DNA of 64,000 nucleotides, taken from Nitrospirales bacterium (GTDB lineage: Bacteria; Nitrospirota; Nitrospiria; Nitrospirales; UBA8639). Below the pieces are notes generated by a model that was not told the origin of the DNA, ran no database searches, and saw only the letters and a program-made list of their open reading frames with translations. Shown here in pieces: positions 1-64,000 of the stretch (the first letter of the stretch is position 1; each line of letters starts with the position of its first letter). A program made the translations under genes and the position numbers. The DNA lies in assembly GCA_012270585.1 (NCBI GenBank), contig JAAXIB010000088.1, forward strand, positions 2,419 through 66,418, in the 5' to 3' direction.

Positions 1-272
1 GCTACTCGGTGAGCGACACCGCCGAGCACGGCGACTACACGGGCGGCCCCCGCGTCGTCACCGACGAGACCCGCGCCGCGATGCGGCAGATCCTGGCCGA
101 GATCCAGGACGGCACCTACGCCCGCAACTGGATCGCCGAGGACAAGGCAGGGCGGCCCTGGTTCATGGCCCAGCGGAAGCAGGAGCAGGCCCACCCGATC
201 GAGAAGGTCGGCGCGGAGCTGCGCGCGATGATGCCGTTCCTCGACGCCGTGACCCTCAAGGAGCAGGTGTAG
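1..272 (+). CDS. ilvC: Ketol-acid reductoisomerase, C-terminal fragment (5' end outside window)
   Basis: The reading frame is open from the window edge (first full codon at 3) and ends at TAG 270-272. The product matches the C-terminal knotted domain of class I ketol-acid reductoisomerase: it opens with the [12 protein letters not shown] block, followed by [19 protein letters not shown] and a terminal [10 protein letters not shown]-type tail. IlvC performs the isomerisation and NADPH-dependent reduction in branched-chain amino acid synthesis. Only about 90 residues lie in the window, so the Rossmann domain is not visible. It converges with the methyltransferase on the other strand, overlapping it by 17 bases. 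It belongs to the high-GC left arm. Confidence 0.9.
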
Positions 273-963
273 GGGCCGCCCGCAGGACGAGCACCAGCAG
301 CATCGGCCAGCCGACGTAGCGCTCGGCGCGCGGATAGCGCCGCGCGAACCCTGCGTCGGGGGCGTGCTCGCCGACCGCGAGCGGAACGAAATCCGCGGCG
401 GTCGCCGCCATGACGACCTCGCCGAAGTGGTGGTGGACGCTTCCGGGAGCGACGATCGCGCCGGTGTCGGGGTCCGTGAAGCGCGCCCGGCTGTCGCGGA
501 GGAACATCGCCGGGTGCCTCGCGGAGACGACCGCCCGGCCGGACGGGCGCAGCACCCGCCGTACCTCGGTGAAGAACGCTCCGAGATCCCGGAGGTGCTC
601 GAGGACGAGGCCGCTCACCGCGGCGTCGAACGACGCATCGCCGAGCGGCAACGGCTCGTGCAGATCGTGAACGAGGAAGCGGACCGTGGCCGCCGCGACC
701 TTGCGCCGCGCCCGCGCGAGCATCCCGGCCGAGAAGTCCAGCGCCGTGACGCGCGCCCCCGCCTCCGCAAGCCAGGCGGTGTGCCGGCCCGTGCCACAGC
801 CGAGATCGACGACGTCGAGACTGCGCACGTCCCCGAGGGCAGCCCGGACGCACGGTTCCTCGAGCGCCGGCAGCGGGTTCGCGTCGTGGTCGTAGACGAG
901 CGCCCACCGATCGTAACCGTTGCGCACGCCCGACAGCGGGTCCGGCCGGCCGGCCTCGGTCAC
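256..963 (-). CDS. Class I SAM-dependent methyltransferase
   Basis: The product (about 235 aa) has a Rossmann-type methyltransferase core: motif [13 protein letters not shown], the acidic motif II around [10 protein letters not shown], and the post-II segment [13 protein letters not shown] followed by [13 protein letters not shown] and a VLRPSGR loop. This is the UbiE/Methyltransf_11 type; the substrate cannot be told. I chose the GTG start at 963 because a strong GGAGG lies eight bases upstream; an in-frame ATG at 1014 has no comparable site. It is followed upstream by an alpha/beta hydrolase on the same strand, so the two may be co-transcribed. Confidence 0.8.
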
Positions 964-1016
964 GGTCGAATCCTCCGGAGGCCCCCTCGTCCTGCGCGCG
1001 CGGTTCCGAACCATCG

Positions 1017-1742
1017 TCAATCGGAATCGGATTCCTGTCCGCTCGGCGGCGACAGCACTCGCGCGATCCAATCGACGATTGCCCCCTGCACGGCGGCGTG
1101 GACCGCGTCCGCGCCCGGAGCGTTCTTCCCGCGAACCCGGAACGAGTGGTCGCCCCCCTCGACGACGTGCAGCTCGGCCCGCCGGCAGTCGGAGAGAATC
1201 GGGCGCAGCTCGTCGGGCGTGCCGAAGGCGTCTCGGCTCCCCTGCGCGAACAGCATCGGCACGGGGATCGACGGCAGGTGCGCGGCCCGCAGCTTGTCGG
1301 GCCGACCCGGCGGGTGGAGGGGATAGCCCAGCAGGACCAGCCCGTCGACGGTGGGGGGGAAGCCGGCCTCGGCGTCGCCCGCTACCGCCTGGGACGCGAT
1401 GCGCCCGCCCATCGACTTGCCGCCGACGAGCAGGGACCGGCCGGCGGCTCGAGGGCGGTCGCCCACGACGCCGATGACCGTCCGGTAGCACTTCTCGAGA
1501 CGCGGCGCCGGATCCGGCACGCGCCGGCCTCGCTCCATGTAGGGGAAGTTGAAGGTCACGACCTCGATGCCGCGACGCGTCAGGCCTTGCGCGAAACCGG
1601 TCATGAACGGGTGCGTCTGGGGCGCGCCCGCCCCGTGCGCCAGGATGAGCGTCGCGGCGGGGCCGCCGGTGGCCCCCGGCGGATAGACGAGCGCGCTGAC
1701 CGTCCCGCCGTCCGGGAGCGCGATGGCGAGGGGTTCGGCCAT
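1017..1742 (-). CDS. Alpha/beta hydrolase of the TEX30/KANL3-like family
   Basis: 241 aa. It shows the alpha/beta hydrolase pattern: LILAHGAGA (oxyanion region), nucleophile elbow GGKSMGG with the catalytic Ser, a QGSRDAFG segment carrying the acid, and GGDHSFRV carrying the His. The arrangement matches the small prokaryotic dienelactone-hydrolase-like proteins related to TEX30. The ATG at 1740-1742 overlaps the stop of the upstream esterase gene (ATGA), indicating translational coupling. Substrate unknown; no signal peptide is seen, so it is likely cytoplasmic. Confidence 0.8.
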
Positions 1743-2431
1743 CAGCTCACGCTCGTCAGGAAGCGCCCCGCCGCGGCGCGGATGGCATCGGTCCACGCGT
1801 GGCCGCCGTCGAACACGACCGGGGTGACCGCCGCCCCCACGCGCTCGAGAAACGCAAGATCGGCCGTCATCTTCCCCTCCGTGTACCACGCGTCGCCCGT
1901 GCCTCGCCCGACCAGCACCGGGGGCCACTCGCCGTCGGGCGCCTCCATCAGCTCCGGCGGGACGTCCCCGGCCAGGGCGATCACGCCGCGGCAAGGATGG
2001 CCGGCCCGTCGCGCGGCGCGATAGGCCATCGCGACACCCTGGGAGAAGCCGCAGTAGACGACGCGGCCCTCGGTTCCGCAGTCCCGTCGCACCGCGCTCA
2101 CGACGTCCCGGACGTAGGCGATGTTGTCGGCAATCGCGAGGTCCCGATCCTGCCGCGTCATCCAGCTCCCCACGACGTGGCGGCGGTCGGCGCTGTAGTG
2201 CCTGTGCAGTGCCTGAACCGCGACCCGCACCCACCGTGCGCTCCCCGGAATCCGCCGCAGGTCGGCGAGGTGGCGCTCGGCGTGCTCGCCGTAGCCGTGG
2301 AAGCCGACGAGAAGCGGCGCGGGGCCGGGCCGATCGGCCGGCTCGACGAGGTAGCGGCCGTGCACCCGCGCCGCGATCGTCCGCACCGCGGCTGAGGGGG
2401 GCGCTCCGGCGCCGGCAACTGGCGCGGCCAC
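1742..2431 (-). CDS. Phospholipase/carboxylesterase family hydrolase
   Basis: About 229 aa from a GTG at 2431. The frame is open further upstream to 2575, but that extension is arginine-rich and unlike the family, so the start is uncertain. Visible features are LLVGFHGYGEHAE (oxyanion region), YCGFSQGVAM (nucleophile Ser), GTGDAWYTEGKM (Asp region) and DGGHAW (catalytic His). This is the PF02230-like esterase layout. The stop overlaps the start of the next hydrolase. Two consecutive coupled hydrolases suggest a small catabolic or detoxifying operon; that is inference. Confidence 0.75.
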   Translation of the reverse strand: MAAPVAGAGAPPSAAVRTIAARVHGRYLVEPADRPGPAPLLVGFHGYGEHAERHLADLRRIPGSARWVRVAVQALHRHYSADRRHVVGSWMTRQDRDLAIADNIAYVRDVVSAVRRDCGTEGRVVYCGFSQGVAMAYRAARRAGHPCRGVIALAGDVPPELMEAPDGEWPPVLVGRGTGDAWYTEGKMTADLAFLERVGAAVTPVVFDGGHAWTDAIRAAAGRFLTSVS

Positions 2432-2578
2432 GGACCGTACTCTAGGAGCTTGCGGTGCAGAATGCCAACGCTGCGGGTGCCGCGGCGCCAGGAGTCTGCG
2501 CCGCAGAACGAGCGATGCGGCACGTTGGGCCCGCGCGCGCAAGCTCCCAGGCCGGCGCAGATTCCCGGCGCACAACCG

Positions 2579-3937
2579 TCACAGGCGCGTGAGCTGGAAC
2601 AGGAAGAGCAGGCCCACCGCCACACAGTAGAGAGCCGCGCTGAAGCCCACGTTCCCGCGGGCGATGCGCCAGCTGCTGATGCCGTAGCGGCTGTTCAGCA
2701 CCATGTTGATTCCCGACATCGGGTTTACGGCGCAGCCGAGGCCCCAACCCATCGCGAAGGCCGTCGCCAACAGGGTTGGGTCGGCGTCGATCACCCCCGC
2801 CAGTGGTGCCGCGACCCCGACGATCACGACGGGATGGATGCCGACCAGCGAGGTCGCGAAGAAGGCGAGCAGCAGCAGGCTCGCGTGGAGGGCATCCAGG
2901 CGGTCGAACAGAACCCAGCCGCCGGCGCCGGCCGAGGCGGCGATCAGGCCCGCGGCCATCACGCCCGCGCTCAGGAAGAGCGCCAGCTCCGTGCCCATCT
3001 GCGGCGCCCGCGCCGCGACATAGTCGACCAACCCGTCGCGCAACGTGCGCATCCCGCCGCGCCGGAGCAGGACCACGACCACCAGCAACGGAGTCAGCAT
3101 GGTGATCAGGGCCAGCACGGAGAAGCGCGAGGTCACTGCCGCCGTGGCGAGCACCGCGAAGCCCAGGGCGACGGGCACCCGCAGCCCTTCCAGGTGCACC
3201 GGGTAGCCGCGGAAGCCATCGACGTCGGGGAACCGGCCGCTCCGCGCCTGCCAGTACAGCAGCAGGCAGGCGACGGCGGCCAGGGGCAGACCGAAGGCCG
3301 CCATCACCAGCGCGTTCGAGCCGGGGGTGGACGCCAGGGCCAGCGCGACGCCGCCGATGAACGGCGAGTAGAAGGCGACGGCGCTGAAGGCTCGGCTGAT
3401 GAGCTGGGCCTGGTCGAAGGCAAGGCCCCGAGTGCGCGCCAGCCGATCGGCGATGAGGATGACGGCGGAGATGTTGATGACCGCCCCCAGCGCGTGCACG
3501 CCGAGCATGCTCTGCACGTAGGCCCGGCGACCCTGGGGGAGCTCCGGCTCGTCGGCGCGCGGCGGCGGGTTCAGCAGGCGCAGCAGGGTCACCGAGGCCA
3601 GCATCGAGAGGATCGGCTGGTTCTGGCCAAGGAGGCTCTCCACGCGCGGAACGATGCCGTGACCCGCTGCCCACCCCATCGCCCCAAGCCCCGTGGCGAT
3701 GAACGCCAGCGACTGCACCCGCTGCCAGCGCTCGACGCTCGGCCAGAGCAGCACCAGCGCCGCCCACGCGGGCACCGCCGCGGCCAGGGTGGGGACGGCG
3801 GGCCACAGGGCACCCGCGATCGCGAGCACCAGCATTCCGGCGATCGCCGCGCCCGCGGCCCGGTCGGTAGCGGTGCCGGCGCGCCCTTGGGGGCGTGTCT
3901 GGACGTTCCGCGAACGCGAGGCCCCAGCGTCGCGCAT
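2579..3937 (-). CDS. Polytopic membrane protein, transporter-like
   Basis: About 452 aa with at least ten hydrophobic segments, for example AGMLVLAIAGALWP, LVVVVLLRR, ALFLSAGVMAAGLIAA, HPVVIVGVAAPLAG and AALYCVAVGLLFLF. The re-entrant-looking SLVGIHPVVIVG and CAVNPMSGINMVLN segments recall ion-transporter superfamily permeases, but I cannot name a family. The frame runs on through the tRNA-Pro gene to 4072. That extension is translated tRNA (its residues spell the usual GVAQPGSAPALGAGG artefact), so I start at the ATG at 3937. It is the last gene of the high-GC arm. Confidence 0.65.
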   Translation of the reverse strand: MRDAGASRSRNVQTRPQGRAGTATDRAAGAAIAGMLVLAIAGALWPAVPTLAAAVPAWAALVLLWPSVERWQRVQSLAFIATGLGAMGWAAGHGIVPRVESLLGQNQPILSMLASVTLLRLLNPPPRADEPELPQGRRAYVQSMLGVHALGAVINISAVILIADRLARTRGLAFDQAQLISRAFSAVAFYSPFIGGVALALASTPGSNALVMAAFGLPLAAVACLLLYWQARSGRFPDVDGFRGYPVHLEGLRVPVALGFAVLATAAVTSRFSVLALITMLTPLLVVVVLLRRGGMRTLRDGLVDYVAARAPQMGTELALFLSAGVMAAGLIAASAGAGGWVLFDRLDALHASLLLLAFFATSLVGIHPVVIVGVAAPLAGVIDADPTLLATAFAMGWGLGCAVNPMSGINMVLNSRYGISSWRIARGNVGFSAALYCVAVGLLFLFQLTRL

Positions 3938-3983
3938 ACCGGGGCGGGGGCTCCTGGCTGCCAACGGCGGTTCAGGTGGTGAG

Positions 3984-4060
3984 TGGTCGGGGCGCCGAGG
4001 TTCGAACTCGGGACCTCCTGCTCCCAAAGCAGGCGCGCTACCGGGCTGCGCTACGCCCCG
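3984..4060 (-). tRNA. tRNA-Pro (UGG), CCA encoded
   Basis: On the minus strand a 77-nt cloverleaf can be drawn. The acceptor stem CGGGGCG (from 4060) pairs with CGCCCCG, followed by discriminator A and an encoded CCA at 3984-3986. The anticodon stem-loop CCTGC-TTTGGGA-GCAGG gives anticodon TGG (proline). The T arm contains GAGTTCGAACCTC. The gene lies directly at the end of rdgB, whose reading frame runs 23 bases into it. It is also the exact boundary between high-GC and mid-GC DNA. Confidence 0.95.
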
Positions 4061-4658
4061 ACGTTTCCTCAAGTTTGCGTTTCAACACGTCTTTGGCTTT
4101 GGCCAATGCTTGTCCACGATGACTGATTTGGTTCTTCCGGTCAAGCGTCAATTCCGCCAGGGTTTTCCCCAGTGCGGGGACAATAAAGACCGGATCATAC
4201 CCAAACCCGTGGGCCCCGGAGCAATGGTCTCCGATCCGTCCCTGCAACACGCCCTCCACGAACTCCACGGAAGAAGCAGGATCGGCAATGGCCATCACGG
4301 TCAAAAAGCGAGCCCCTCGTTGATCCGCCGGGACCCCCCTGAGTTCGTCCAACAATTTTCGACAATTGTCTGCGTACGTGGCATGGTCTCCGGCGTATCG
4401 AGCGGCAAACACGCCAGGGCGGCCCCCTAAGGCGTCGACTTCCAAGCCGGTATCATCAGCGAGGGTCAACGCTCCGGTGTACAGGGCAATCTCCCTGGCT
4501 TTTTTGCCTGCATTTGCCTGGCACGTCTCGCCATCTTCAATCACGACCGGAGCGGCGGAGAACTCATCCAGCGTGCGGATGGTCAAACCGAGGTCCTGCA
4601 GGAACGCTTTTATCTCCTGCTGTTTATCCCGATTCCCCGTTGCCAACACCAGTTCCAT
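4038..4658 (-). CDS. rdgB: Non-canonical purine NTP pyrophosphatase (RdgB/HAM1)
   Basis: 206 aa, normal for the family. It hydrolyses ITP, dITP and XTP to the monophosphates and so cleans the nucleotide pool. The family signatures are visible: N-terminal LATGNRDKQQEI, TLADDTGLEVDALGGRPGVFAARYAG in the active-site region, GFGYDPVF and a C-terminal KNQISHRGQAL. The last eight or so codons and the stop lie inside the tRNA-Pro sequence, so the extreme C-terminus is dictated by tRNA bases. It sits 6 bases downstream of rph, the common rph-rdgB arrangement. Confidence 0.95.
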   Translation of the reverse strand: MELVLATGNRDKQQEIKAFLQDLGLTIRTLDEFSAAPVVIEDGETCQANAGKKAREIALYTGALTLADDTGLEVDALGGRPGVFAARYAGDHATYADNCRKLLDELRGVPADQRGARFLTVMAIADPASSVEFVEGVLQGRIGDHCSGAHGFGYDPVFIVPALGKTLAELTLDRKNQISHRGQALAKAKDVLKRKLEETSGRSAAR

Positions 4659-4664
4659 GTCGTG

Positions 4665-5408
4665 CTACACGAGATTGCCGACGCAGTCTTTTTGCAACTT
4701 GATCAATTGCTGGATCCCGTTCCACCCCAAAGCCAGGAATTGGTCCAACTCCTCTTTTCCGAACGAACCGCGTTCAGCCGTCCCTTGTACCTCGACCAAG
4801 CGCCCCCTGCCGGTCATCACGAGATTCATATCCACCTCGGCCATGGAATCTTCTTCGTAGCACAGGTCCGCCAACGCAGCCCCTCCGACCCTTCCGACGC
4901 TGAGGGCGGCGAGATAATCAACCAGCGGCGTCTTCGCCAGCACTTTTTTCTCTTTCAACGTCGCAAACGCATCGGCGAGTGCGATAAAGGACCCGGTAAT
5001 GGAGGCCGTGCGCGTGCCGCCGTCGGCCTGAATGACGTCACAATCGATCCAAATCGTGCGCTCCCCCATCGCAGACAAATCCGTTACCGCGCGTAACGCC
5101 CGGCCCACGAGTCGTTGAATTTCCAGGGTCCGGCCGCTTTGCTTCCCCCGTGACGCTTCGCGGGGCATTCGATCGTGCGTGGCCCGTGGCAACATGGCAT
5201 ATTCGGCCGTGACCCAGCCCTGCCCTTTATCCCGCAAAAACGGCGGAACCTTTTCCTCCACCGACGCCGTACAGATGACTTTGGTTTCGCCCATTTCCAT
5301 GAGAACAGATCCATCCGCATACTTGATAAACGGTCGGGTCACCTTGACGAGACGGATTTCATCGGGCCGGCGGCCATCACTTCGTCGCGATCGTGTCATG
5401 TCATTCAT
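4665..5408 (-). CDS. rph: Ribonuclease PH
   Basis: 247 aa, typical length. It is the phosphorolytic 3'-5' exoribonuclease that trims tRNA 3' ends. Hallmarks are [13 protein letters not shown] at the N-terminus, [38 protein letters not shown], and [19 protein letters not shown] with the phosphate-binding region. An ATG three codons downstream (5399) is an alternative start. It is upstream of rdgB and tRNA-Pro on the same strand, which links a tRNA-maturation enzyme to a tRNA gene in one transcript. Confidence 0.95.
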
Positions 5409-5489
5409 AGGCTTATCTTCCTGAGTAAGATGTGATGTAAAGGGAGCGATTATAGTGACTCGATCAAAAAAAGAGCAAACCGAGGCCTG

Positions 5490-5621
5490 CTAGAAGTCGG
5501 TCCGATCACGATCTTTTTCTTTCTGTTTTCTGGCAACGACCGCTCGCACGAGCAAAAGCCCGAGGATCATGAACACCACCCCCCCGACAAAAAGATCCTC
5601 GTATGGAAACAGATACGGCAT
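5490..5621 (-). CDS. Small single-pass membrane peptide (43 aa)
   Basis: An ATG at 5621 opens a 43-codon frame ending at TAG 5490-5492. The product begins MPYLFPYEDLFVG, then has one hydrophobic helix (GGVVFMILGLLLVRAVVA) and a short tail rich in Lys, Arg, Glu and Asp. A clean helix followed by a charged cytoplasmic tail is unlikely to arise by chance in a 330-bp gap between divergent genes. No family is recognised and no strong ribosome-binding site is seen. Confidence 0.45.
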   Translation of the reverse strand: MPYLFPYEDLFVGGVVFMILGLLLVRAVVARKQKEKDRDRTDF

Positions 5622-5722
5622 GGATTCAGAGTAGGAGAAACCTCATGCTACCGCAAGTACTCGTCGCCTCTTCGTTGACTGCCTCAGAGAGGCATGCTAA
5701 CTTTCATCCGTGTTTTCAATAA

Positions 5723-7021
<1,299 letters not shown>

Positions 7022-7094
7022 CGTTGCCAACCGGGATTCAGGCAAGCACAGGGGCCTGCCGCTACGACCATCTGTACTAAGAAGGAGGACTTCT

Positions 7095-7331
7095 GTGAAC
7101 AACCTGATCAGACGCTTGGCCTGGACTCTGGTCATACTTGAAATCACGGGGTGCGCGATGACGAAAGTTCAAACCTCATGGTCGAAACCAGGCGCAACAC
7201 CGGGTGAATTTGAACGCGTGAACGCCGAGTGTGAAAACGACCCGGGCATGGCCGGACTCAAAGGTGCCGCAAGTTACGACGTCTGCATGCAACGGCACGG
7301 CTGGTTCCTGATCGAAGAACCCATGCCATAA
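7095..7331 (+). CDS. Small putative lipoprotein
   Basis: 78 aa from a GTG at 7095, chosen because AAGGAGG lies six bases upstream. The N-terminus has a short hydrophobic run ending in the lipobox ITGC, so the mature protein would be a lipid-anchored peptide of about 60 residues with two further cysteines (NAECENDP and YDVCMQ). The repeating Cys pattern in a small exported protein suggests a disulfide. Function unknown. It sits 73 bases after serS. Confidence 0.65.
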   Translation: MNNLIRRLAWTLVILEITGCAMTKVQTSWSKPGATPGEFERVNAECENDPGMAGLKGAASYDVCMQRHGWFLIEEPMP

Positions 7332-7920
7332 GGGTAAGCTTCCTAAGCTTAGCTCACCTTGAAAGCACGGCTGCGCAGAACCGATTTTGACGCGGGCTTT
7401 GAAGAAGTTGCTCAAAGGACAAATGAGCCAGAGGACGACTATGAGGAATTTTTTGTGAATCCAGGATGTCGGAAAGCTCTTGACGATTGGATAGCCGAAC
7501 AACCGTAAATAAGACTTAACAACCCTGCACATTTACCAGAAGACCTGCACAGCGAAAACCGAGAGCCGACCGTAGAAGAACTCAAGCAACGGTACAAGCT
7601 GGAATGGCCGTAAATTTTCATATTTACGGATTTTGCCACACAAGTCCCTTATTGACCAAGCCTCAGGAGCTACCCGTGGCATGGAAAATGTATTTATTCC
7701 GCAAACAGCCCAACGAGATCGGGACGCAAATGGGTTTCGCAGGAGAGGACTATTTCGGCTTTGGCAGATCAAGTCAACTCGGACGGCCGTAGTTCTTCGG
7801 CGTCTTCGTCCTCTGGCAACTCTGCCTTTCTCGCTCTCATTTTCCTGACCCCGTTCACGATAAACGACTATCAAGGGATCTTATTGACAATTTATTCGCT
7901 ATAGGCGAACATGCTAATAC
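7332..7920. other. Gap with coding-like remnants, no confident gene
   Basis: The 589 bases between the lipoprotein and the RelE toxin hold only short, coding-like scraps. On the plus strand a TTG-initiated frame at 7359-7508 would give 49 acidic residues ending in ALDDWIAEQP. A second frame ending near 7613 ends EELKQRYKLEWP. Both look like C-termini of small antitoxin-like proteins, but neither has a credible start. I regard the region as degraded accessory DNA. Confidence 0.3.
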
Positions 7921-8190
7921 GTGAAGCACGACATGCAAATCGAATGGGCAACCAAAGCGGTGAAAGATATGCGCCGCCTTGCCGTTCGTGACCGTGAGAG
8001 GATCATCGCCAAGGTCGAACAGTACGCCAAAGACCCTGCATCGCTCGCCAAACAAGTCATTAAGTTAACTGGTAGCGAGTATCGGCGAATGAAGGTTGGC
8101 CAGTATCGTGTCATTTTCAGAATCGAACATGACACGATTGCCGTCATGATTGTCTTGAGAGTGCGGCATCGGAGGGAGGCCTATGACTGA
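7921..8190 (+). CDS. RelE/ParE-family toxin
   Basis: 89 aa from GTG 7921, with an ATG at 7933 as a plausible alternative. It has the RelE fold signature: IEWATKAVKDMRRL at the N-terminus, RIIAKVEQYAKDP, KQVIKLTGSEYRRMKVGQYRVIF and IAVMIVLRVRHRREAYD. Family members are ribosome-dependent mRNA endonucleases or gyrase poisons. The 3' end overlaps the downstream antitoxin by 8 bases, as in toxin-first higBA/relBE-like pairs. This is the only toxin-antitoxin pair in the window with both partners apparently full-length and unbroken besides the AbrB/MazF pair. Confidence 0.85.
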   Translation: MKHDMQIEWATKAVKDMRRLAVRDRERIIAKVEQYAKDPASLAKQVIKLTGSEYRRMKVGQYRVIFRIEHDTIAVMIVLRVRHRREAYD

Positions 8191-8554
8191 ATCGCAAACC
8201 ATTACCCTGACACGAAAACAATATCACGCACTCCTCAACCACAAGGAAGAACTTGAGGAGAGGCTGGCAGCACTTGATGCGGACGACGGCAATCGGATCC
8301 CCCATGAAGTGGCCCTCGCCATTATGCGCGGCGATAGTCCATTCGTCGCGTTCCGGCACCATCTCGGGATCACGTTGCGCGACCTGTCCAAACGAACGGG
8401 AATCGGAGCCAGCTACCTTTCCGAGATCGAACGAGGCATCAAATCCGGTTCTGCCGCGACCTTGTCCCAAATCGCCACTGTGTTCAGCACGACCATCGAC
8501 ACCCTAGTGACTATGCATAACCATACTGCCGCTAAGCTTAAGGCTAAGACTTAG
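8183..8554 (+). CDS. XRE-family antitoxin (helix-turn-helix)
   Basis: 123 aa. The N-terminal 50 residues include a coiled region (LNHKEELEERLAALD). A Cro/C1-type HTH follows: FRHHLGITLRDLSKRTGIGASYLSEIERG then SAATLSQIATVF. It overlaps the toxin gene and would bind both toxin and operator. Expected regulation is autorepression by the toxin-antitoxin complex; no operator was identified upstream of 7921. Confidence 0.85.
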   Translation: MTESQTITLTRKQYHALLNHKEELEERLAALDADDGNRIPHEVALAIMRGDSPFVAFRHHLGITLRDLSKRTGIGASYLSEIERGIKSGSAATLSQIATVFSTTIDTLVTMHNHTAAKLKAKT

Positions 8555-8626
8555 AAACTCTCCAGCGTCAAACAGCCAGTGCTCATTGAGCAATTGACCA
8601 TCAAAAAAAGATATCTTCCGTAATCC

Positions 8627-8714
8627 GGAGGGGTGCTGGAGTGGACGAACAGGCCGGTCTTGAAAACCGGAGTCCTTCACGGGACCGTGGGTTCGAATCC
8701 CACCCCCTCCGCCA
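8627..8714 (+). tRNA. tRNA-Ser (UGA), CCA encoded
   Basis: An 88-nt tRNA with the long variable arm expected of serine. The acceptor GGAGGGG (8627) pairs with CCCCTCC before discriminator G8711 and an encoded CCA at 8712-8714. The anticodon loop CTTGAAA gives TGA. The variable arm is the GTCCTTCACGGGAC hairpin region, and the T arm contains GGTTCGAATCC. Confidence 0.95.
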
Positions 8715-8794
8715 ATGATCGTTTGCTTCCAAGGAGTCCCCGCACCTCTTTTACCATCGGCCTTCAGGTGCCGGTGGGATTCGAACGGAGGTTA

Positions 8795-8816
8795 TGAAGG
8801 GGGCATGCCCCCTTCA
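8795..8816. repeat. Perfect 22-bp palindrome beside tRNA-Ser
   Basis: Positions 8795-8816 read the same on both strands: TGAAGGGGGCA followed by its exact complement. About 15 bases upstream, at 8770-8787, lies an inverted tRNA T-arm-like string (GGTGGGATTCGAACGGA), resembling a leftover tRNA 3' end. Neither lies in a gene. It could be a cruciform, a protein-binding site or a recombination remnant. Confidence 0.6.
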
Positions 8817-8863
8817 AGGGGTGGCCGGCGCAACACAACAGCCGGCAGATGCGGCACAGACTT

Positions 8864-8882
8864 GAAACTGATAATCAGAATA
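8864..8882 (+). promoter_or_regulatory. Candidate Fur box upstream of tonB-like gene
   Basis: The 19-mer here agrees with the classical Fur consensus at 14 of 19 positions by hand alignment, including an unbroken GATAATCA core. It lies about 80 bases before the TonB-like start. Because that gene opens an iron-uptake region, Fur control is a reasonable inference. No binding is shown. Confidence 0.4.
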
Positions 8883-8962
8883 GACTACTCTGAACTCGAC
8901 CTACCTTAACTCAAACATCCCACGAGACCGGGTAGAACCCGTCAGCGAATGACCAAATTATA

Positions 8963-10210
8963 ATGCAACGCGTCGTCTTCTTTTGGCAACAGAATCGAGG
9001 AGATATTCAAGGGTGGGTATTTTCACTTTTGTTTCATGGGGTCTTTGTTGGAGCGACTGTCTTGATGATGACCAACATCATGGAGGTCAAGAAACCGGAG
9101 CCCATTCGACTAGATATGGCCCTTTTAAAGCCCCCGCCGAAGCCCATTCAGCAGTTTCAACCCGTCCACAAAACTGTCGTGGAACAACAAAGAGTCGAGA
9201 GACAAGAGTTCGAAAAGGAAGTTTCAAAGAAAGAAATCGTCGACAATGAAATTGTCGAGCAACAAATCGAAATGAACAATGTGTCAAAACAAGAGGTTGT
9301 TGACCAGACTCTTGTGAAACAGGAGACGCTTACTGAGCAGCGCACAAAACAAACCACGGCCGAGCGAGAAATGGTGCAAGTGACTGATACAGTTGAAACT
9401 CAAGTTCCTCAACAACAGAGAGTCACGTCTCAGGCCGTTCCACGGGTGGCTGCTGCAACTCCTGTCACATCTGCCGTGTCCGTAAAGCCGGTCAGCAATG
9501 CCTATCATCGCCCGGTCGCCACAGTCGCCAACCACCGTCAAGTCGCCACAATCGCCCAACCAATGGTGAAGGGTGATCGTCAAGTCAAGGATGACCGTCA
9601 GGTCAAACGTCCATCGACGGTCCAAGACGTTCCGGTCGTTTCAGTCGAGAAAACCACGACAACTGAATTCACGACGCAGCAAATTTTGGCCAGCATCAAA
9701 AAGGTTGCGGCTATTTCCTCGGGGTCAGTTAGTAAATCCACGGCCCGGGTTCACCATACACCAACTCAAAGGTCCACAGCAGCCAAAGTCGTCTCCAAGA
9801 TTCAAGCCACCAAGTCTTTGGCCATTCAATCGGCGCCACGACAGGTTATTGAAGAAACCGCGCTAACGAAAATTCAGCCGCCGGTCATCACACGGGAGAT
9901 AGAGCAAAGTCCATTTGTTGTCACAGACTATAACTGGATTGCTGATACCCTTTCAGAAAAGGTTCAACGGCTCAAGCGGTATCCGACCCGCGCAAAAAGA
10001 CGAATGTGGGAAGGAACCGTTGAACTGAGGGTATCGATTCGAGCCAATGGTGAGATTCAGGATGTGCACGTACTTGAGAGCTCCGGGCATAGAATTTTGG
10101 ACCAGGATGCACTCAAGACGGTAAGGTTGGCTTCCCCTCTCACGCTGAACCATCTGGTTGATCGGCCCATGGTCATGATCGATCTTCCAATCGTGTATGA
10201 ATTGAATTGA
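8963..10210 (+). CDS. TonB-like energy transducer with Gln/Glu/Val-rich spacer
   Basis: 415 aa. A cytoplasmic stub and one signal-anchor helix (GWVFSLLFHGVFVGATVLMM, about residues 17-36) lead into a periplasmic region. The C-terminal TonB domain is recognisable: RLKRYPTRAKRRMWEGTV, then VELRVSIRANGEIQDV, VLESSGHRILDQDAL and MVMIDLPIVYELN. TonB spans the periplasm and transmits proton-motive force from ExbBD to outer-membrane receptors. The spacer is unusual. A short proline stretch (PPPKPIQQFQPV) is followed by about 100 residues rich in Val, Gln, Glu and Lys rather than Pro-Glu/Pro-Lys repeats. No exbB or exbD is present in the window, so the motor must be encoded elsewhere. Confidence 0.85.
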   Translation: MQRVVFFWQQNRGDIQGWVFSLLFHGVFVGATVLMMTNIMEVKKPEPIRLDMALLKPPPKPIQQFQPVHKTVVEQQRVERQEFEKEVSKKEIVDNEIVEQQIEMNNVSKQEVVDQTLVKQETLTEQRTKQTTAEREMVQVTDTVETQVPQQQRVTSQAVPRVAAATPVTSAVSVKPVSNAYHRPVATVANHRQVATIAQPMVKGDRQVKDDRQVKRPSTVQDVPVVSVEKTTTTEFTTQQILASIKKVAAISSGSVSKSTARVHHTPTQRSTAAKVVSKIQATKSLAIQSAPRQVIEETALTKIQPPVITREIEQSPFVVTDYNWIADTLSEKVQRLKRYPTRAKRRMWEGTVELRVSIRANGEIQDVHVLESSGHRILDQDALKTVRLASPLTLNHLVDRPMVMIDLPIVYELN

Positions 10211-10307
10211 TCGGTTTAGCCCCTCCTCCCGTTAACTCACAACAGATTTCCTGAAATCCGAACTTTTCTGAATGAACGGTTAGATTTGATCCTGGCCTCA
10301 CTTTATG

Positions 10308-10340
10308 ATATTGTTTTTGATTATTATTATTAAATTCACA
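10308..10340 (+). promoter_or_regulatory. AT-rich, weakly Fur-like promoter region
   Basis: The stretch before the first TonB-dependent receptor is very AT-rich, with runs such as GATTATTATTATTAAATTC (about 12 of 19 to the Fur consensus by hand). It is about 50 bases before the ATG, a typical operator position. The low match makes this a weak call. Confidence 0.25.
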
Positions 10341-10371
10341 TCGAAAATAAGTGTAAAGACTGAGGCACGTC

Positions 10372-12993
10372 ATGACTATAAGATCCGAAGCCACCTCTCG
10401 CCTAAATCATCTACTATTCATTGCCTGTTGTTGTTTTTTAACGGTTTGCGTCCTTCTCCTTCCTGCTTCGGGGGCCGCGGCCCAAGAATCCAATGTCACG
10501 CTCCAAGGATCCGAAGCCAAGGCGTTTTCAATTGTCCCTCAACCTTTGGGAAGCGCGTTGGCAGAATTTTCCAGTCAATCGGGTCTGCAGGTGTTATTTC
10601 CTTTGGAAATGACCAAGGGAAAGCAGTCCGCGGGGGTCACCGGAGAGTTGCTGCCGGAAGCGGCTTTGAAAAAATTACTGGAAGGGACCGGGCTGCATTA
10701 CCTTGTAACTGGGGTACGTACTATTACGTTAAAAGAAGGGGTGCAGCAGGCCGATTCAAGCACCAAACAACAGGATGATGTGGATACGGAACCAAAAGTC
10801 GTTCCGACGGCCCCCCTTCAGGGCGCCTCGCCCCCGGTCGTTCGGGCAAGCCCCATCACCGTAGAAGCTCTGCTTGAGGGGACGGTCACCGAAAGTTACC
10901 GCGCGAACGATTCGTTTGCCGCAACCCGCACGGACACGCCTATGCTTGATACCCCGCAATCGGCACAGTCCATCACCCGGCAGGTGGTGGAGGATACGGC
11001 TGCCTTTACCTTGGGAGACGCCTACGACTATTTGACCGGCATCACACGTGATAACACCCAAGGCGGATTGCAGGGAGATGAATACCTAGCACGGGGTTTT
11101 GAGACGCAAAACATTTTACTTAATGGCAATCGGACGTCGAGCGCATCGACATTGGACACCGCCAACGTGGAGCGCATCGAAGCCCTTCGGGGCCCCACCG
11201 CGGTGCTATTTGGCAAAGGGGACCCGGGAGGTCTGATCAACATCATCACCAAACAACCCCTGCTGGATCCGCAGTATCGGGTGAACTTGCTCGGGATGAC
11301 GGGCGTCGGAGGAAGTGACGGCAGTCGACTGTTGGGCGGACGAGGAACAGTTGATCTGGGTGGTCCGCTTACGGACGACAAACGACTGCGATACCGTCTC
11401 AATGGTGCCTTGGATTACAAACGCAGCTTTCGCCAGGACGTGAATGAAAGCGTAATATTCATTGCGCCGGTCGTGGAATACGAATACTCGGATAACACGA
11501 TCGTGAATGTGGAGTTGGTCTATCAAAAGCGCGAAGATACGTTTGACAGAGGCATATTTCTGGTCGATGGCCAATTCCTCCTGGATCATGATTTCAGCAT
11601 TGCCAAGGGTCATACGGGAAAGATCACAAAAGACTACCTCACCGGCACGCTCCGCGTGGAGCACGAGTTTTTCCCTGGATGGACCGGACGCTTAGGCGTG
11701 TATGGCAGCAATGACGTGAGGGAAGGAAAGGGAGCGCAGGCAGCGTTTGTGCCCCTGACCGGTTCAATGTTGTCTCGTCATCAGCGTCAAGTTGATGCCA
11801 GGGATCGGTTTTTCACCGTTCAGCCGGAACTCGTCGGAGAATTCCAGACAGGGTCGATCGGTCATACGCTGCTGTTGGGCCTTGATTATACCCAACAACG
11901 ATCGAGATTCCTGGGAATAGTCGGACCCAATAGTGCGCCCATCGATGTCCTGAATCCTGATTTTTCCGCTCCGATTCCTGCCGTTGATCCTACTTATGCA
12001 ACGCCTGGGTCCAGAGTCTCTGATGGAACCTTAGAGGGCAATACGCTGAGTTTGTACGCGCAAGACCAAATTGATCTCACTGATCAAATCAAAGTGTTGT
12101 TCGGCTTTCGCTACGACCACGTTGACGTGGAAAACACTGCTTACGCCGGGAGAAATATCGGTGGACAACTATTTCTTTTCCCCCCGGATCCCACTGCCTT
12201 TAATTTTAAGGACAGCAACATCACCCCTCGAGCCGGCATTGTGTATCAACCAACCAAAGAAATCGGGCTGTATGCTTCCTATTCCGAATCGTACCGCCCC
12301 CCCGATTACAGCTTTGGTTTCGCGGATGAAAACGGTAACCCCGTTGATCCGGAGACAGCCCAAAGTTATGAAGCCGGCGTCAAATTTTCGGTCTTGAATA
12401 AAAAATTGGGTGGGACCCTTGCCGTTTACCGTATCGATAAAGAAAACGTGCTCGAAAGCGTTCCCGGTAATCGGGACGTAAACCTATTTGCAAGTAGAAA
12501 TTTGGGTAAAGTGCGCGGGGAAGGAATTGAGCTTGATGTGTCGGGCGACGTGACCGAAAACATTAGCATCGGCCTGAATTATGCCCATACCCACACTCGA
12601 ACCACGGGTGCGACACCAAGCTTCCCCCAAGCCACGCTGCTCCGCAACGTCCCGCGCAATGCCGTTTCCCTGTTGGGTTCTTACAGGTTTCATACCGGTC
12701 CGTTCAGTGGGTTAAGGGTGTTCGGCAACATGGTGTACGAAAGTAAAAAGAAAACCGACACCTCGACGACCATTACCACGACGATTCCCTCCTATGTCCG
12801 CTACGACCTCGGGGCGGACTACCGGCTCCCCGCCAGGATGACGAAGAACCTGGGATCCCCGGATGACGTCAGACTCCGTTTCATGGTGGAAAATCTGACG
12901 GACAAGGAGTATTACACCTCTACCGCAGGTGCCTCCAATATCGGCGTTGGTGACCCGCTACGCCTCCGATTCTGGATCGACATCCGGTTTTAA
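10372..12993 (+). CDS. TonB-dependent siderophore receptor with STN signalling domain
   Basis: 873 aa and uninterrupted. A signal peptide ends near ASGAAAQES. An STN/secretin domain follows (about residues 50-125: FSIVPQPLGSALAEFSSQSG, ALKKLLEGTGL). Next come a possible TonB box around SPITVEAL, the plug (TPQSAQSITRQVV, VERIEALRGPTAVLFG, PGGLINIITK) and a beta-barrel ending LRLRFWIDIRF with the terminal Phe. This is the FecA/FpuA/FpvA class: it imports ferric siderophores and signals to an anti-sigma/FecI pair. No intact FecI/FecR is nearby; only a sigma remnant exists at 17380-17640. This is the only intact receptor of the four in the window. Confidence 0.92.
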   Translation: MTIRSEATSRLNHLLFIACCCFLTVCVLLLPASGAAAQESNVTLQGSEAKAFSIVPQPLGSALAEFSSQSGLQVLFPLEMTKGKQSAGVTGELLPEAALKKLLEGTGLHYLVTGVRTITLKEGVQQADSSTKQQDDVDTEPKVVPTAPLQGASPPVVRASPITVEALLEGTVTESYRANDSFAATRTDTPMLDTPQSAQSITRQVVEDTAAFTLGDAYDYLTGITRDNTQGGLQGDEYLARGFETQNILLNGNRTSSASTLDTANVERIEALRGPTAVLFGKGDPGGLINIITKQPLLDPQYRVNLLGMTGVGGSDGSRLLGGRGTVDLGGPLTDDKRLRYRLNGALDYKRSFRQDVNESVIFIAPVVEYEYSDNTIVNVELVYQKREDTFDRGIFLVDGQFLLDHDFSIAKGHTGKITKDYLTGTLRVEHEFFPGWTGRLGVYGSNDVREGKGAQAAFVPLTGSMLSRHQRQVDARDRFFTVQPELVGEFQTGSIGHTLLLGLDYTQQRSRFLGIVGPNSAPIDVLNPDFSAPIPAVDPTYATPGSRVSDGTLEGNTLSLYAQDQIDLTDQIKVLFGFRYDHVDVENTAYAGRNIGGQLFLFPPDPTAFNFKDSNITPRAGIVYQPTKEIGLYASYSESYRPPDYSFGFADENGNPVDPETAQSYEAGVKFSVLNKKLGGTLAVYRIDKENVLESVPGNRDVNLFASRNLGKVRGEGIELDVSGDVTENISIGLNYAHTHTRTTGATPSFPQATLLRNVPRNAVSLLGSYRFHTGPFSGLRVFGNMVYESKKKTDTSTTITTTIPSYVRYDLGADYRLPARMTKNLGSPDDVRLRFMVENLTDKEYYTSTAGASNIGVGDPLRLRFWIDIRF

Positions 12994-13110
12994 GTAGCCG
13001 TGGAGGTGTTATTTCAAAGCAAGACGTAACGTGGGACCCACGGGCTGCTTTCCTTCTCGTCTTAAACGAACACACCAGAGGCAGGAGATGAACAAGATAG
13101 GTCAAGCGCT

Positions 13111-14818
13111 ATGAACACGCAGGCTGGGCACTGTTTCGCTAGAGCAATACGGCTCATGCTGTTGTCAATAAGCGTTGCCATGCAAATCGAGATCGGTCTG
13201 GCTCCGGACGTCCTCGCAGAGAGCCGAAAAAAAGAACCGACCATTGAATTCAATATCGCTCCACAAGCGCTGAAGTCGGCGCTGAATGCCTTTGCCGTCG
13301 CAAGTGGGTGGCAGGTCAGGGCGTCGAGTGATTACGCGTCGAGCCAACAGTCTCCGGGCCTCATCGGCACCTATACACCCGAACAGGGGTTGCGCACACT
13401 CTTGGCAGACACCGGAGTCACCTACCGAGTCGATGCCGCACAGATGATTGTCCTTGAACCAGGGGCCATGGCCCAGGCGGTTGACTCTGGCCATAAAGAA
13501 TCATCAAGGGATCAACAAACTGCCAAGCAATCCTCATCCAAGGACGAGCCTGTTATCGTCAAAGCCGCACCTGTTGTCGTCGAAGGCCAGAAGGTCCGTC
13601 GCACTTTGCAGGAAGTCCCTGCCGGCGTCCGCGTGCTCGACGCCGAAAAGGCTGAAGGCGCGCGCGCGAAGCACGTTTGGTCATCCAAGGGATACCAAAT
13701 GTGGTATCCGAAAACGGCTCCAACGCCCCCTCCATTAGAGGATTGGATGGCTCGGCCCGGGCGATGGGTGGCGGGGCAGTCACCACCGGCGCAGTCAGCA
13801 GAGTCCCAACACTCGTCGATGGCGTGCCTTTGCCCCCAACCGTTGGCACCACCCTCATCCCTTACCACGCTTTGGGATGTCAATACGATCGAGGTGGCAA
13901 GAGGACCGCAAGCAACTTCCGGGGGCCGGAATTCAATCGCGGGTGCCGTGCGTATCGAGACGAATGATCCAATTTTTGACTTCGAGGGAGCTGCTCGCGC
14001 CAATTACTTTAACCGGGATGGGACGTTCGGTGGCGCTGTTTGGCATTCCTTTTCACCTGAAGATTAAGAAAAACGTTTTTATTCCCAGAGCCGGTCTTCG
14101 GTATGACGTGTCGGACGACGTCACCGTTGGGTACTTATATTCGAGGGGCTTCAAGCCCGGCGGGGTTGATTTCCGCTTCTTCGGCGGTCCGCCAGCAGCG
14201 GTTCCGTTCCAATCAGAATCGCTTGATAATCATGAAATTTATACACGTAGCGCATTTCTCGACCGGCGTCTGAAGGTTAACCTTAGTGCCTTCTATTACA
14301 TTTTTCACGATCCTCAGATTCGTGGATTCGGGGTGAGTGGATTATTCGGCAATGGAAAACAGGCAATAGGATACGGGGGAGAGTTGGAAATGACCTACGA
14401 ATTCCTGGACGGTCTCACGGCGATCGGCGGCCTGGGTCTTTTAAACACGGAAATCACCGACCCCGGTCCTTTGAACTCCGCGGAAAAAGGCGGGGAACTT
14501 GAGCGCGCTCCCAACGTCACGGCCAATGCCGGTTTATCCTACGTGTCGCCGTTTGGGGTCGATGCTGCCCTTTCGATGCGCTATGTCGGCTCATCGAGGC
14601 CCGCTTACTATGAACCGGAACTCGATGATTATACCGTGTGGGATTTTGCCGCAGGCTATGAGTTCTCTTTCTCGGGTGGCCAAAGCTTTCGCCTGGATGG
14701 CTTTATCAAGAATATCTTTGATGAGATATTTCTCACGGAGGACTTTCCTACGACGGGCACTCGAAAAGCCGTGGGACGTCCACGCACCTTCGGCATCACC
14801 GGAACCCTGCGATTCTAA
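13111..14818 (+). pseudogene. Decayed STN-type TonB-dependent receptor
   Basis: The first frame runs from ATG 13111 through a signal peptide and STN domain (IEFNIAPQALKSALNAFAV, LRTLLADTGVTYR). Near 13670 the plug moves to another frame (13677-13870: VVSENGSNAPSIRGLDGSAR, TLVDGVPLP). It then returns to the first frame (LWDVNTIEVARGPQATSGGR) until TAA 14065-14067. The C-terminal barrel continues in a third frame (AGLRYDVSDDVTVGYLYSRGF to the final TLRF at 14818). Roughly 250-300 barrel residues expected between these parts are missing. So there are at least three frame changes and one internal deletion. It is closely similar in layout to the receptor at 24047. Confidence 0.88.
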
Positions 14819-15481
14819 GTAAATGGCATTTTGCAAAACGCTTGGCGAGAGAATCCCCTAAAAGAATGAAGAAACTGTGGCGTTAGACACCGAAACACGG
14901 GAAGTGGCCACGCTGGTGTGGTCGGCGATGTAGGTGGGATTAGCGCAGCCCTTCGACTTCGCTCAGGACAGGCGTCATCCAACAATGCTGGACCAGATCT
15001 TAGAACCCTCTCCCCAACGTGGGAGAGGGCTAGGGTGAGGGGGACCGTCTTGCTGTCGGGTTACGCCTTCGGCTATTCCGACCTATTCTCACTGAACGCA
15101 TATAGATACGCAAAAAACGACCAAAGATGCACTTAAATGATCTAAATTGCACCTATAATGATGCATAAATACACTAAAACATGCAATTTGTCACAATCAG
15201 CATCCAGTCGTATCTGCCAGCCCCGTCGGTGTTCACTCACGCATTGCCGGAGCGAGGGGCTCACCACACCATCAGGGTCATTCAGATTTAGCCGAGGTAA
15301 CTGTCGATCTCTCCAAAGCAAGAACCGCCCTCCCTCAATACCCTGATTACCCTGATCGAATTGAAGATCAAAGACTATGCCCTTGACAGCTTTCTCATGA
15401 GTGACGCCAGATCGTCCCTTGACAGACCAGCTTCTTCCTGCTTTACTCCTTACAGTAAAGAGTAAAGATAGTGAAGCACGC
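14819..15481. repeat. Intergenic region with dispersed repeats
   Basis: 663 bases without a convincing gene. At 14946-14973 is a CCCTTCGACTTCGCTCAGGA-type repeat of the kind scattered in many bacterial genomes. At 15006-15029 is a 9-bp stem hairpin, CCCTCTCCC with loop CAACGT and GGGAGAGGG, followed by TAGGGTGAGGG. The same hairpin recurs at 36788 and 60357. The minus-strand frame at 15142-15507 has no family resemblance and I do not call it. An AT-rich stretch (15120-15190) precedes the AbrB-type gene. Confidence 0.6.
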
Positions 15482-15706
15482 GTGAACGTCAGTAAGTTAT
15501 CAGCCAAGGGTCAGGTCACTCTTCCGCGTAAAGTACGCGAACGCTTGGGCGCAAAGCCCGGCGACCTCATTGGGTATGAGATCAAAAACGGCGTCGTGAC
15601 GCTTCGGCGCCTTCTACCCTTTGATGCAGCCTTTCATGCCGCGCTCTCCACCACGATGGATGAATGGACAACGCCGGAGGATGATGAGGCATTCCGTGAT
15701 TTGTAA
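15482..15706 (+). CDS. AbrB/SpoVT-type antitoxin
   Basis: 74 aa from GTG 15482. It starts VNVSKLSAKGQVTLPRKVRERLGAKPGDLIGYEI, the swapped-hairpin AbrB DNA-binding fold, then has an acidic C-terminus (DEWTTPEDDEAFRDL) that would wrap the toxin. The frame is open upstream to 15401 but that part is not family-like. It overlaps the MazF-like toxin gene by about 23 bases. Confidence 0.8.
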   Translation: MNVSKLSAKGQVTLPRKVRERLGAKPGDLIGYEIKNGVVTLRRLLPFDAAFHAALSTTMDEWTTPEDDEAFRDL

Positions 15707-16025
15707 ACAGTGGAATGTGGTCGTTGTGCCCTTTCCATTCACGGAACAGGCGGGCACCAAGCGTCGTCCGGCCCTGGTGCTCAGCAAAAAAACATTCAAT
15801 GATCATGGCTACACGCTCTTGCTCATGATCACGACCAAGGCCCACCAGGCGTGGCCAGGCGACACCGAAATCACACACTTTCAAATCTCCGGCCTCTCCA
15901 GGACCTGTGTGGTTCGCCTCAAAGCCTTCACGCTTGACAATCGCCTGATACTCAAACGGCTCGGTGCCTTGTCCGCCCGAGACCGTCGTCTGGTTGCTCA
16001 GCACGTCCAGCAATACCTCATCTGA
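15684..16025 (+). CDS. MazF/PemK-like toxin
   Basis: 113 aa from the ATG at 15684 (an adjacent ATG at 15681 is equally possible; GGAGG lies immediately upstream). The family pattern is visible: WNVVVVPFPFTEQAGTKRRPALVLS, then ITTKAHQAWPGDTEI and LSRTCVVRLKAFTLDNRLI and LGALSARDRRLV. MazF/PemK proteins are sequence-specific mRNA interferases. The gene is intact, paired with the AbrB-type antitoxin, and is the first of three toxin-antitoxin loci in under 2 kb. Confidence 0.82.
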   Translation: MRHSVICKQWNVVVVPFPFTEQAGTKRRPALVLSKKTFNDHGYTLLLMITTKAHQAWPGDTEITHFQISGLSRTCVVRLKAFTLDNRLILKRLGALSARDRRLVAQHVQQYLI

Positions 16026-16154
16026 TCAACACATACCGAGACAGCGTCATCTTAAAAATATATCAAGGTCTTAAAATTTCCCTTGACCAATTATTACATT
16101 AATGTAATTATAGCTTTTGTGTAATATTCTGAATTTTAGAGGGCGCTTGGCTGG

Positions 16155-16283
16155 ATGCAAGAATGGACGATTATTTACCGCCCGCGCTATGACACCTGGT
16201 TTAAAAAATGTGGGGAGCCGTTACAGAACGAAATTCTGGCTCATCTTGAGGTTTTGAAAATACTGGGACCGAATTACCGATGA
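16155..16283 (+). pseudogene. HigB/RelE-type toxin reduced to 42 codons
   Basis: A frame from ATG 16155 starts MQEWTIIYRPRYDTWFKK and continues EILAHLEVLKILGPN, the N-terminal third of a phage-derived Gp49/HigB-like toxin normally about 110-120 aa. It ends NYR-stop, with TGA 16281-16283 overlapping the antitoxin ATG at 16280. The catalytic C-terminal sheet is absent, yet the stop/start overlap is intact, so an internal deletion removing the middle and end of the protein is the simplest reading. Confidence 0.7.
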
Positions 16284-16621
16284 CTACGCACAAGGAATTT
16301 ATGGCGCCGCTGCAAAAAAAACGCCGCAAGGCGATTGAAGATCGCGCAGCGGAAATTCTTGTTGAAGAGATGACGCTCCAGCAGTTGCGCAAGGCGCGTG
16401 ACCGGTCTCAGGAGACAACTGCAGAAGCGTTAGGTCTCAAGCAGGCAGCCGTCTCACGTATGGAAAACCGCGATGACATGCGAATTTCCACGCTTCGTCA
16501 ATACGTTCACGCCCTGGGCGGTGAACTTGAATTTTATGCCCGTTTTAAGGAGCGTGGCAAAAAAGCCCGTCTGGTCCGCATTCGGAATAAAAACACCGAT
16601 GAAATCCATACCACTCTTTGA
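16280..16621 (+). CDS. XRE-family antitoxin (partner of truncated HigB-like toxin)
   Basis: 113 aa. A basic N-terminus leads to a compact HTH: LQQLRKARDRSQETTAEALGLKQAAVSRMENR, followed by ISTLRQYVHALGGELEFYARF. This is the HigA-like protein usually encoded directly after Gp49-type toxins. Its toxin partner is truncated, so it is now an orphan antitoxin or a repressor. Confidence 0.8.
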   Translation: MTTHKEFMAPLQKKRRKAIEDRAAEILVEEMTLQQLRKARDRSQETTAEALGLKQAAVSRMENRDDMRISTLRQYVHALGGELEFYARFKERGKKARLVRIRNKNTDEIHTTL

Positions 16622-16790
16622 TCCTTGGTCAAAAGAGGGTCACCGTAAGCTAAAAATCCGAAGATTAGGAAATACCCACACCTGAGGTCGGAAAATCGCT
16701 GATCCCGTGGACCAAAGATCGGAGGCCTCTGAGCGAGTTGCACCGAATCTTCCACAGACGACGTTGACACGCTGGCGTCTCAAATTTACC

Positions 16791-17027
16791 ATGAATGTTA
16801 TGAGTAGAGCGAAGGAGATACACGATCAGGCCATGGCGTTGTCGGCTAGCGAACGCGCGAGTCTTGCGCATGACCTCATTTTAAGTCTGGACGATCCATC
16901 AGCCTTTGACCTCAGTCCGGCCTACGAAGCCGAGATCCAACGTCGACTCCAAATGATGAAGGAAGGAAGCGCGATGGGTCGTCGAGCTGAGGAAGTCTTC
17001 ACTGATATTAAGGCCAAGTTTTCGTGA
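16791..17027 (+). CDS. Addiction-module antitoxin (PF09720-like)
   Basis: About 78 aa from ATG 16791 (ATG 16800 also possible). Features include AKEIHDQAMALSASERASLAHDLILSLDD and the conserved tail AEEVFTDIKAKFS, typical of the short RelB-like addiction module component that precedes ParE/RelE toxins. Its stop TGA overlaps the GTG of the toxin remnant. The frame is open upstream to 16707 but not family-like there. Confidence 0.75.
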   Translation: MNVMSRAKEIHDQAMALSASERASLAHDLILSLDDPSAFDLSPAYEAEIQRRLQMMKEGSAMGRRAEEVFTDIKAKFS

Positions 17028-17320
17028 TTGCAGCGACCATCCTCCATGAAGCCGAGGTGGAGCTTTGGGAGGCAGTCGCGTACTATGAAAAACAAAGCGT
17101 GGGACTAGGCCTTGATTTCGAGGCGGAAGTCGAGTAGACCATTCGCACGATTCGCCATTTTCCAGAAAGCTGCTCTCTCCGCGAAGATGGTACTCATCGA
17201 CGTCTGATTGAGCGCTTCCCTTATCTGATTATCTACACATATCTGAAGGATCATATCTGGATCGTAGCATTCGCCCACTGTAAGCGAAAGCCAGGCTTTT
17301 GGCAGGATCGATTGGGCTAG
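17024..17320 (+). pseudogene. ParE/RelE-type toxin with internal amber stop
   Basis: From GTG 17024 the frame reads ILHEAEVELWEAVAYYEKQS and GLGLDFEAEVE. It is then interrupted by TAG at 17135-17137, and continues in the same frame with TIRTIRHFPES, RRLIERFPYLIIYTYL, IWIVAFAHCKRKPGFW to TAG 17318-17320. Read through, it is a normal 98-aa ParE-like toxin. A single base change (CAG to TAG) explains the stop. The antitoxin upstream is intact. Confidence 0.85.
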
Positions 17321-17379
17321 AAAAGGCTTAAAAAAAACCTTCCATTCAAATTTCGCGGCACCACATAAGCCCCAATAAG

Positions 17380-17640
17380 TCAATACGCATGCCTGACCCC
17401 AATTTCTCTTTCCGGCAACGGGCATCGAACATGCATCGCTTCATCCAATGGCCCCGCCACGTTCGGTCCTCCCTTATGGGCTCGCAAATGATCAATGGCG
17501 AGATTGGTGGCGGTCCGGTACAAGAGCGCGCGGGGATAGGTGATCGCACTAATTTTGACGATATTCACCAGACGCAAATACGTTTCCTGCGCCAAATCCG
17601 CAACGATCTCAGTCGCATGCGCTCAGGAGTTCGGCACGTA
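17380..17640 (-). pseudogene. FecI-type ECF sigma factor remnant
   Basis: The minus-strand frame contains sigma-70 region 2 of an ECF factor: DLAQETYLRLVNI followed by PRALLYRTATNLAIDHLRAH. The preceding part of a sigma factor is out of frame, and the last 25 or so residues of the small membrane protein at 17609 (KQVQIEAEQDSERP) may derive from it. Region 4 with its HTH is missing. FecI-like sigma factors normally partner STN-type receptors such as that at 10372. Confidence 0.65.
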
Positions 17641-17989
17641 AATGGATCGGACGCTCGCTATCCTGCTCGGCCTCGATCTGTACCTGCTTTCGTCGCGCTT
17701 GGCTGAGGGGTTCCTTATCCACGGAATTTTGTCTCTCCGGGCGATTCGCGTTTAAGACGTTGGAGACGAACCAGCCAAGTATACCAATCCCACCCATCCA
17801 GATTAAGAAAGCCGCCAACTTGGCATACACGAGTAAGACGACTCCAGGTAACAGCAAACCGACTATAGCAATGCGACGATAGTGCGTTAACGGTGTGCGG
17901 GATGATGTCCGCTTGGGGTCGAATAGACCCAGTACAACGAGGCTGATTCCACTGACCAGTAATGCCAACAAAGATAGCAGTCCCGTCAT
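17609..17989 (-). CDS. Small membrane protein following PepSY gene (DUF3325-like)
   Basis: 126 aa with three hydrophobic segments (LLSLLALLVSGISLVVLGLF, IAIVGLLLPGVVLLVYA, LIWMGGIGILGWFV) and the LGLFDPKR motif. It resembles the DUF3325-type proteins found with PepSY membrane proteins next to TonB-dependent receptors; that match is from memory. Start ATG 17989 overlaps the PepSY stop (ATGA). The hydrophilic C-terminal tail looks like fused sigma-factor sequence, so the native protein may have ended near residue 85. Confidence 0.65.
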   Translation of the reverse strand: MTGLLSLLALLVSGISLVVLGLFDPKRTSSRTPLTHYRRIAIVGLLLPGVVLLVYAKLAAFLIWMGGIGILGWFVSNVLNANRPERQNSVDKEPLSQARRKQVQIEAEQDSERPIHLRAELLSACD

Positions 17990-19584
17990 TTTACACCCCT
18001 CAAGGCCGGTTGACTGATAAAAGGGATTAACTGCGGTAGAGCCCCCTGCTTGTGCAATGTATGCAACACGAACGCGCCTCCCATGAGCAACACGACATCT
18101 AATGCAGGAATCATGACGTTTCCTGTCTGTAAGGCCTGCTCCCAACCTGGCCCACCTGTCAGATGCCGCAAGAGCGGTAAAATTACGAGTCCAAACATCG
18201 TGAATAGTTGGAGGGACCACTTCAAGCGCTGGACATCCTTGACCAGAGAACCGCCAAGCACAATCAGGACGGCAATACTCACAAATCCGATTGGTGTCCA
18301 ACGGGCGGGCTGACCATAAAGCAAAGACAGAAAATAACCAAAACAGGAACCGACAATCGCAAGTGGGAGCCCATTACCAATGACAACAGCGAATCTGCCC
18401 AAGAAACGCCAGGAGGGATTCTCTGCCCGTCTCGTCAGCCACAGATTCAGGCCGCTCAACACAACGTAGCACATGGAAAATCCCAGGGCGAACCACACGG
18501 CTTTGGACAGCAGCCCGGCGAAATTTCCAAAATGGAGCGGCCCCACAAAATCAAGCACCGCTGAACCTAATGACGGGGTTTTCCCTATTCTCGGTTTTTC
18601 CTGAAGAAAGGTTCCCTCTGCCAGTGAATACTCAAAGCTCCATCGCTGTATGCTCCCGTCCGTACTGGGATGGACGGTTGTCAGGTTGGCATCTGCGCGG
18701 CCGTAGTGAGTAATGCCAACAAAGTCCGGAGCAATACCTGTACGAGTTGACGCGTCGGCGATCAGCGCATCCATATTCGTCATCTGAGCCGGGGTGTCAT
18801 TTTCTGCCGGAGGGACTCCTCTCAAGCGTTCAATGAGTTTTTCCCGATCACCTCCGAACGCCACCATGGCCATCATGGAGAGGCCCACCGATCCCGCGAA
18901 ACTGAAGAAACTGCCGGTCAGGGCCAAAATAAAGGCAAAGGGCAGGCCCCAACTGCCGGCGACGGTATGGATATCGCGTTTCGCCAACAGGGGGCTGCGA
19001 TGTTTCCGAAGCGTGAAAATATCTCTGAACAGATGCTTGTGCATGATAAAGCCGGAAACGGCAGCAACCATCATGGCCACGCCCAGGATGCCGGTCAGCA
19101 GTAAACCCCATGGATCAGGCAGGCAAAGCTGCACATGCATATCAACCAGAAAACGTGACAAGGCACTTTCTCCATCCTGGGCAAACACTTCGTCTCCGGT
19201 GCCTTCATGTTGTTCCCGCACCTCTCCCGTTGCCGGGTTCACCTTGAACCAGACGCCATAATCCTCCAGCGTGTTGTTTTCATTTTTGACGTGGGTGTGA
19301 AAAAAGGCGATGAGATCACCGGTTGCGTTTGTGTTCAAGGCGACTTCTTCATAATATTTGGGGTCTGTTTTTGTCGCTAAATGACGAATGATCGGGGCAA
19401 TCCTGTATTCAAACGCGGAATGATGCTCCGCATTCCTTCCGGCCGACCATTCGCCGATTTCGTCTGCAAAAACGGCAATAGCCCCTGTTAACACGATGGC
19501 GTATAACAAGAGCCCCAGTGTGACCCCTGACCAGCCGTGTATTGCCAAAAGTTTTTGGGTTTCTATTTTTTGGAATGAGAACAT
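17986..19584 (-). CDS. PepSY-associated TM protein (siderophore-iron reductase type)
   Basis: 532 aa. Residues 12-40 form the first helix with the conserved IHGWSGVTLGLLLYAIVLTG motif. A periplasmic PepSY-like domain follows, then GLLLTGILGVAMMVAAVSGFIMH, the KRDIHTVAGSWGLPFAFILALTGSFFSFAG motif with conserved His, a second soluble domain, and four to five more helices. Such proteins accompany TonB-dependent iron receptors and are thought to help reduce or release iron at the inner membrane. It is the second gene of a minus-strand run (DUF3649-like, PepSY, DUF3325-like) beneath the receptor at 20000-22321. Confidence 0.87.
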   Translation of the reverse strand: MFSFQKIETQKLLAIHGWSGVTLGLLLYAIVLTGAIAVFADEIGEWSAGRNAEHHSAFEYRIAPIIRHLATKTDPKYYEEVALNTNATGDLIAFFHTHVKNENNTLEDYGVWFKVNPATGEVREQHEGTGDEVFAQDGESALSRFLVDMHVQLCLPDPWGLLLTGILGVAMMVAAVSGFIMHKHLFRDIFTLRKHRSPLLAKRDIHTVAGSWGLPFAFILALTGSFFSFAGSVGLSMMAMVAFGGDREKLIERLRGVPPAENDTPAQMTNMDALIADASTRTGIAPDFVGITHYGRADANLTTVHPSTDGSIQRWSFEYSLAEGTFLQEKPRIGKTPSLGSAVLDFVGPLHFGNFAGLLSKAVWFALGFSMCYVVLSGLNLWLTRRAENPSWRFLGRFAVVIGNGLPLAIVGSCFGYFLSLLYGQPARWTPIGFVSIAVLIVLGGSLVKDVQRLKWSLQLFTMFGLVILPLLRHLTGGPGWEQALQTGNVMIPALDVVLLMGGAFVLHTLHKQGALPQLIPFISQPALRGVK

Positions 19585-19586
19585 GA

Positions 19587-19874
19587 CTACCCTCCGCCAA
19601 TGACGGCAAAATGCCGCGCGAGAATTACGGCATGAAGAGCCAGCAATGCCAGCATCACCCCGACCATCCGGGACAGCTTCCGGTCAAGAACGGCGTATAA
19701 AAAAATACTGACTACGAGCAGCGGAAACAAGAGCAATGGCAGGACAATGTTATCAACCTCTGCCGTTCCTTTGGGAAACCAGACCGCCATCCCCATCATG
19801 ATAAGAATCGCATTGACAAAGGATACGGGCCCTGCAAATATCCATCTTACAATTTTTTGCTTGCGGGATGCCAT
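19587..19874 (-). CDS. Small membrane protein preceding PepSY gene (DUF3649-like)
   Basis: 95 aa from ATG 19874: MASRKQKIVRWIFAGPVSFV then two or three hydrophobic helices (ILIMMGMAVWF, IVLPLLLFPLLVVSIFLYAVL, MVGVMLALLALHAVILA). Position and topology fit the DUF3649-type protein that precedes PepSY proteins in iron loci. It ends 2 bases before the PepSY start. The frame upstream to 19982 is not family-like. Confidence 0.65.
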   Translation of the reverse strand: MASRKQKIVRWIFAGPVSFVNAILIMMGMAVWFPKGTAEVDNIVLPLLLFPLLVVSIFLYAVLDRKLSRMVGVMLALLALHAVILARHFAVIGGG

Positions 19875-19999
19875 GGACGCAACCGGACACTTCAAAAACT
19901 TGCCGTGACCTGAACGCCGTAATACACGCCGTCGCCAATTTGGCCGACTCCCAGACTGGGTATTTTGCCAGCCAGGTAGCATCAGGTTCTCCAGATCTG

Positions 20000-22321
20000 C
20001 TAACGCCAGAGGTCGCCTGTGGCCGTGATCATGACCCCGATGATGCGAGGCTCACCGATGTTGTCAAACGGATCGCCTCCCGGATCGCTACGCTTCCTGG
20101 GGAGATAGGTCCTATCAAACAGGTTTCTGGCAAACACGAATGCCGACCAGGAATCGGCTTCATACCCCACCCGACCATTCACCACAAAGTAGGAATCGCT
20201 CTTATCGCCCGGAAGGTTCGTCGCCGCCTCAAAGGAACTGCTTGTATAGTTCCCGATCGCATCGATGACAAAACCGTTATCGAAGTAATACTCGCCCCCG
20301 ACCGAACCCGTCCACTGCGGGGCAAACGGAAACTGATTGCCCGCAAAATCCACCACATCATTGCCCACTCGAGTCAAAAATTCTTTAAACCGGGTCCTGG
20401 TGTAGCCAAGGTTCGCGTTCACATTCAGATTGCTATTGACTTGCCACCTGGCATCCAATTCAAATCCGTATAACTGGGATTTCCCGGCGTTGACGGTTCG
20501 AAAGTCCAGAGGCCCACCCGGTCCCAGGATCGTCACCTGCTGATCCGTCCAATCCGTGTAAAAGACGTTGGCGTTGGCCACGAGACGTTTATCCAACGAA
20601 GTAGAACGAAACGCCAGTTCATAATTGGTGGTATATTCCGCGTCGAATTGATTTTGATTGCCAACAAAATCAAGCCCTGCCCCTCCGGACCGATAACCCC
20701 GTTGAACCGTGAACCCGGTGCTGATCTCGTCAGTCCAGTGGTAGATCACCGAGCCTTTCGGCAAAAAGGCGGAGAAATCGGCCTCGGTTTTCGTGGGTGG
20801 GCTGGATGGCAACGGGAAAGGAAGAGGCGGATTAGCGGTAAAAGAGGCAAAACTGATATCCGTCTGCTGTTCCTGGTCATACCGGCCCCCGACGATAAAC
20901 GTCCAATTGTTGAACAGATTTAATTCGACTTCACCAAATACGGCAAAATTGGTGGCGTCGAAACGCTGGCCATTTGTACCTGTGATCAGAGACTGAGGAA
21001 AACCAGAGAAGGCACCGGGAAATGATGCTACAAAATTCAGGTCCGTATCCGTATCCGTAAAGTAGACACCCGCAACGCCATTTATCGTCTCTCCACGATA
21101 ACTCGCCCGTACTTCCTGCGTGATGCTGGTATCCTCTATTGTACGGAAACCTGATCCGCCATCGGCAGCGGTACCATCGGCATCCTGAACCGTAATGTAG
21201 TCCGTGGCATAATAGGTAGTTTCTGAAAAGAGCGTCCATCGGGAATTTACATCGAAATTGATCCGCAAGTTGGTGATATTGTTCGTGGCCTCCTCTTACA
21301 TCATTTCATTGGCAAAATTCACCCTGGCAGTACCGGTAGCACCAAAATCGACATGCGGGGTACCAATTATATTGTCGGATAAGGTATGGCCCAGTATCAC
21401 ATCGACCCGGTCATTCGGTCTCCAGCGAAGTTTCGTTCTGGCGGTTTGCAATTCCTTCTTGGCGTAGTCATCCTCATTGCGTGTGAGATTCGTGATAAAC
21501 CCGTCGGTTCCGAAGTGCTCCCCGGAAAACCGCACCGCCAGAGTATCACTGAGGGCAATGTTCGCCGCCGCCGCTCTCTGCTCGTTGAAGCGGCCATAAT
21601 CGAAGCGCGTTTTGAACTCCTGCTCGAATGTCGGGTCCTTACTGCGAATAAGAATCGCGCCTGCCAAGGCATTGCGGCCGCGCTGCGTGGATTGCGGACC
21701 GCGCAGGATCTCCACCTGTCCGATGTCCCAAATGCTGAACCCTGAAGTGTAAATACCTTGCGCGGTCTGTGCACTGGTCCCATCCACGTTCACGTTGACG
21801 AGTAAACCGGCGCCGGCGCCGCCTACCCCTCTGGATTCAATCCCGCGAATCGTCACGCCCAACCCCCCAACGGAATCGGTGACGTTTGCGGTTTGGCTAT
21901 AGATATCCTTAATGTCCCGAAACCGTGTACTTTGATCCAGCACTTCTCCCCTGACGACCGTCACGCTGGTTTGAGCTTCTTGAACGGTCCGTTGCTGCAA
22001 TTCGGCCGTAACCATCACCGGTTCGGCCACAATGGGGGCAAGTTCCTTCTTCGGGGGAGCGGGAGCCGGTTGGGCTGCTGATGCCGAAGGCGATGAAACA
22101 GCCGGCTCCCCGGACGCCGGTTCCAGGGTGAGGGGCGTGTCATTGGCGGGCACGACCGGTGGGCTGCTTTCCTGCGCCGGTGGTTCTGGTTCTTGCGACC
22201 AGGTGACCCCATGTCCCCTAAGGCTACCGACCAGCAGGCCCAGCCAGAGAAGCATAAGCACCCGCCGCAGCTTCCTCCGCTGGATGGCCCCTTGTATGTG
22301 ACGTTCCCGCTGCACGTTCAT
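20000..22321 (-). pseudogene. TonB-dependent receptor interrupted by an in-frame TAA
   Basis: Read through, this is a complete receptor of about 773 aa. A signal region is followed by a Pro/Ser/Ala-rich linker, a plug (VMVTAELQQRTVQEAQTSVTV, VEILRGPQSTQRGRNALAGA) and a full barrel ending in the C-terminal TGDLWR. A TAA at 21296-21298 interrupts it between ARVNFANEMM and EEATNNITNLRINFD in the same frame, so only one codon is wrong. No STN domain is seen. I start at ATG 22321, which has GGAGG eight bases upstream, rather than the ATG at 22336. It heads the PepSY operon. A 68-bp upstream GATA repeat lies in its promoter region. Confidence 0.87.
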
Positions 22322-22388
22322 GGTCTTTTCCTCCATTTCAGGCTTCGAGCATTTATGAGCCTTGGCAGTCCTGCGATCACATCAAATG

Positions 22389-22413
22389 GATAGATAGATA
22401 GATAGATAGATAG
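22389..22413. repeat. GATA tetranucleotide repeat (six units)
   Basis: 25 bases of perfect GATA repeats between the stop of the TPR gene and the start of the interrupted receptor. Such simple repeats change length by slipped-strand mispairing. Here a change would alter the spacing in the receptor's upstream region, not its reading frame. Confidence 0.9.
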
Positions 22414-22419
22414 GAATGA

Positions 22420-23637
22420 TCAGGGGTTTGCGCCAAGACGAATGGTGCGAGCGCGCTCCTCGTATGGACGCGCTTCTTCCTCTCGACCCATTCTTCTGAG
22501 AAGATTGGCATAATCTTCGATGAGTTGCCCGAGGTCAGGATGGTTCGGTTCGAGTGCTTGCTCGTAAATCGAAAGGGCCCGTTGATAGGCCTCAAGCGCC
22601 AGCGAATCTTTTCCACGTTCTCTATAGATTTCCGCCAGCGTGTTCAGAATCTGTCCTATGGGCAAGGCGTGTTTCCCTTCGGCCTGTTCGTAGATGGTGA
22701 TGGCCTCACGGTACAATGCTTCGGCTTTTGCATCATTTCCCATGAATTCATGCGCTTCCGCCAAATCAACAAGACTGCGGCCAACCCCCTGGCTCTTTCG
22801 CCCGGAGGTTTGTTGTTGAATGGTCAAGGCCTGTGCGAGGATCGGCAGCGCTTTGGCGAAATCCCCTTGTTCCTGATACAAGGCGGCCAGGCTGCTGAGG
22901 GTTCTCAGCACCTGAGGGTCCGTTGAACTCAATTCATCCTGTTGTCGTTTCAGTGCCCGCTGATACAGGGATTCCGCACGCGTGAAGTGACGCTGGGCCT
23001 GGCTCACGCTGGCTAAGTTATAGAGTGCTAAACTGATGGGGGGCTCGTCAGCGGGTGGGACGGACTCCCAAATCGTCAACGCTCTTGAGAATAACGCTTC
23101 GGCCTCCGCATATCGTCGCTGACTCGAGAGCAACGACCCCAGGTTGGTCAGATTGGCCGCGACGTTGAAATGATTCTCGCCCACGGCTGATTCCCAAACG
23201 GATTGGGCTTCCCGCAAAGTGCGTTCTGCCTCACTGGTCTTTCCCTGGGCTTTCTGGGCCTGCGCCAAGTCGGTGAGAATCACGGCGACTGCCTGGCTTT
23301 GTGGATCTTTTCTTTGTGCCGTCCGAAGAGCGTTCTGAAAGTGCTTCACCGCCTCGGCATACTGTTGTTCCTGGAACGCCGCCATGCCCTTCCGATGCGA
23401 TATTGATCCGGTTTTGGGTGAGGATGCCCGTCGCCCTGCTCTTCTGCTCTTGCCCTTGGAGACGCCAGCTTTCGTGACCGCAGGCTCTTGTGATGCTTGA
23501 CCGGAAGAGGTGTCTGGTGACGGCTGAGACGTCGCGCAGCCGACGATCATCATTACGCACAAGATGATCGCCACGATGACCATCGAGACCGTGGTTCGAC
23601 CCACTAGAAAGTCACTATGTCCTTGCGACTGAATCAT
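22420..23637 (-). CDS. TPR-repeat lipoprotein
   Basis: 405 aa. An N-terminal hydrophobic helix (MVIVAIILCVMMIVGC) ends in a lipobox, so it is probably lipid-anchored. An Arg/Lys/Ser-rich linker follows, then about seven kinesin-light-chain-like TPRs from residue 85 on (for example AEAVKHFQNALRTAQ, AEAEALFSRALTIWES, SLALEAYQRALSIYEQALEPNHPDLG). TPRs mediate protein-protein contacts. It lies upstream of the interrupted receptor on the same strand. An internal ATG at 23583 just before the hydrophobic core is an alternative start. It shares the repeat pattern with the TPR protein at 37764. Confidence 0.85.
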   Translation of the reverse strand: MIQSQGHSDFLVGRTTVSMVIVAIILCVMMIVGCATSQPSPDTSSGQASQEPAVTKAGVSKGKSRRAGRRASSPKTGSISHRKGMAAFQEQQYAEAVKHFQNALRTAQRKDPQSQAVAVILTDLAQAQKAQGKTSEAERTLREAQSVWESAVGENHFNVAANLTNLGSLLSSQRRYAEAEALFSRALTIWESVPPADEPPISLALYNLASVSQAQRHFTRAESLYQRALKRQQDELSSTDPQVLRTLSSLAALYQEQGDFAKALPILAQALTIQQQTSGRKSQGVGRSLVDLAEAHEFMGNDAKAEALYREAITIYEQAEGKHALPIGQILNTLAEIYRERGKDSLALEAYQRALSIYEQALEPNHPDLGQLIEDYANLLRRMGREEEARPYEERARTIRLGANP

Positions 23638-24046
23638 CGGCCATGCTTGGAAAGTTTTTAACTAAACATGCCACCAACACCTCAAAGCCGGCTTCCTTCT
23701 CCTCCATTATTGAAGACGTTCCGACTGTTCTCTGCTGGCCCCATGCCAGGCACATTTCATCGCCGATTTCGTGGCAACGGCGGGAGTAACGAGCGAATGA
23801 CGCATAATATTGATATTGATTATGATACTTAGTTATAAGTATAGCATTCACCAACCCCCTTTGCAATGGTTAACGCACCATAAGTGCCGTGTCACCGATC
23901 CGATCAACGACCCTTGAAAAGTCGATTTTCCTGACCGTCAAGGAATGAACAGCGCACATCTTCCGCATCAATCTTGGTGTCTGTGACTGAGACACATTTG
24001 TCCTATCATTGCCAAAACATTTATTGAAATCAGCTTGGAGGCAACC
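23638..24046. promoter_or_regulatory. Divergent promoter region with Fur-like AT-rich site (23804-23830)
   Basis: This 409-bp gap separates the TPR lipoprotein gene (minus) from a receptor gene (plus). The stretch 23804-23830 contains repeated GATA/GATT hexamers; the 19-mer at 23812-23830 agrees with the Fur consensus at 13 of 19 positions by hand. It could serve either gene. No other gene is seen in the gap. Confidence 0.4.
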
Positions 24047-26454
24047 ATGAGAACTCAGGCGGGCCGAATTGCCTTCACCCTTATTGTGGGGTTTGCCTTT
24101 GTCGTTGTGAATTTCACTGTGTCCATAGCCGCGCAAGAAACCGTAGCACCCGACACTGAGCCACAAGCATTCAGCATCTCTCCGCAGCCGCTATCCGAGG
24201 CGCTGCTCAAGTTCGCGGCGCAGTCCGGGGTTGAAGTGCAATCCGATGATCGGATGACGCAGGACAAGACCTCTCCGGGCGCTCAAGGCCGGTATACCGC
24301 CGAAGATGCCTTGAAAGCTTTATTGGAAGGCTCAGGATTGGATTACCGGTTTACGGATACGAATGCGGTGACACTGGTCCAGGCATCACGACAAGACGTT
24401 CTCCCCTCCTCAACCGCGGCCGCCAAGACTCCTCATAGGAGAAGCCGTCTGCCATACGGTCACCCTCAAATACCAAGATTCCCGTGATCAAGGTAAAACC
24501 CATTGTGGTGGAAGGTGAACGGACACAACGGACAATCGCTGAAACGGCGTCGAGTGTGGCGGTGGTCACGGGAGAACAACTCCAGGATATTGCAGGGCCT
24601 AACAATCTGGAAACGGCTTTCCGTCAGGTCACGAATGTGATTATGAACGGGAAAAGCAATCTGGCCGTCACGATACGAGGCAACGACACCACCGGTATAT
24701 TGAGTGGCGTAGACAGTTTCTTCGGTGGTGCCCGTCCGCGTACGACCGTGCAGCTTGACGGCCGCCCCATGACCTATTTCGAGTACATTTTCGGGGGTTC
24801 TTCAACCTGGGATGTCCAGAGAGTGGAGATCTTTCGCGGCCCCCAAACCACAACCCAGGGACGAAATTCCATCGCCGGGGCGATTTTTCTTGAGACCAAT
24901 GATCCGACGTATGACTATGAAATACGTGGCCGCGCGCTGGCAGGAAATTTTGACACCCAGCAATATTCCGGCGTCATATCCGGCCCGTTACTCGAGGATC
25001 AGGTAGCCGCACGCATTACCTTTGACGTACGGGACCATGAATCCTTTCTGACGTTGCAAGGACTCAGTCCGGGTGTTGCGGACGACCCAACTGAGGACAA
25101 TTACCGGAACGTCCGAGGGAAACTCCTATTCGAGCCTTCCGCCATTCCGGATTTGAGTACGATGTTGATTTTCTCCTATACCGGCACCAAAAGACCGCAG
25201 ACCGAACTGGTAGACATGCCATTTGAGAATCGTACCCGAAACATGAATCCAAATTTTGCCGTGTTTGAAACCGAATCGTATTCCCTCACCCTCAATGCTG
25301 ATTACAGCATTTCGAACGAATTGGAGATGCTCAGTACCTTTACGTATTCTGATAGCGACATACAACGGCTCTCGCCCACGGGCACCGGCAACGCGGAGAT
25401 TGACAATAAGCAATATGTGGCCGAGGCGGTCCTTGATTATTCCAATGACAACGCGGGCATTCAGGGGCTGTTGGGGGTCTCGGCTCTCGTGTCACATCAG
25501 GATGATATGATTGATCTGAATCTTTACCGCGCCGGCATGCCGGCTTTCACGGATGATCAGGAAAGCCTTGGGATCTTTGGCGAGGTCACATGGACTCCAT
25601 TTGACCCCTTTGACCTGACCGTCGGCCTACGCTATCAGCGCGATCACCAGGATCGCGCCGGAGGACAGGGAACGCCTTTCATAGCTGCTTTTGACAAAAC
25701 CTTTGACGCAATCCTTCCAACGTTTGGCTTGGCTTATCGTGCGGCAGACAATGTGACCGTGGGGGCGACTGTCAAACGCGGGTTTAATCCAGGTGGATTC
25801 ACTGTTACTTTTTTCCCGTTAGGCATGACAGACACGTTCAACGAAGAATATGTCTGGAATTATGAAGCCTATTGGCGTTCATCCTGGTGGGACGATCGAT
25901 TGTCCTTCAACGGCAATATCTTTCTTGCCGATTATCAAGATCAACAACGCCCTGCAACCACCATAGTCATGGGAATGCCGGTTACCGAGTACGACAATGC
26001 GGAGGAGGCGCATTCCTATGGCTTGGAACTCGATGCCCGTTTCATGCCTAATGAGACACTGGAGCTTTACGGAAGTCTAGGTCTTCTTGAGACGGAGATT
26101 CGTCAATTCACACGCTCTACAGGTTTGCGTCTGGATGGCAAGGAATTTCAACGCGCGCCCACGATGACCTCGACCTTTGGTTTGCGATACGAGCCTTTGC
26201 AAGGGCTGGTTTTGAGTGGTCAAGGGCAGTACGTCGATGACTATTTCAGCGATGACGAGAATAACCCGGAACTTGAAGTGGATGACTATTTCGTGGCCAA
26301 CGCCCAACTCGCCTATTCGTTCAGCAACGTCAGAGTATTTGCCGCGGTCACCAATATTTTTGATGAGTTCTACGAATTTCAAAGTCTGGGTTCTATCGCC
26401 CAAGTTGGAGATCCCCGCGAATATTACTTCGGGGTCGAGGTTCTTTTTCCATGA
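24047..26454 (+). pseudogene. STN-type TonB-dependent receptor with one frameshift
   Basis: ATG 24047 opens a signal peptide and STN domain (FSISPQPLSEALLKFAAQSG, ALKALLEGSGLDYRF). Near 24425-24440 the frame changes. The remaining plug and barrel (PVIKVKPIVVEGERTQRTI, VEIFRGPQTTTQGRNSIAGA, barrel to the final EVLFP) are open to TGA at 26452. The second frame could start at GTG 24484, overlapping the first stop by four bases. However, the residues just upstream of that GTG still align with the linker of the paralogue at 13111, so one original gene split by a one-base indel is more likely. Apart from this, the receptor is complete at about 800 aa. Confidence 0.85.
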
Positions 26455-26520
26455 CTTCACCATTCAATGGGCTGGGTAGGAATATGAGGTCTGGTCTTTC
26501 AGCGACCGTAAAGTTAAGCC

Positions 26521-26940
26521 ATGCAGTTGACAGCGATTCCAGGAATTCGCAATCGTGTTTTCAGGACTCTCTTGTGTGAGTTGGGGCCTACTTTGGAAAT
26601 CATCATTGTTCGAGATACCATAGGCAGGGCAATGTTGCGAGACATGGCCAACCTGCAGTTCGGGGATATGGTCAAGGCGGTTGTGGATGTCGAAGCGGGT
26701 ATTATGGCGATTGGCGGTGAACTCCATTCAGATGAGGAGGCCATTCTTCTTGATAATGGTTCACGCCAATCAAATCTCTGGGGAATCAACTTGTATCCGG
26801 AAAAGCCGTCCGAAGAGTGGATCGAGTTTGATTCGATGATTAACGTGCGTCCATCCGGAGGAAATCGCTCTCGTTTTGTGGAAAGTGGGGAAATTCGCGA
26901 AGCTGTCACTCGGATCGTTCAACGGTTAGTAGAGGATTGA
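26521..26940 (+). CDS. DUF5674-family protein
   Basis: 139 aa if started at ATG 26521. The family core probably begins near TTG 26593 (LEIIIVRDTIGRAML). Characteristic segments are QFGDMVKAVVDVEAGIMAIGGELHSDEEA, LWGINLYPEKPSEEWIEFDSMINVRPS and GNRSRFVESGEIREAV. The family has no known function to me; it appears widely in bacteria as a small soluble protein. It is followed closely by another conserved small gene. Confidence 0.75.
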   Translation: MQLTAIPGIRNRVFRTLLCELGPTLEIIIVRDTIGRAMLRDMANLQFGDMVKAVVDVEAGIMAIGGELHSDEEAILLDNGSRQSNLWGINLYPEKPSEEWIEFDSMINVRPSGGNRSRFVESGEIREAVTRIVQRLVED

Positions 26941-26945
26941 TCGGC

Positions 26946-27275
26946 ATGTCCTATCAGCATGCAAGCCTGGCGGGAGGGAGATGGTTCATCATGCCCTTGG
27001 TGGAGCAATTGGCCCATGTTGGCAGTGAGGTCGGACGCATGCTCCGCTGGAAAGAGAAAAACCCACAGGACTGTGAAAAGGCTTTCTTCCGGGCGCTGGA
27101 ATTGCTTGACTTGACCATACAAGATCCACGCTGGAAAGGTCGTCGAAAGGAACTGACCCGTGCCCGGGAGTTCCTCTGTGATGCGATGTTGGGAGGACAC
27201 GCTTACAGGAGCGACCTGATCGATCTCGATCGGTATTTCTACCATTTTGCTCTGGCCTCCAGAATCGGTCGATAA
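26946..27275 (+). CDS. Conserved hypothetical, all-helical
   Basis: 109 aa from ATG 26946, five bases after the DUF5674 stop. The sequence starts MSYQHASLAGGRWFIMPLVEQLAHVGSEV and continues with amphipathic helices (AFFRALELLDLTIQD, ELTRAREFLCDAMLG). I recall similar small proteins in Nitrospira-type genomes but cannot name a family. The tight spacing suggests co-expression with the DUF5674 gene. Confidence 0.65.
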   Translation: MSYQHASLAGGRWFIMPLVEQLAHVGSEVGRMLRWKEKNPQDCEKAFFRALELLDLTIQDPRWKGRRKELTRAREFLCDAMLGGHAYRSDLIDLDRYFYHFALASRIGR

Positions 27276-27742
27276 ATGACTTTTGAGTGAGTTTGCCTTA
27301 CCTGCCGACCCTGCGAGGACGTCCCTCTGTTTTTTGTGTTCCTGCTGCAGGAAGATCTTCGCCCCCTGCCCTATAGCGCGTTCCCGTTGCCTCACAATTC
27401 TCTCACCCCGAACTCCCGAATTTGAGGATTAGAGCCATCGGATTAGACTAATTGAGCTTCAAGGTCGCGCAGTTTGAGTTCTTTCCGGTAGATCAGCCAC
27501 AACGCAAGAGCCAGACGAGAAAGGATGCCCTTGCTCCTCTTTCTGTCATCCCCGACCTGATCGGGGATCCAGAGCCTTTGTCCTTCCGCCTGAAAGGAAA
27601 AGCAACGACACTGGATCCTCGATTAAAGATGTCGAGGATGACAGAACCGATCGGGACGGCACACAGGCCGGCCCCTACGCTTCACCCTCATCCAGGGGGA
27701 CAGGGTGCGGTTTTAGGGAAGAGGTCGGACACGCAGGCCCCC
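27276..27742. other. Intergenic region, REP-rich
   Basis: 467 bases without a gene. The right half holds three dispersed palindromic repeats (listed separately at 27543-27678). The left half shows nothing recognisable. Confidence 0.6.
27543..27678. repeat. REP-like repeat cluster (two inverted copies plus one GGGACGGC-type)
   Basis: 27543-27572 is a palindrome CTGTCATCCCCG...CGGGGATCCAG. 27611-27644 is an inverted member, CTGGATCCTCGATTAAAGA followed by TGTCGAGGATGACAG. 27650-27678 is ATCGGGACGGCACACAGGCC followed by GGCCCCTAC. The 34-base unit at 27611 recurs identically at 43654 and inverted (32 of 34) at 60299. The third unit recurs (28 of 29) at 38511. The paired inverted layout recalls BIMEs. 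Confidence 0.85.
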
Positions 27743-28411
27743 CTACCTCCGAACGTAGAGCAGTTCACAGGCTTCACAATAGCCATCCACCCTGCCCCGG
27801 TGAAATGCCGCAGCCAATTGTCGCTTGACCCACTCCGCGCCTTCGTGACCACCCCGGCCGTCCACCCCTTGGGACAACATCATATGTAAGGCCACGTCCA
27901 GCAACCGCTCTCTTCGTTCTTCCATCTCAGCAGTCACGATTTCACCGAAGGCGTCTGCGGCATGTCTCTTCACCGTCTCTTCATGAAATTTGTCATAGCC
28001 CAATTTGGCGACCGTGGCTTTGCGAATGTTTGCCAATTCCCGTTTCACCAGGGGAAGGTCTTGCATCATTTTCCGAAAAATCTCCACTCGCCCTTCCTCC
28101 CACAACTTTTTCTCCATGGCATCGAGGATGACCACCGGATTAACTGTTTCGGTGGGTTCCTCGGCAAAATCCGATTTCCGGCCATGCCCCCCAAACCGAA
28201 GTCGCTCGTAGGATTTCCGGGTTTCCGGATCACCGAGCACTTCATAAGCGGCATTGATTTCCCGAATTTTTTCTTCCGCGTTCTTGTTCCCCTGATTGCG
28301 ATCGGGATGATATTTGAGCGCAAGTTTCCGATAGGCCCGTTTAATCTCTTCATCAGAGGCCTGCGGCGTCACTTCCAGGGTGGCATAGTAGTCGAGATGG
28401 ATTCGTGCCAT
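27743..28411 (-). CDS. J-domain (DnaJ-like) protein
   Basis: 222 aa from ATG 28411 ([14 protein letters not shown]). The first 65 residues are a J domain with [22 protein letters not shown] containing the HPD motif, and [21 protein letters not shown]. The rest is an uncharacterised helical region without the Gly/Phe or zinc-finger domains of DnaJ. It would stimulate a DnaK-type ATPase; its client is unknown. The frame is open to 28462, but the extra residues are not J-domain-like. Confidence 0.85.
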
Positions 28412-28554
28412 CAGCTCGCACCGGTTGGTTCGATCATAGCGGGGGACGGAGTTGCAGAACAAGCCGCGACTGTGCCCACGGCATACCCTATGGTATAACC
28501 TGGAACGTCCGTTATCCGTCCACCCTACTCTGACGTATTGGAAAATTTACCGTT

Positions 28555-29025
28555 GTGTCACGCGTTCTTATTTCGAAATTGATTTCAGGCGGTCAAACGG
28601 GAGTTGATCGGGCAGCCCTCGACGTTGCCCTAGCTGCCGGTCTGCAAATTGGAGGTTGGTGCCCGAAGGGACGTCTGGCCGAAGATGGCTTGATCCCGAT
28701 GACATACCCGTTGCAAGAAACGCCCTCGCCGCATTATTCGCAACGAACGCGGTGGAACGTCCGCGACGCCGATGCCACGTTAATCCTGACCCGCAACGAT
28801 CCCACGGGCGGCACGGCCCTGACGATCCACACCGCCCGACGCGTTCACAAGCCCTATCGGGTCATCGATTTGACGACAAAACCGGACCCCCGTGACGTCG
28901 CCGCGTGGATTTCTCAGACGGGCATGACCGTTCTGAACGTGGCCGGACCCCGAGAAAGTACCTGCCCGGGCATTTATCATGAAGCATTCGACTGGTTACA
29001 AGAAATGTTGGAAATCCACGCCTGA
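28555..29025 (+). CDS. Putative molybdenum carrier / SLOG-fold protein
   Basis: 156 aa from GTG 28555. It starts LISGGQTGVDRAALDVALAAG with the GGQTGVD nucleotide- or cofactor-binding loop, then GGWCPKGRLAEDG, TRWNVRDADATLIL, GGTALTIHTARR and NVAGPRES. This is the PF12694-type family related to the molybdenum-cofactor carrier and SLOG proteins. Actual ligand unproven. Two sulfite-oxidase-fold (Mo-cofactor) genes occur elsewhere in the window. Confidence 0.8.
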   Translation: MSRVLISKLISGGQTGVDRAALDVALAAGLQIGGWCPKGRLAEDGLIPMTYPLQETPSPHYSQRTRWNVRDADATLILTRNDPTGGTALTIHTARRVHKPYRVIDLTTKPDPRDVAAWISQTGMTVLNVAGPRESTCPGIYHEAFDWLQEMLEIHA

Positions 29026-29126
29026 TGAAGGATTGACCGTATGCTGCAGGGGCAATTTCTTGTTCATTGGCAAAGGTGCATACGTAACGGGCAGGAAAAC
29101 ATGGCCCGGAAAGCCCTGTCTGGCCC

Positions 29127-29330
29127 TCAGGCCTGACGGGACCGTCTGGTGAGAGGCGGACGTCCCGGCCCGCCGGGATGCCAGGGACGACTGCCTTTAC
29201 GCACCCGCATCAATGCCCGCCGTTTCTTCAAGTGAAGAGCACAAAACCACTGGCTGACGGCTTTTCTGGGACAATAAATGCACAGGCCCGCTTCCTTGTG
29301 ACGCCGCTGATACCGTTGTTGTCGTGTCAT
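29127..29330 (-). CDS. Small basic Cys-rich protein (possible zinc knuckle)
   Basis: 67 aa, very rich in Arg and Lys. A CIYC pair, then FCALH, gives a CX2C...CX3H spacing that could bind zinc, followed by a basic Pro/Gly tail (RPWHPGGPGRPP). It resembles short HNH- or phage-associated zinc peptides but lacks an HNH core. No neighbour clarifies it. Confidence 0.5.
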   Translation of the reverse strand: MTRQQRYQRRHKEAGLCIYCPRKAVSQWFCALHLKKRRALMRVRKGSRPWHPGGPGRPPLTRRSRQA

Positions 29331-29486
29331 AGAAACTGCCTACCGACTTCGTGTTACTTATATTTAGGGGACATACTTAAGTTGCTAGATTATACCACCA
29401 ATCTGATTCCCTTCAAAATATCCCGCTCTTGCTCCGGAAAAGAATACATGAGACAGTACGTCGAATCCGTGAAGACACAGTAAATT

Positions 29487-29957
29487 ATGTGTATCCTCTG
29501 GTTGGGACTCATCGTATCAGGTCTGTCGGGACAGTTGATCGACGGCTATTTCCCATCCCCATGCCTTTTGCAACCCATTGAAAACAATATTGAAATTGTC
29601 ACCATCCCACAACTCCTTCAAACCCCCGGCGAATACCATCAAAAACAGATCCGAATCCGAGGAACCGTCACGCGCCTGGAACTTCACCTCGACGACTCGG
29701 AACATTTCATCAATTTTGTTTTCTCCCTCAAGAATGGACCCGACCGCGTGCTGGTATTTGGGCGACATGACCGGACCACAGGGGATATCCAGATGACCAC
29801 CGGTCGAACCGTTGAGGTTGAGGGCATCTTCTGGCAGGAACGAGAGACCAATGACCACAGGTTATTGAACAATATCGAAGCCACTCGGGTCACGTTCCAT
29901 CCTCCGCTCACCCCGGAGCAAGCCGCCCTGACTTCGCCTCTCCTTGCAAGTCTTTGA
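29487..29957 (+). CDS. Hypothetical exported protein with OB-like domain
   Basis: 156 aa. A short N-terminal hydrophobic run (ILWLGLIVSGLSGQ) may export it. The core TPGEYHQKQIRIRGTVTRLEL, FINFVFSLKNGPDRVLVFG and GRTVEVEGIFWQER is a five-strand pattern of the kind seen in OB-fold proteins. Function unknown. Confidence 0.6.
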   Translation: MCILWLGLIVSGLSGQLIDGYFPSPCLLQPIENNIEIVTIPQLLQTPGEYHQKQIRIRGTVTRLELHLDDSEHFINFVFSLKNGPDRVLVFGRHDRTTGDIQMTTGRTVEVEGIFWQERETNDHRLLNNIEATRVTFHPPLTPEQAALTSPLLASL

Positions 29958-30022
29958 TGTGAAGAATGCGTGAGCAACAGCGATATTCTTCGCGTTGTTC
30001 AGAATGACCACTGAAGGACTTT

Positions 30023-30049
30023 TGTCATCCTGAGCGAAGCAAAGGGTCT
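30023..30049. repeat. Dispersed repeat (GTCATCCTGAGCGAAGC type)
   Basis: A 27-base element, TGTCATCCTGAGCGAAGCAA then AGGGTCT, of a type commonly dispersed in bacterial genomes. It lies between two convergent genes, just after the 3' end of the FNR-like gene. Confidence 0.5.
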
Positions 30050-30060
30050 GCCTTTAATCG

Positions 30061-30972
30061 TCACCACGTTTCAGACCGGAAACTGAGCGGAGCCAATTGT
30101 GCTTGCTCCAGCCCCAAGACGAGCTGATCCTTTGCCGGCGCGTTTCCGCAAAACCGCACGTGACACTGCTGCAGGTTTGGCTCCAAAGCAATGAGCGGCG
30201 CAAGGTTCACGCGCGTGGCCTGTCCCCCGTTCGTCCGGACCTGCATGATTCGCCCCTTCACGTAAGACCAGTCTTCCGGCCATTCCCTGGTCAACACGGG
30301 ATGATACGAAAAGTGTTGCGGAGACTCCCGGGCCAGATCCAGCAATGCCTGATGCTCCATCAACTGACGCGGCGTTTTAACGCTCACGATAAGGCTGAAA
30401 TGTCCTCCCGCCGTTCCATCCGAGGCTCCGAACGCTCTGGCTTGCATATGCCGAAGATACGACAAAAACGGCGTAATGCCTGTCGAAAGCGCCAAGGCCA
30501 CGATCCGCATGGAACGCCATTCGTGATCGGCTTCCAAAACCAGGGTTGTCGGGTCAACCGTCTGACTGTTTTGATACACCACCAGTTCCGAACGGATTTC
30601 ATCGTAATCCACGAGCACGTCGATTGACCCACCCGTGCGGTAACGCTGCATGAGATCATCGGTTTGCCACCAGGGAGACGTGTCGGCTTTTTCCTTGTGA
30701 GTATCATTGATAATCGTTTCCAGCACGCGCGGGCTTTCATCCGAACAATTGGAGCGCGTATACATTCTGCGGCGATACTTTTGCGTCCGAACACCAAACG
30801 GTTTCACCAAAAACGCCGATCCGGGACGCATGCGATCACGAACCGGAACAAGCCGTCCATCGACTTCGAAGGTCTCCGGCAACGTCAAGGCGACCTTTCG
30901 CACCTCGCCCGGGTCGTAGGTAGACACGTCGGTTATCCTCGCAGGAACAAAGAGTTCACGCGGTCGATCCAT
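30061..30972 (-). CDS. Ferredoxin-NADP reductase-like flavoprotein
   Basis: 303 aa from ATG 30972, which has AAAGGAG nine bases upstream; a TTG at 31032 is an alternative. The FAD-binding barrel carries RRMYTRSNCSDES (the RxYS-type motif). The NAD(P) domain has ALSTGITPFLSYLRHM in place of the usual GTGIAP loop, then FSLIVSVKTPRQLMEH, VKGRIMQV and VRFCGNAPAKDQLVLGL. It ends in an aromatic residue (Trp), as FNRs do. No 2Fe-2S domain is present, so it needs a separate electron partner. Confidence 0.75.
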   Translation of the reverse strand: MDRPRELFVPARITDVSTYDPGEVRKVALTLPETFEVDGRLVPVRDRMRPGSAFLVKPFGVRTQKYRRRMYTRSNCSDESPRVLETIINDTHKEKADTSPWWQTDDLMQRYRTGGSIDVLVDYDEIRSELVVYQNSQTVDPTTLVLEADHEWRSMRIVALALSTGITPFLSYLRHMQARAFGASDGTAGGHFSLIVSVKTPRQLMEHQALLDLARESPQHFSYHPVLTREWPEDWSYVKGRIMQVRTNGGQATRVNLAPLIALEPNLQQCHVRFCGNAPAKDQLVLGLEQAQLAPLSFRSETW

Positions 30973-31032
30973 CCAACGTACTCCTTTCCTTTCTACCGCC
31001 TCGTTTTCTTCAGCATTCTTGTCGCTGTCCAA

Positions 31033-31324
31033 GCCTCTCTAAACATATAACAGTAACGCAGAAAATTCGCCAACTTTGGTCAACCAACACAACATTCCCC
31101 TCCCGCCCGACCATGGCCCAGGCCGACAATCTCCGTTCCTCCTTCACCAGCGACCCGAGTACCAAAGTCCGCCCCCGACGCGATCGAAGATCTGATCAGG
31201 GAGTGGCAAACCCACTACCGTCTCTTGCGAGGAATCTTCATTTCCGCTAAGCTATGTAGGCAATTGTACGAGCGTTATTCATTTCTTTTTGGAGCCCTTC
31301 TCATTTCTCAGGAAGGTTGTTTTC
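31033..31324. other. Divergent intergenic region, no gene seen
   Basis: 292 bases between the FNR-like gene (minus) and the DAHP synthase gene (plus). It must hold both promoters. I see no hairpin attenuator or leader peptide of the aromatic-amino-acid type. Confidence 0.5.
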
Positions 31325-32401
31325 ATGAACGAACCTCTCAATAATCGACACATCATTGAAATCAGAGAGCTCGTGACCCCTCGGCAGATCAAGGAACAAC
31401 TGCCGGTCGCCACAGCCGCAGAAGCCACGGTCCTGCAAACCCGCCAGGCCATCAGAGATATCCTCTATGGACGAGACCAGCATCGTCTCCTCGTGGTCAT
31501 CGGGCCGTGCTCCATTCATGACCCTGAAGCGGCCCATGTCTACGGGTCCACACTCAAAAAAGTCAGCGAGGCCACCAAAGACCACCTGCTGATCGTCATG
31601 CGGACTTATTTCGAAAAACCGCGAACGACGGTCGGGTGGAAAGGGCTTATCAATGATCCTCATCTGGACGGAAGCTGTGACATTGCCGAAGGATTGCAGC
31701 AGGCCCGAACCATTCTTCTTAATCTGAATGATCGCGGTGTGCCCTGCGCCACCGAATTGCTCGACCCGGTCACTCCACAATATCTTTCCGACCTCATCAG
31801 TTGGGCCGCCATCGGCGCACGTACCACCGAAAGCCAGACCCATCGGGAAATGGCGAGTGGATTATCCATGCCGGTCGGTTTCAAAAACGGAACGGATGGC
31901 AGTCTGCAAGTCGCACTCAATGCCATGGTGGCAGCGCGTCAGCCGCACAGTTTCGTCGGGATCAATCTCGATGGGGTCACGTCCATTATCAAGACCAATG
32001 GGAACCCCGACCGACACGTGGTGTTACGCGGCGGTGGCGGCAAGACAAACTACAGCCGGGAACACATTCTTCAAGCCCGGGACGGGTTGGTGAATGAAGA
32101 AATCGCGAGACCCATTATGGTGGATTGCTCACACGGAAATTCCGACAAGGATCACACGCGCCAGATTCCGGTCGCCCATTCCGTGGTGAAACAATTCTGC
32201 GAGGGGCAACGATACATCTTGGGGCTTTTGTTGGAAAGCAACCTGAAACCTGGCAAACAATCCTGGGGAACCGGCAAGACGTTGGAATATGGGGTTTCCA
32301 TCACCGACGCCTGCATCGGTTGGGAGGATACGGAGACCCTGTTGTATGAACTGGCGGATACGCTGGCGAAGCAATCACCCATGCACGTGGGCACCCCTTA
32401 A
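31325..32401 (+). CDS. 3-deoxy-7-phosphoheptulonate (DAHP) synthase, class I
   Basis: 358 aa from ATG 31325 (AGGAAGG nearby). It condenses PEP and erythrose 4-phosphate, the first step of the shikimate pathway. Motifs are LLVVIGPCSIHDPEAA, LIVMRTYFEKPRTTVGWKG, GARTTESQTHREMASGLSMP, FKNGTDG, VVLRGG and VDCSHGNSDKDH. Length and motifs match AroF/AroG/AroH; which feedback type cannot be told. It is a monocistronic gene with about 290 bases of uncoded upstream DNA. Confidence 0.95.
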   Translation: MNEPLNNRHIIEIRELVTPRQIKEQLPVATAAEATVLQTRQAIRDILYGRDQHRLLVVIGPCSIHDPEAAHVYGSTLKKVSEATKDHLLIVMRTYFEKPRTTVGWKGLINDPHLDGSCDIAEGLQQARTILLNLNDRGVPCATELLDPVTPQYLSDLISWAAIGARTTESQTHREMASGLSMPVGFKNGTDGSLQVALNAMVAARQPHSFVGINLDGVTSIIKTNGNPDRHVVLRGGGGKTNYSREHILQARDGLVNEEIARPIMVDCSHGNSDKDHTRQIPVAHSVVKQFCEGQRYILGLLLESNLKPGKQSWGTGKTLEYGVSITDACIGWEDTETLLYELADTLAKQSPMHVGTP

Positions 32402-32559
32402 AGGAAGCCATGATGCATCACGTATCCACGGCCCCAATTGCGGTCACGAAGCCGTGCCGCATGGCGATCATACGGATTTCCTCGTGAATGGGCATCTGCA
32501 TTTTGCCCATGCTACTCACTGCGACGACCACGGCTTGGTGACGGTAGGATAACGAGGAA

Positions 32560-33027
32560 TCAGGAGCCCGTTGAAACCGGAAGCGGGTCGGAGGCTTCGT
32601 GCTTCTCGTCACGGTCATGACAAGCATGGCAACGACATAACGAGCGGTTGACGAATCCCCCCCAGGCAATGATAGAGGCCCCGATCAAGTCTCCGGTGAT
32701 TTCCAGGATCGAACCCTGTTCCCCAAACAAACGAACGGCCAGCAAGGTGAAAAACCCGGCCATCGTCAACATGGCCGGACGACGGTCCCGATGCACGGGA
32801 TAGGTCACGAGCACCCCAAAACCGGCGGCCACCACGATGACACCCAGAAACATCCATTCAGCCGAAGGAGAAAACATCACACCCAGGAGTCTTTCCATGG
32901 CCCCGCCATATTGTGCCGCCAACAAGGGAAGAACCAACAACACCAATGGCGTTAAGGCGCAATGCACCGCACACGCCAACGAGATGATCGAACCGGCCTT
33001 GGAAAGTCTCACGCCTAACGTCGTCAT
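32560..33027 (-). CDS. MerC-like membrane protein
   Basis: 155 aa from ATG 33027, with four hydrophobic helices. The first has SLACAVHCALTPLVLLVLPLL, the Cys/His motif of MerC-family proteins. The C-terminus is Cys/His-rich (RSLCRCHACHDRDEKHE), which could bind metal. MerC proteins move mercury or other metals across the inner membrane. It follows the Fur-family regulator gene on the same strand with a 19-base gap, so it is probably regulated with it. That makes zinc or another metal as likely as mercury. Confidence 0.75.
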   Translation of the reverse strand: MTTLGVRLSKAGSIISLACAVHCALTPLVLLVLPLLAAQYGGAMERLLGVMFSPSAEWMFLGVIVVAAGFGVLVTYPVHRDRRPAMLTMAGFFTLLAVRLFGEQGSILEITGDLIGASIIAWGGFVNRSLCRCHACHDRDEKHEASDPLPVSTGS

Positions 33028-33046
33028 GCCGAACCCGCCGTTGAAA

Positions 33047-33466
33047 CTACTGACATTTGGGACACCAGCCACTGAATTCCAGCGAATGATCGCCCACAAC
33101 AAACCGCGTTTTTCGCTCAATCATTGCCGTGAGCTTTTTGAGCGGACACAACAGTAAATCGACGACCCGCCCACAGCTCTTGCACCGGATATGGTGGTGA
33201 TGTTCACGACCTTCTTTCATCTCATAACGGAACTGTTCTTCCTGGTGCAGCTTAAGCCGCGTGACCAATCCCAGGTCCTTAAGTGCATCTAGGTTGCGAT
33301 AAATGGTAACCGGATCAATCGCAACCTTCTGTTTCTTCAAGCGGGCATACACCTCAGTCGAACTCAACGGGTATTTTGCGGATTCGAGCACGGACAATAC
33401 TGCTTCACGTGTCCTCGTTATTCGTTTCCCCGCCGCCCGAATCTCATCTTTGACGCTGACTTTCAT
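33047..33466 (-). CDS. Fur-family metalloregulator
   Basis: 139 aa. The winged helix shows RITRTREAVLSVLESAKYPLSSTEVYARL and DPVTIYRNLDALKDLGLV. The dimerisation and metal region has REHHHHIRCKSCGRVVDL, and the C-terminal WCPKC gives the second half of a structural zinc site. The HHHH plus CX2C...CX2C pattern suits Fur or Zur; I cannot decide which. It is upstream of the MerC-like gene. A tandem 12-bp repeat lies just upstream (33505-33528). Confidence 0.88.
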   Translation of the reverse strand: MKVSVKDEIRAAGKRITRTREAVLSVLESAKYPLSSTEVYARLKKQKVAIDPVTIYRNLDALKDLGLVTRLKLHQEEQFRYEMKEGREHHHHIRCKSCGRVVDLLLCPLKKLTAMIERKTRFVVGDHSLEFSGWCPKCQ

Positions 33467-33852
33467 GGACCATGCCTCATGTCAGAGAGAATGGACGAAA
33501 CTTTTTATTGCAAGTATTATTACAAGTATATTGCAACTAACATAGCGGATCGGAAATGTCAATTTGCTTTGAATCACAACTCAGCCCGGCAGGTCGGATG
33601 TGCACAGGCCTGTTCGAGCAGCCCGCTTACGTGCCTCGGTAAGGGTTGCTTCATCGCGTTTTCCCGATTCCCGACCGTAGCTTGCCGTCATGACTCTCTC
33701 ATGCAATCACCGAACAAAGGCTTGCCCCCAACTCCACGAAATTCTTTCTTGACCGCTGAGCCATTCAGTCACTATGCTTCCAACTCCTGTTGCTCTATTT
33801 TCAACATCTTCCTTGACGACGCGGGCGAGACGCGAACGGCACGGAGCGGCTC
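33467..33852. other. Intergenic region between divergent genes
   Basis: 386 bases. The left end contains the tandem operator-like repeat of the Fur-family gene. The plus-strand frame at 33479-33856 is not protein-like (no family, irregular composition). Nothing else is recognised. Confidence 0.5.
33505..33536 (-). promoter_or_regulatory. Tandem 12-bp repeat, candidate autoregulatory operator
   Basis: TTATTGCAAGTA (33505-33516) is followed directly by TTATTACAAGTA (33517-33528) and then TATTGCAA. The repeat is 39-70 bases before the Fur-family start, in AT-rich DNA, exactly where a repressor site is expected. The sequence is unlike the GATAAT Fur box, consistent with a different specificity. 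Confidence 0.5.
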
Positions 33853-34551
33853 ATGACGGTGACCCTTCCCTTTCGTGAACCACGGTTGGGACAGGATTAT
33901 TGGATCGAGGACGATCTTCTTCCCAATGCCCTTGAAGTGGCGCAACGGTGCATTGCAAACAGCACATGGACATTGGGGGCACCGTGGCGTCCGGAACCCT
34001 GGCCCGGCATGAGGGCTCCCAATGCCCTTCTGCCCGAGGAATTGCGTCGCGTTGAAGAATGCGTGACTCGGCGACTCGGCATCCCGGCACTACAACCGCA
34101 AACCGATTCGGACATGGGGATTTCCGGCCATAATCACATACAACTTTGTGGCGGGGCCGAGGGCGTGGCACGTCCTCACGTGGATTCCGCAGCCATTTGC
34201 GATTACGCGGCAGTCCTGTACCTTCACCCCAGTCCCCCGACCCCTCATGCGGGGACGTCGTTTTACCGGCTCCACATGCCGGGCGAAGAACCGGGGGGGA
34301 ACGTCTGCCCGCGGGAATATGAAAGTTTACGAGACGTTCCCGGAATGCCCCGGGAAATGGACCCTACGCTCTTTGCAGAGATTTTGGAGGTACCTTACGT
34401 ATTCAATCGACTCTTGGCCTATAAATCCGACCTGATTCATTCTGCCACTTCGTATTTTGGGTGGGGCACGGAACTCGCTTCAAGACGTATGGCCGTGGTG
34501 TTTTTCTGGAAGGTCCGGCAAGGAAGAAAAGGAGAGGCGCTGCAAGGATGA
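33853..34551 (+). CDS. DUF6445-like protein (possible Fe(II)/2-oxoglutarate-dioxygenase fold)
   Basis: 232 aa from ATG 33853 with GGAG upstream. A central GISGHNHIQLCG, ARPHVDSAAICDYAAVLYL (His-x-Asp) and a distal LIHSATSYFG with RRMAVVFFW (His, then Arg) reproduce the H-x-D...H...R order of 2-oxoglutarate oxygenases. The match to DUF6445 is from memory. Substrate unknown; the gene stands alone. Confidence 0.6.
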   Translation: MTVTLPFREPRLGQDYWIEDDLLPNALEVAQRCIANSTWTLGAPWRPEPWPGMRAPNALLPEELRRVEECVTRRLGIPALQPQTDSDMGISGHNHIQLCGGAEGVARPHVDSAAICDYAAVLYLHPSPPTPHAGTSFYRLHMPGEEPGGNVCPREYESLRDVPGMPREMDPTLFAEILEVPYVFNRLLAYKSDLIHSATSYFGWGTELASRRMAVVFFWKVRQGRKGEALQG

Positions 34552-34613
34552 CAGGCGGGGGACACTCCAGCATGACAGACAGGAAGAAAGGCTTGCCCGC
34601 CTAACGAGGCTTT

Positions 34614-36290
34614 TCAATTCGTTGCGTTGAGCATTTCTCCGGCAGCCTTCCTCACCGTTTGCGTAATCGTTGCTCCTCCCAACATTCGCGCAATTTCTTC
34701 TTCTCGATCCTCGGCGTGAAGACACGTGACCGTTGCAACGGTTCGCGCTTGCACGGTTTCTTTTTGTACCAGATAATGATGGTTGGCCTGTGCCGCGATT
34801 TGCGGCAGATGGGTGATGCACATCACCTGGTGTGTCCGTCCCAATGCTTTAAGGCGTTGCCCCATGGTCGCGGCCACGTGGCCTCCGATTCCCGCGTCCA
34901 CTTCGTCAAAAATCAACACCGGCACCTGATCCACACTTGCCAAGACCGTTTTCATCGCCAACATCAGCCGGGAGAGTTCCCCGCCTGAGGCTACCCGCGC
35001 CAAGGGTTGCAAGTTTTCCCCGGGATTTGCACAAAACACGAACTCGATCTGATCAATGCCGTTTGGTCCGGCCTGTTCTGCTTGAGAGGCCGCCGTGATT
35101 CTGATGTGAAATTGCGATTTTTCCATCTTTAATTGGGCCAACTCGGTTGCGATTCGTTCTTCAAGTTTTTTGGCTACGGCCTGACGGGATTCGGACAACT
35201 TCCGCCCCAAGACCCACGTGTCCTGATAGGCTTGCGAGACTTGTTGCTGAAGATTCTGCGTGCGTTCTTCAATGTTCGCCAATTCTTCCAATTCAGCCTG
35301 AATACGGGTTTGACGAGCCAGCAAGTCTTCCAGCGACTCGCGGTATTTCTTTTTTAACCGTTGCAGCAATGCCAAGCGTTCGTCGATCTGCGCGAGTCTC
35401 GCCGGGTCGTGCTCAAACCCATCTTTATAATTTCGGGTGGCCCAAACCAATTCCTCAACCTGGGCGAGGCCATCGTCGATCGACTCATTCCACTGCCGAA
35501 CGGTTTCGTCGATTGCCCCAAGCTCATGCACCAGTTTCCTGACTTCCGTCAATTGGGAAACGATCGACGCCTGATTGCGATACAGCAGGTCATAGGCCTG
35601 ATTGACGATTTCCAAGAGCCGACCACTATTCTGCAATTTCCGGTGTTCTCGCATGAGGGTTTCATCTTCTCCGGGGACCAATTGGGCCTTGCCTAATTCC
35701 TCGCATTGAAAACGCAAAAACTCTTCGCGCTCCTGCCGCTCCTTTGAACGTTGCGTGGTTTCAGCCACGGCACGAACGAGGTCTTGCCAGTTCTGATAGT
35801 GCACGGCGTACTCGTCGCGCAACGCCAGCAGACCTCCGAATGCATCGAGGACGTGCAGTTGCACTTTTGACGAGAGGAGCGATTGCTGTTCATGCTGTCC
35901 GTGAATATCGACCAGCCAGCCGCCCAGTTCCACCATCTGGTGCAACGGGACCAGCCTGCCATTCACGTACATCCGGCTCCGCCCCTCCCGGGAGAGAATC
36001 CGGCGAAGCAGGAGATCCTGCGTGCCTTCCGGCAACAGGTCCCATTCCTTCAATTTTGCGAGAATCGGCGGGTGCCCTGATAAAGAGAACACCCCTTCCA
36101 ACGTGGCTTCCTTTGCCCCGCTTCGAATATGCTCGCCGGAAGCGCGTCCGCCCAACAACAGGATCAGCGCGTCAACCAGGAGAGACTTTCCGGCTCCGGT
36201 CTCTCCCGTAAAAACCTGGAAGCCCGGCGAGAACTCAAGTTCAAGGCAATCGATAAGGGCAAAATGGGAAATGCGCAGATCAGTGAGCAT
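34614..36290 (-). CDS. recN: DNA repair protein RecN
   Basis: About 558 aa SMC-like ATPase for double-strand-break repair. The Walker A is FTGETGAGKSLLVDAL near residue 30. A GQHEQQSLLS segment follows, then two long coiled coils (residues about 160-350). The C-terminal head has VASGGELSRLMLAMK (signature), VLIFDEVDAGIGG (Walker B) and QVMCITHLPQIAAQA. I prefer ATG 36290 (MLTDLRISHFALID) over 36296. It lies 24 bases after trxA on the same strand and is unbroken. Confidence 0.96.
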   Translation of the reverse strand: MLTDLRISHFALIDCLELEFSPGFQVFTGETGAGKSLLVDALILLLGGRASGEHIRSGAKEATLEGVFSLSGHPPILAKLKEWDLLPEGTQDLLLRRILSREGRSRMYVNGRLVPLHQMVELGGWLVDIHGQHEQQSLLSSKVQLHVLDAFGGLLALRDEYAVHYQNWQDLVRAVAETTQRSKERQEREEFLRFQCEELGKAQLVPGEDETLMREHRKLQNSGRLLEIVNQAYDLLYRNQASIVSQLTEVRKLVHELGAIDETVRQWNESIDDGLAQVEELVWATRNYKDGFEHDPARLAQIDERLALLQRLKKKYRESLEDLLARQTRIQAELEELANIEERTQNLQQQVSQAYQDTWVLGRKLSESRQAVAKKLEERIATELAQLKMEKSQFHIRITAASQAEQAGPNGIDQIEFVFCANPGENLQPLARVASGGELSRLMLAMKTVLASVDQVPVLIFDEVDAGIGGHVAATMGQRLKALGRTHQVMCITHLPQIAAQANHHYLVQKETVQARTVATVTCLHAEDREEEIARMLGGATITQTVRKAAGEMLNATN

Positions 36291-36313
36291 AATCACGGCG
36301 CATACTCACCACC

Positions 36314-36661
36314 CTAGGCAGGAGCGGAGTGTTGTGCGAGCAGCGAATCGATGACTTGTTTGAATTGGGTCTTGGGCCTTGCACCCACCATCTTTTCAAC
36401 CGGTTGTCCGTTCTTGAAAAAGAGAATCGTGGGAATGCTCATGATTTGAAACTTGCCGGCAATCTCGGGAACCTCATCGGTATTGAGTTTCATGACCTTT
36501 AATTTGCCTTCATATTCTTTGGCCAATTCTTCGACGATCGGGGCCACCATCTGACAGGGTCCACACCAGACGGCCCAAAAATCAACCATCACCAATCCAT
36601 CGGTCTGACCCACCTCAGCTTCCCAATTGGCAGCCGTTGCTTGCGCGACGAGTTCGGACAC
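36314..36661 (-). CDS. trxA: Thioredoxin
   Basis: 115 aa. The active site WCGPC is at residues 32-36 in MVDFWAVWCGPCQMVAPIVEEL. The cis-Pro loop (IMSIPTILFFKNGQ) and C-terminal helix (QFKQVIDSLLAQ) are standard. No signal peptide is present, so it is the cytoplasmic disulfide reductase. It is upstream of recN in the same direction. Confidence 0.96.
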   Translation of the reverse strand: MSELVAQATAANWEAEVGQTDGLVMVDFWAVWCGPCQMVAPIVEELAKEYEGKLKVMKLNTDEVPEIAGKFQIMSIPTILFFKNGQPVEKMVGARPKTQFKQVIDSLLAQHSAPA

Positions 36662-37022
36662 GGCATCCTCCTTTTTCCAAACGTGACGACACGATCTCTT
36701 TCGACAAATAGTGGAAAGAATCCTAAACGGGCCGTCGAAAGGGTGTCAACTTTCACGGATCTTTCTTGCTTTGCCCCCTCACCCCAGCCCTCTCCCACGC
36801 TGGGGAGAGGGTGTTTTGTTCCCCTCCTTTGGTGTAGGGACAGGCCCCCGTGCCTGTCCAGGGGAGGTAGAGTTCATTCGAGTGCTATCACCTTCCCATT
36901 GCTATTATTCAAGCACCGCGTCGAGGACCTCTTCTGCACCAGGAGGGACATATGCGTTAAACTCCTCTCAAGTTCATGAGAACATGGAACGTATTTTTTA
37001 ACGGATCATATCCCTCTTGCCA
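36662..37022. repeat. Intergenic region with REP-like hairpins (36775-36859)
   Basis: 361 bases. At 36788-36811 is the CCCTCTCCC/GGGAGAGGG hairpin also found at 15006 and 60357, here preceded by CCCCTCACCCCAG. At 36838-36859 is a GGACAGGC...GCCTGTCC hairpin with an 8-bp stem. Either could act as a terminator or mRNA-end stabiliser between the minus-strand genes. No gene is seen. Confidence 0.65.
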
Positions 37023-37616
37023 TCATTTCAAACCCTCCGGCTCAGGAACCCTTGGCACAAACAGATCATATTCCCATCGCCACGGTTCAGGAACTCCGGC
37101 CCACCAATTGTCAGGGTGGGTCTTTTCCCAGGCTTGTACCTCCAACCATAGTTCATCGGTACGAGCCCGATCGAGCCGGTTGGCCATGCCAGCCACCAGG
37201 TCATATTGTTGCCTGATCCCCTCATGCAGCAGTTCTTTTGCCATCCTGGCCAACAGATCGGGAGGATCAACAAGATCCATGGTCCCGCGGTTGACCATGG
37301 AGAGCGACAACTGCCCCACCTTGACCCACTCATCGCGTTTGGCCAACCATTCCAAATATCCATCCAGCGCATGATACACGTAGATGAGATACACGTAACT
37401 TTCAACGGATGGCGATTGATCGATGTTCATTTGACAGGCTTCGACCGCACGACGATAATCACCGGCAGCCAGATACACTTTGGCCCGGGCCAACGGAGGT
37501 TGGACGTTCTGCATCGGGTTTTCCGCAACCGACACACTGGTTCCCGTGAAACACCATCCCAGCAACAACACCAGAAGACTCAGATGAATCCTTCGAGACT
37601 GATCCGGCACGCCCAT
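37023..37616 (-). CDS. Exported protein with helical repeats
   Basis: 197 aa from ATG 37616. A signal peptide (HLSLLVLLLGWCFTGTSVSVAEN) is followed by helices with TPR-like spacing (ARAKVYLAAGDYRRAVEACQ, ESYVYLIYVYHALDGYLEWLAKRD). The C-terminus is Trp/Pro-rich (DNWWAGVPEPWRWEYD). Probably periplasmic. It is divergent from the TPR gene at 37764, 147 bases away. Confidence 0.65.
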   Translation of the reverse strand: MGVPDQSRRIHLSLLVLLLGWCFTGTSVSVAENPMQNVQPPLARAKVYLAAGDYRRAVEACQMNIDQSPSVESYVYLIYVYHALDGYLEWLAKRDEWVKVGQLSLSMVNRGTMDLVDPPDLLARMAKELLHEGIRQQYDLVAGMANRLDRARTDELWLEVQAWEKTHPDNWWAGVPEPWRWEYDLFVPRVPEPEGLK

Positions 37617-37763
37617 AATGCCCTCCCCGTTGGTTAAATTTCGCCACGCCAACAACGCCAGAATACCACGTCTTGATCCATGTGTGCATGCAGCTTAACT
37701 TATTCACGGTGATGTGGTAAAAATTGATCAGCCTTCACGTGTCATACGGCCCGGGATTCAACG

Positions 37764-38459
37764 ATGTATGCTTTGATACTGGTTTTAGGAGTGGTCCTGG
37801 CTTCCTCCCCCGTAAAAGCGGAAACGGAATTGTGGGAGACGCTCAACACCGCCGGCATGCTGGCCTACAAAGAGCGTAATTTCGTCATGGCGAGAGAGAT
37901 GTTTCACCGGGCCTTGAACGCCCTGGAAGGAACAACCGAACTCGATCCACGAGCCGCCACGACCCTGAACAATCTGGGCGCGACCCACGAAGCATTGGGA
38001 GAGTACGAACAGGCAGAACTCCGTTATCGTCATGCGCTCACGATGATCGAAACGATCCAAGGTCCCGATCATCCTGACGTCGTGGTAGGACTGAATAATC
38101 TGGCTTCTTTGCATTTTTCGCAACGAGCGTTTGACAAGGCTGAACCGCTTTGGCAAAGAGGGCTCTCCATCAGTGAAAGCTTTTGGGGAGACGCGCACCC
38201 CCATCTTATCCAAACCCTGATGACCCTGGGACTCGTCACGCAGGTACAAGAAATGTTTGATCGAGCGGAGTCCTACTATATTCGCGCCATTGAAATCGGC
38301 AAGCGTTCCTTGGGCGCCGAACATCCCAGCCTGATTCCCCTTTATGAACGATATGCGTCATTACTGCGCCAGGCCGATCGTGACGAGGAAGCACAGGCTG
38401 TCGATCGCCAAGCGGAAGCCATTCGAGCCACGAATGAACGCTCCGCTCCTCGTGAGTAA
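37764..38459 (+). CDS. Exported TPR-repeat protein
   Basis: 231 aa. A short signal peptide ends around SSPVKAETE. About four kinesin-light-chain-like TPRs follow (AREMFHRALNALEG, AELRYRHALTMIETIQGPDHPDV, AEPLWQRGLSISES, AESYYIRAIEIGKRSLGAEHPSL). It probably acts as a periplasmic scaffold. It is similar in repeat type to the TPR lipoprotein at 22420. It is followed 31 bases later by lhr. Confidence 0.8.
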   Translation: MYALILVLGVVLASSPVKAETELWETLNTAGMLAYKERNFVMAREMFHRALNALEGTTELDPRAATTLNNLGATHEALGEYEQAELRYRHALTMIETIQGPDHPDVVVGLNNLASLHFSQRAFDKAEPLWQRGLSISESFWGDAHPHLIQTLMTLGLVTQVQEMFDRAESYYIRAIEIGKRSLGAEHPSLIPLYERYASLLRQADRDEEAQAVDRQAEAIRATNERSAPRE

Positions 38460-38490
38460 ACCGGGAGCACGTTGACCGGGGAGATGCGCG

Positions 38491-41400
38491 ATGGATTCAC
38501 AACGCATCCCATCGGGACGGCACACAGGCCGTCCCCTACAGTCTTTCCATCCCATCATTGCCCGCTGGTTTCAGGATACAATCGGTCAGCCCACCGACGT
38601 TCAAACGGCGAGTTGGCCCGCCCTTTGTTCCGGTGAACACGCACTCATAGCCGCCCCCACGGGGTCAGGCAAAACCTTAGCCGCTTTTTTGGCGTCGATT
38701 GATTCCTTATTCCAACAGGCGCTCTCCAACAACCTGGCCGACCACACGCAGATTCTCTACGTCTCGCCGCTCAAGGCCCTGAGCAACGACGTCCAGAAAA
38801 ATCTCCGCCGGCCCCTGAGTGAGATTTCCGGAAACGCGTTGGCGGCCGGTCTTCTCCTTCCGGAGATACGGGTCGAAGTTCGCACGGGTGATACGCCCAC
38901 AAAGACTCGACAAGACATGCTTCGCCGCCCACCCCATATTCTTATCACAACGCCCGAATCCCTTTACCTGTTACTGACGGCTCGCAAGAGCCGGGACATT
39001 CTTCGCACCGTCCGCACGGTTATCGTCGATGAAATCCACGCCTTGGCCGGCAACAAACGCGGGTCGCACGTGACGCTTTCCCTGGAGCGACTGGATGCCG
39101 TCACGCACACGAAACCGAATCGCATTGGGCTTTCTGCCACGCAAAAACCGTTGCAAGCCATTGTCCGGTTCCTGGCAGGCGGCACCAGTCACGTTTCCCA
39201 AAGCCGAGAACCCGCCTGGACGCCAACCCCTTGTCGTCTTGTCGACATGGGACAGCGCCGGGAAATGGATCTGGCTATTGAAACACCTCGGGATGAACTT
39301 GGCGCGATCGCGACCAATGCCATTTGGGCGGACGTCTATGATCGTCTCACCGAGTTGGTCCAGGCGCATCGCTCCACCCTGGTGTTTGTCAACACGAGGC
39401 GATTGGCCGAACGCATCGCCCATCAGTTAACCGATCGATTAGGCGAGGACCTCGTGGCCGCACATCACGGCAGTCTGTCACGCAAGATGCGATGGTGGGC
39501 GGAAGAACGTCTCAAGAAAGGGCAGACTCGCGTTGTGATTGCGACGGCGTCTCTGGAACTGGGCATCGACATCGGGTTCGTCGATCTCGTGTGCCAGGTG
39601 GGTTCCCCGCGCGCCATTGCCACCTGCCTGCAGCGAATCGGCCGGGCAGGCCACTGGGTGGGCGCGATTCCAAAAGGCCGACTATTGTGTACGACTCGTG
39701 ACGAGCTTGTGGAATGCGCCGCGCTCATTCGAGCGATTCACCGTGGCAACCTGGATCACATTCTTGTTCCTCAACACCCCAAAGATATTCTGGCTCAACA
39801 ATTGGTCGCGGAGGTTTCGGCTCAAGAGTGGCCCGTGGATTCGCTCTATCAACAATACACCCAAGCCTATCCCTATCGGCACCTTACCAGAAAAGCGTTT
39901 GACGAAGTCGTCACCATGGTAACCCATGGCTGGGTCCCGACTCGCGGCAAGCAACAGGCGCTTCTCTTTCACGACCGCGCACAGAATCGCTTGCGCGCTC
40001 GAAGGGGAGCACGACTGGCCGCGATTACTTCCGGTGGTGCCATACCGGACACCGCGACCTATGCCGTCATTGCCGAACCCCAGGGCAACACGGTCGGGTC
40101 GGTGGATGAAGATTTTGCCGTGGAAAGTCTTGCCGGAGACATTATTCTGTTGGGTAATACCTCGTGGCGGATCCGTGGAGTCGAGACCGGCGTGATGCGA
40201 GTGGAAGACGCGCAAGGCGCCCCTCCAACCATCCCCTTTTGGCGGGGAGAAGCCCCTTCGCGAACCCTTGAACTCTCCCAAGAAGTGGCGGAGTTACGGC
40301 AAGCTCTCGCGGATCGACTCACGCCACCCTCCCCCGCATTCCCGGGAGCGTCGGAACAGGACCCCGTCCCGCGTTGGCTCGAATCGGAATGTGGAGCCGA
40401 CCAACGCGCGGCCGAGCAAATTCTCGCCTACCACCAGTCCGGATTGCGGATGCTGGGTGCCGTCCCCACGCAACGGACCGTTATTGCCGAACGCTTCTTT
40501 GATGAAGCCGGCGGCATGCAACTCGTCATTCATTCGCCATTCGGCGGGCGCATCAATCGGGCTTGGGGGCTCGCCTTACGAAAGCGATTTTGCGTCAGTT
40601 TCGACTTTGAACTGCAAGCGGCTGCCACTGATGAAGGGCTGGTGCTGTCATTGGGTGAACGGCACAGCTTTCCATTGGAAACCGTGTGGTCCCTGCTCCG
40701 GCCCTCCAACGTCAAGGAGGTGCTCACCCAAGCCGTCCTGCAATCCCCCATGTTCATGGCCCGCTGGCGGTGGAACGCCTCACGCGCCTTGGCCGTGCTG
40801 CGTTTTCGCAACGGCAGACGGGTTCCCCTCCATTTACAGCGCATGCGGGCCGAAGACCTCCTGACGGGAGTGTTTCCCATGGCCATGGCCTGTCAAGATA
40901 ATCGCCCTCCGGGCAACATCGAAGTGCCCTCTCATCCTTTAGTCCAAGAAACACTTCGCGATTGCCTTGAAGAAGCCATGGACGTCGAGGGGCTGACGAC
41001 CCTCCTGCAACGCATTGAACGGGGCGACGTTCAATGCCTGTCCATCGAGTCTCCGACGCCGTCTCCCTTCTCTCATGAAATTTTGAACGCAAACCCTTAT
41101 GGGTTTCTGGACGATGCCCCACTCGAAGAACGACGCTCACGAGCCGTCAGCATGCGACACATGCTGCCCCCGGAGGAAGCCGCAACGACGGGCGCTCTGG
41201 ATGCCGACACGATTGCATCGGTTTGCCTAGAAGCTTGGCCACGCGTTCGGGATGCCGATGAATTACAGGAAGCCCTTCATCTTCTGACGTGGGTCCCGGA
41301 GGACCGGGCCGTGGAATGGAACGCCTTTCTTCCTGACCTGCTCGATTCAGGGCAAGCCCTCGTGCTTCCTCACACAGACCCGACGCGGAACTTGACGATC

Positions 41401-42942
41401 TCCATATGGACCACACCCGATCATCTTTCCCTCCTTGCCAAAATCCAGCCTGATTTTACCGCGTCCACGGATGCGCACCAGTGTAAAAATACCCCTTCGT
41501 TCAACTTCTCCGGCACTGAGCAGGAAGCTCGGGGCACGATCGTGCGAAGTTGGATGGAAGTCATCGGCCCCACCACGGCGCGGGAATTGGCGACAACTCT
41601 TCGATGGCCCATTTCGGTCACACGGACGGCGCTCGAACAACTTGAAGCCCAAGGCCAAGTCCTTCAGGGAACATTTCGATGCCGAGAGCGTCACGTCCCT
41701 TCACCAGCGCCTATGCCTGATGCCGAGCCCCCTTTCCCTTTGCGTGAATCCGATCAAAAACACGACTCGAAACCCGAAATCGAGTGGTGCGATCGTCGTT
41801 TACTGGCTCGTATTCATCGACGAACCGTCCTCACTCTTCGTCGAGAGATTCAAACCGTCTCCGCTTCAGACTTTATGCGCTTTCTGTTCCGATGGCAGCA
41901 CGTCGCTCCCACCGCCAGGCTGCACGGAGAACTCGGGCTCCAAACCATCCTTGAACAACTGGCGGGCTTTGAAGCCGCTGCTTCCGCCTGGGAGCCCCAC
42001 GTACTCCACAGCCGCATGGCCAATTACAGGCCGGACACATTGGATTATCTTTGTTTACGCGGAATCATCACGTGGGGACGGCTGACCCCACCCATGCCCG
42101 ACCATGACCTCGCCAGCGCCAAACAAAAAAAGCGGGTAATCCCCACGAGTCTCGCTCCGATCAGTCTCTTTCCTCGAAGCGACGTGGAATGGCTGCTGGC
42201 CCTCGCTCGTAAAGAACCTCGGGGCCTGCACACGGGGCTTCCGGAAAAACTGACCGCCGTTGCCCGGACCGTGTATCACTATCTCTCGCAACAAGGAGCA
42301 CGGTTTTTTGCCGACATCACCCGCGGCACGCACCACCTCCAGGCAGAGGTGGAACAAGGATTGTGGGAACTGGCAAGTGTCGGGCTGGTCACCGCCGATG
42401 GTTTCGACAATCTCCGTGCCTTGCTTGATCCTAAACGCCGTCGAGGGATTGGACGCCATCAGAAGCACCGGCCACGACATACGATCGGGCGATGGTCATT
42501 ACTCACAACCGGCACGGATGAATCGGACGGACGGACGACACCGACCTTCACCCCCACCGAAGCTTGGGCTCGTCAATTGTTACGTCGGTATGGAATCGTG
42601 TTTCGAGATCTGCTGAAGCGGGAATCCCTGACCGTTGCGTGGCGCGATTTGCTGGTGATCTATCGACGAATGGAGTTGCGCGGAGAAATTCGCGGCGGGC
42701 ACTTTGTCTCAGGCATGACGGGCGAACAATTCGGACTGCCGGAAGCCGTGGAAGCTCTTCGGGCCGTGCGTAACGACCCGCAAGCCGGAGCCCAGGAAAT
42801 CCGTCTCTCCGGATCCGATCCTTTAAACCTCGTCGGCATCATTCTCCCGGGCAACCGGATCCCTTCTCACCCCTCACGATGCGTCATCTACCACAACGGG
42901 ACCCCGGTCGCCTCGGAACCCCTCTCCAGCGTCTCTGCATGA
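38491..42942 (+). CDS. lhr: Lhr-family superfamily 2 helicase, full length
   Basis: 1483 aa, close to the roughly 1500 aa of full-length Lhr. The helicase core includes Walker A APTGSGKT (residues 55-62), the DEIH box near residues 180-183, GLSATQKPL, VFVNTRRLAERIAHQL and CLQRIGRAGHW. Beyond the core are the Lhr winged-helix region, the beta-rich domain and a long C-terminal domain with tandem helical segments, as in the E. coli type. Lhr unwinds RNA:DNA hybrids in stress and repair. Residues about 7-17 are encoded by a dispersed repeat (38511-38539). No alternative downstream start precedes the helicase fold. The frame is unbroken over 4.4 kb. Confidence 0.95.
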   Translation: MDSQRIPSGRHTGRPLQSFHPIIARWFQDTIGQPTDVQTASWPALCSGEHALIAAPTGSGKTLAAFLASIDSLFQQALSNNLADHTQILYVSPLKALSNDVQKNLRRPLSEISGNALAAGLLLPEIRVEVRTGDTPTKTRQDMLRRPPHILITTPESLYLLLTARKSRDILRTVRTVIVDEIHALAGNKRGSHVTLSLERLDAVTHTKPNRIGLSATQKPLQAIVRFLAGGTSHVSQSREPAWTPTPCRLVDMGQRREMDLAIETPRDELGAIATNAIWADVYDRLTELVQAHRSTLVFVNTRRLAERIAHQLTDRLGEDLVAAHHGSLSRKMRWWAEERLKKGQTRVVIATASLELGIDIGFVDLVCQVGSPRAIATCLQRIGRAGHWVGAIPKGRLLCTTRDELVECAALIRAIHRGNLDHILVPQHPKDILAQQLVAEVSAQEWPVDSLYQQYTQAYPYRHLTRKAFDEVVTMVTHGWVPTRGKQQALLFHDRAQNRLRARRGARLAAITSGGAIPDTATYAVIAEPQGNTVGSVDEDFAVESLAGDIILLGNTSWRIRGVETGVMRVEDAQGAPPTIPFWRGEAPSRTLELSQEVAELRQALADRLTPPSPAFPGASEQDPVPRWLESECGADQRAAEQILAYHQSGLRMLGAVPTQRTVIAERFFDEAGGMQLVIHSPFGGRINRAWGLALRKRFCVSFDFELQAAATDEGLVLSLGERHSFPLETVWSLLRPSNVKEVLTQAVLQSPMFMARWRWNASRALAVLRFRNGRRVPLHLQRMRAEDLLTGVFPMAMACQDNRPPGNIEVPSHPLVQETLRDCLEEAMDVEGLTTLLQRIERGDVQCLSIESPTPSPFSHEILNANPYGFLDDAPLEERRSRAVSMRHMLPPEEAATTGALDADTIASVCLEAWPRVRDADELQEALHLLTWVPEDRAVEWNAFLPDLLDSGQALVLPHTDPTRNLTISIWTTPDHLSLLAKIQPDFTASTDAHQCKNTPSFNFSGTEQEARGTIVRSWMEVIGPTTARELATTLRWPISVTRTALEQLEAQGQVLQGTFRCRERHVPSPAPMPDAEPPFPLRESDQKHDSKPEIEWCDRRLLARIHRRTVLTLRREIQTVSASDFMRFLFRWQHVAPTARLHGELGLQTILEQLAGFEAAASAWEPHVLHSRMANYRPDTLDYLCLRGIITWGRLTPPMPDHDLASAKQKKRVIPTSLAPISLFPRSDVEWLLALARKEPRGLHTGLPEKLTAVARTVYHYLSQQGARFFADITRGTHHLQAEVEQGLWELASVGLVTADGFDNLRALLDPKRRRGIGRHQKHRPRHTIGRWSLLTTGTDESDGRTTPTFTPTEAWARQLLRRYGIVFRDLLKRESLTVAWRDLLVIYRRMELRGEIRGGHFVSGMTGEQFGLPEAVEALRAVRNDPQAGAQEIRLSGSDPLNLVGIILPGNRIPSHPSRCVIYHNGTPVASEPLSSVSA
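38511..38539 (+). repeat. REP-like repeat inside the lhr N-terminal coding region
   Basis: ATCGGGACGGCACACAGGCC then GTCCCCTAC matches the intergenic copy at 27650-27678 at 28 of 29 bases. It is an imperfect palindrome (GGGACGGC...GCCGTCCC type). Here it lies 20 bases inside the lhr frame and is translated. Confidence 0.85.
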
Positions 42943-43039
42943 GCCTTCACCATCCTGACGTCTCGCGTTGCCTTTGGAGAGCTGGTCCCATCATCGCTCT
43001 TGTCTTGACCACGGCATGCCCTCACGATAAGATCCGGCC

Positions 43040-43315
43040 ATGTCACGCATTCCGTTTGATCCTCGCTCCTTGGGTTCCATGCGCAAGCGCCCCCAACCCG
43101 GCCCTCCCCGGGCTGATCCCGCCGCCCAATTTCGTTCTCTGAATGCCACACTCTTGTTCTGTCCGAATTGCAAAGAAGCGACACCGGCTCGGGAGCGGCT
43201 TTTGCTCGTCCTGCCGTCAGGCAACAAATATGAATACGTCTGTTCCTACTGCGGGACCTCGACCGGGGAAAAAATCGACCAGGACCACCAAGCCCCCACG
43301 TTAATCATTCCCTGA
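43040..43315 (+). CDS. Small zinc-ribbon protein
   Basis: 91 aa. A Pro/Arg-rich N-terminus precedes LLFCPNCKEATPARERLLL and YVCSYCGTSTGEK; the two CX2C knuckles about 30 residues apart form a zinc ribbon. No catalytic domain is seen, so it may be a nucleic-acid- or protein-binding module. It lies 97 bases after lhr in the same direction and converges with the gene at 43305 with a 10-base overlap. Confidence 0.7.
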   Translation: MSRIPFDPRSLGSMRKRPQPGPPRADPAAQFRSLNATLLFCPNCKEATPARERLLLVLPSGNKYEYVCSYCGTSTGEKIDQDHQAPTLIIP

Positions 43316-43529
43316 TTTTGAAACGCTTCTCGCGGGCCGGACGTTGTTTCCGGAACCGGTGAACTTCCATGGCCATGATGCGAAGCGCATTGGTGGTGGG
43401 ACAGGGCCCGGGACGGAGCCGATAGCCCAACTTCAATTCCTTGTCACCGACCGTTTCCTGAAAATGAACGTTGACGAGACTTACCAATTCCTGTTCCAGG
43501 CGTTTGACCTCGACGTAAAAATACGACAA
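43305..43529 (-). CDS. Conserved-looking hypothetical, 5' end disrupted by repeat
   Basis: 74 aa from a TTG at 43529. The sequence VEVKRLEQELVSLVNVHFQE and LRPGPCPTTNALRIMAMEVHRFR has a natural, soluble-protein composition. The frame remains coding-like upstream (STILHNSLLEDGLSYFYVEV) to a stop at 43593-43595 but contains no ATG, GTG or TTG there. That stop lies inside a REP-like repeat starting at 43590, suggesting the repeat replaced the original N-terminus. Confidence 0.5.
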   Translation of the reverse strand: MSYFYVEVKRLEQELVSLVNVHFQETVGDKELKLGYRLRPGPCPTTNALRIMAMEVHRFRKQRPAREKRFKIRE

Positions 43530-43883
43530 CCCGTCTTCGAGAAGGGAATTATGAAGAATTGTAGACCACGGCTGTTCTTCTTTCCTTATCTGTCATTCCT
43601 GCGAAAGCAGGAATCCAGAGTCTGTATTCTTGTAAAGAGAAGAAAAAAAGACACTGGATCCTCGATTAAAGATGTCGAGGATGACAGACAAAGACAAAAG
43701 CAGAAAACAAAGACCCTGGATCCCTGATTTCCGTCTGTATCCGCAGCCACGATCATTCCCAGGATTCGGCGCAAGTTTGTACCGGGTATCATCCATGATG
43801 CTGACGACTGACGATCGGTTGAAAAAAAGACGCCCCCGCGCAAGTTCAATGCGAACGTTCGAACGCAGGGGGAAAGAGGCGCG
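43530..43883. other. Intergenic region dominated by REP-like repeats
   Basis: 354 bases with the inverted repeat pair described separately. The right part (43740-43880) shows no gene and no repeat I recognise. Confidence 0.5.
43590..43687. repeat. Inverted REP-like pair
   Basis: 43590-43618 is CTGTCATTCCTGCG...GGAATCCAG, and 43654-43687 is the 34-base CTGGATCCTCGATTAAAGA... unit identical to 27611-27644. The spacing and opposite orientation mirror the pair at 27543-27644. After it, CCTGGATCCCTGATTTCC (about 43707-43725) looks like a third, degraded copy. Confidence 0.85.
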
Positions 43884-44282
43884 TTAGTCAGAAGACAACC
43901 GAATTGAAGGGTTTTCGGGCAGGCTTTCCAGATACTCCAGCAAGGCTCGATACGTGAGTTCACGGACTTTGGCTTTTGTAGCCGACTCTTCATCCAAACT
44001 GCGTTTCAGCCAGACCACGTCCTGAACTTGGGCGTTGGCATGATTACATAGAGTCCACATGTGATGGAGAAATTCTACCGACAATCCGACCTGAACTCCT
44101 TCCGATTCAATACGGTCATCCAAAATGGCCAAGAAGTCTGAAATAGCCTCATCAGCCCGATACGGTTTGGAAGCATATCCGAATGCCTCCGTGGCGGCCT
44201 CTTCTTGTTTGGCCTGTTCGACCAAATCATGCATGTACTCTTTCAAGAGTCCAATTTGTCGACCTGAAAGCCGCATGGTCAT
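43884..44282 (-). CDS. Hypothetical helical protein
   Basis: 132 aa from ATG 44282 (a GTG at 44303 is an alternative). It is mostly helical and acidic: LSGRQIGLLKEYMHDLVEQAKQ, DEAISDFLAILDDRIE, VEFLHHMWTLCNHANAQVQD, LTYRALLEYLESLP. No motif is recognised and no membrane segment is present. Confidence 0.55.
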   Translation of the reverse strand: MTMRLSGRQIGLLKEYMHDLVEQAKQEEAATEAFGYASKPYRADEAISDFLAILDDRIESEGVQVGLSVEFLHHMWTLCNHANAQVQDVVWLKRSLDEESATKAKVRELTYRALLEYLESLPENPSIRLSSD

Positions 44283-44393
44283 TTCGCCGCCAATCTCGAA
44301 CACACTCCCGCACGAAGATGCGCTTTACCTTATCTCAACTTCCCGAGATCGGCAAGCACGCGTCACTGCCCGCTCGTTCGTTGATCTTCTTCT

Positions 44394-45020
44394 TCACGCC
44401 TTGCCTTCGTCCCCCCATAAAGTGGCCAACCTGGAGTCGCGTCCACAGGTAAAGCGGTACAATTTATACCGGATGGGATTCTTTTGATAAAAATCTTGGT
44501 GATATTCCTCTGCCGGATAAAACGCCGTGGCTTGTGTAATTTCCGTCACGATCGGGGCACTGAAAGTTTTGGTACGTTCGATTTCCTCTTTCGATGCTTC
44601 CGCCAACTGACGCTGTTCATCATTGTGATAGAAAATCGCAGGACGATATTGATCTCCATAATCACAAAACTGTGAATTCGGCGTCGTGGGGTCCGTATTT
44701 GGCCAATAGACGGCCAACAATTCCCGATAGCTGATTTTTTGAGGATCATACTCGACTTGAACGGCCTCGGCGTGTCCGGTTCCCCCGGCAGAAACCTCTT
44801 CGTAGGTCGGATTGACCGTATGGCCACCCGTATATCCCGACGTCGTGGAAATCACTCCATCGAGTTTATCGAACGGGCCTTCCATGCACCAGAAACACCC
44901 CCCTGCAAACGTGGCGATTACATAATCGCCTTTGTTCGTTTCACTGATCGACTGGCTGTTCATACTGACCAGTAGCCCTCCCCCCAGCAGGAGCAAGAGA
45001 AAAAATTTGTAGACTTTCAT
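44394..45020 (-). CDS. msrA: Exported peptide-methionine (S)-S-oxide reductase
   Basis: 208 aa from ATG 45020. A signal peptide (MKVYKFFLLLLLGGGLLVSM) precedes the MsrA domain with the catalytic AGGCFWCMEGPF (Cys42 and Cys45), GYTGGHTVNPTYEEV, GHAEAVQVEYDP and YRPAIFYH. The last residues (FTCGRDSRL) carry a possible resolving Cys. It repairs oxidised methionine, here in the periplasm, so it needs an exported thiol donor; a VKOR-thioredoxin fusion lies 3.5 kb away. Confidence 0.93.
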   Translation of the reverse strand: MKVYKFFLLLLLGGGLLVSMNSQSISETNKGDYVIATFAGGCFWCMEGPFDKLDGVISTTSGYTGGHTVNPTYEEVSAGGTGHAEAVQVEYDPQKISYRELLAVYWPNTDPTTPNSQFCDYGDQYRPAIFYHNDEQRQLAEASKEEIERTKTFSAPIVTEITQATAFYPAEEYHQDFYQKNPIRYKLYRFTCGRDSRLATLWGDEGKA

Positions 45021-45143
45021 GACGGCGACTCCTTTCATTCGCGATACCCAAGACAAGTATCGGGTGCGAGGCACCTTCTTTATTCTACTCTACGTAGAAA
45101 ACAGTATTTCTCAGCATTTCTCTATGTTACACCTCGATCCTAT

Positions 45144-46814
45144 TCAAAGCACGCGTGCGTCGGGTTTTATATAAAACAGCAAAATAAATCCCACCAGCAC
45201 CATCGCCAGCAGCGAAAGAAGGCCTGCGAGACGACCGTGCGGTGCCGGCAACCGGATCTCCAACCAGCGTGCACAGCCCATCAAGACGGCAAGAACGCCA
45301 ATCAAAACGTGTGTGCTTTGAATAAGGAATTCCTGTTTTCGCTCCATCACCCCGTGAGAATGGGTCAACATGATCATGCCGCCCATGATACACAGAAGCG
45401 GAAACACAAATTGGAAAGACTGCCTGCCTGACGATTGCGTTCTCCCCAGCCATTCGGACCAACCTAACCCAAAGACCAGCATCGCAGCGAACCAATGTTG
45501 AACGACCTCGGAATTTTGCAAGCTCGACATAAATCCGATCGAGCCTAACGGCCAATGATCCGGATTGGCAAACACAAAAACCAGCACGGAAAACCCAAGA
45601 AACATGAGCGGCCACAGTCGAGCCCATGTAAACCGTCCCAGTTGCTCAAGCAAGGCCACGAGACCCATAGCGAGGATAATGACACCGGACACATTATGGT
45701 TAAACCGGTCCCAACTCACGTCTTCTTTTTTCCCGATTTCACCGGTCTTGAGGTCGGTCAATTCCGGCGCCTCGATGAGAATCCGTTCCGGACCGCCAAG
45801 GTGCGGATATTTCGGAGCATACATCACCCGGATTTCCGAGAACGTCACGGCTTCCTTGGTCACGTCGACCGATGGCGGAAATCCCGTCAGGGAAACGGCT
45901 GTAAACAGTAAAACCCCTGCAAGAAGAATTTCCACTTCAAGATAAGAGGGAACGCGAGAAAACACACCTGTTCCCGAGGCTTGTTCCCGATCTGATCGGA
46001 GATCGAACCCGGGGTCGTGAGCGTTTCCCTTGGTCTGTTGCCTGGCAGAGAGAAAGTTGACCGTGGCCAAGGCCAGCACACAGACAAACAGCACGATCTT
46101 GACCAGGAGCATGTTGCCGTATCCCGTTCCGATCAATCGCGCCCAACCACCCACATAATGCCACCCGAGAAACACCCCCGACCCAACGATAAACACCACG
46201 CATCCCATCCCCAAAAGAGAGAAACGGGCCACCATGTGGGGCCACCGGCCGGCGTGTCGTTCCCGCATCATCCTCCAGAGCAACACCATGTGGACCACCC
46301 CGCCCGCCCAGACCGTTGCGCCACATACGTGGACCATGGTCGCCACCATTAACGGTTGCCGATTTTCCAACCGGCTGGCCGCATGACTCAGCCACGCTTC
46401 ATTCACCATAAACAACCCGACCATGAGCCATACCATACCCCAAGGAAGTCGCCTGGAAACGTCTCGCCTGACCCTTGCCGCCGACCAGGCCGTGCCCAAG
46501 GCCAGCAGGACCCCCGACGTCCCGAATTTAAATAATCCTGTATGCAGAACGGCCTGCAAACCCAGGGAGCCAAGCGCATCACTCAACGCCAGGGCTTTTA
46601 ACGCTAACTGGAGAATACGCAATCCGGCCATCACACAGAGGCTCAAGACGCTCACCTTTAACAGCGTGTCGCTCGCGGACCGGACCACCGGGTCCTGATC
46701 GTAAATCGGCCGCAGAACCACCAGTGTGCAGGCAAAGCCTCCCAGAGATAACGACAAGGCAACAAGAGCCCCGCCATCGAGCAACCCGCTGATGAATTCA
46801 AGAAACTCCGTCAT
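45144..46814 (-). CDS. copD: CopD-family copper-resistance membrane protein
   Basis: 556 aa with about 13-14 hydrophobic helices. The N-terminal half matches CopD: ALSLSLGGFACTLVVLRPI, LSHAASRLENRQPLMVATMVHVCGATVWAGG with conserved His, and MLLVKIVLFVCVLALATVNF. A periplasmic loop of about 100 residues follows (PPSVDVTKEAVTFSEIRVMY). A second membrane block contains HNVSGVIILAMGLVALLEQLG and MLTHSHGVMERKQEFLIQSTHVLIG, whose His residues could bind copper. It is directly downstream of copC, a usual pair. Confidence 0.85.
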   Translation of the reverse strand: MTEFLEFISGLLDGGALVALSLSLGGFACTLVVLRPIYDQDPVVRSASDTLLKVSVLSLCVMAGLRILQLALKALALSDALGSLGLQAVLHTGLFKFGTSGVLLALGTAWSAARVRRDVSRRLPWGMVWLMVGLFMVNEAWLSHAASRLENRQPLMVATMVHVCGATVWAGGVVHMVLLWRMMRERHAGRWPHMVARFSLLGMGCVVFIVGSGVFLGWHYVGGWARLIGTGYGNMLLVKIVLFVCVLALATVNFLSARQQTKGNAHDPGFDLRSDREQASGTGVFSRVPSYLEVEILLAGVLLFTAVSLTGFPPSVDVTKEAVTFSEIRVMYAPKYPHLGGPERILIEAPELTDLKTGEIGKKEDVSWDRFNHNVSGVIILAMGLVALLEQLGRFTWARLWPLMFLGFSVLVFVFANPDHWPLGSIGFMSSLQNSEVVQHWFAAMLVFGLGWSEWLGRTQSSGRQSFQFVFPLLCIMGGMIMLTHSHGVMERKQEFLIQSTHVLIGVLAVLMGCARWLEIRLPAPHGRLAGLLSLLAMVLVGFILLFYIKPDARVL

Positions 46815-46827
46815 GAAAAGATCTGAC

Positions 46828-47226
46828 TTATCGGGTAATGATGGTAAAGCGAATGGACCCTTCGGTCACATGGCCGTCGATCGCCAATACTTTGTACTGC
46901 ACGTTGTAAACGCCCGGTCGCAGCGGCGGAATTTTGGCCACAACCGTATTCTTCGTCGAAGCGTTCGTCACACCCAATGGAGTGAGGACTTCCTGCAGAT
47001 CGACAAGGTTGACTTGAGCAATGAATGGTTCGAGGATAGCATTAAAATGCAAGACAACCTGGTCGGGACTGGCTCGTAAAACAGACCCGTGCATGGGAAA
47101 AGATTCAACCATGACCCCATGAGACAGAGCCGTCTGAAAAGAAACCAAGCACAGCACGAGGGCACACGGCACAGCAAGCAGGCCGGGACAACGGTTCAGA
47201 AAGGAAACTTTCAACTTCGACGCCAT
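46828..47226 (-). CDS. copC: CopC-family periplasmic copper-binding protein
   Basis: 132 aa. The signal peptide ends at ALS, leaving His36 as mature N-terminus (HGVMVESFP), the usual N-terminal copper-binding His. The Ig-like core has PDQVVLHFNAILEPFIAQV, RPGVYNVQYKVLAIDGHVTEGSIRF with a second conserved His. It delivers copper to CopD or buffers it. It is 13 bases upstream of copD on the minus strand. Confidence 0.92.
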   Translation of the reverse strand: MASKLKVSFLNRCPGLLAVPCALVLCLVSFQTALSHGVMVESFPMHGSVLRASPDQVVLHFNAILEPFIAQVNLVDLQEVLTPLGVTNASTKNTVVAKIPPLRPGVYNVQYKVLAIDGHVTEGSIRFTIITR

Positions 47227-47369
47227 TGAGTGAAAGATGAGCGATGATGCAACGTCCAGGCCAAAGAGTACTCAAGGACAACGTACGATTTCAAGAGAGT
47301 CGGCAACACCGATCAGGATCCCCGGCTCACGCAAGGCTCGGTTGGACAAGCATCCACGAAAGACACGCC

Positions 47370-48377
47370 ATGTTTAGAAGAATCGCGATGTACGTTGCTT
47401 GGGGCACATGCCTGCTCACCCCTTCACTGCTTTTGGCAAACGCATCCGATTTTGCCGAAATTGTCGAGCAAGCCAAGCACGGGACCGTGGGTATTCTTAC
47501 TCAATCGACTTCGCCAGAGGGGAATTCTTTCTCCGTGAGAGGATCAGGAATTTACCTGGGAGACAGGTATATCCTGACCGCCCGTCATGCCACGAAACGC
47601 CCGGGAAGTGGAACAACCGCTGATCCTCAGCACATTTCCGTTATTTCGAGCACGTTCGAAGAAGCGTCTGCCACGTTGGTCGGCGTGAATCGATTTTTGG
47701 ATGTTGCCCTGTATCGCATTCCCCAAGAGATGTTGCCTCACGGGCTCTCTGCCAGGAAGTTCAGCCAGGCTGAGGCCTTGCCGGGAGAACGAGTCTTCAC
47801 CGTAGGGTACCCATTGGGTTGGGGGCCTGTCATCAGCTATGGATACATCGGCAATCCCGATACGTTTTTGCAAACGATTCAATCACGTCTCCTGCAAGTC
47901 GATCTTTCAGCGTGCAGTGGCAATTCCGGCGGAGGGTTGTTCAATACACAAGGAGAAATCACCGGCATTATCCACGCGATCATTCAAACCGAAACGACCC
48001 GGGAGGAACGTCGTTGCAGCCGGTTTGCCTTTGCCGTCCCCGGACCGTTGGTCCACAAGATCGTGACGGCCCTCATAGAGGGGAAGCCTTTTCACTTTTC
48101 AAAACTCGGGCTGCAACTCGACTCCGTCAAAATCGGAACACAATGGCACATGGCCGTAGCTCAAGCAACGGGACCGGCTCGACGGGCAGGCTTCAAGAAA
48201 GGAGACGTGCTTCTGTCCATCGACAACCAGCCGGTCGCCTCGGCGAGCCAATTGAAAACCTATGTGATCGAACAGACACGACCTTTTCAGGCCGTCAGCA
48301 TCCGCATCCTGCGGGATCATAGAGAAAAAGTCATACGAGTGATTCTGGGAAAATCCCTTCCTTCACCTCTTGAGTGA
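47370..48377 (+). CDS. Exported trypsin-like protease with PDZ domain
   Basis: 335 aa from ATG 47370 with a signal peptide (MYVAWGTCLLTPSLLLANA). The HtrA/DegP-like triad is visible: LTARHATK (His), NRFLDVALYRI (Asp) and VDLSACSGNSGGGLF (Ser in GNSGG). The C-terminal 100 residues form a PDZ domain (ARRAGFKKGDVLLSIDNQPVASASQL). It is smaller than DegP (one PDZ). The wider frame starting at 47244 is not signal-like. It is divergent from copC and followed by the VKOR gene. Confidence 0.87.
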   Translation: MFRRIAMYVAWGTCLLTPSLLLANASDFAEIVEQAKHGTVGILTQSTSPEGNSFSVRGSGIYLGDRYILTARHATKRPGSGTTADPQHISVISSTFEEASATLVGVNRFLDVALYRIPQEMLPHGLSARKFSQAEALPGERVFTVGYPLGWGPVISYGYIGNPDTFLQTIQSRLLQVDLSACSGNSGGGLFNTQGEITGIIHAIIQTETTREERRCSRFAFAVPGPLVHKIVTALIEGKPFHFSKLGLQLDSVKIGTQWHMAVAQATGPARRAGFKKGDVLLSIDNQPVASASQLKTYVIEQTRPFQAVSIRILRDHREKVIRVILGKSLPSPLE

Positions 48378-48483
48378 GGGAGATCTTTGCGTCCTCCACA
48401 CGGCAACGAGTATCATGCATTACGTCCCGACGTGATCAAAACGAAAGCATTGCCTCCCGTTTCCATTCGCAAAGGACGTGACA

Positions 48484-49371
48484 ATGGTAAAGCAACGTAA
48501 AAAGCGAAGAACTGCAAATGCCGAAAGCACCGAGCATCTCTCGCATTCTCCTGCGACTCGCGTACCGGCCCCGAATGCCCCGCTCACCATCGTCCTGCTT
48601 GTACTGGTCCTTTTCGGAATTGTGCTGACGACGTACCTCAGTTATACCGCCTCGTTCGAGACGCACCCGGCTTTCTGCGGCGAAGGGTCGGGATGCGATC
48701 TGGTACAAAGCAGTCGCTGGTCGACGTTTCTGGGAATGCCCATGGCCACGTGGGGCCTGTTCACCTATCTGGTGATGGCGGCACTGGCATGGCGAGCCAG
48801 GACAAAACCCGGGAGTTGGACGCTCATGGTATTCGTCGCAGTCGGCGGGTTCGGTGTCAGTGCCTACCTGACCGCGATCTCAATCGTGGAAATCGAAGCG
48901 ACCTGTTCCTACTGTCTCGCTTCATTCGGTACCATCACGGCCATCATGATCCTGACCCTCGTACAGCGACCTCCCGACTGGTCAACGTCGTTGAAAGAAG
49001 CGAGCGTGGTTGCCGTGCTCATCATCGGCGTGCTCCATCTGCATTACAGCGGGGTGTTCGACGAAGCAGCCGGCCCCGAGGATCCGCAACTCCAGGCCTT
49101 GGCCATTCATCTTAATGAAACCGGAGCCAAGTTTTACGGCGCTTATTGGTGCCCCCGCTGCCAGGAGCAGAAAGCCCTGTTCAAAGCATCCGCTGACCGT
49201 CTTCCTTACGTGGAATGCAGCTCCGGGGGGCGCGGCAGCCCCCTTACCGCGCCATGCGTGGCAAACGACATTCGCAGTTACCCGACCTGGATCATCGACG
49301 ACCAACGCTACACCGGCTTACAGACCCCTCGAACACTCGCCGGTGCCGCCGGTTTCGCTTGGAAGGAGTAA
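48484..49371 (+). CDS. Vitamin K epoxide reductase-thioredoxin fusion
   Basis: 295 aa. The N-terminal VKOR domain has four to five helices, the loop cysteines HPAFCGEGSGCDLVQSS, the TFLGMPMATWGLFTYL motif and the active CSYC pair in IEATCSYCLASFG. The C-terminal third is a thioredoxin-like domain with GAYWCPRCQEQKALF and an SYPTWIID cis-Pro segment. Such bacterial fusions oxidise exported proteins to form disulfides using quinone. It lies between the protease and the molybdoenzyme gene. Confidence 0.92.
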   Translation: MVKQRKKRRTANAESTEHLSHSPATRVPAPNAPLTIVLLVLVLFGIVLTTYLSYTASFETHPAFCGEGSGCDLVQSSRWSTFLGMPMATWGLFTYLVMAALAWRARTKPGSWTLMVFVAVGGFGVSAYLTAISIVEIEATCSYCLASFGTITAIMILTLVQRPPDWSTSLKEASVVAVLIIGVLHLHYSGVFDEAAGPEDPQLQALAIHLNETGAKFYGAYWCPRCQEQKALFKASADRLPYVECSSGGRGSPLTAPCVANDIRSYPTWIIDDQRYTGLQTPRTLAGAAGFAWKE

Positions 49372-49442
49372 CAACGAAGCCCGAAACCTTACGGATTGGC
49401 TTGAATCACCAGCCAGGATAAACGAAGAAAGAAGAGCGTCAT

Positions 49443-50090
49443 ATGGAATTTAGCCAAAACCCCTTTCAAGCTAAACAGAAAATGGCTCAGCACCGTCGTG
49501 AGATCTCCGGGCGTGAAGTTGACGAAGAATATCAGGATGATCGCCTCCCCCCCGGGCAGCATATCGTCAATAATTGGCCCGTCCTAGACCTTGGATATAA
49601 ACCTCAAATTTCACTTGAAGAATGGAAGCTCACGGTGGATGGGTTGGTTGAGCATCCCATCACGTGGACCTGGAAGGAATATCAGGCTCAGCCACAGCAG
49701 TCGTTTGTGTCCAATTTCCATTGCGTGACCTCGTGGAGCCAGCTTGAAATGAAATGGGTCGGGGTGAGTTTTCGGCATCTACTCGGCTTGGTGTGCCCCA
49801 AGCCGGAAGCCAAATATGTGCTCTTTGAGTCGTATGACGACTATACGACCAACCTACCTCTTTCGGTCTGCGACGACGAGGACGTCTTCCTTGTCCATTC
49901 CTGGAATCACAAACCGCTGTGTAAGGATCACGGAGGACCGGTTCGCATGATTATCCCCAAACGGTATGCATGGAAGGGAGCCAAGTGGGTCAGAACCATC
50001 ACCTTCGTGGAAAAAGATCAAAAAGGGTTCTGGGAAGTGCGCGGGTATTCGAACACCGCCTTGCCGTGGGAAAATGATCGCTATGGGTGA
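49443..50090 (+). CDS. Sulfite-oxidase-fold molybdopterin protein, cytoplasmic
   Basis: 215 aa with no signal peptide. The Mo-binding domain is recognised by the PVLDLGYKPQISLEEWKLTVDG start, SNFHCVTSWSQLEMKWVGVS with the putative Mo-ligand Cys94, HGGPVRMIIPKRYAWKGAKW and VRGYSNTALPW. It corresponds to the YuiH-like subgroup lacking the C-terminal dimerisation domain. Substrate unknown. A second sulfite-oxidase-fold gene with a Tat signal lies at 59156. Confidence 0.87.
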   Translation: MEFSQNPFQAKQKMAQHRREISGREVDEEYQDDRLPPGQHIVNNWPVLDLGYKPQISLEEWKLTVDGLVEHPITWTWKEYQAQPQQSFVSNFHCVTSWSQLEMKWVGVSFRHLLGLVCPKPEAKYVLFESYDDYTTNLPLSVCDDEDVFLVHSWNHKPLCKDHGGPVRMIIPKRYAWKGAKWVRTITFVEKDQKGFWEVRGYSNTALPWENDRYG

Positions 50091-50154
50091 TCGATTGTTG
50101 TGACGGTGACCTTCCAGCTTCTACCCTTTTTCCCCTTCCGATTCATCTTATAGA

Positions 50155-51264
50155 ATGAGCGCCGCAGCTTTTACCATCACACACATTGAACTCTGCCCAC
50201 TGGATCTTCCCCTCACCGATCCCTTTGTCGTCGCAACGGGCCAACTCCAGGTGGCGCAAAATGCCTTCGTGCGACTCACCCTGCATGATGGAACCATCGG
50301 ATACGGCGAGATTGCACCATTTCCCGCCATGACCGGGGAAGATCGCGAGAGCAGTCTGAAGAAAGCTCGAATATTGGGAAAACACCTTCTTGGACAATCG
50401 ACTCTTCATTATCAACGACTCAGCCACGAACTGTCCGAACGCGCCCCAGACGCTCCCTCGGCTCGATGTGGATTGGAAACCGCCTTACTCGATGCCTTGA
50501 CGCGCGCAATTCACGTCCCCCTGTGGGCCTTGTGGGGTGGAGCGGACGTTCGCGCGCGTGAAACGGACGTCACCATTCCCATCGCTTCTTTGGAGCGAAC
50601 CCGGGAACTCGCTCGACAATGGTATGAACGAGGCTTTCGTCTCTTCAAAATAAAAGTAGGCCACGACGTGGACGATGATATTCGCCGGTTGGAAGCCCTT
50701 CATCGTCATTGTGCCGGCGTGGCGTTTGTGATCGATTCCAATCAAGGATACACGCGCGAGGAGGCCGCTACTTTGCTACAAGGTGTCAAGCGGTCTGGCG
50801 GCACGATCATCCTCCTTGAACAACCGCTGGCCAAGGATGATCTTGAAGGTCACGCCAAACTCCGCCGCGATTTCCACGTTCCCGTTGCCGTGGACGAATC
50901 GGCACAATCACTGCGCGACCTCCAAGCCGTTATTCAGCACCGTGCGGCGGACTACGTCAATATCAAAATTACCAAAAGCGGCGTTCTGGACGGGCTCATC
51001 ATGGCAACCGTGGCGAAAGCCGCCGGTCTTCGCGTGATGCTGGGCGGGATGGTGGAAACCAGGGTAGCCATGGGATGTTCCTACAGCCTTGCCATGGGCC
51101 TCGGCGGCTGTCCGGTTCTGGATCTCGACATGCCTTTGTTGCTGGAAACCGATCCGATTGATGGCGGGTATACGTATGAAGGCCCACTGCTTCAACCGTG
51201 GTACGGGCCAGGACTCGACTTCGATATCCCTTCCTTTCAGGCCTCCACATCCGACCGCCTTTAA
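50155..51264 (+). CDS. Enolase-superfamily dipeptide epimerase-like protein
   Basis: 369 aa, muconate-lactonizing subgroup. Catalytic positions are clear: FKIKVG (Lys165, Lys167), VIDSNQGY (Asp194), LLEQPL (Glu221), VAVDES (Asp246, Glu247) and VNIKITKSG (Lys270, Lys273). These two lysine motifs and three acidic ligands match L-Ala-D/L-Glu epimerase-type enzymes of murein peptide recycling; o-succinylbenzoate synthase is the main alternative. The start is ATG 50155. Confidence 0.85.
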   Translation: MSAAAFTITHIELCPLDLPLTDPFVVATGQLQVAQNAFVRLTLHDGTIGYGEIAPFPAMTGEDRESSLKKARILGKHLLGQSTLHYQRLSHELSERAPDAPSARCGLETALLDALTRAIHVPLWALWGGADVRARETDVTIPIASLERTRELARQWYERGFRLFKIKVGHDVDDDIRRLEALHRHCAGVAFVIDSNQGYTREEAATLLQGVKRSGGTIILLEQPLAKDDLEGHAKLRRDFHVPVAVDESAQSLRDLQAVIQHRAADYVNIKITKSGVLDGLIMATVAKAAGLRVMLGGMVETRVAMGCSYSLAMGLGGCPVLDLDMPLLLETDPIDGGYTYEGPLLQPWYGPGLDFDIPSFQASTSDRL

Positions 51265-51536
51265 AACGGAAATGTGCAGATCACTTCCTGTCGCAGCGGC
51301 ATCCTTGCTCCAAGCAGGGAGGCCACCCTCTGCATGCAATGGCTTAGGGTGTGGGGTCACAAGAGGACAACTCCTTCATTCAGGATGAGTATGGTGTGAT
51401 TCGTTCAACAGCCACGGTATCGTTCTCCCATCGCTTGGGATGGGGAAAATCGAGCGATGACCATCCCTTTCCGAACACTTGCATGGCTTGATGTAAGTTA
51501 GATATTATTTTGTTCTTTCTGTGCTTGGAGTCAGCG
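51265..51536. other. Intergenic region, no gene seen
   Basis: 272 bases between the epimerase and the TetR gene. The last 30 bases (TTAGATATTATTTTG) are AT-rich and may be the TetR promoter. No operator palindrome was found by eye. Confidence 0.4.
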
Positions 51537-52204
51537 ATGCCGAGAAGAAAACAATTTGGCGTTGATGATGTTATGCAGAAGGCGATGGTGGCCTTCTGGG
51601 ACCATGGCTATAGGGCGACATCCTTACAGGAACTCGTGGAATGCATGGGTATCAACCGAGCCAGTCTTTATGCCACGTTCGGTGACAAGTATTCTCTCTT
51701 CATCGATACCTTACAGAGCTACAGGCGCACCTACCTCAACCCCTTCTTCGCGGAAAAAATGAAGGCGTATTCGCCCCGCCAAGCCATCTGCGGCTTATTC
51801 GAGGAGATCAGTGAACGGGTTTGAAGGGTGAGGAACGAAACGGGTGTTTTATGATCAATACGGCCCTGGAGTTATCGCCGCATGACGAGAAGGTGGAGAA
51901 GATCGTCCGTCAGACCTTTGTCCAAATCGAAAAAAATTTCTTCCGCAAAATGATCGAACAGGGTCAGACCAGCGGAGAAATTTCCAGGTCAGTGGTTCCG
52001 AGCACGACCGCACGAGCCTTGCTGAGTTTGTTCATCGGGTTGCGGGTGCTTTCCCGCAGCCGTCGCGAGAAAGCTTTGCTGCAGTCGATTACGAACCAGG
52101 TGGAAGCGCTTTTACCCCCTGTGGATCATGCCACCCTTCCCGATCCCATCTCCGTCAAGCGCCATGGTCGCAAAGTCCATGCCAACGTCACTTATGTAGG
52201 ATGA
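51537..52204 (+). pseudogene. TetR-family regulator with one frameshift
   Basis: From ATG 51537 the product starts MPRRKQFGVDDVMQKAMVAFW with the HTH YRATSLQELVECMGINRASLYATFG. The frame stops at TGA 51822-51824 just after LFEEISERV. The rest of the ligand-binding domain (LKGEERNGCFMINTALELS onward to TGA 52202-52204) is open in the next frame from 51821. A missing T in the TTT run near 51818-51822 would restore one 222-aa protein. No classical slippery heptamer in the right phase is seen, so mutation or a sequencing indel is more likely than programmed shifting. Confidence 0.85.
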
Positions 52205-52320
52205 CACAGAGAGGGCTGATTACACACAACTCCGCCGCGATGTTGGTGTCTCCTGCTTTCCTTCTCAGTACGATAACGGTCACACCCTCCGGACCTTAAG
52301 ATCGGTAACGGGGCCTGCAA

Positions 52321-52770
52321 ATGACGTTTCTTATGGCTTTGTGGACCGTGGCAGGGCCTGCAAGTTTTTTTCTTTCTGGTGCTTTTACCCCTGCTTTTAC
52401 CCTGAGCAATCCTGATACGGAAACGTACTCCCAGGACCTGAGCGGAACCTGGGAAATTCAGGAAGAAGACAAAACCTATCATGCGACGTTGGATGCGCAA
52501 GGAAACGGGCCTTATACCCATGAAGGGGGCCGGTTCATCACCACGAAACTGGATGGGCGGTTCTGGTCAGGGAAATGGGTTCAAACCGGAAATGACCGCG
52601 AAGGAGAGTTTGAAGTCCTGCTGTCAGAAGATTTTTTAACTGCCGAAGGGAACTGGTGGTACACCCGCGTCGGCGAATACCTCGCCATTCCCCCCAGGCT
52701 CTACGGGGGCTCCTATTTCTTCAGAAGACTTCAAGGAAACCCAACGGGACAAGCTCAACAGCCCCCCTGA
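52321..52770 (+). CDS. Hypothetical exported protein
   Basis: 149 aa. A signal-like N-terminus (MTFLMALWTVAGPASFFLSG) precedes a beta-rich domain with DLSGTWEIQEEDKTYHATL, RFWSGKWVQTGNDREGEFEVLLSED and AEGNWWYTRVGEY. The repeating short strands with Trp recall lipocalin-like or calycin barrels, but no family is certain. Confidence 0.6.
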   Translation: MTFLMALWTVAGPASFFLSGAFTPAFTLSNPDTETYSQDLSGTWEIQEEDKTYHATLDAQGNGPYTHEGGRFITTKLDGRFWSGKWVQTGNDREGEFEVLLSEDFLTAEGNWWYTRVGEYLAIPPRLYGGSYFFRRLQGNPTGQAQQPP

Positions 52771-52879
52771 TCGCATTCTCCTCCTCTGTACCGTCTTTAT
52801 ACGCATGATTCGTCGTTTACTTGCAAGGCACCATGGAACTGGTTAGGATGCCAGAAAGGACCATTTCGCAAGTCTGCCT

Positions 52880-54433
52880 ATGATCCGGATTCCCGTACAG
52901 CGAACACCACGGCGTCTTTTCATCCTTCTTCTGTTCTGCATATTCTGTTTTCCTTCCGCTTCTCAAGGAACAGACCTTGCATCCTTCGAGCAGAAGGTCA
53001 CGGAATACACCGTCAAAAACGGCTGGACTTTTATTCTCGTCGAACGACCCGTAGCCCCGGTTTTTGCTTTTATGACGGCGGTGAACGTGGGATCGGCACA
53101 AGAAGACACGGGCAGGACCGGGCTCGCGCACATGTTCGAACACATGGCCTTTAAAGGTACGCCCCGGCTCGGTACCAGGAACTACAAAGAAGAGCAAAAA
53201 GCCCTGGAGGAGTTGGAACGGGCTTATCAGGCTTATCAGGAAGCCAGGTTGAATTCCGCGTCCGATGCCCAACACGTCGAACACTTGCTGAACATCTATA
53301 AACGCAAGCAAGAAGCCGCCGCGACGTTCGTGAAAAAGAACGAGTTCTCCGACGTGGTTGAGCGGGAAGGCGGGGTTGCCGTCAACGCCTTTACCGGCGC
53401 CGACGTGACCGGCTATTTCTACGCGCTTCCCGCCAACAAGATCGAACTCTTCTGTTATCTGGAATCGGAACGGTTTTTACACCCGGTGTTTCGTGAGTTC
53501 TACGAGGAACGGGACGTAGTCATGGAGGAGCGTCGGATGCGTACGGAAAGCCGGCCTATCGGCCGGCTCCTTGAACAATTCGTGGTCACGGCCTTTACGG
53601 CTCACCCTTATCACCATCCGGTGATCGGCTATGCCAGTGACATTCAATCCTATACCATGACCGATGCCAAACAATTTTTTGAAACCTATTACGTCCCATC
53701 CAACATGGTCACGGCGATTGTCGGAGACATTCACCCGGAGACCCTCATTCCCCTGCTCGAAACGTATTTCGGCCGGATCCCCGGCGGGCCGAAACCTCCG
53801 CCCTTGAGAACCGTAGAACCCCCGTCGATCGCGGAAAAAGTGGTGACCATTAAAGAGTCGGCTCAACCTTTTTATCTGGAAGGGTACCACAAACCGGCAG
53901 CCACGCATCCCGATCAACCCGTGTTCGACGCCATCGACGACATTTTGACGAACGGACGGACCTCCCGGTTTTACCGCTCGCTGGTCCGGGACAAACAAAT
54001 CGCAGTCGACGCCGGAGCTTATGGGGCGTACCCGGGTGAAAAATATCCGCATCTATGGGTGGCATATGCGGTCCCCGCGCGAGGAGTCTCCAATGAAACC
54101 GTTCAGCAAGCCATCCGCGAAGAATTGGAGCGACTGAAAACCGAAGACGTTACGGACGAGGAGTTGACCAAATTCCGGACGAGAGCCAAAGCCAGCCTGA
54201 TCTATTCCTTGAAAAGCAACCTCGGGTTGGCCATGAGCCTGACGAACTACCATACCCTCTTTGGTGATTGGCGCGAACTGTTTCGCTATATTCAACGCTT
54301 TGACCGGGTGACGAAAGCAGACATCCGGCGGATCGCCAGGCAAACGTTTGTTGCATCCAATCGGGTCGTGGCACAAATAGAAACCATCCCCACGACTGCT
54401 TCTCCCAGACCAACCGCACCCCAAGGATCATGA
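52880..54433 (+). CDS. M16 zinc metallopeptidase, catalytic subunit
   Basis: 517 aa with a signal peptide (RRLFILLLFCIFCFPSASQG). The inverted zinc motif HMFEH (His84, Glu87, His88) is present in GLAHMFEHMAFKG, and the third ligand Glu follows in VVMEERRMR. A coiled insertion (about residues 100-155) separates the motif from the rest of the catalytic domain, as in other bacterial M16B proteins. A second M16 domain follows. It degrades peptides in the periplasm, probably as a heterodimer with the product of the next gene, which starts one base later. Confidence 0.92.
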   Translation: MIRIPVQRTPRRLFILLLFCIFCFPSASQGTDLASFEQKVTEYTVKNGWTFILVERPVAPVFAFMTAVNVGSAQEDTGRTGLAHMFEHMAFKGTPRLGTRNYKEEQKALEELERAYQAYQEARLNSASDAQHVEHLLNIYKRKQEAAATFVKKNEFSDVVEREGGVAVNAFTGADVTGYFYALPANKIELFCYLESERFLHPVFREFYEERDVVMEERRMRTESRPIGRLLEQFVVTAFTAHPYHHPVIGYASDIQSYTMTDAKQFFETYYVPSNMVTAIVGDIHPETLIPLLETYFGRIPGGPKPPPLRTVEPPSIAEKVVTIKESAQPFYLEGYHKPAATHPDQPVFDAIDDILTNGRTSRFYRSLVRDKQIAVDAGAYGAYPGEKYPHLWVAYAVPARGVSNETVQQAIREELERLKTEDVTDEELTKFRTRAKASLIYSLKSNLGLAMSLTNYHTLFGDWRELFRYIQRFDRVTKADIRRIARQTFVASNRVVAQIETIPTTASPRPTAPQGS

Positions 54434-54434
54434 C

Positions 54435-55907
54435 GTGAGAGAAGCCGCGTTTCGATATCTCCGGCAAACGTCACGACGTTCGCTGCCATGCGTGATCACG
54501 TGTGCCGTGATCGTTCTTTTACTGACCACGCCGGTGCTCGGTCAGGTGGACACGGTTGAGCAACTGACGTATCCCCCCCTGCCGGATATTCACATTCCTC
54601 AACCGACTCGGGTCGTCCTGGACAACGGCATGGTGGTGTTTCTCCTGGAAGATCACGAACTCCCAACCATCCACGTTTCTGCGCGCATCAAGACCGGCTC
54701 CCGCCTGGAACCGGCAGACAAGGTGGGGCTGGCCGCGCTCACGGGGACCGTCATGCGAAGCGGAGGCACGACGACACGCACCGGCGACCAACTGGATGAC
54801 TACCTGGAAAGCAAGGCTGCCTCCATTGAAACCGGCATCGGCGTCACAGCGGGTTCAGCCTCGATGACGTGCTTGAGCGAAGACTTTTCCGAGGTCTTTA
54901 CGGTCTTCGTCGACGTCCTGCGAAACCCGCGATTCGATCCGGGGAAACTGGCCATCGCTAAAAACAAGGTCATGGCGGGTATCGCCAGGCAAAATGACAA
55001 TCCCGACGGCATCCTGTCCAGGGAGTTTGCGAAGTTGGTGTATGGCAAGGCCTCACCCTATGCGAGGGTCGAGTCTTATGCCACCATCAACAAGATTTCC
55101 CGGCAGGATCTCATCAATTGGCATGCGAAATATTTTGTCCCCAATCGTATCATCCTGGGCCTGGCCGGGGATTTTCAAACGAAGCAGGCGTTGGACTTGG
55201 TGAAACGCACGTTCGGAACGTGGCCACACGGAGAAACATTCGACGATCCGATCGTCCCGTACCAGGCCTCTACCACAAGAAAAGTCTTTTACGTGGAAAA
55301 AGCCGACATGACCCAAGCTCAGATCGTCATCGGACATTTGGGGCTCACGCGAAAACACCCGGACTACCATCCGGTGGTCATTATCAACCAGATCGTAGCC
55401 GGTTCTTTTGGGGCCCGGCTCTTTTCCAACATCCGCTCCAAAAAAGGGTTGGCCTATGACGTGGGTGGTGGGATCGGATTCGGGTGGGACTATCCGGCAA
55501 CCGCCAGTTTTTCAATGTCTACCAAAACGGACACCACGCAAGCAGGCATTGACGCCTTGCTGGAGGAAGCCCGGAAAATCATGGAAACGGAACCCCCTAC
55601 TGAGGAGGAAGTCCACAAGGCCAAAGCCAGTCTCTTGAATTCTTTTGTCTTTTCCGTCGATTCTCCCGGGAAAATCCTCGGGAAATTTCTCACTTATGAA
55701 TATTTCGGATATCCTTCCGATTGGCTTGTCCGCTTCAGAGCGGGCATTGAGAACGCGACCGTGGAGCAGGTACGGAAAGCGGCTCGCACGCACATCAAAC
55801 CGGACCAATTCGTGTTCCTGATTATCGGGCCCCGTCAAGGCACGGCGCCGGCCCTGGCGCGATACGAAATGGTTGAAGAACTCGACATTTCCATACCGGA
55901 ATCGTAA
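54435..55907 (+). CDS. M16 peptidase-like protein, non-catalytic subunit
   Basis: 490 aa from GTG 54435, one base after the stop of the catalytic M16 gene. A signal peptide (VITCAVIVLLLTTPVLGQ) precedes tandem M16 domains. The position of HxxEH is replaced by KVGLAALTGTVMRSGG, so the zinc site is lost. The second domain has the usual substrate-binding features (GSFGARLFSNIRSKKGLAYDV with conserved Arg and Tyr). Catalytic and non-catalytic M16 pairs form heterodimers, as expected here. Confidence 0.9.
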   Translation: MREAAFRYLRQTSRRSLPCVITCAVIVLLLTTPVLGQVDTVEQLTYPPLPDIHIPQPTRVVLDNGMVVFLLEDHELPTIHVSARIKTGSRLEPADKVGLAALTGTVMRSGGTTTRTGDQLDDYLESKAASIETGIGVTAGSASMTCLSEDFSEVFTVFVDVLRNPRFDPGKLAIAKNKVMAGIARQNDNPDGILSREFAKLVYGKASPYARVESYATINKISRQDLINWHAKYFVPNRIILGLAGDFQTKQALDLVKRTFGTWPHGETFDDPIVPYQASTTRKVFYVEKADMTQAQIVIGHLGLTRKHPDYHPVVIINQIVAGSFGARLFSNIRSKKGLAYDVGGGIGFGWDYPATASFSMSTKTDTTQAGIDALLEEARKIMETEPPTEEEVHKAKASLLNSFVFSVDSPGKILGKFLTYEYFGYPSDWLVRFRAGIENATVEQVRKAARTHIKPDQFVFLIIGPRQGTAPALARYEMVEELDISIPES

Positions 55908-55957
55908 TAATAAAAGTCGGTATAATAAGACAAGCCCGGTCGGGCAAAGAGAAACTG

Positions 55958-56797
55958 ATGCACTTCCGAAATTCAGTCAAACACGTGATCCAAACTTTTG
56001 CCCTGTGTCTTGTCCTCATCACCGTGGCGGGATGTGCGACAAACCCGTACACGAACAGATCGCAGTTTCTGCTGATCCCGGAAAGCCAGGAAGTTCACAT
56101 GGGCAACCAGGCCTACGCCCAGGCCCTCAATGATCCAAACGTCGTCATCTCCAAAAACCCGGCTGAAGTGGAACCCGTGGAGCGCGTGGCCGAACGGATC
56201 ATTGCCGTGGCCAAGAAATCCAAATACGCCGAACGCGCAAAGTCGTTTCAATGGGAAGTCACGGTGATCAAGGATGACAAGACCAAAAATGCCTGGGCCC
56301 TGCCCGGCGGCAAAATCGCCTTCTACACGGGCATTTTCCCTGAGGCGAAAAACGAAAACGGATTGGCGGCGATCATGGGCCATGAAGTGGTTCACGCCTT
56401 AGCCCGGCACGGTGCCGAACGGGTCAGCCAGCATACGGCGGCTAATTTGGGAATGCAGGTCGCCATAGCGGCTTTTGACCTGAAACCTCTCACTCAAACA
56501 TTGGCCATGCAGGCGTTGGGGATAGGCGTCTTATTGCCCTTCAGTCGAAGCCATGAATCGGAAGCGGACTACATCGGGTTACTCCTCGCCGCCGAGGCCG
56601 GATACGACCCCAGAGAAGCCGTGCTTCTGTGGAAACGCATGGCGGAATCTTCCAAAGGTTCCCCCCCGGAATTTCTGTCAACCCACCCTACTCATGAGAC
56701 ACGCATTGAAAACCTTCAAAAATGGATGCCCGAGGCCGTGGCGCGGTACGAACGCGCCGCAAAAGCACCCGTCTCCACCCTTCCCTCTATCGAGTAA
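55958..56797 (+). CDS. M48-family metalloprotease lipoprotein
   Basis: 279 aa. The lipobox VAGC at residue 26 predicts a lipid anchor. The zinc motif GHEVVHALARH has His142, Glu143 and His146, and the third ligand lies in SRSHESEADYIGLLL. This is the Oma1/LoiP/YcaL-like type of envelope quality-control protease. It follows the two M16 genes by 50 bases. Confidence 0.92.
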   Translation: MHFRNSVKHVIQTFALCLVLITVAGCATNPYTNRSQFLLIPESQEVHMGNQAYAQALNDPNVVISKNPAEVEPVERVAERIIAVAKKSKYAERAKSFQWEVTVIKDDKTKNAWALPGGKIAFYTGIFPEAKNENGLAAIMGHEVVHALARHGAERVSQHTAANLGMQVAIAAFDLKPLTQTLAMQALGIGVLLPFSRSHESEADYIGLLLAAEAGYDPREAVLLWKRMAESSKGSPPEFLSTHPTHETRIENLQKWMPEAVARYERAAKAPVSTLPSIE

Positions 56798-56843
56798 AGC
56801 TGTTCAGGTCTCGTATAAGTCGATACAGTATGAAGGATTATCG

Positions 56844-57788
56844 ATGGCTGAGGTGACACGTCGTTCGATTGCAGCGGTTTTCATGATGGTTGTCCTGCTC
56901 CCGAACACGGATGCCGGCGCTTCCGAGATAATTGCTCGCCAGGGATTCTATTTCGGCGCGGACATAGGGGTTTCCGTCCCAAACGAGCTCGAGTCCACCC
57001 GCACAAATAACGGCATTCCGACAAACTGCGACCAATGGTTGGAAAGAGACACGTTGAATGACGGCACGACGGTCCCGCTTCCCTTGGAACAATGTTCACC
57101 CAGGACCCTGCCCGGCCGTCCGAACAGTTTTGATCTTGGCACGGGTTTTCTGACCGGGATAAACCTCGGCTATGCCTTGCATGACCTTCGTCTTGAAGCC
57201 GAATACTTTCGTCGCGAGCAAAGCGGTGCACGTTCAGCACTCAACGTTCCCGGAGATCCCAAACAGGCGGAATTTGTCGAGCGAAGCGAAAAAATCAATG
57301 ATTTTCGTGCCGATAACTTCTTCGCAAACGTCTACTACGATTTTCACGACATGCTATCACCAAGAGTGACTCCCTACCTGGGCGTCGGGTTAGGAGTCAT
57401 GCGCGTACAAATGGATTATTCGGGAACCTCCATCCGAACAAACAACCGAGAAACACTTCACACATTGGGGCGAAATCGCAACGCGGCAGGCCTGGCCTCG
57501 TTAGCCGACGAAGTGCTGTCCGACACGTTGTTCGGGTACCAATGGATAGCCGGCATGGATTACGCATGGAGTGAACGATTTTCAATAGGGTTGAAATTCC
57601 GCTACGGAGGTTCCTTTGACGATTTCGAGGACGGCGATAATGCCTGGAAACCATTGAGAGGTCACGAATCCACGGTCGGGCCAACCCCGGCGACAGGAGC
57701 AAATCTGCCCGTTCGTTACGCCATTCAAGCCGATGATTTCAACTTCTGGGGAATTTCATTGAATCTCAAGTACTTTTTTAACATGTAA
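56844..57788 (+). CDS. Outer-membrane beta-barrel protein
   Basis: 314 aa from ATG 56844. A signal peptide ends near NTDAGASE. Alternating strands follow (GFYFGADIGVSVP, LTGINLGYALHDLRLEAEYF, VTPYLGVGLGVMRVQM, YQWIAGMDYAWSERFSIGLKFRYGG). The last strand ends in Phe then Asn-Met (LNLKYFFNM), close to the usual terminal aromatic signal. It resembles OmpA-like/porin-like barrels; cargo unknown. The frame is open upstream to 56553 only as an antisense-like overlap with the M48 gene. Confidence 0.8.
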   Translation: MAEVTRRSIAAVFMMVVLLPNTDAGASEIIARQGFYFGADIGVSVPNELESTRTNNGIPTNCDQWLERDTLNDGTTVPLPLEQCSPRTLPGRPNSFDLGTGFLTGINLGYALHDLRLEAEYFRREQSGARSALNVPGDPKQAEFVERSEKINDFRADNFFANVYYDFHDMLSPRVTPYLGVGLGVMRVQMDYSGTSIRTNNRETLHTLGRNRNAAGLASLADEVLSDTLFGYQWIAGMDYAWSERFSIGLKFRYGGSFDDFEDGDNAWKPLRGHESTVGPTPATGANLPVRYAIQADDFNFWGISLNLKYFFNM

Positions 57789-57969
57789 AGCCACTCCACA
57801 GAATCCGTACTTCTTGAGAGAAATCATCCACCCCCCGTTTCGCATCGTGTATCGGCGAGACGCAAACGCCGTGCGGATTGTGCGTACATGGCGCAATGAA
57901 CGTCCGCTTCGGCTGACGGAACACCCCTTCTCAACCAACCACTCGTGTGATAGGGTGGCGGAACGTTCC

Positions 57970-59016
57970 ATGCCAAATTACGAATCCACGTTGACACGCT
58001 TCCCATCAATTCTCGTTTTCTGTCTGATCCTCTCGGCTTGCGGGGGAAGCGGTGAACCGGTCGTCGAGATTGCCTTGCACCCGACCAAACCCGACCTGCT
58101 CTATATCGCCACGAACGATTACATCTATAAAACACGCGATTCAGGCAAAACCTGGACAAACGTTTCAAAAGGCATGACGCATTCGCGGGTGATTTCGCTT
58201 GCGGTTGATCCCCTGCTTCCCGCCAACGTGTACGCCGGCACCAAGGGCGATGCGATCTTTAAAAGCTTTAACGGCGGCCACCAGTGGATATCGCAACGCA
58301 AGGGGTTGGAAGGCGTGACCATTACCTCAGTGGTGCATGAAATCAAATTCGTTCCGGGATCGAGCCAACATATTTTTGCCGCAACGTCGATGGGGGTCTT
58401 CGAAACGGAAAATGCCGGAGAAACGTGGGCCAAACGCATGGAAGGCATGATCGAAGTCCTCATGGTCGTTACCATCGACGTGGATCCCAACCAGCCGCAG
58501 ACCCTGTATGCCGGCACCAGCGGGGGAGTCTATCGATCGCTCGACGGAGCCAAAACCTGGATAAAGGTCAACAACGGCCTGGTGCCACCCGACGTACTAA
58601 AATCGTCCCGCGCCCTCGGGGTGGTCAAAATCAAGATCGACCGGCATGCTCCCCATACCGTGTATACCGCCACGTTGAAAGGACTCTATAAAACCACCGA
58701 TGGCGGGGAGTCATGGCAACGTATCGGTGAATCACTCCCCGACCAATTTTTCAGCGATCTCATTCTCGATCCGATGACCCCGGGAGTCGTTTTTGTGGCC
58801 AGTCGGGCCGGAGTCCATACAAGCCGGGACGGCGGCCAAACCTGGGATGCGGTCAATGAGGGGTTGACCAATCTCAACATTCGAGCCTTAGTCATCAGTC
58901 CGACGGATCCTTCGACCTTGTACGTCGGCACCAATCGAGCCGGCCTTTTCCGGACGAACAACGGAGGCCGGTTATGGGAACCCGTTCCATTGACCCCTGC
59001 CCCCCAGAGCCCATGA
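57970..59016 (+). CDS. Ycf48-like beta-propeller lipoprotein
   Basis: 348 aa from ATG 57970. Lipobox LSACG lies within FPSILVFCLILSACGG. Six or seven BNR/Asp-box-like repeats follow, each with the GG-x-W pattern: TRDSGKTWTNVS, SFNGGHQWISQR, ENAGETWAKRM, SLDGAKTWIKV, TTDGGESWQRIG, SRDGGQTWDAVN, TNNGGRLWEPVP. This is the sortilin/Ycf48/HCF136-like seven-bladed propeller. Such proteins serve as assembly factors or glycoside-binding modules; the role here is unknown. Confidence 0.85.
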   Translation: MPNYESTLTRFPSILVFCLILSACGGSGEPVVEIALHPTKPDLLYIATNDYIYKTRDSGKTWTNVSKGMTHSRVISLAVDPLLPANVYAGTKGDAIFKSFNGGHQWISQRKGLEGVTITSVVHEIKFVPGSSQHIFAATSMGVFETENAGETWAKRMEGMIEVLMVVTIDVDPNQPQTLYAGTSGGVYRSLDGAKTWIKVNNGLVPPDVLKSSRALGVVKIKIDRHAPHTVYTATLKGLYKTTDGGESWQRIGESLPDQFFSDLILDPMTPGVVFVASRAGVHTSRDGGQTWDAVNEGLTNLNIRALVISPTDPSTLYVGTNRAGLFRTNNGGRLWEPVPLTPAPQSP

Positions 59017-59155
59017 GCAGGTGCCATGAAGCAAATCTCTGAACCGGAGCGAAGAGGATCTCCCTGCTACGATGGCCTCTCTTGCAGAGGGTCCGGCACT
59101 GTATTATAGTAATTGCAAGGGAACGACGATCCTCAAATACGTACCCGCCGTAATC

Positions 59156-60166
59156 ATGGACATCACCCGTCGCAAATTGTTTCAATTAAGCGGTCTGGGA
59201 ACCCTGGCAGGTCTAGGCAGCCTCACCGGCGGGTGCGACCTCGGCAGCATGTTTGCCGTCCCTCCCCGCGAAACACGGTATTTCACGCCCAATGACAAAT
59301 TTTATACCGTCAATTATATGGACTCTCCGTACAACTTCACGCGCGATCTTGACCAGGAACAATGGCAAATGGTGGTCAAGGGCGCAGTCAGCAACCCCAT
59401 GGTACTCAGGTGGCGGGACGTCCTGAATCGCAAACCGTTCGACCAGGTTTCCACACTCATATGTATCGATACCCTTCCGGGGGGGACGAGTCTGGGCAAT
59501 GCAATTTGGCGAGGGATTTCTCTGAAAGAGTTGCTCATCGAAGCCGGAGCCGATCCTGAAACCGCACGGGACGTCATTTTTCGAGGAGCCGACGCCTATC
59601 ATGACAGCATCCCCTTTGAACGGGCCATGCACGATGAAGTGATGTTGGCCTATCTCATGAACGGAGAAAAACTCCCGAAGGCCCATGGATTTCCGCTCCG
59701 TCTGATCGTACCCGGGTTATACGGCATCAAGAACGTCAAATGGATTACGGAAATCGAAGTGTATAACGGAGACTATCAGGGGTATTGGCAACGCAAAGGA
59801 TGGACCGACGAGGGGACGATCCATATTTTTTCCCGCATCGACAGTCCCGGACATTATCAGGACCTCCGCGGACCCCACGTTCAGTTCCGCGGCGTTGCAT
59901 TCGGCGGACCCAACTCCATCGCCCATGTGCATCTGAGTTTCGACCAGGAGAAAACCTGGAGCGAAGCCACCATCGAACCACCTCAATCCCCTTGGTCCTG
60001 GGTGATCTGGAACTATCAACGGGACGACATGCCGGACGGCAAGAGCATGGTCTCCGTTCGTGCCATCGATACCACCGGCACCGTGCAAACCTCGACAATC
60101 ACCCGTCCCCAACCCAACGGCGCCACGGGCCTGCACAGCATCGTGGTGAACGTACGCAACGCCTAG
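59156..60166 (+). CDS. Tat-exported sulfite-oxidase-fold molybdopterin protein
   Basis: 336 aa from ATG 59156. The N-terminus has a twin-arginine motif (TRRKLFQLSGLGTLAG) and a GGC at residue 27 that might be lipidated. The Mo-binding domain is recognisable (WQMVVKGAVSNPMVLRWRDVL, QVSTLICIDTLPGGTSLGNAIWRG with putative ligand Cys103, HGFPLRLIVPGLYGIKNVKWIT). The C-terminal dimerisation domain is present (VQFRGVAFGGPNSIAHVHLSFD). It is in the sulfite oxidase/YedY superfamily. Substrate unknown; sulfite or methionine sulfoxide are candidates. Confidence 0.88.
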   Translation: MDITRRKLFQLSGLGTLAGLGSLTGGCDLGSMFAVPPRETRYFTPNDKFYTVNYMDSPYNFTRDLDQEQWQMVVKGAVSNPMVLRWRDVLNRKPFDQVSTLICIDTLPGGTSLGNAIWRGISLKELLIEAGADPETARDVIFRGADAYHDSIPFERAMHDEVMLAYLMNGEKLPKAHGFPLRLIVPGLYGIKNVKWITEIEVYNGDYQGYWQRKGWTDEGTIHIFSRIDSPGHYQDLRGPHVQFRGVAFGGPNSIAHVHLSFDQEKTWSEATIEPPQSPWSWVIWNYQRDDMPDGKSMVSVRAIDTTGTVQTSTITRPQPNGATGLHSIVVNVRNA

Positions 60167-60298
60167 GCCCGTATTGTCCACCAATCATGTGGCTGTCGGT
60201 GAAATTGGGATTTTGATTTGGAGCATATTTCCTGCCAATGGCGGAAAGCCACATGCCACACAAGAACCCCTCATACAGGCTTGCCGTCTCACACCAAG

Positions 60299-60390
60299 CT
60301 GTCATCCTCGACGGCTTTAATCGAGGATCCAGGTCTTTGCCCGTTGCCTTCTGTCTCCCTCTCCCCCTGGGAGAGGGTTGGGGATGAGGG
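60299..60390. repeat. REP-like repeat plus CCCTCTCCC hairpin
   Basis: 60299-60332 (CTGTCATCCTCGAC...GTCGAGG-type palindrome ending GGATCCAG) is the reverse complement of the 27611 unit at 32 of 34 bases. 60357-60377 is the CCCTCTCCC/GGGAGAGGG hairpin, followed by TTGGGGATGAGGG. The ATG inside that last string is the best start codon of the methylase gene. Confidence 0.85.
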
Positions 60391-61246
60391 AGGGATTCAA
60401 ACTGAGACACTACGAATACGGTGGCGTAGAAATATTCGTGGGCGACAGTCGAGACATCCTCCCACAACTTGAAACCCGTTCGGTTCAATGTTGCGTGACT
60501 TCGCCACCATATTGGGGATTGCGAGACTACGATCATTCAGCACAGATAGGCGCTGAATCCTCTCCTGAAGCATACGTGGAGAACCTCGTGGAGATTTTCC
60601 GCGAAGTTCGAAGAGTACTGGCTGATGATGGCACGTTTTGGCTGAACATCGGTGACGGATACGCCCGCAACGGCGGAACCGGGAATTGTGGCCCCAATGC
60701 ACAGGTTGGCAACACCAAGAAATTGATTCAAAGACGCAACTGTACTGTACCCGATTGTTGGGGACTGAAAGACCGCGATCTGATGGGATTGCCGTGGCGA
60801 GTGGCGTTTGCGCTGCAAGCAGATGGGTGGTTGCTGCGTTCGAAGATCACTTGGGTAAAGAAAGCTCCCATGCCGGAGAGCGTCAGAAATCGTCCCTCAA
60901 ACGCAACCGAAGAGGTTTTCCTTTTCTCGAAAACTCCAAATTACCATTACGACAATCAAGCCGTCCGCGAGGAAACCGGTGCCAATCTCAAGAATTATTG
61001 GTTATTGGGACCCGATTCCAGTGGCACGCCCCATCCCGCCGTTTTCCCAAAAGAATTGGCAAGGCGCTGCATCCTCTTGAGCACTCGTCCCGGAGATTTG
61101 GTCCTTGACCCGTTTTCCGGTTCTGGAACAACTGGCTTGGTGGCTGTGGAACTGCGATTCTTATTGAACTGAACGAAGAATACGTGACACACTCAAAAAC
61201 ACGGTTCGATAACGTCGTACAACAAGCCCTTCCCATCTGGTCATAG
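60384..61246 (+). pseudogene. Type II DNA methyltransferase (SPPY type) with 3' frameshift
   Basis: From ATG 60384 the product shows motif IV TSPPYWGLRDYDH, VRRVLADDGTFWLNIGDGY, LPWRVAFALQADGWLLRSKITW and late motif I LDPFSGSGTTGLVAVE, the motif order of N4-cytosine (or beta-class adenine) methylases. The frame ends prematurely at TGA 61170-61172. The normal ending continues in another frame: GCGTAILIELNEEYVTHSK, to TAG 61244-61246. So one indel near 61136-61144 truncates the last 25-30 residues. The next gene resembles a restriction endonuclease. Confidence 0.82.
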
Positions 61247-61270
61247 CTACTTGCTTCTCGACTTGTGCCC

Positions 61271-61681
61271 ATGAAAACACTCGCGGAATTGCGGCGAAGC
61301 TATCACTACAAAATCGGCTCACAGATCGTTCGAATTTCCAAAAAAGATGGACAATCCTATCCTAATTTCGCTGACGGCAGCAGCCAATCCAGCGTTCTTA
61401 TTGCAAATGGTATCGCAAAGGAACTTGGACTTTCCACCAGGAAAAGCCCAAGCATTACGGGACAAACGGCAGGCACACTATTCGAAAAACTCACCTGCGA
61501 GTTTATAGAGGACGCGTTCACGGCTATCAGACATTTGCGTCCCGGTCGATCTCGCCATTTGACGCGCTCAATCTGCAACCGACTGATTTCGTCACGAGCA
61601 CACGACTGCAATCGTCTCTCTCTGAAGCGACTTGGGCAAATCCAATTCCGAACCCGGTCCGCGCCAGCTACACTGGATTAG
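61271..61681 (+). pseudogene. NgoMIV-like restriction endonuclease, N-terminal fragment
   Basis: 137 aa from ATG 61271. The first 95 residues (MKTLAELRRSYHYKIGSQ, NFADGSSQSSVLIANGIAKEL, ITGQTAGTLFEKLTCEFIED, AFTAIRHLRPG) align from memory with the N-terminus of NgoMIV (GCCGGC-specific). After LRPG the expected catalytic part (about 190 residues) is missing and the sequence runs abruptly into the 3' end of aspS. The enzyme is therefore broken. Together with the frameshifted methylase it forms a decayed R-M system. Confidence 0.65.
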
Positions 61682-63450
61682 ATCTCAACGTCGAGTTTGA
61701 TGCCGAGTTCCTTGAGTTGGGTTTGCCCGACGCCCGACGGGGCTTCGGTCATCAGGCATTGCACTTTTTGCGTCTTGGGGAAGGGAATCACTTCTCGAAT
61801 GGACTCGGTTTTGCCGAGCAGCATGATCAGACGGTCCAAGCCCAGGGCAATCCCACCGTGAGGCGGCGCGCCATACTCCAACGCGTCCAGCAAAAACCCG
61901 AACTTCTCCTGAGCGGCCTCCTTGGAAATCCCCAGCAGGTTGAACACCTTGTGCTGCAACTCACTCCGGTGGATACGAATACTTCCCCCGCCGATCTCAA
62001 ACCCGTTGAGGACCACGTCATAGGCTTGTGCGTGAACGTGCAACGGATCGGAATCCAGGTTGGGAAGATCATCCGCGCAAGGCGACGTAAAGGGATGATG
62101 AAGCGCCACGTATCGTTGCTCCACCTCATCGTATTCAAACATGGGAAAATCCGCCACCCAGACCGGCTCCCATCTATCATAATCGACCAACTGCAATTCG
62201 ACCCCAAGGTATGATCGAAGTCGGCCCAGTACCTCATACGTCACGGCAGGTTGATCCGCGACAAAGAGCAGGAGATCTCCGGGACCGGCGTCCGGGAGCG
62301 CCCGTTGCAAGAGGGCGGCGTCAAGGAATTTGGCAATCGCCGACTCAAGCTGCCACCCTTGGACAATCTTGACCCAGGCGAGGCCTTTGGCTCCAAACCC
62401 TTTGGCGACTTCAATGAGCCGGTCGATTCGGCTGCGCGCGATGTCCGCGCCGCCCTTGACCGCGAGCCCGGAGACCTGCCCGCCTTTTTCCACCGTCTCC
62501 CGGAACACTTTGAACTCGACGTGTTTGGCGACCTCGTTCAGGTCACGAAGCTCCAATCCGAATCGACGATCGGGTTTGTCGGTCCCATACCGCGACATGG
62601 CTTCCTGATAGGTCAGGCGTGGGAACGGAGACGGCAACGAAATGCCCGCGGCTTCCTTGCACACGAGTCTCAACAACTCTTCCGTCAGGTTCATGACGTC
62701 GTCACGGTCCACAAACGACATCTCAAGGTCGATTTGCGTAAACTCGGGTTGCCGGTCGAGCCGGAGGTCTTCGTCGCGGAAGCATCGAGCGATTTGAAAG
62801 TACCGGTCGGCTCCACCGACCATCAGGATCTGTTTGAACAATTGCGGCGATTGCGGCAAGGCAAAGAATGCCCCCTGATTGACGCGACTCGGCACCAGGT
62901 AGTCTCTGGCTCCTTCGGGGGTACTTTTCGTGAGGATCGGAGTCTCGATTTCCAAAAACCGCCGTTCATGGAGAAACTGCCTGGTCCGATAAGCCACGTC
63001 ATGACGTAGCGTGAGTAACCGCTGCATGGGAGGCCGGCGTAAATCCAAATACCGATGTTTCAAACGAAGGGCTTCGGTGGCCTGACTGTCGTCTTCGATT
63101 AAAAAAGGCGGAGTATTAGCCCGATTCAACACTTCCAGGCCGTCAACTTGGATTTCGATTTCTCCCGTCGTGATCTGTGGGTTAATCGATTCCTCGGGTC
63201 TGAGCCGCACCGTTCCCGTGGCGGCAATCACAAATTCGTTGCGGAGTTCATTGGCTTGTTCATGAATGGCTTGGTCGCTCTCCACGTCAAACACGAGTTG
63301 CGTTACCCCGAACCGATCACGCACGTCGATAAACAACACGCCCCCGTGATCGCGCCGGCCATGCACCCATCCCATCAACGTGACGGTTTGGCCATCCTGC
63401 TCACGCGTTAATTCTCCACAATGGTGTGTCCGCTTCACTGTGTTGCTCAC
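61678..63450 (-). CDS. aspS: Aspartyl-tRNA synthetase
   Basis: 590 aa, the bacterial type. The N-terminal OB anticodon-binding domain has VTLMGWVHGRRDHGGVLFIDVRD. The class II core shows FLEIETPILTKSTPEGARDYLVP, QSPQLFKQILMVGGADRYFQIARCFRDEDLRLDRQPEFTQID and motif 3 PHGGIALGLDRLIMLL. The bacterial insertion (GAD domain) lies between. The C-terminus runs beyond the core by about 30 residues. The start ATG 63450 overlaps the stop of the upstream pseudouridine synthase gene by four bases. Unbroken. Confidence 0.97.
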   Translation of the reverse strand: MSNTVKRTHHCGELTREQDGQTVTLMGWVHGRRDHGGVLFIDVRDRFGVTQLVFDVESDQAIHEQANELRNEFVIAATGTVRLRPEESINPQITTGEIEIQVDGLEVLNRANTPPFLIEDDSQATEALRLKHRYLDLRRPPMQRLLTLRHDVAYRTRQFLHERRFLEIETPILTKSTPEGARDYLVPSRVNQGAFFALPQSPQLFKQILMVGGADRYFQIARCFRDEDLRLDRQPEFTQIDLEMSFVDRDDVMNLTEELLRLVCKEAAGISLPSPFPRLTYQEAMSRYGTDKPDRRFGLELRDLNEVAKHVEFKVFRETVEKGGQVSGLAVKGGADIARSRIDRLIEVAKGFGAKGLAWVKIVQGWQLESAIAKFLDAALLQRALPDAGPGDLLLFVADQPAVTYEVLGRLRSYLGVELQLVDYDRWEPVWVADFPMFEYDEVEQRYVALHHPFTSPCADDLPNLDSDPLHVHAQAYDVVLNGFEIGGGSIRIHRSELQHKVFNLLGISKEAAQEKFGFLLDALEYGAPPHGGIALGLDRLIMLLGKTESIREVIPFPKTQKVQCLMTEAPSGVGQTQLKELGIKLDVEI

Positions 63451-64000
63451 CCTTCTCGAGTCCTTGTACGACCACGACCTTTCACGACTCGTCCGGACCG
63501 ACGGACATTGCCGGAAGCCGGACGCGCCTTGCGGCCCTTGCTGCTTGAATTTCTCTTTGCCGGCGAATTCGTTTGACGCACGCGCGGCGGCCCAGTATCC
63601 CTATCCGGCTTCGAGCTTTGCAAGTCGGACCGCGAAGCCCTTGCCCTGACCTTCCGGGGCTTGGTCGTTCGATGCGCGATGGCCCGCAGGGCATTGGCTT
63701 CGGCATCGGTGGCAAACCGGCAAGCGCCCACGGGCAAATCTCCCAGGTCAAGTGGGCCGAAACGAATTCTTTTGATGCGCATGACCCGATGGCCCAAGGC
63801 TTCCAGCATGCGCTTGATCTGATGCTTCCTGCCTTCGTGAATCGTGAGTTCCAGCCATGAATTGGCCTTAGCTTTCCCGGATTTTCTGATCGTAGCGGGT
63901 GCCGTCATCCCGTCATCCAAGGCGATACCATCTTGAAGATTTTGGATTTCCTCTTCCGTACACACACCCGAGACTTTTACCAGATAGGTCTTGGGCACGT
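63447..64000 (-). CDS. Pseudouridine synthase, RsuA/RluB type, C-terminal part
   Basis: The gene enters from the right window edge, so the S4 domain and the catalytic Asp are not visible. The visible part contains VPKTYLVKVSG, WLELTIHEGRKHQIKRMLEALGHRVMRIKRIRFGPLDLGDLPVGACR, the standard C-terminal fold of 16S/23S pseudouridine synthases of the RsuA family. A basic, low-complexity tail of about 80 residues follows (KVRARASRSDLQS..., RNSSSKGRKARPA), likely RNA-binding and disordered. It is coupled to aspS by ATGA overlap. Confidence 0.85.
   Translation of the reverse strand, partial: VPKTYLVKVSGVCTEEEIQNLQDGIALDDGMTAPATIRKSGKAKANSWLELTIHEGRKHQIKRMLEALGHRVMRIKRIRFGPLDLGDLPVGACRFATDAEANALRAIAHRTTKPRKVRARASRSDLQSSKPDRDTGPPRVRQTNSPAKRNSSSKGRKARPASGNVRRSGRVVKGRGRTRTREG

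Follow-up and report, generated by a model that had tools for sequence, protein, structure and literature searches.

A conserved four-gene block, probably for envelope proteolysis, and its genus-specific neighbours in the Nitrospirales family UBA8639

Six genes in a lineage IV Nitrospirales MAG of family UBA8639 (the sponge-associated 'bin75' type) are best explained, with a probability of about 0.55, as a family-wide envelope-proteolysis block, M16A-M16B-M48-propeller, that has acquired two further neighbours in this genus: an inserted putative barrel gene, and a Tat-exported sulfite-oxidase-fold protein (MOPT) brought alongside by deletion. The window is the whole 64,000-nucleotide stretch of DNA analysed, and an earlier note on it had taken the genes at 52880-60166 for a possible single system that assembles or quality-controls a redox complex. 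All six open reading frames are present and co-directional as described, each with Pfam support, although that for the barrel is weak (Table 1). They are separated by 1, 50, 46, ~170 and 139 bp, and no + strand terminator-like match falls inside any of these gaps (on both strands, 11 such matches were observed versus 9.4 expected). The block may be co-transcribed.

Table 1. Features of the locus, in window coordinates.
Feature	Position	Strand	Evidence
Sulfite-oxidase-fold (SUOX-fold) protein without signal peptide	49443..50090	+	Pfam Oxidored_molyb, 2.1e-39
L-Ala-D/L-Glu epimerase-like protein, enolase superfamily	50155..51264	+	NCBIfam A_G_epim_Thtga
M16A, exported M16 peptidase, catalytic subunit	52880..54433	+	Pfam M16 and M16_C; HMFEH; 3amj_C
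M16B, exported M16 subunit without HxxEH, R..Y loop	54435..55907	+	Pfam M16 and M16_C; alignment; 3amj_B
M48 metallopeptidase lipoprotein	55958..56797	+	Peptidase_M48, 8.1e-36; HEVVH in alignment
Putative small outer-membrane barrel	56844..57788	+	Pfam OMP_b-brl, 2.3e-7 (weak)
Seven-bladed propeller lipoprotein	57970 (or GTG 57955)..59016	+	BNR/sortilin-type Pfam; invariant Cys; model; fold matches
Intergenic junction, best read as a deletion scar	59017..59155	.	Gene orders of G021, G017 and G018; UBact presence
MOPT, Tat-exported sulfite-oxidase-fold protein, possible Tat lipoprotein	59156..60166	+	Pfam Oxidored_molyb, 2.2e-42

Conservation of the block and its borders

Among 41 related genomes (25 within the family, 16 outside it), only M16A-M16B-M48-propeller behaves as a unit. 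This core is contiguous in 19 of the 25 family genomes, interrupted by an insertion in two (G009, G012), split by contig ends in one (G018) and broken in three (G007, G020, G022), of which G007 is missing the propeller. Outside the family it is contiguous in none of the 16 genomes and its parts are scattered, the M16 pair alone staying together. Across genera the core order is kept at ~60–80% protein identity while the flanks vary: in the family's other genera, the three internal junctions held in 10/10, 9/10 and 8/9 testable cases, and the flanking VKOR-SUOX junction in 0/10. Of 80 named loci, 31 have M48 upstream of the propeller, 38 do not and 11 are too short to tell.

The six-gene order, whose conservation the earlier note proposed to check, holds in the family for these four genes but not for the barrel or MOPT. 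These two are independently placed within the family, the refuting condition that the note had set, and no complete set of six is seen beyond the genus. The proposed membership was also incomplete, since two conserved upstream partners of the core, the SUOX-fold and epimerase genes, had been left out. Of 10 family loci from other genera that cover the region, 8 have the former upstream of M16A; its product, which carries no signal peptide, is predicted to be cytosolic. In 6 of the same 10 loci the epimerase gene separates SUOX from M16A, though several family genomes do not have it; its product, which may recycle wall dipeptides, scores 235 bits against A_G_epim_Thtga, under the cut-off of 500.

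A possible but unlikely alternative is that the block is a mere stable neighbourhood, in which the M16 pair, M48 and propeller are unrelated housekeeping genes sharing a promoter. Consistent with this, relatives of each gene occur at separate sites across the order, and G007 has kept the remainder of the core without the propeller. Counting against the main reading, relatives of every core protein turn up in each of the 41 genomes, so that co-loss gives no hint of a common function. However, the core order has held over genera with changing flanks, and exported metallopeptidase subunits make up three of the four products. We consider envelope proteolysis the most likely role of the core block.

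Peptidases and propeller of the core

The pairing of a catalytic with a dead M16 subunit, as previously noted, is borne out by motif and alignment: HMFEH occupies residues 84–88 of M16A and ERDVVMEE begins at residue 210, whereas neither HxxEH nor the downstream Glu was found in the M16B alignment. Conversely, an IRSKKGLAYDV loop is present in M16B and has its Tyr changed to Val in M16A, in all five pairs aligned; the role of this R/Y pair in the partner subunit is described in PMC12731061. The closest solved structures are 3amj_C for M16A and 3amj_B, the inactive subunit, for M16B. These belong to the SPH2681/SPH2682 heterodimer of Sphingomonas sp. A1 (PDB 3amj), which is likewise encoded by neighbouring genes and has HxxEH in one subunit and the R..Y loop in the other. 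In contrast to that system, M16A has ~46 additional residues between HxxEH and the third ligand, the pair is linked to M48 and propeller genes, and the M16A-M16B dimer is putative; if formed, it would close as a clamshell and digest short peptides.

The third gene does encode a lipoprotein protease, a 279-residue protein with HEVVH in which PF01435 is the sole Pfam domain found. Its best NCBIfam models are BepA, the beta-barrel assembly-enhancing protease, and LoiP, both exported M48 proteins with HExxH, but it reaches neither cut-off (94.9 bits against 570, and 43.5 against 365, respectively) and is without BepA's C-terminal TPR half. In the manner of these two proteases, it may cut misfolded or misassembled envelope proteins. 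The lipobox readings of M48 and the propeller rest on alignments A4 and A1, respectively; one row of A4 (L025) is without the Cys, while that of the propeller is invariant (18/18 rows).

An AlphaFold2 model (pLDDT 88, pTM 0.85) likewise agrees with a seven-bladed propeller lipoprotein, and Foldseek matches it to 5ojr at 1.5e-13. The suggested relationship to the photosystem II assembly factor Ycf48, also a seven-bladed BNR-type propeller lipoprotein, fared less well. The propeller scores 45 bits against the NCBIfam Ycf48 model (cut-off 326), and in structure it is closer to GH74-type propellers and 3b7f than to Ycf48. Any kinship thus appears distant at most, and on these scores and fold ranks we rejected a Ycf48 homologue with an assembly role. 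DAIP (6fhp, 5fzp) is about as near as Ycf48, which is too weak a match to choose a DAIP-like protease binder, and a literature search on this reading returned nothing useful. Within an envelope-proteolysis block the propeller could serve as an adaptor or regulator.

The propeller-MOPT junction and the UBact-proteasome module

In relatives, MOPT lies by AspRS-RluB-GuaA-GuaB, which we regard as its older setting. It keeps the AspRS neighbourhood with the protease block elsewhere in six family genomes (G015, G016, G019, G022, G023, G024), and f2 genomes also keep it there. One relative, G021, has both settings in a single series, SUOX-Epim-M16A-M16B-M48-propeller-ClpX2 followed by RRM-Mpa-Dop-ORF-UBact-PrcB-PrcA-PafA-five ORFs-SDR-MOPT-AspRS; the stretch from propeller through the second ClpX and the UBact-proteasome module to MOPT measures 20 kb. 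Shorter versions are propeller-ClpX2-SDR-MOPT in G017 and propeller-ClpX2-MOPT in G018. Domain matches in relatives bear out the module's UBact, Dop/PafA pair, 20S subunits and proteasomal ATPase: UBact itself (PF20513) was found in L205, L208 and G021, and two PF03136 and two PF00227 domains occur with proteasomal ATPase OB domains in L042/L203.

UBact absence and propeller-MOPT adjacency match completely. PF20513 occurs in 9/9 genomes of g2, g3, g4 and g7–g10 and in 0/16 genomes of g1 (the window's genus), g5 and g6; propeller and MOPT are ≤ 3 kb apart in all 14 testable genomes without UBact, including 12/12 in the window's genus where they adjoin, and in none of the eight that have UBact and a propeller orthologue. 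In g7, sister to g1 (SH-aLRT 100), the UBact set adjoins MOPT. MOPT therefore probably became the propeller's neighbour through loss of a bacterial proteasome module that stood between them: the second ClpX and the entire UBact-proteasome module would have been deleted, leaving in the window's genus the junction that is best read as a scar. Loss is the inferred direction: a propeller-ClpX2-MOPT ancestor with one later UBact insertion and two losses ties in parsimony with three losses, and the deep branching of the tree was unstable, one quick run placing g5 at the base and a second one g6.

More speculatively, and in our view rather improbably, the UBA8639 ancestor may have carried M16A-M16B-M48-propeller, the second ClpX and a UBact-type proteasome as one proteolysis island dealing with protein damage on either side of the inner membrane, with the Tat-exported molybdoprotein at its end, and the sponge-associated and two other lineages would then have lost the cytosolic half and retained the envelope half. 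That such an island has a common role, the window holding its envelope half, is very unlikely: G021 and the named loci L086, L088 and L103 do keep propeller, ClpX2 and proteasome genes in series, but g4 and g7 keep both halves apart, and f3 loci (L213, L214, L216) have the UBact set without an adjoining protease block.

Our search of open-access papers found no description of the cluster, in agreement with the earlier note; the accessible portions of two sponge Nitrospirales genome papers (PMC12342949, PMC11812461) contain no system of such composition. A search for UBact returned mostly unrelated papers; in the portions available, PMC11354881 merely names it, and PMC3511204 reports pupylation genes in Nitrospirae. 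The link to repeated absence of this little-studied proteasome is the part specialists may find new, and suggests that deletion can produce a convincing yet accidental functional cluster. What had seemed a six-gene oddity becomes an envelope protease block with defined borders, testable in cultured lineage IV Nitrospira.

The barrel, MOPT and the six-gene reading

The barrel gene was seen only in the window's genus, in 9 of 13 loci (absent from G002, G008, G009 and G010), and we read it as an insertion limited to that genus, where it would have entered the existing locus. Its model has eight long strands at pLDDT 46.6, too poor to prove the barrel fold or to use in a structure search; the outer-membrane barrel named in the earlier note stays putative.

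For MOPT, fold and Tat export stood, with the start corrected to the most likely position, 59156 (MDITRRK...). In 28 of 30 rows the Tat helix is followed by a Cys, and MOPT may therefore be a Tat lipoprotein. Directly behind this Cys is an Asp, which under the E. coli Lol rule holds a lipoprotein in the inner membrane; MOPT would thus stay there, away from M48 and the propeller.

The earlier note's reading, in which the six genes work together to assemble or quality-control a redox complex of the envelope and the genus completed the set with barrel and MOPT, would fit the common strand, the short gaps free of terminator-like matches and the propeller-MOPT adjacency in all 12 testable genus genomes. 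It is highly improbable given a barrel missing from four genus genomes, a MOPT that would sit in the inner membrane and that stays with AspRS where the block is elsewhere, and core genes that, the M16 pair excepted, are independently placed outside the family. Nothing points to assembly of a redox complex, and on the placement of MOPT and barrel we rejected a single six-gene redox-assembly system.

MOPT shares the molybdopterin fold, Mo-ligand Cys (Cys103, 30/30 rows) and Tat signal with the SorA/SoxC sulfite dehydrogenases and MsrP, and the dimerisation domain with SorA, but it falls far under every family cut-off; against MsrP (cut-off 207 bits) it scores 60.5 and the cytosolic SUOX-fold protein 74.7. 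The sulfite-site residues of SorA, which we take to be Arg55, His57 and Arg109 (SorA numbering), are not retained: Val52 stands at the Arg55 place (30/30 rows) and Tyr or Phe54 (25 and 5 rows) at that of His57, and the CIDTLP stretch has no Arg. Some genomes of the class have long open frames at MOPT that had suggested gene fusions, but the one inspected was a run of N, standing for withheld bases, and we conclude nothing from these frames. A tie of MOPT to nitrite oxidation was rejected: of 146 genomes sampled across the class, other families included, 128 carry MOPT relatives (E ≤ 1e-60), and the EB_dh family, presumably NxrC-type, has matches in 40 of the 41 relatives and does not separate the genomes.

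Conservation of the core block

The M16A–M16B–M48–propeller block is real, bounded, family-wide and built of known protein families. We compared 25 genomes of the window's family (14 of its genus, g1, and 11 of genera g2–g10) with 16 from other families of the order. Allowing the barrel in between, the four genes are contiguous in 19 of the 25 (G000–G006, G008, G010, G011, G013–G017, G019, G021, G023 and G024), and in testable family genomes outside the genus the successive junctions are kept in 10/10, 9/10 and 8/9. Elsewhere in the family, the M48–propeller interval reaches ~3.3 kb (G009) or ~7.6 kb (G012), contig ends cut the locus (G018), the propeller is absent (G007) or has no clear orthologue, only a split 47% match, with M16A at a contig end (G020), or the M16 pair has no M48 beside it and the propeller lies elsewhere (G022). 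Outside the family, the best M16A, M48 and propeller matches were near one another in 0/16 genomes; in fetched loci, the M16 pair stands alone, often next to a phosphatase-like gene, M48 sits separately among housekeeping genes, and the N. defluvii propeller follows CstA and YajQ-type genes. Among 80 named propeller loci, M48 lies ≤ 5 kb upstream in 31 and not in 38, the other 11 having too little upstream DNA; the 38 include L073, where the part upstream of the propeller is displaced by the G012 insertion.

The earlier note had proposed six genes, adding the barrel and MOPT. All six are indeed ORFs in one direction with short gaps and Pfam support, yet they do not form one conserved set: the barrel is an insertion and MOPT was apparently brought near by deletion, both lying outside the core. 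The barrel occurs in 9/13 genus loci (fragmented in G004) and was not found in any other family locus. Upstream, SUOX precedes M16A in 8/10 family loci outside the genus, while the VKOR–SUOX junction occurs in 8/8 genus loci with coverage versus 0/10 other family loci; G002, of the genus, has VKOR and no epimerase match.

Features of the window and its core block
Feature	Position	Strand	Remark
G+C-rich left end	1-4000		G+C ~73% vs ~54% in the remainder; chimeric end or foreign island
TonB-dependent receptors	10372-26454		Several putative ORFs, one seemingly broken (~13111-14818)
Upstream group	44394-49371		MsrA with export signal, DegP-like PDZ protease, VKOR-domain protein; arrangement seen in genus only
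SUOX	49443-50090		Sulfite-oxidase-fold protein
Epim	50155-51264		Epimerase
TetR-type regulator	51510-52204		Two frames here, one in genus relatives
M16A	52880-54433	+	
M16A extra segment	~53180-53330	+	~46 helical-looking residues between HxxEH and third zinc ligand
M16B	54435-55907	+	
M48	55958-56797	+	
Barrel	56844-57788	+	
Propeller	57970-59016	+	
Junction	59017-59155		
MOPT	59156-60166	+	Tat-exported molybdoprotein
Methyltransferase, restriction fragment	60378-61681		DNA methyltransferase, then short NgoMIV-type fragment (138 aa; longer copy in one relative)

Proteins of the block and their likely role

HMFEH and the downstream Glu region are present in M16A and both missing from M16B, bearing out the proposed active/dead pair; the R..Y loop is kept in M16B, and its Tyr aligns with Val in M16A. 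Among solved structures, M16A matches 3amj_C best and M16B matches 3amj_B, the active and the inactive half, respectively, of one enzyme. HxxEH-to-third-ligand spacing is 80 residues in SPH2681, ~46 fewer than in M16A. M48 has the lipobox and HEVVH expected of the suggested lipoprotein protease. The propeller Cys is invariant (18/18 aligned rows), and an AlphaFold2 model (pLDDT 88) has the seven blades claimed. Its kinship to Ycf48 is distant: in Foldseek, 3b7f and GH74 propellers rank above Ycf48 (1.5e-13) and DAIP (7.6e-13); a second structural look again placed GH74 propellers on top, with 3b7f at rank 10. The barrel assignment has a Pfam match, albeit weak, and a poor structure model.

The SorA sulfite-site residues are not conserved in MOPT, and its scores against family models fall well short of every named subfamily. 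In E. coli, Asp after the lipoprotein Cys leads to retention in the inner membrane; by this rule MOPT, with Asp after its Cys, would stay there, unlike M48 and the propeller.

M16 heterodimers are described as digesting peptides inside a closed chamber (PMC12731061), and BepA, the nearest studied M48, as maturing or degrading LptD (PMC8423444, PMC7950410). These analogies and the adjoining propeller lipoprotein suggest that the block likely clears faulty proteins of the envelope, together with the peptides that come from them. The MsrA with its export signal, PDZ protease and VKOR protein upstream would fit this theme, but are limited to the genus.

The MOPT neighbourhood and the UBact proteasome module

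The block is of moderate interest, chiefly for its link with loss of UBact-proteasome modules. UBact is present in 9/9 genomes of g2, g3, g4, g7, g8, g9 and g10, and was found in 0/16 of g1, g5 and g6. PF03136 matches agree, with two in g1, g5 and g6 (one each in G012 and G013) versus four in other genera, except G022 (two; genome 78% complete). Propeller and MOPT lie ≤ 3 kb apart in 14/14 testable genomes without UBact (not testable: G007, without propeller, and G011, at a contig edge) and in 0/8 UBact genomes with a propeller orthologue, these being counts of genomes, not independent events. Eleven g1 genomes have a gap of 100–487 bp; those of G018 (1.7 kb), G004 (2.5 kb) and G017 (2.8 kb) are wider.

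In G021, a UBact genome, propeller and MOPT are 20.2 kb apart: SUOX-Epim-M16A-M16B-M48-propeller-ClpX2 (a second ClpX) is followed by RRM-Mpa-Dop-ORF-UBact-PrcB-PrcA-PafA, five ORFs (an RND pump among them) and SDR-MOPT-AspRS, all on one strand except a few small reversed ORFs, SDR and AspRS. The right-hand part is common to G134 and G156, of the same genus; in the rest of the eight UBact genomes with a propeller orthologue, propeller and MOPT are on different contigs or hundreds of kb apart. Shorter orders are propeller-ClpX2-SDR-MOPT (G017), propeller-ClpX2-MOPT (G018) and propeller-MOPT (g1). Since the flanks of the window junction match the two flanks of the G021 module, deletion would be the simplest account of this junction. 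Among the loci fetched, AspRS-RluB-GuaA-GuaB neighbours MOPT in the window's family and in most of family f2. In family genomes that have a second Dop/PafA set, MOPT follows that set, either immediately or after a few intervening genes, except in G014.

A tree built on M16A and MOPT from 30 genomes makes g7, where the UBact set adjoins MOPT, the sister of g1 (SH-aLRT 100), and its well-supported branches force three changes of UBact presence. Two quick runs disagreed on where g5 and g6 branch in the deep part of the tree, so three losses cost the same as one gain plus two losses; under both scenarios, the module was lost in g1.

The ClpX-like second unfoldase (L042:6443-7723 and equivalents), which weakly matches a C4 zinc finger, is encoded after the propeller in several genera of the family other than g1. 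Two Dop/PafA-proteasome sets occur in family genomes outside g1, g5 and g6 (G022 incomplete), in 6/6 sampled genomes of family f3 and in some of f4. One is of UBact type (L203, L205 and L208 in relatives); the other, kept in g1 (L217, G000:C47), is only ~28–41% alike to it, and no GGE/GGQ-tailed small protein was found near this type.

Source genome and lineage

The window (G000:C72:2419-66418) lies within a 2.5-Mb MAG. In a profile scan of named genomes, its closest propeller relatives were Nitrospirales MAGs (82–92% identity), including bin75, SB0677_bin_15, SB0662_bin_26, CO36405bin_1 and MEX2-MAG12, followed by NPIRA and OFTM MAGs and, further off, by Nitrospira proper, Ca. N. defluvii among them. 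From these matches we infer that g1 is bin75 and the family UBA8639. Sponge nitrite oxidisers are described as GTDB genus bin75, lineage IVb (PMC11812461), and lineage IV is equated with family UBA8639, within which IVb is largely sponge-derived and has smaller genomes (PMC12342949).
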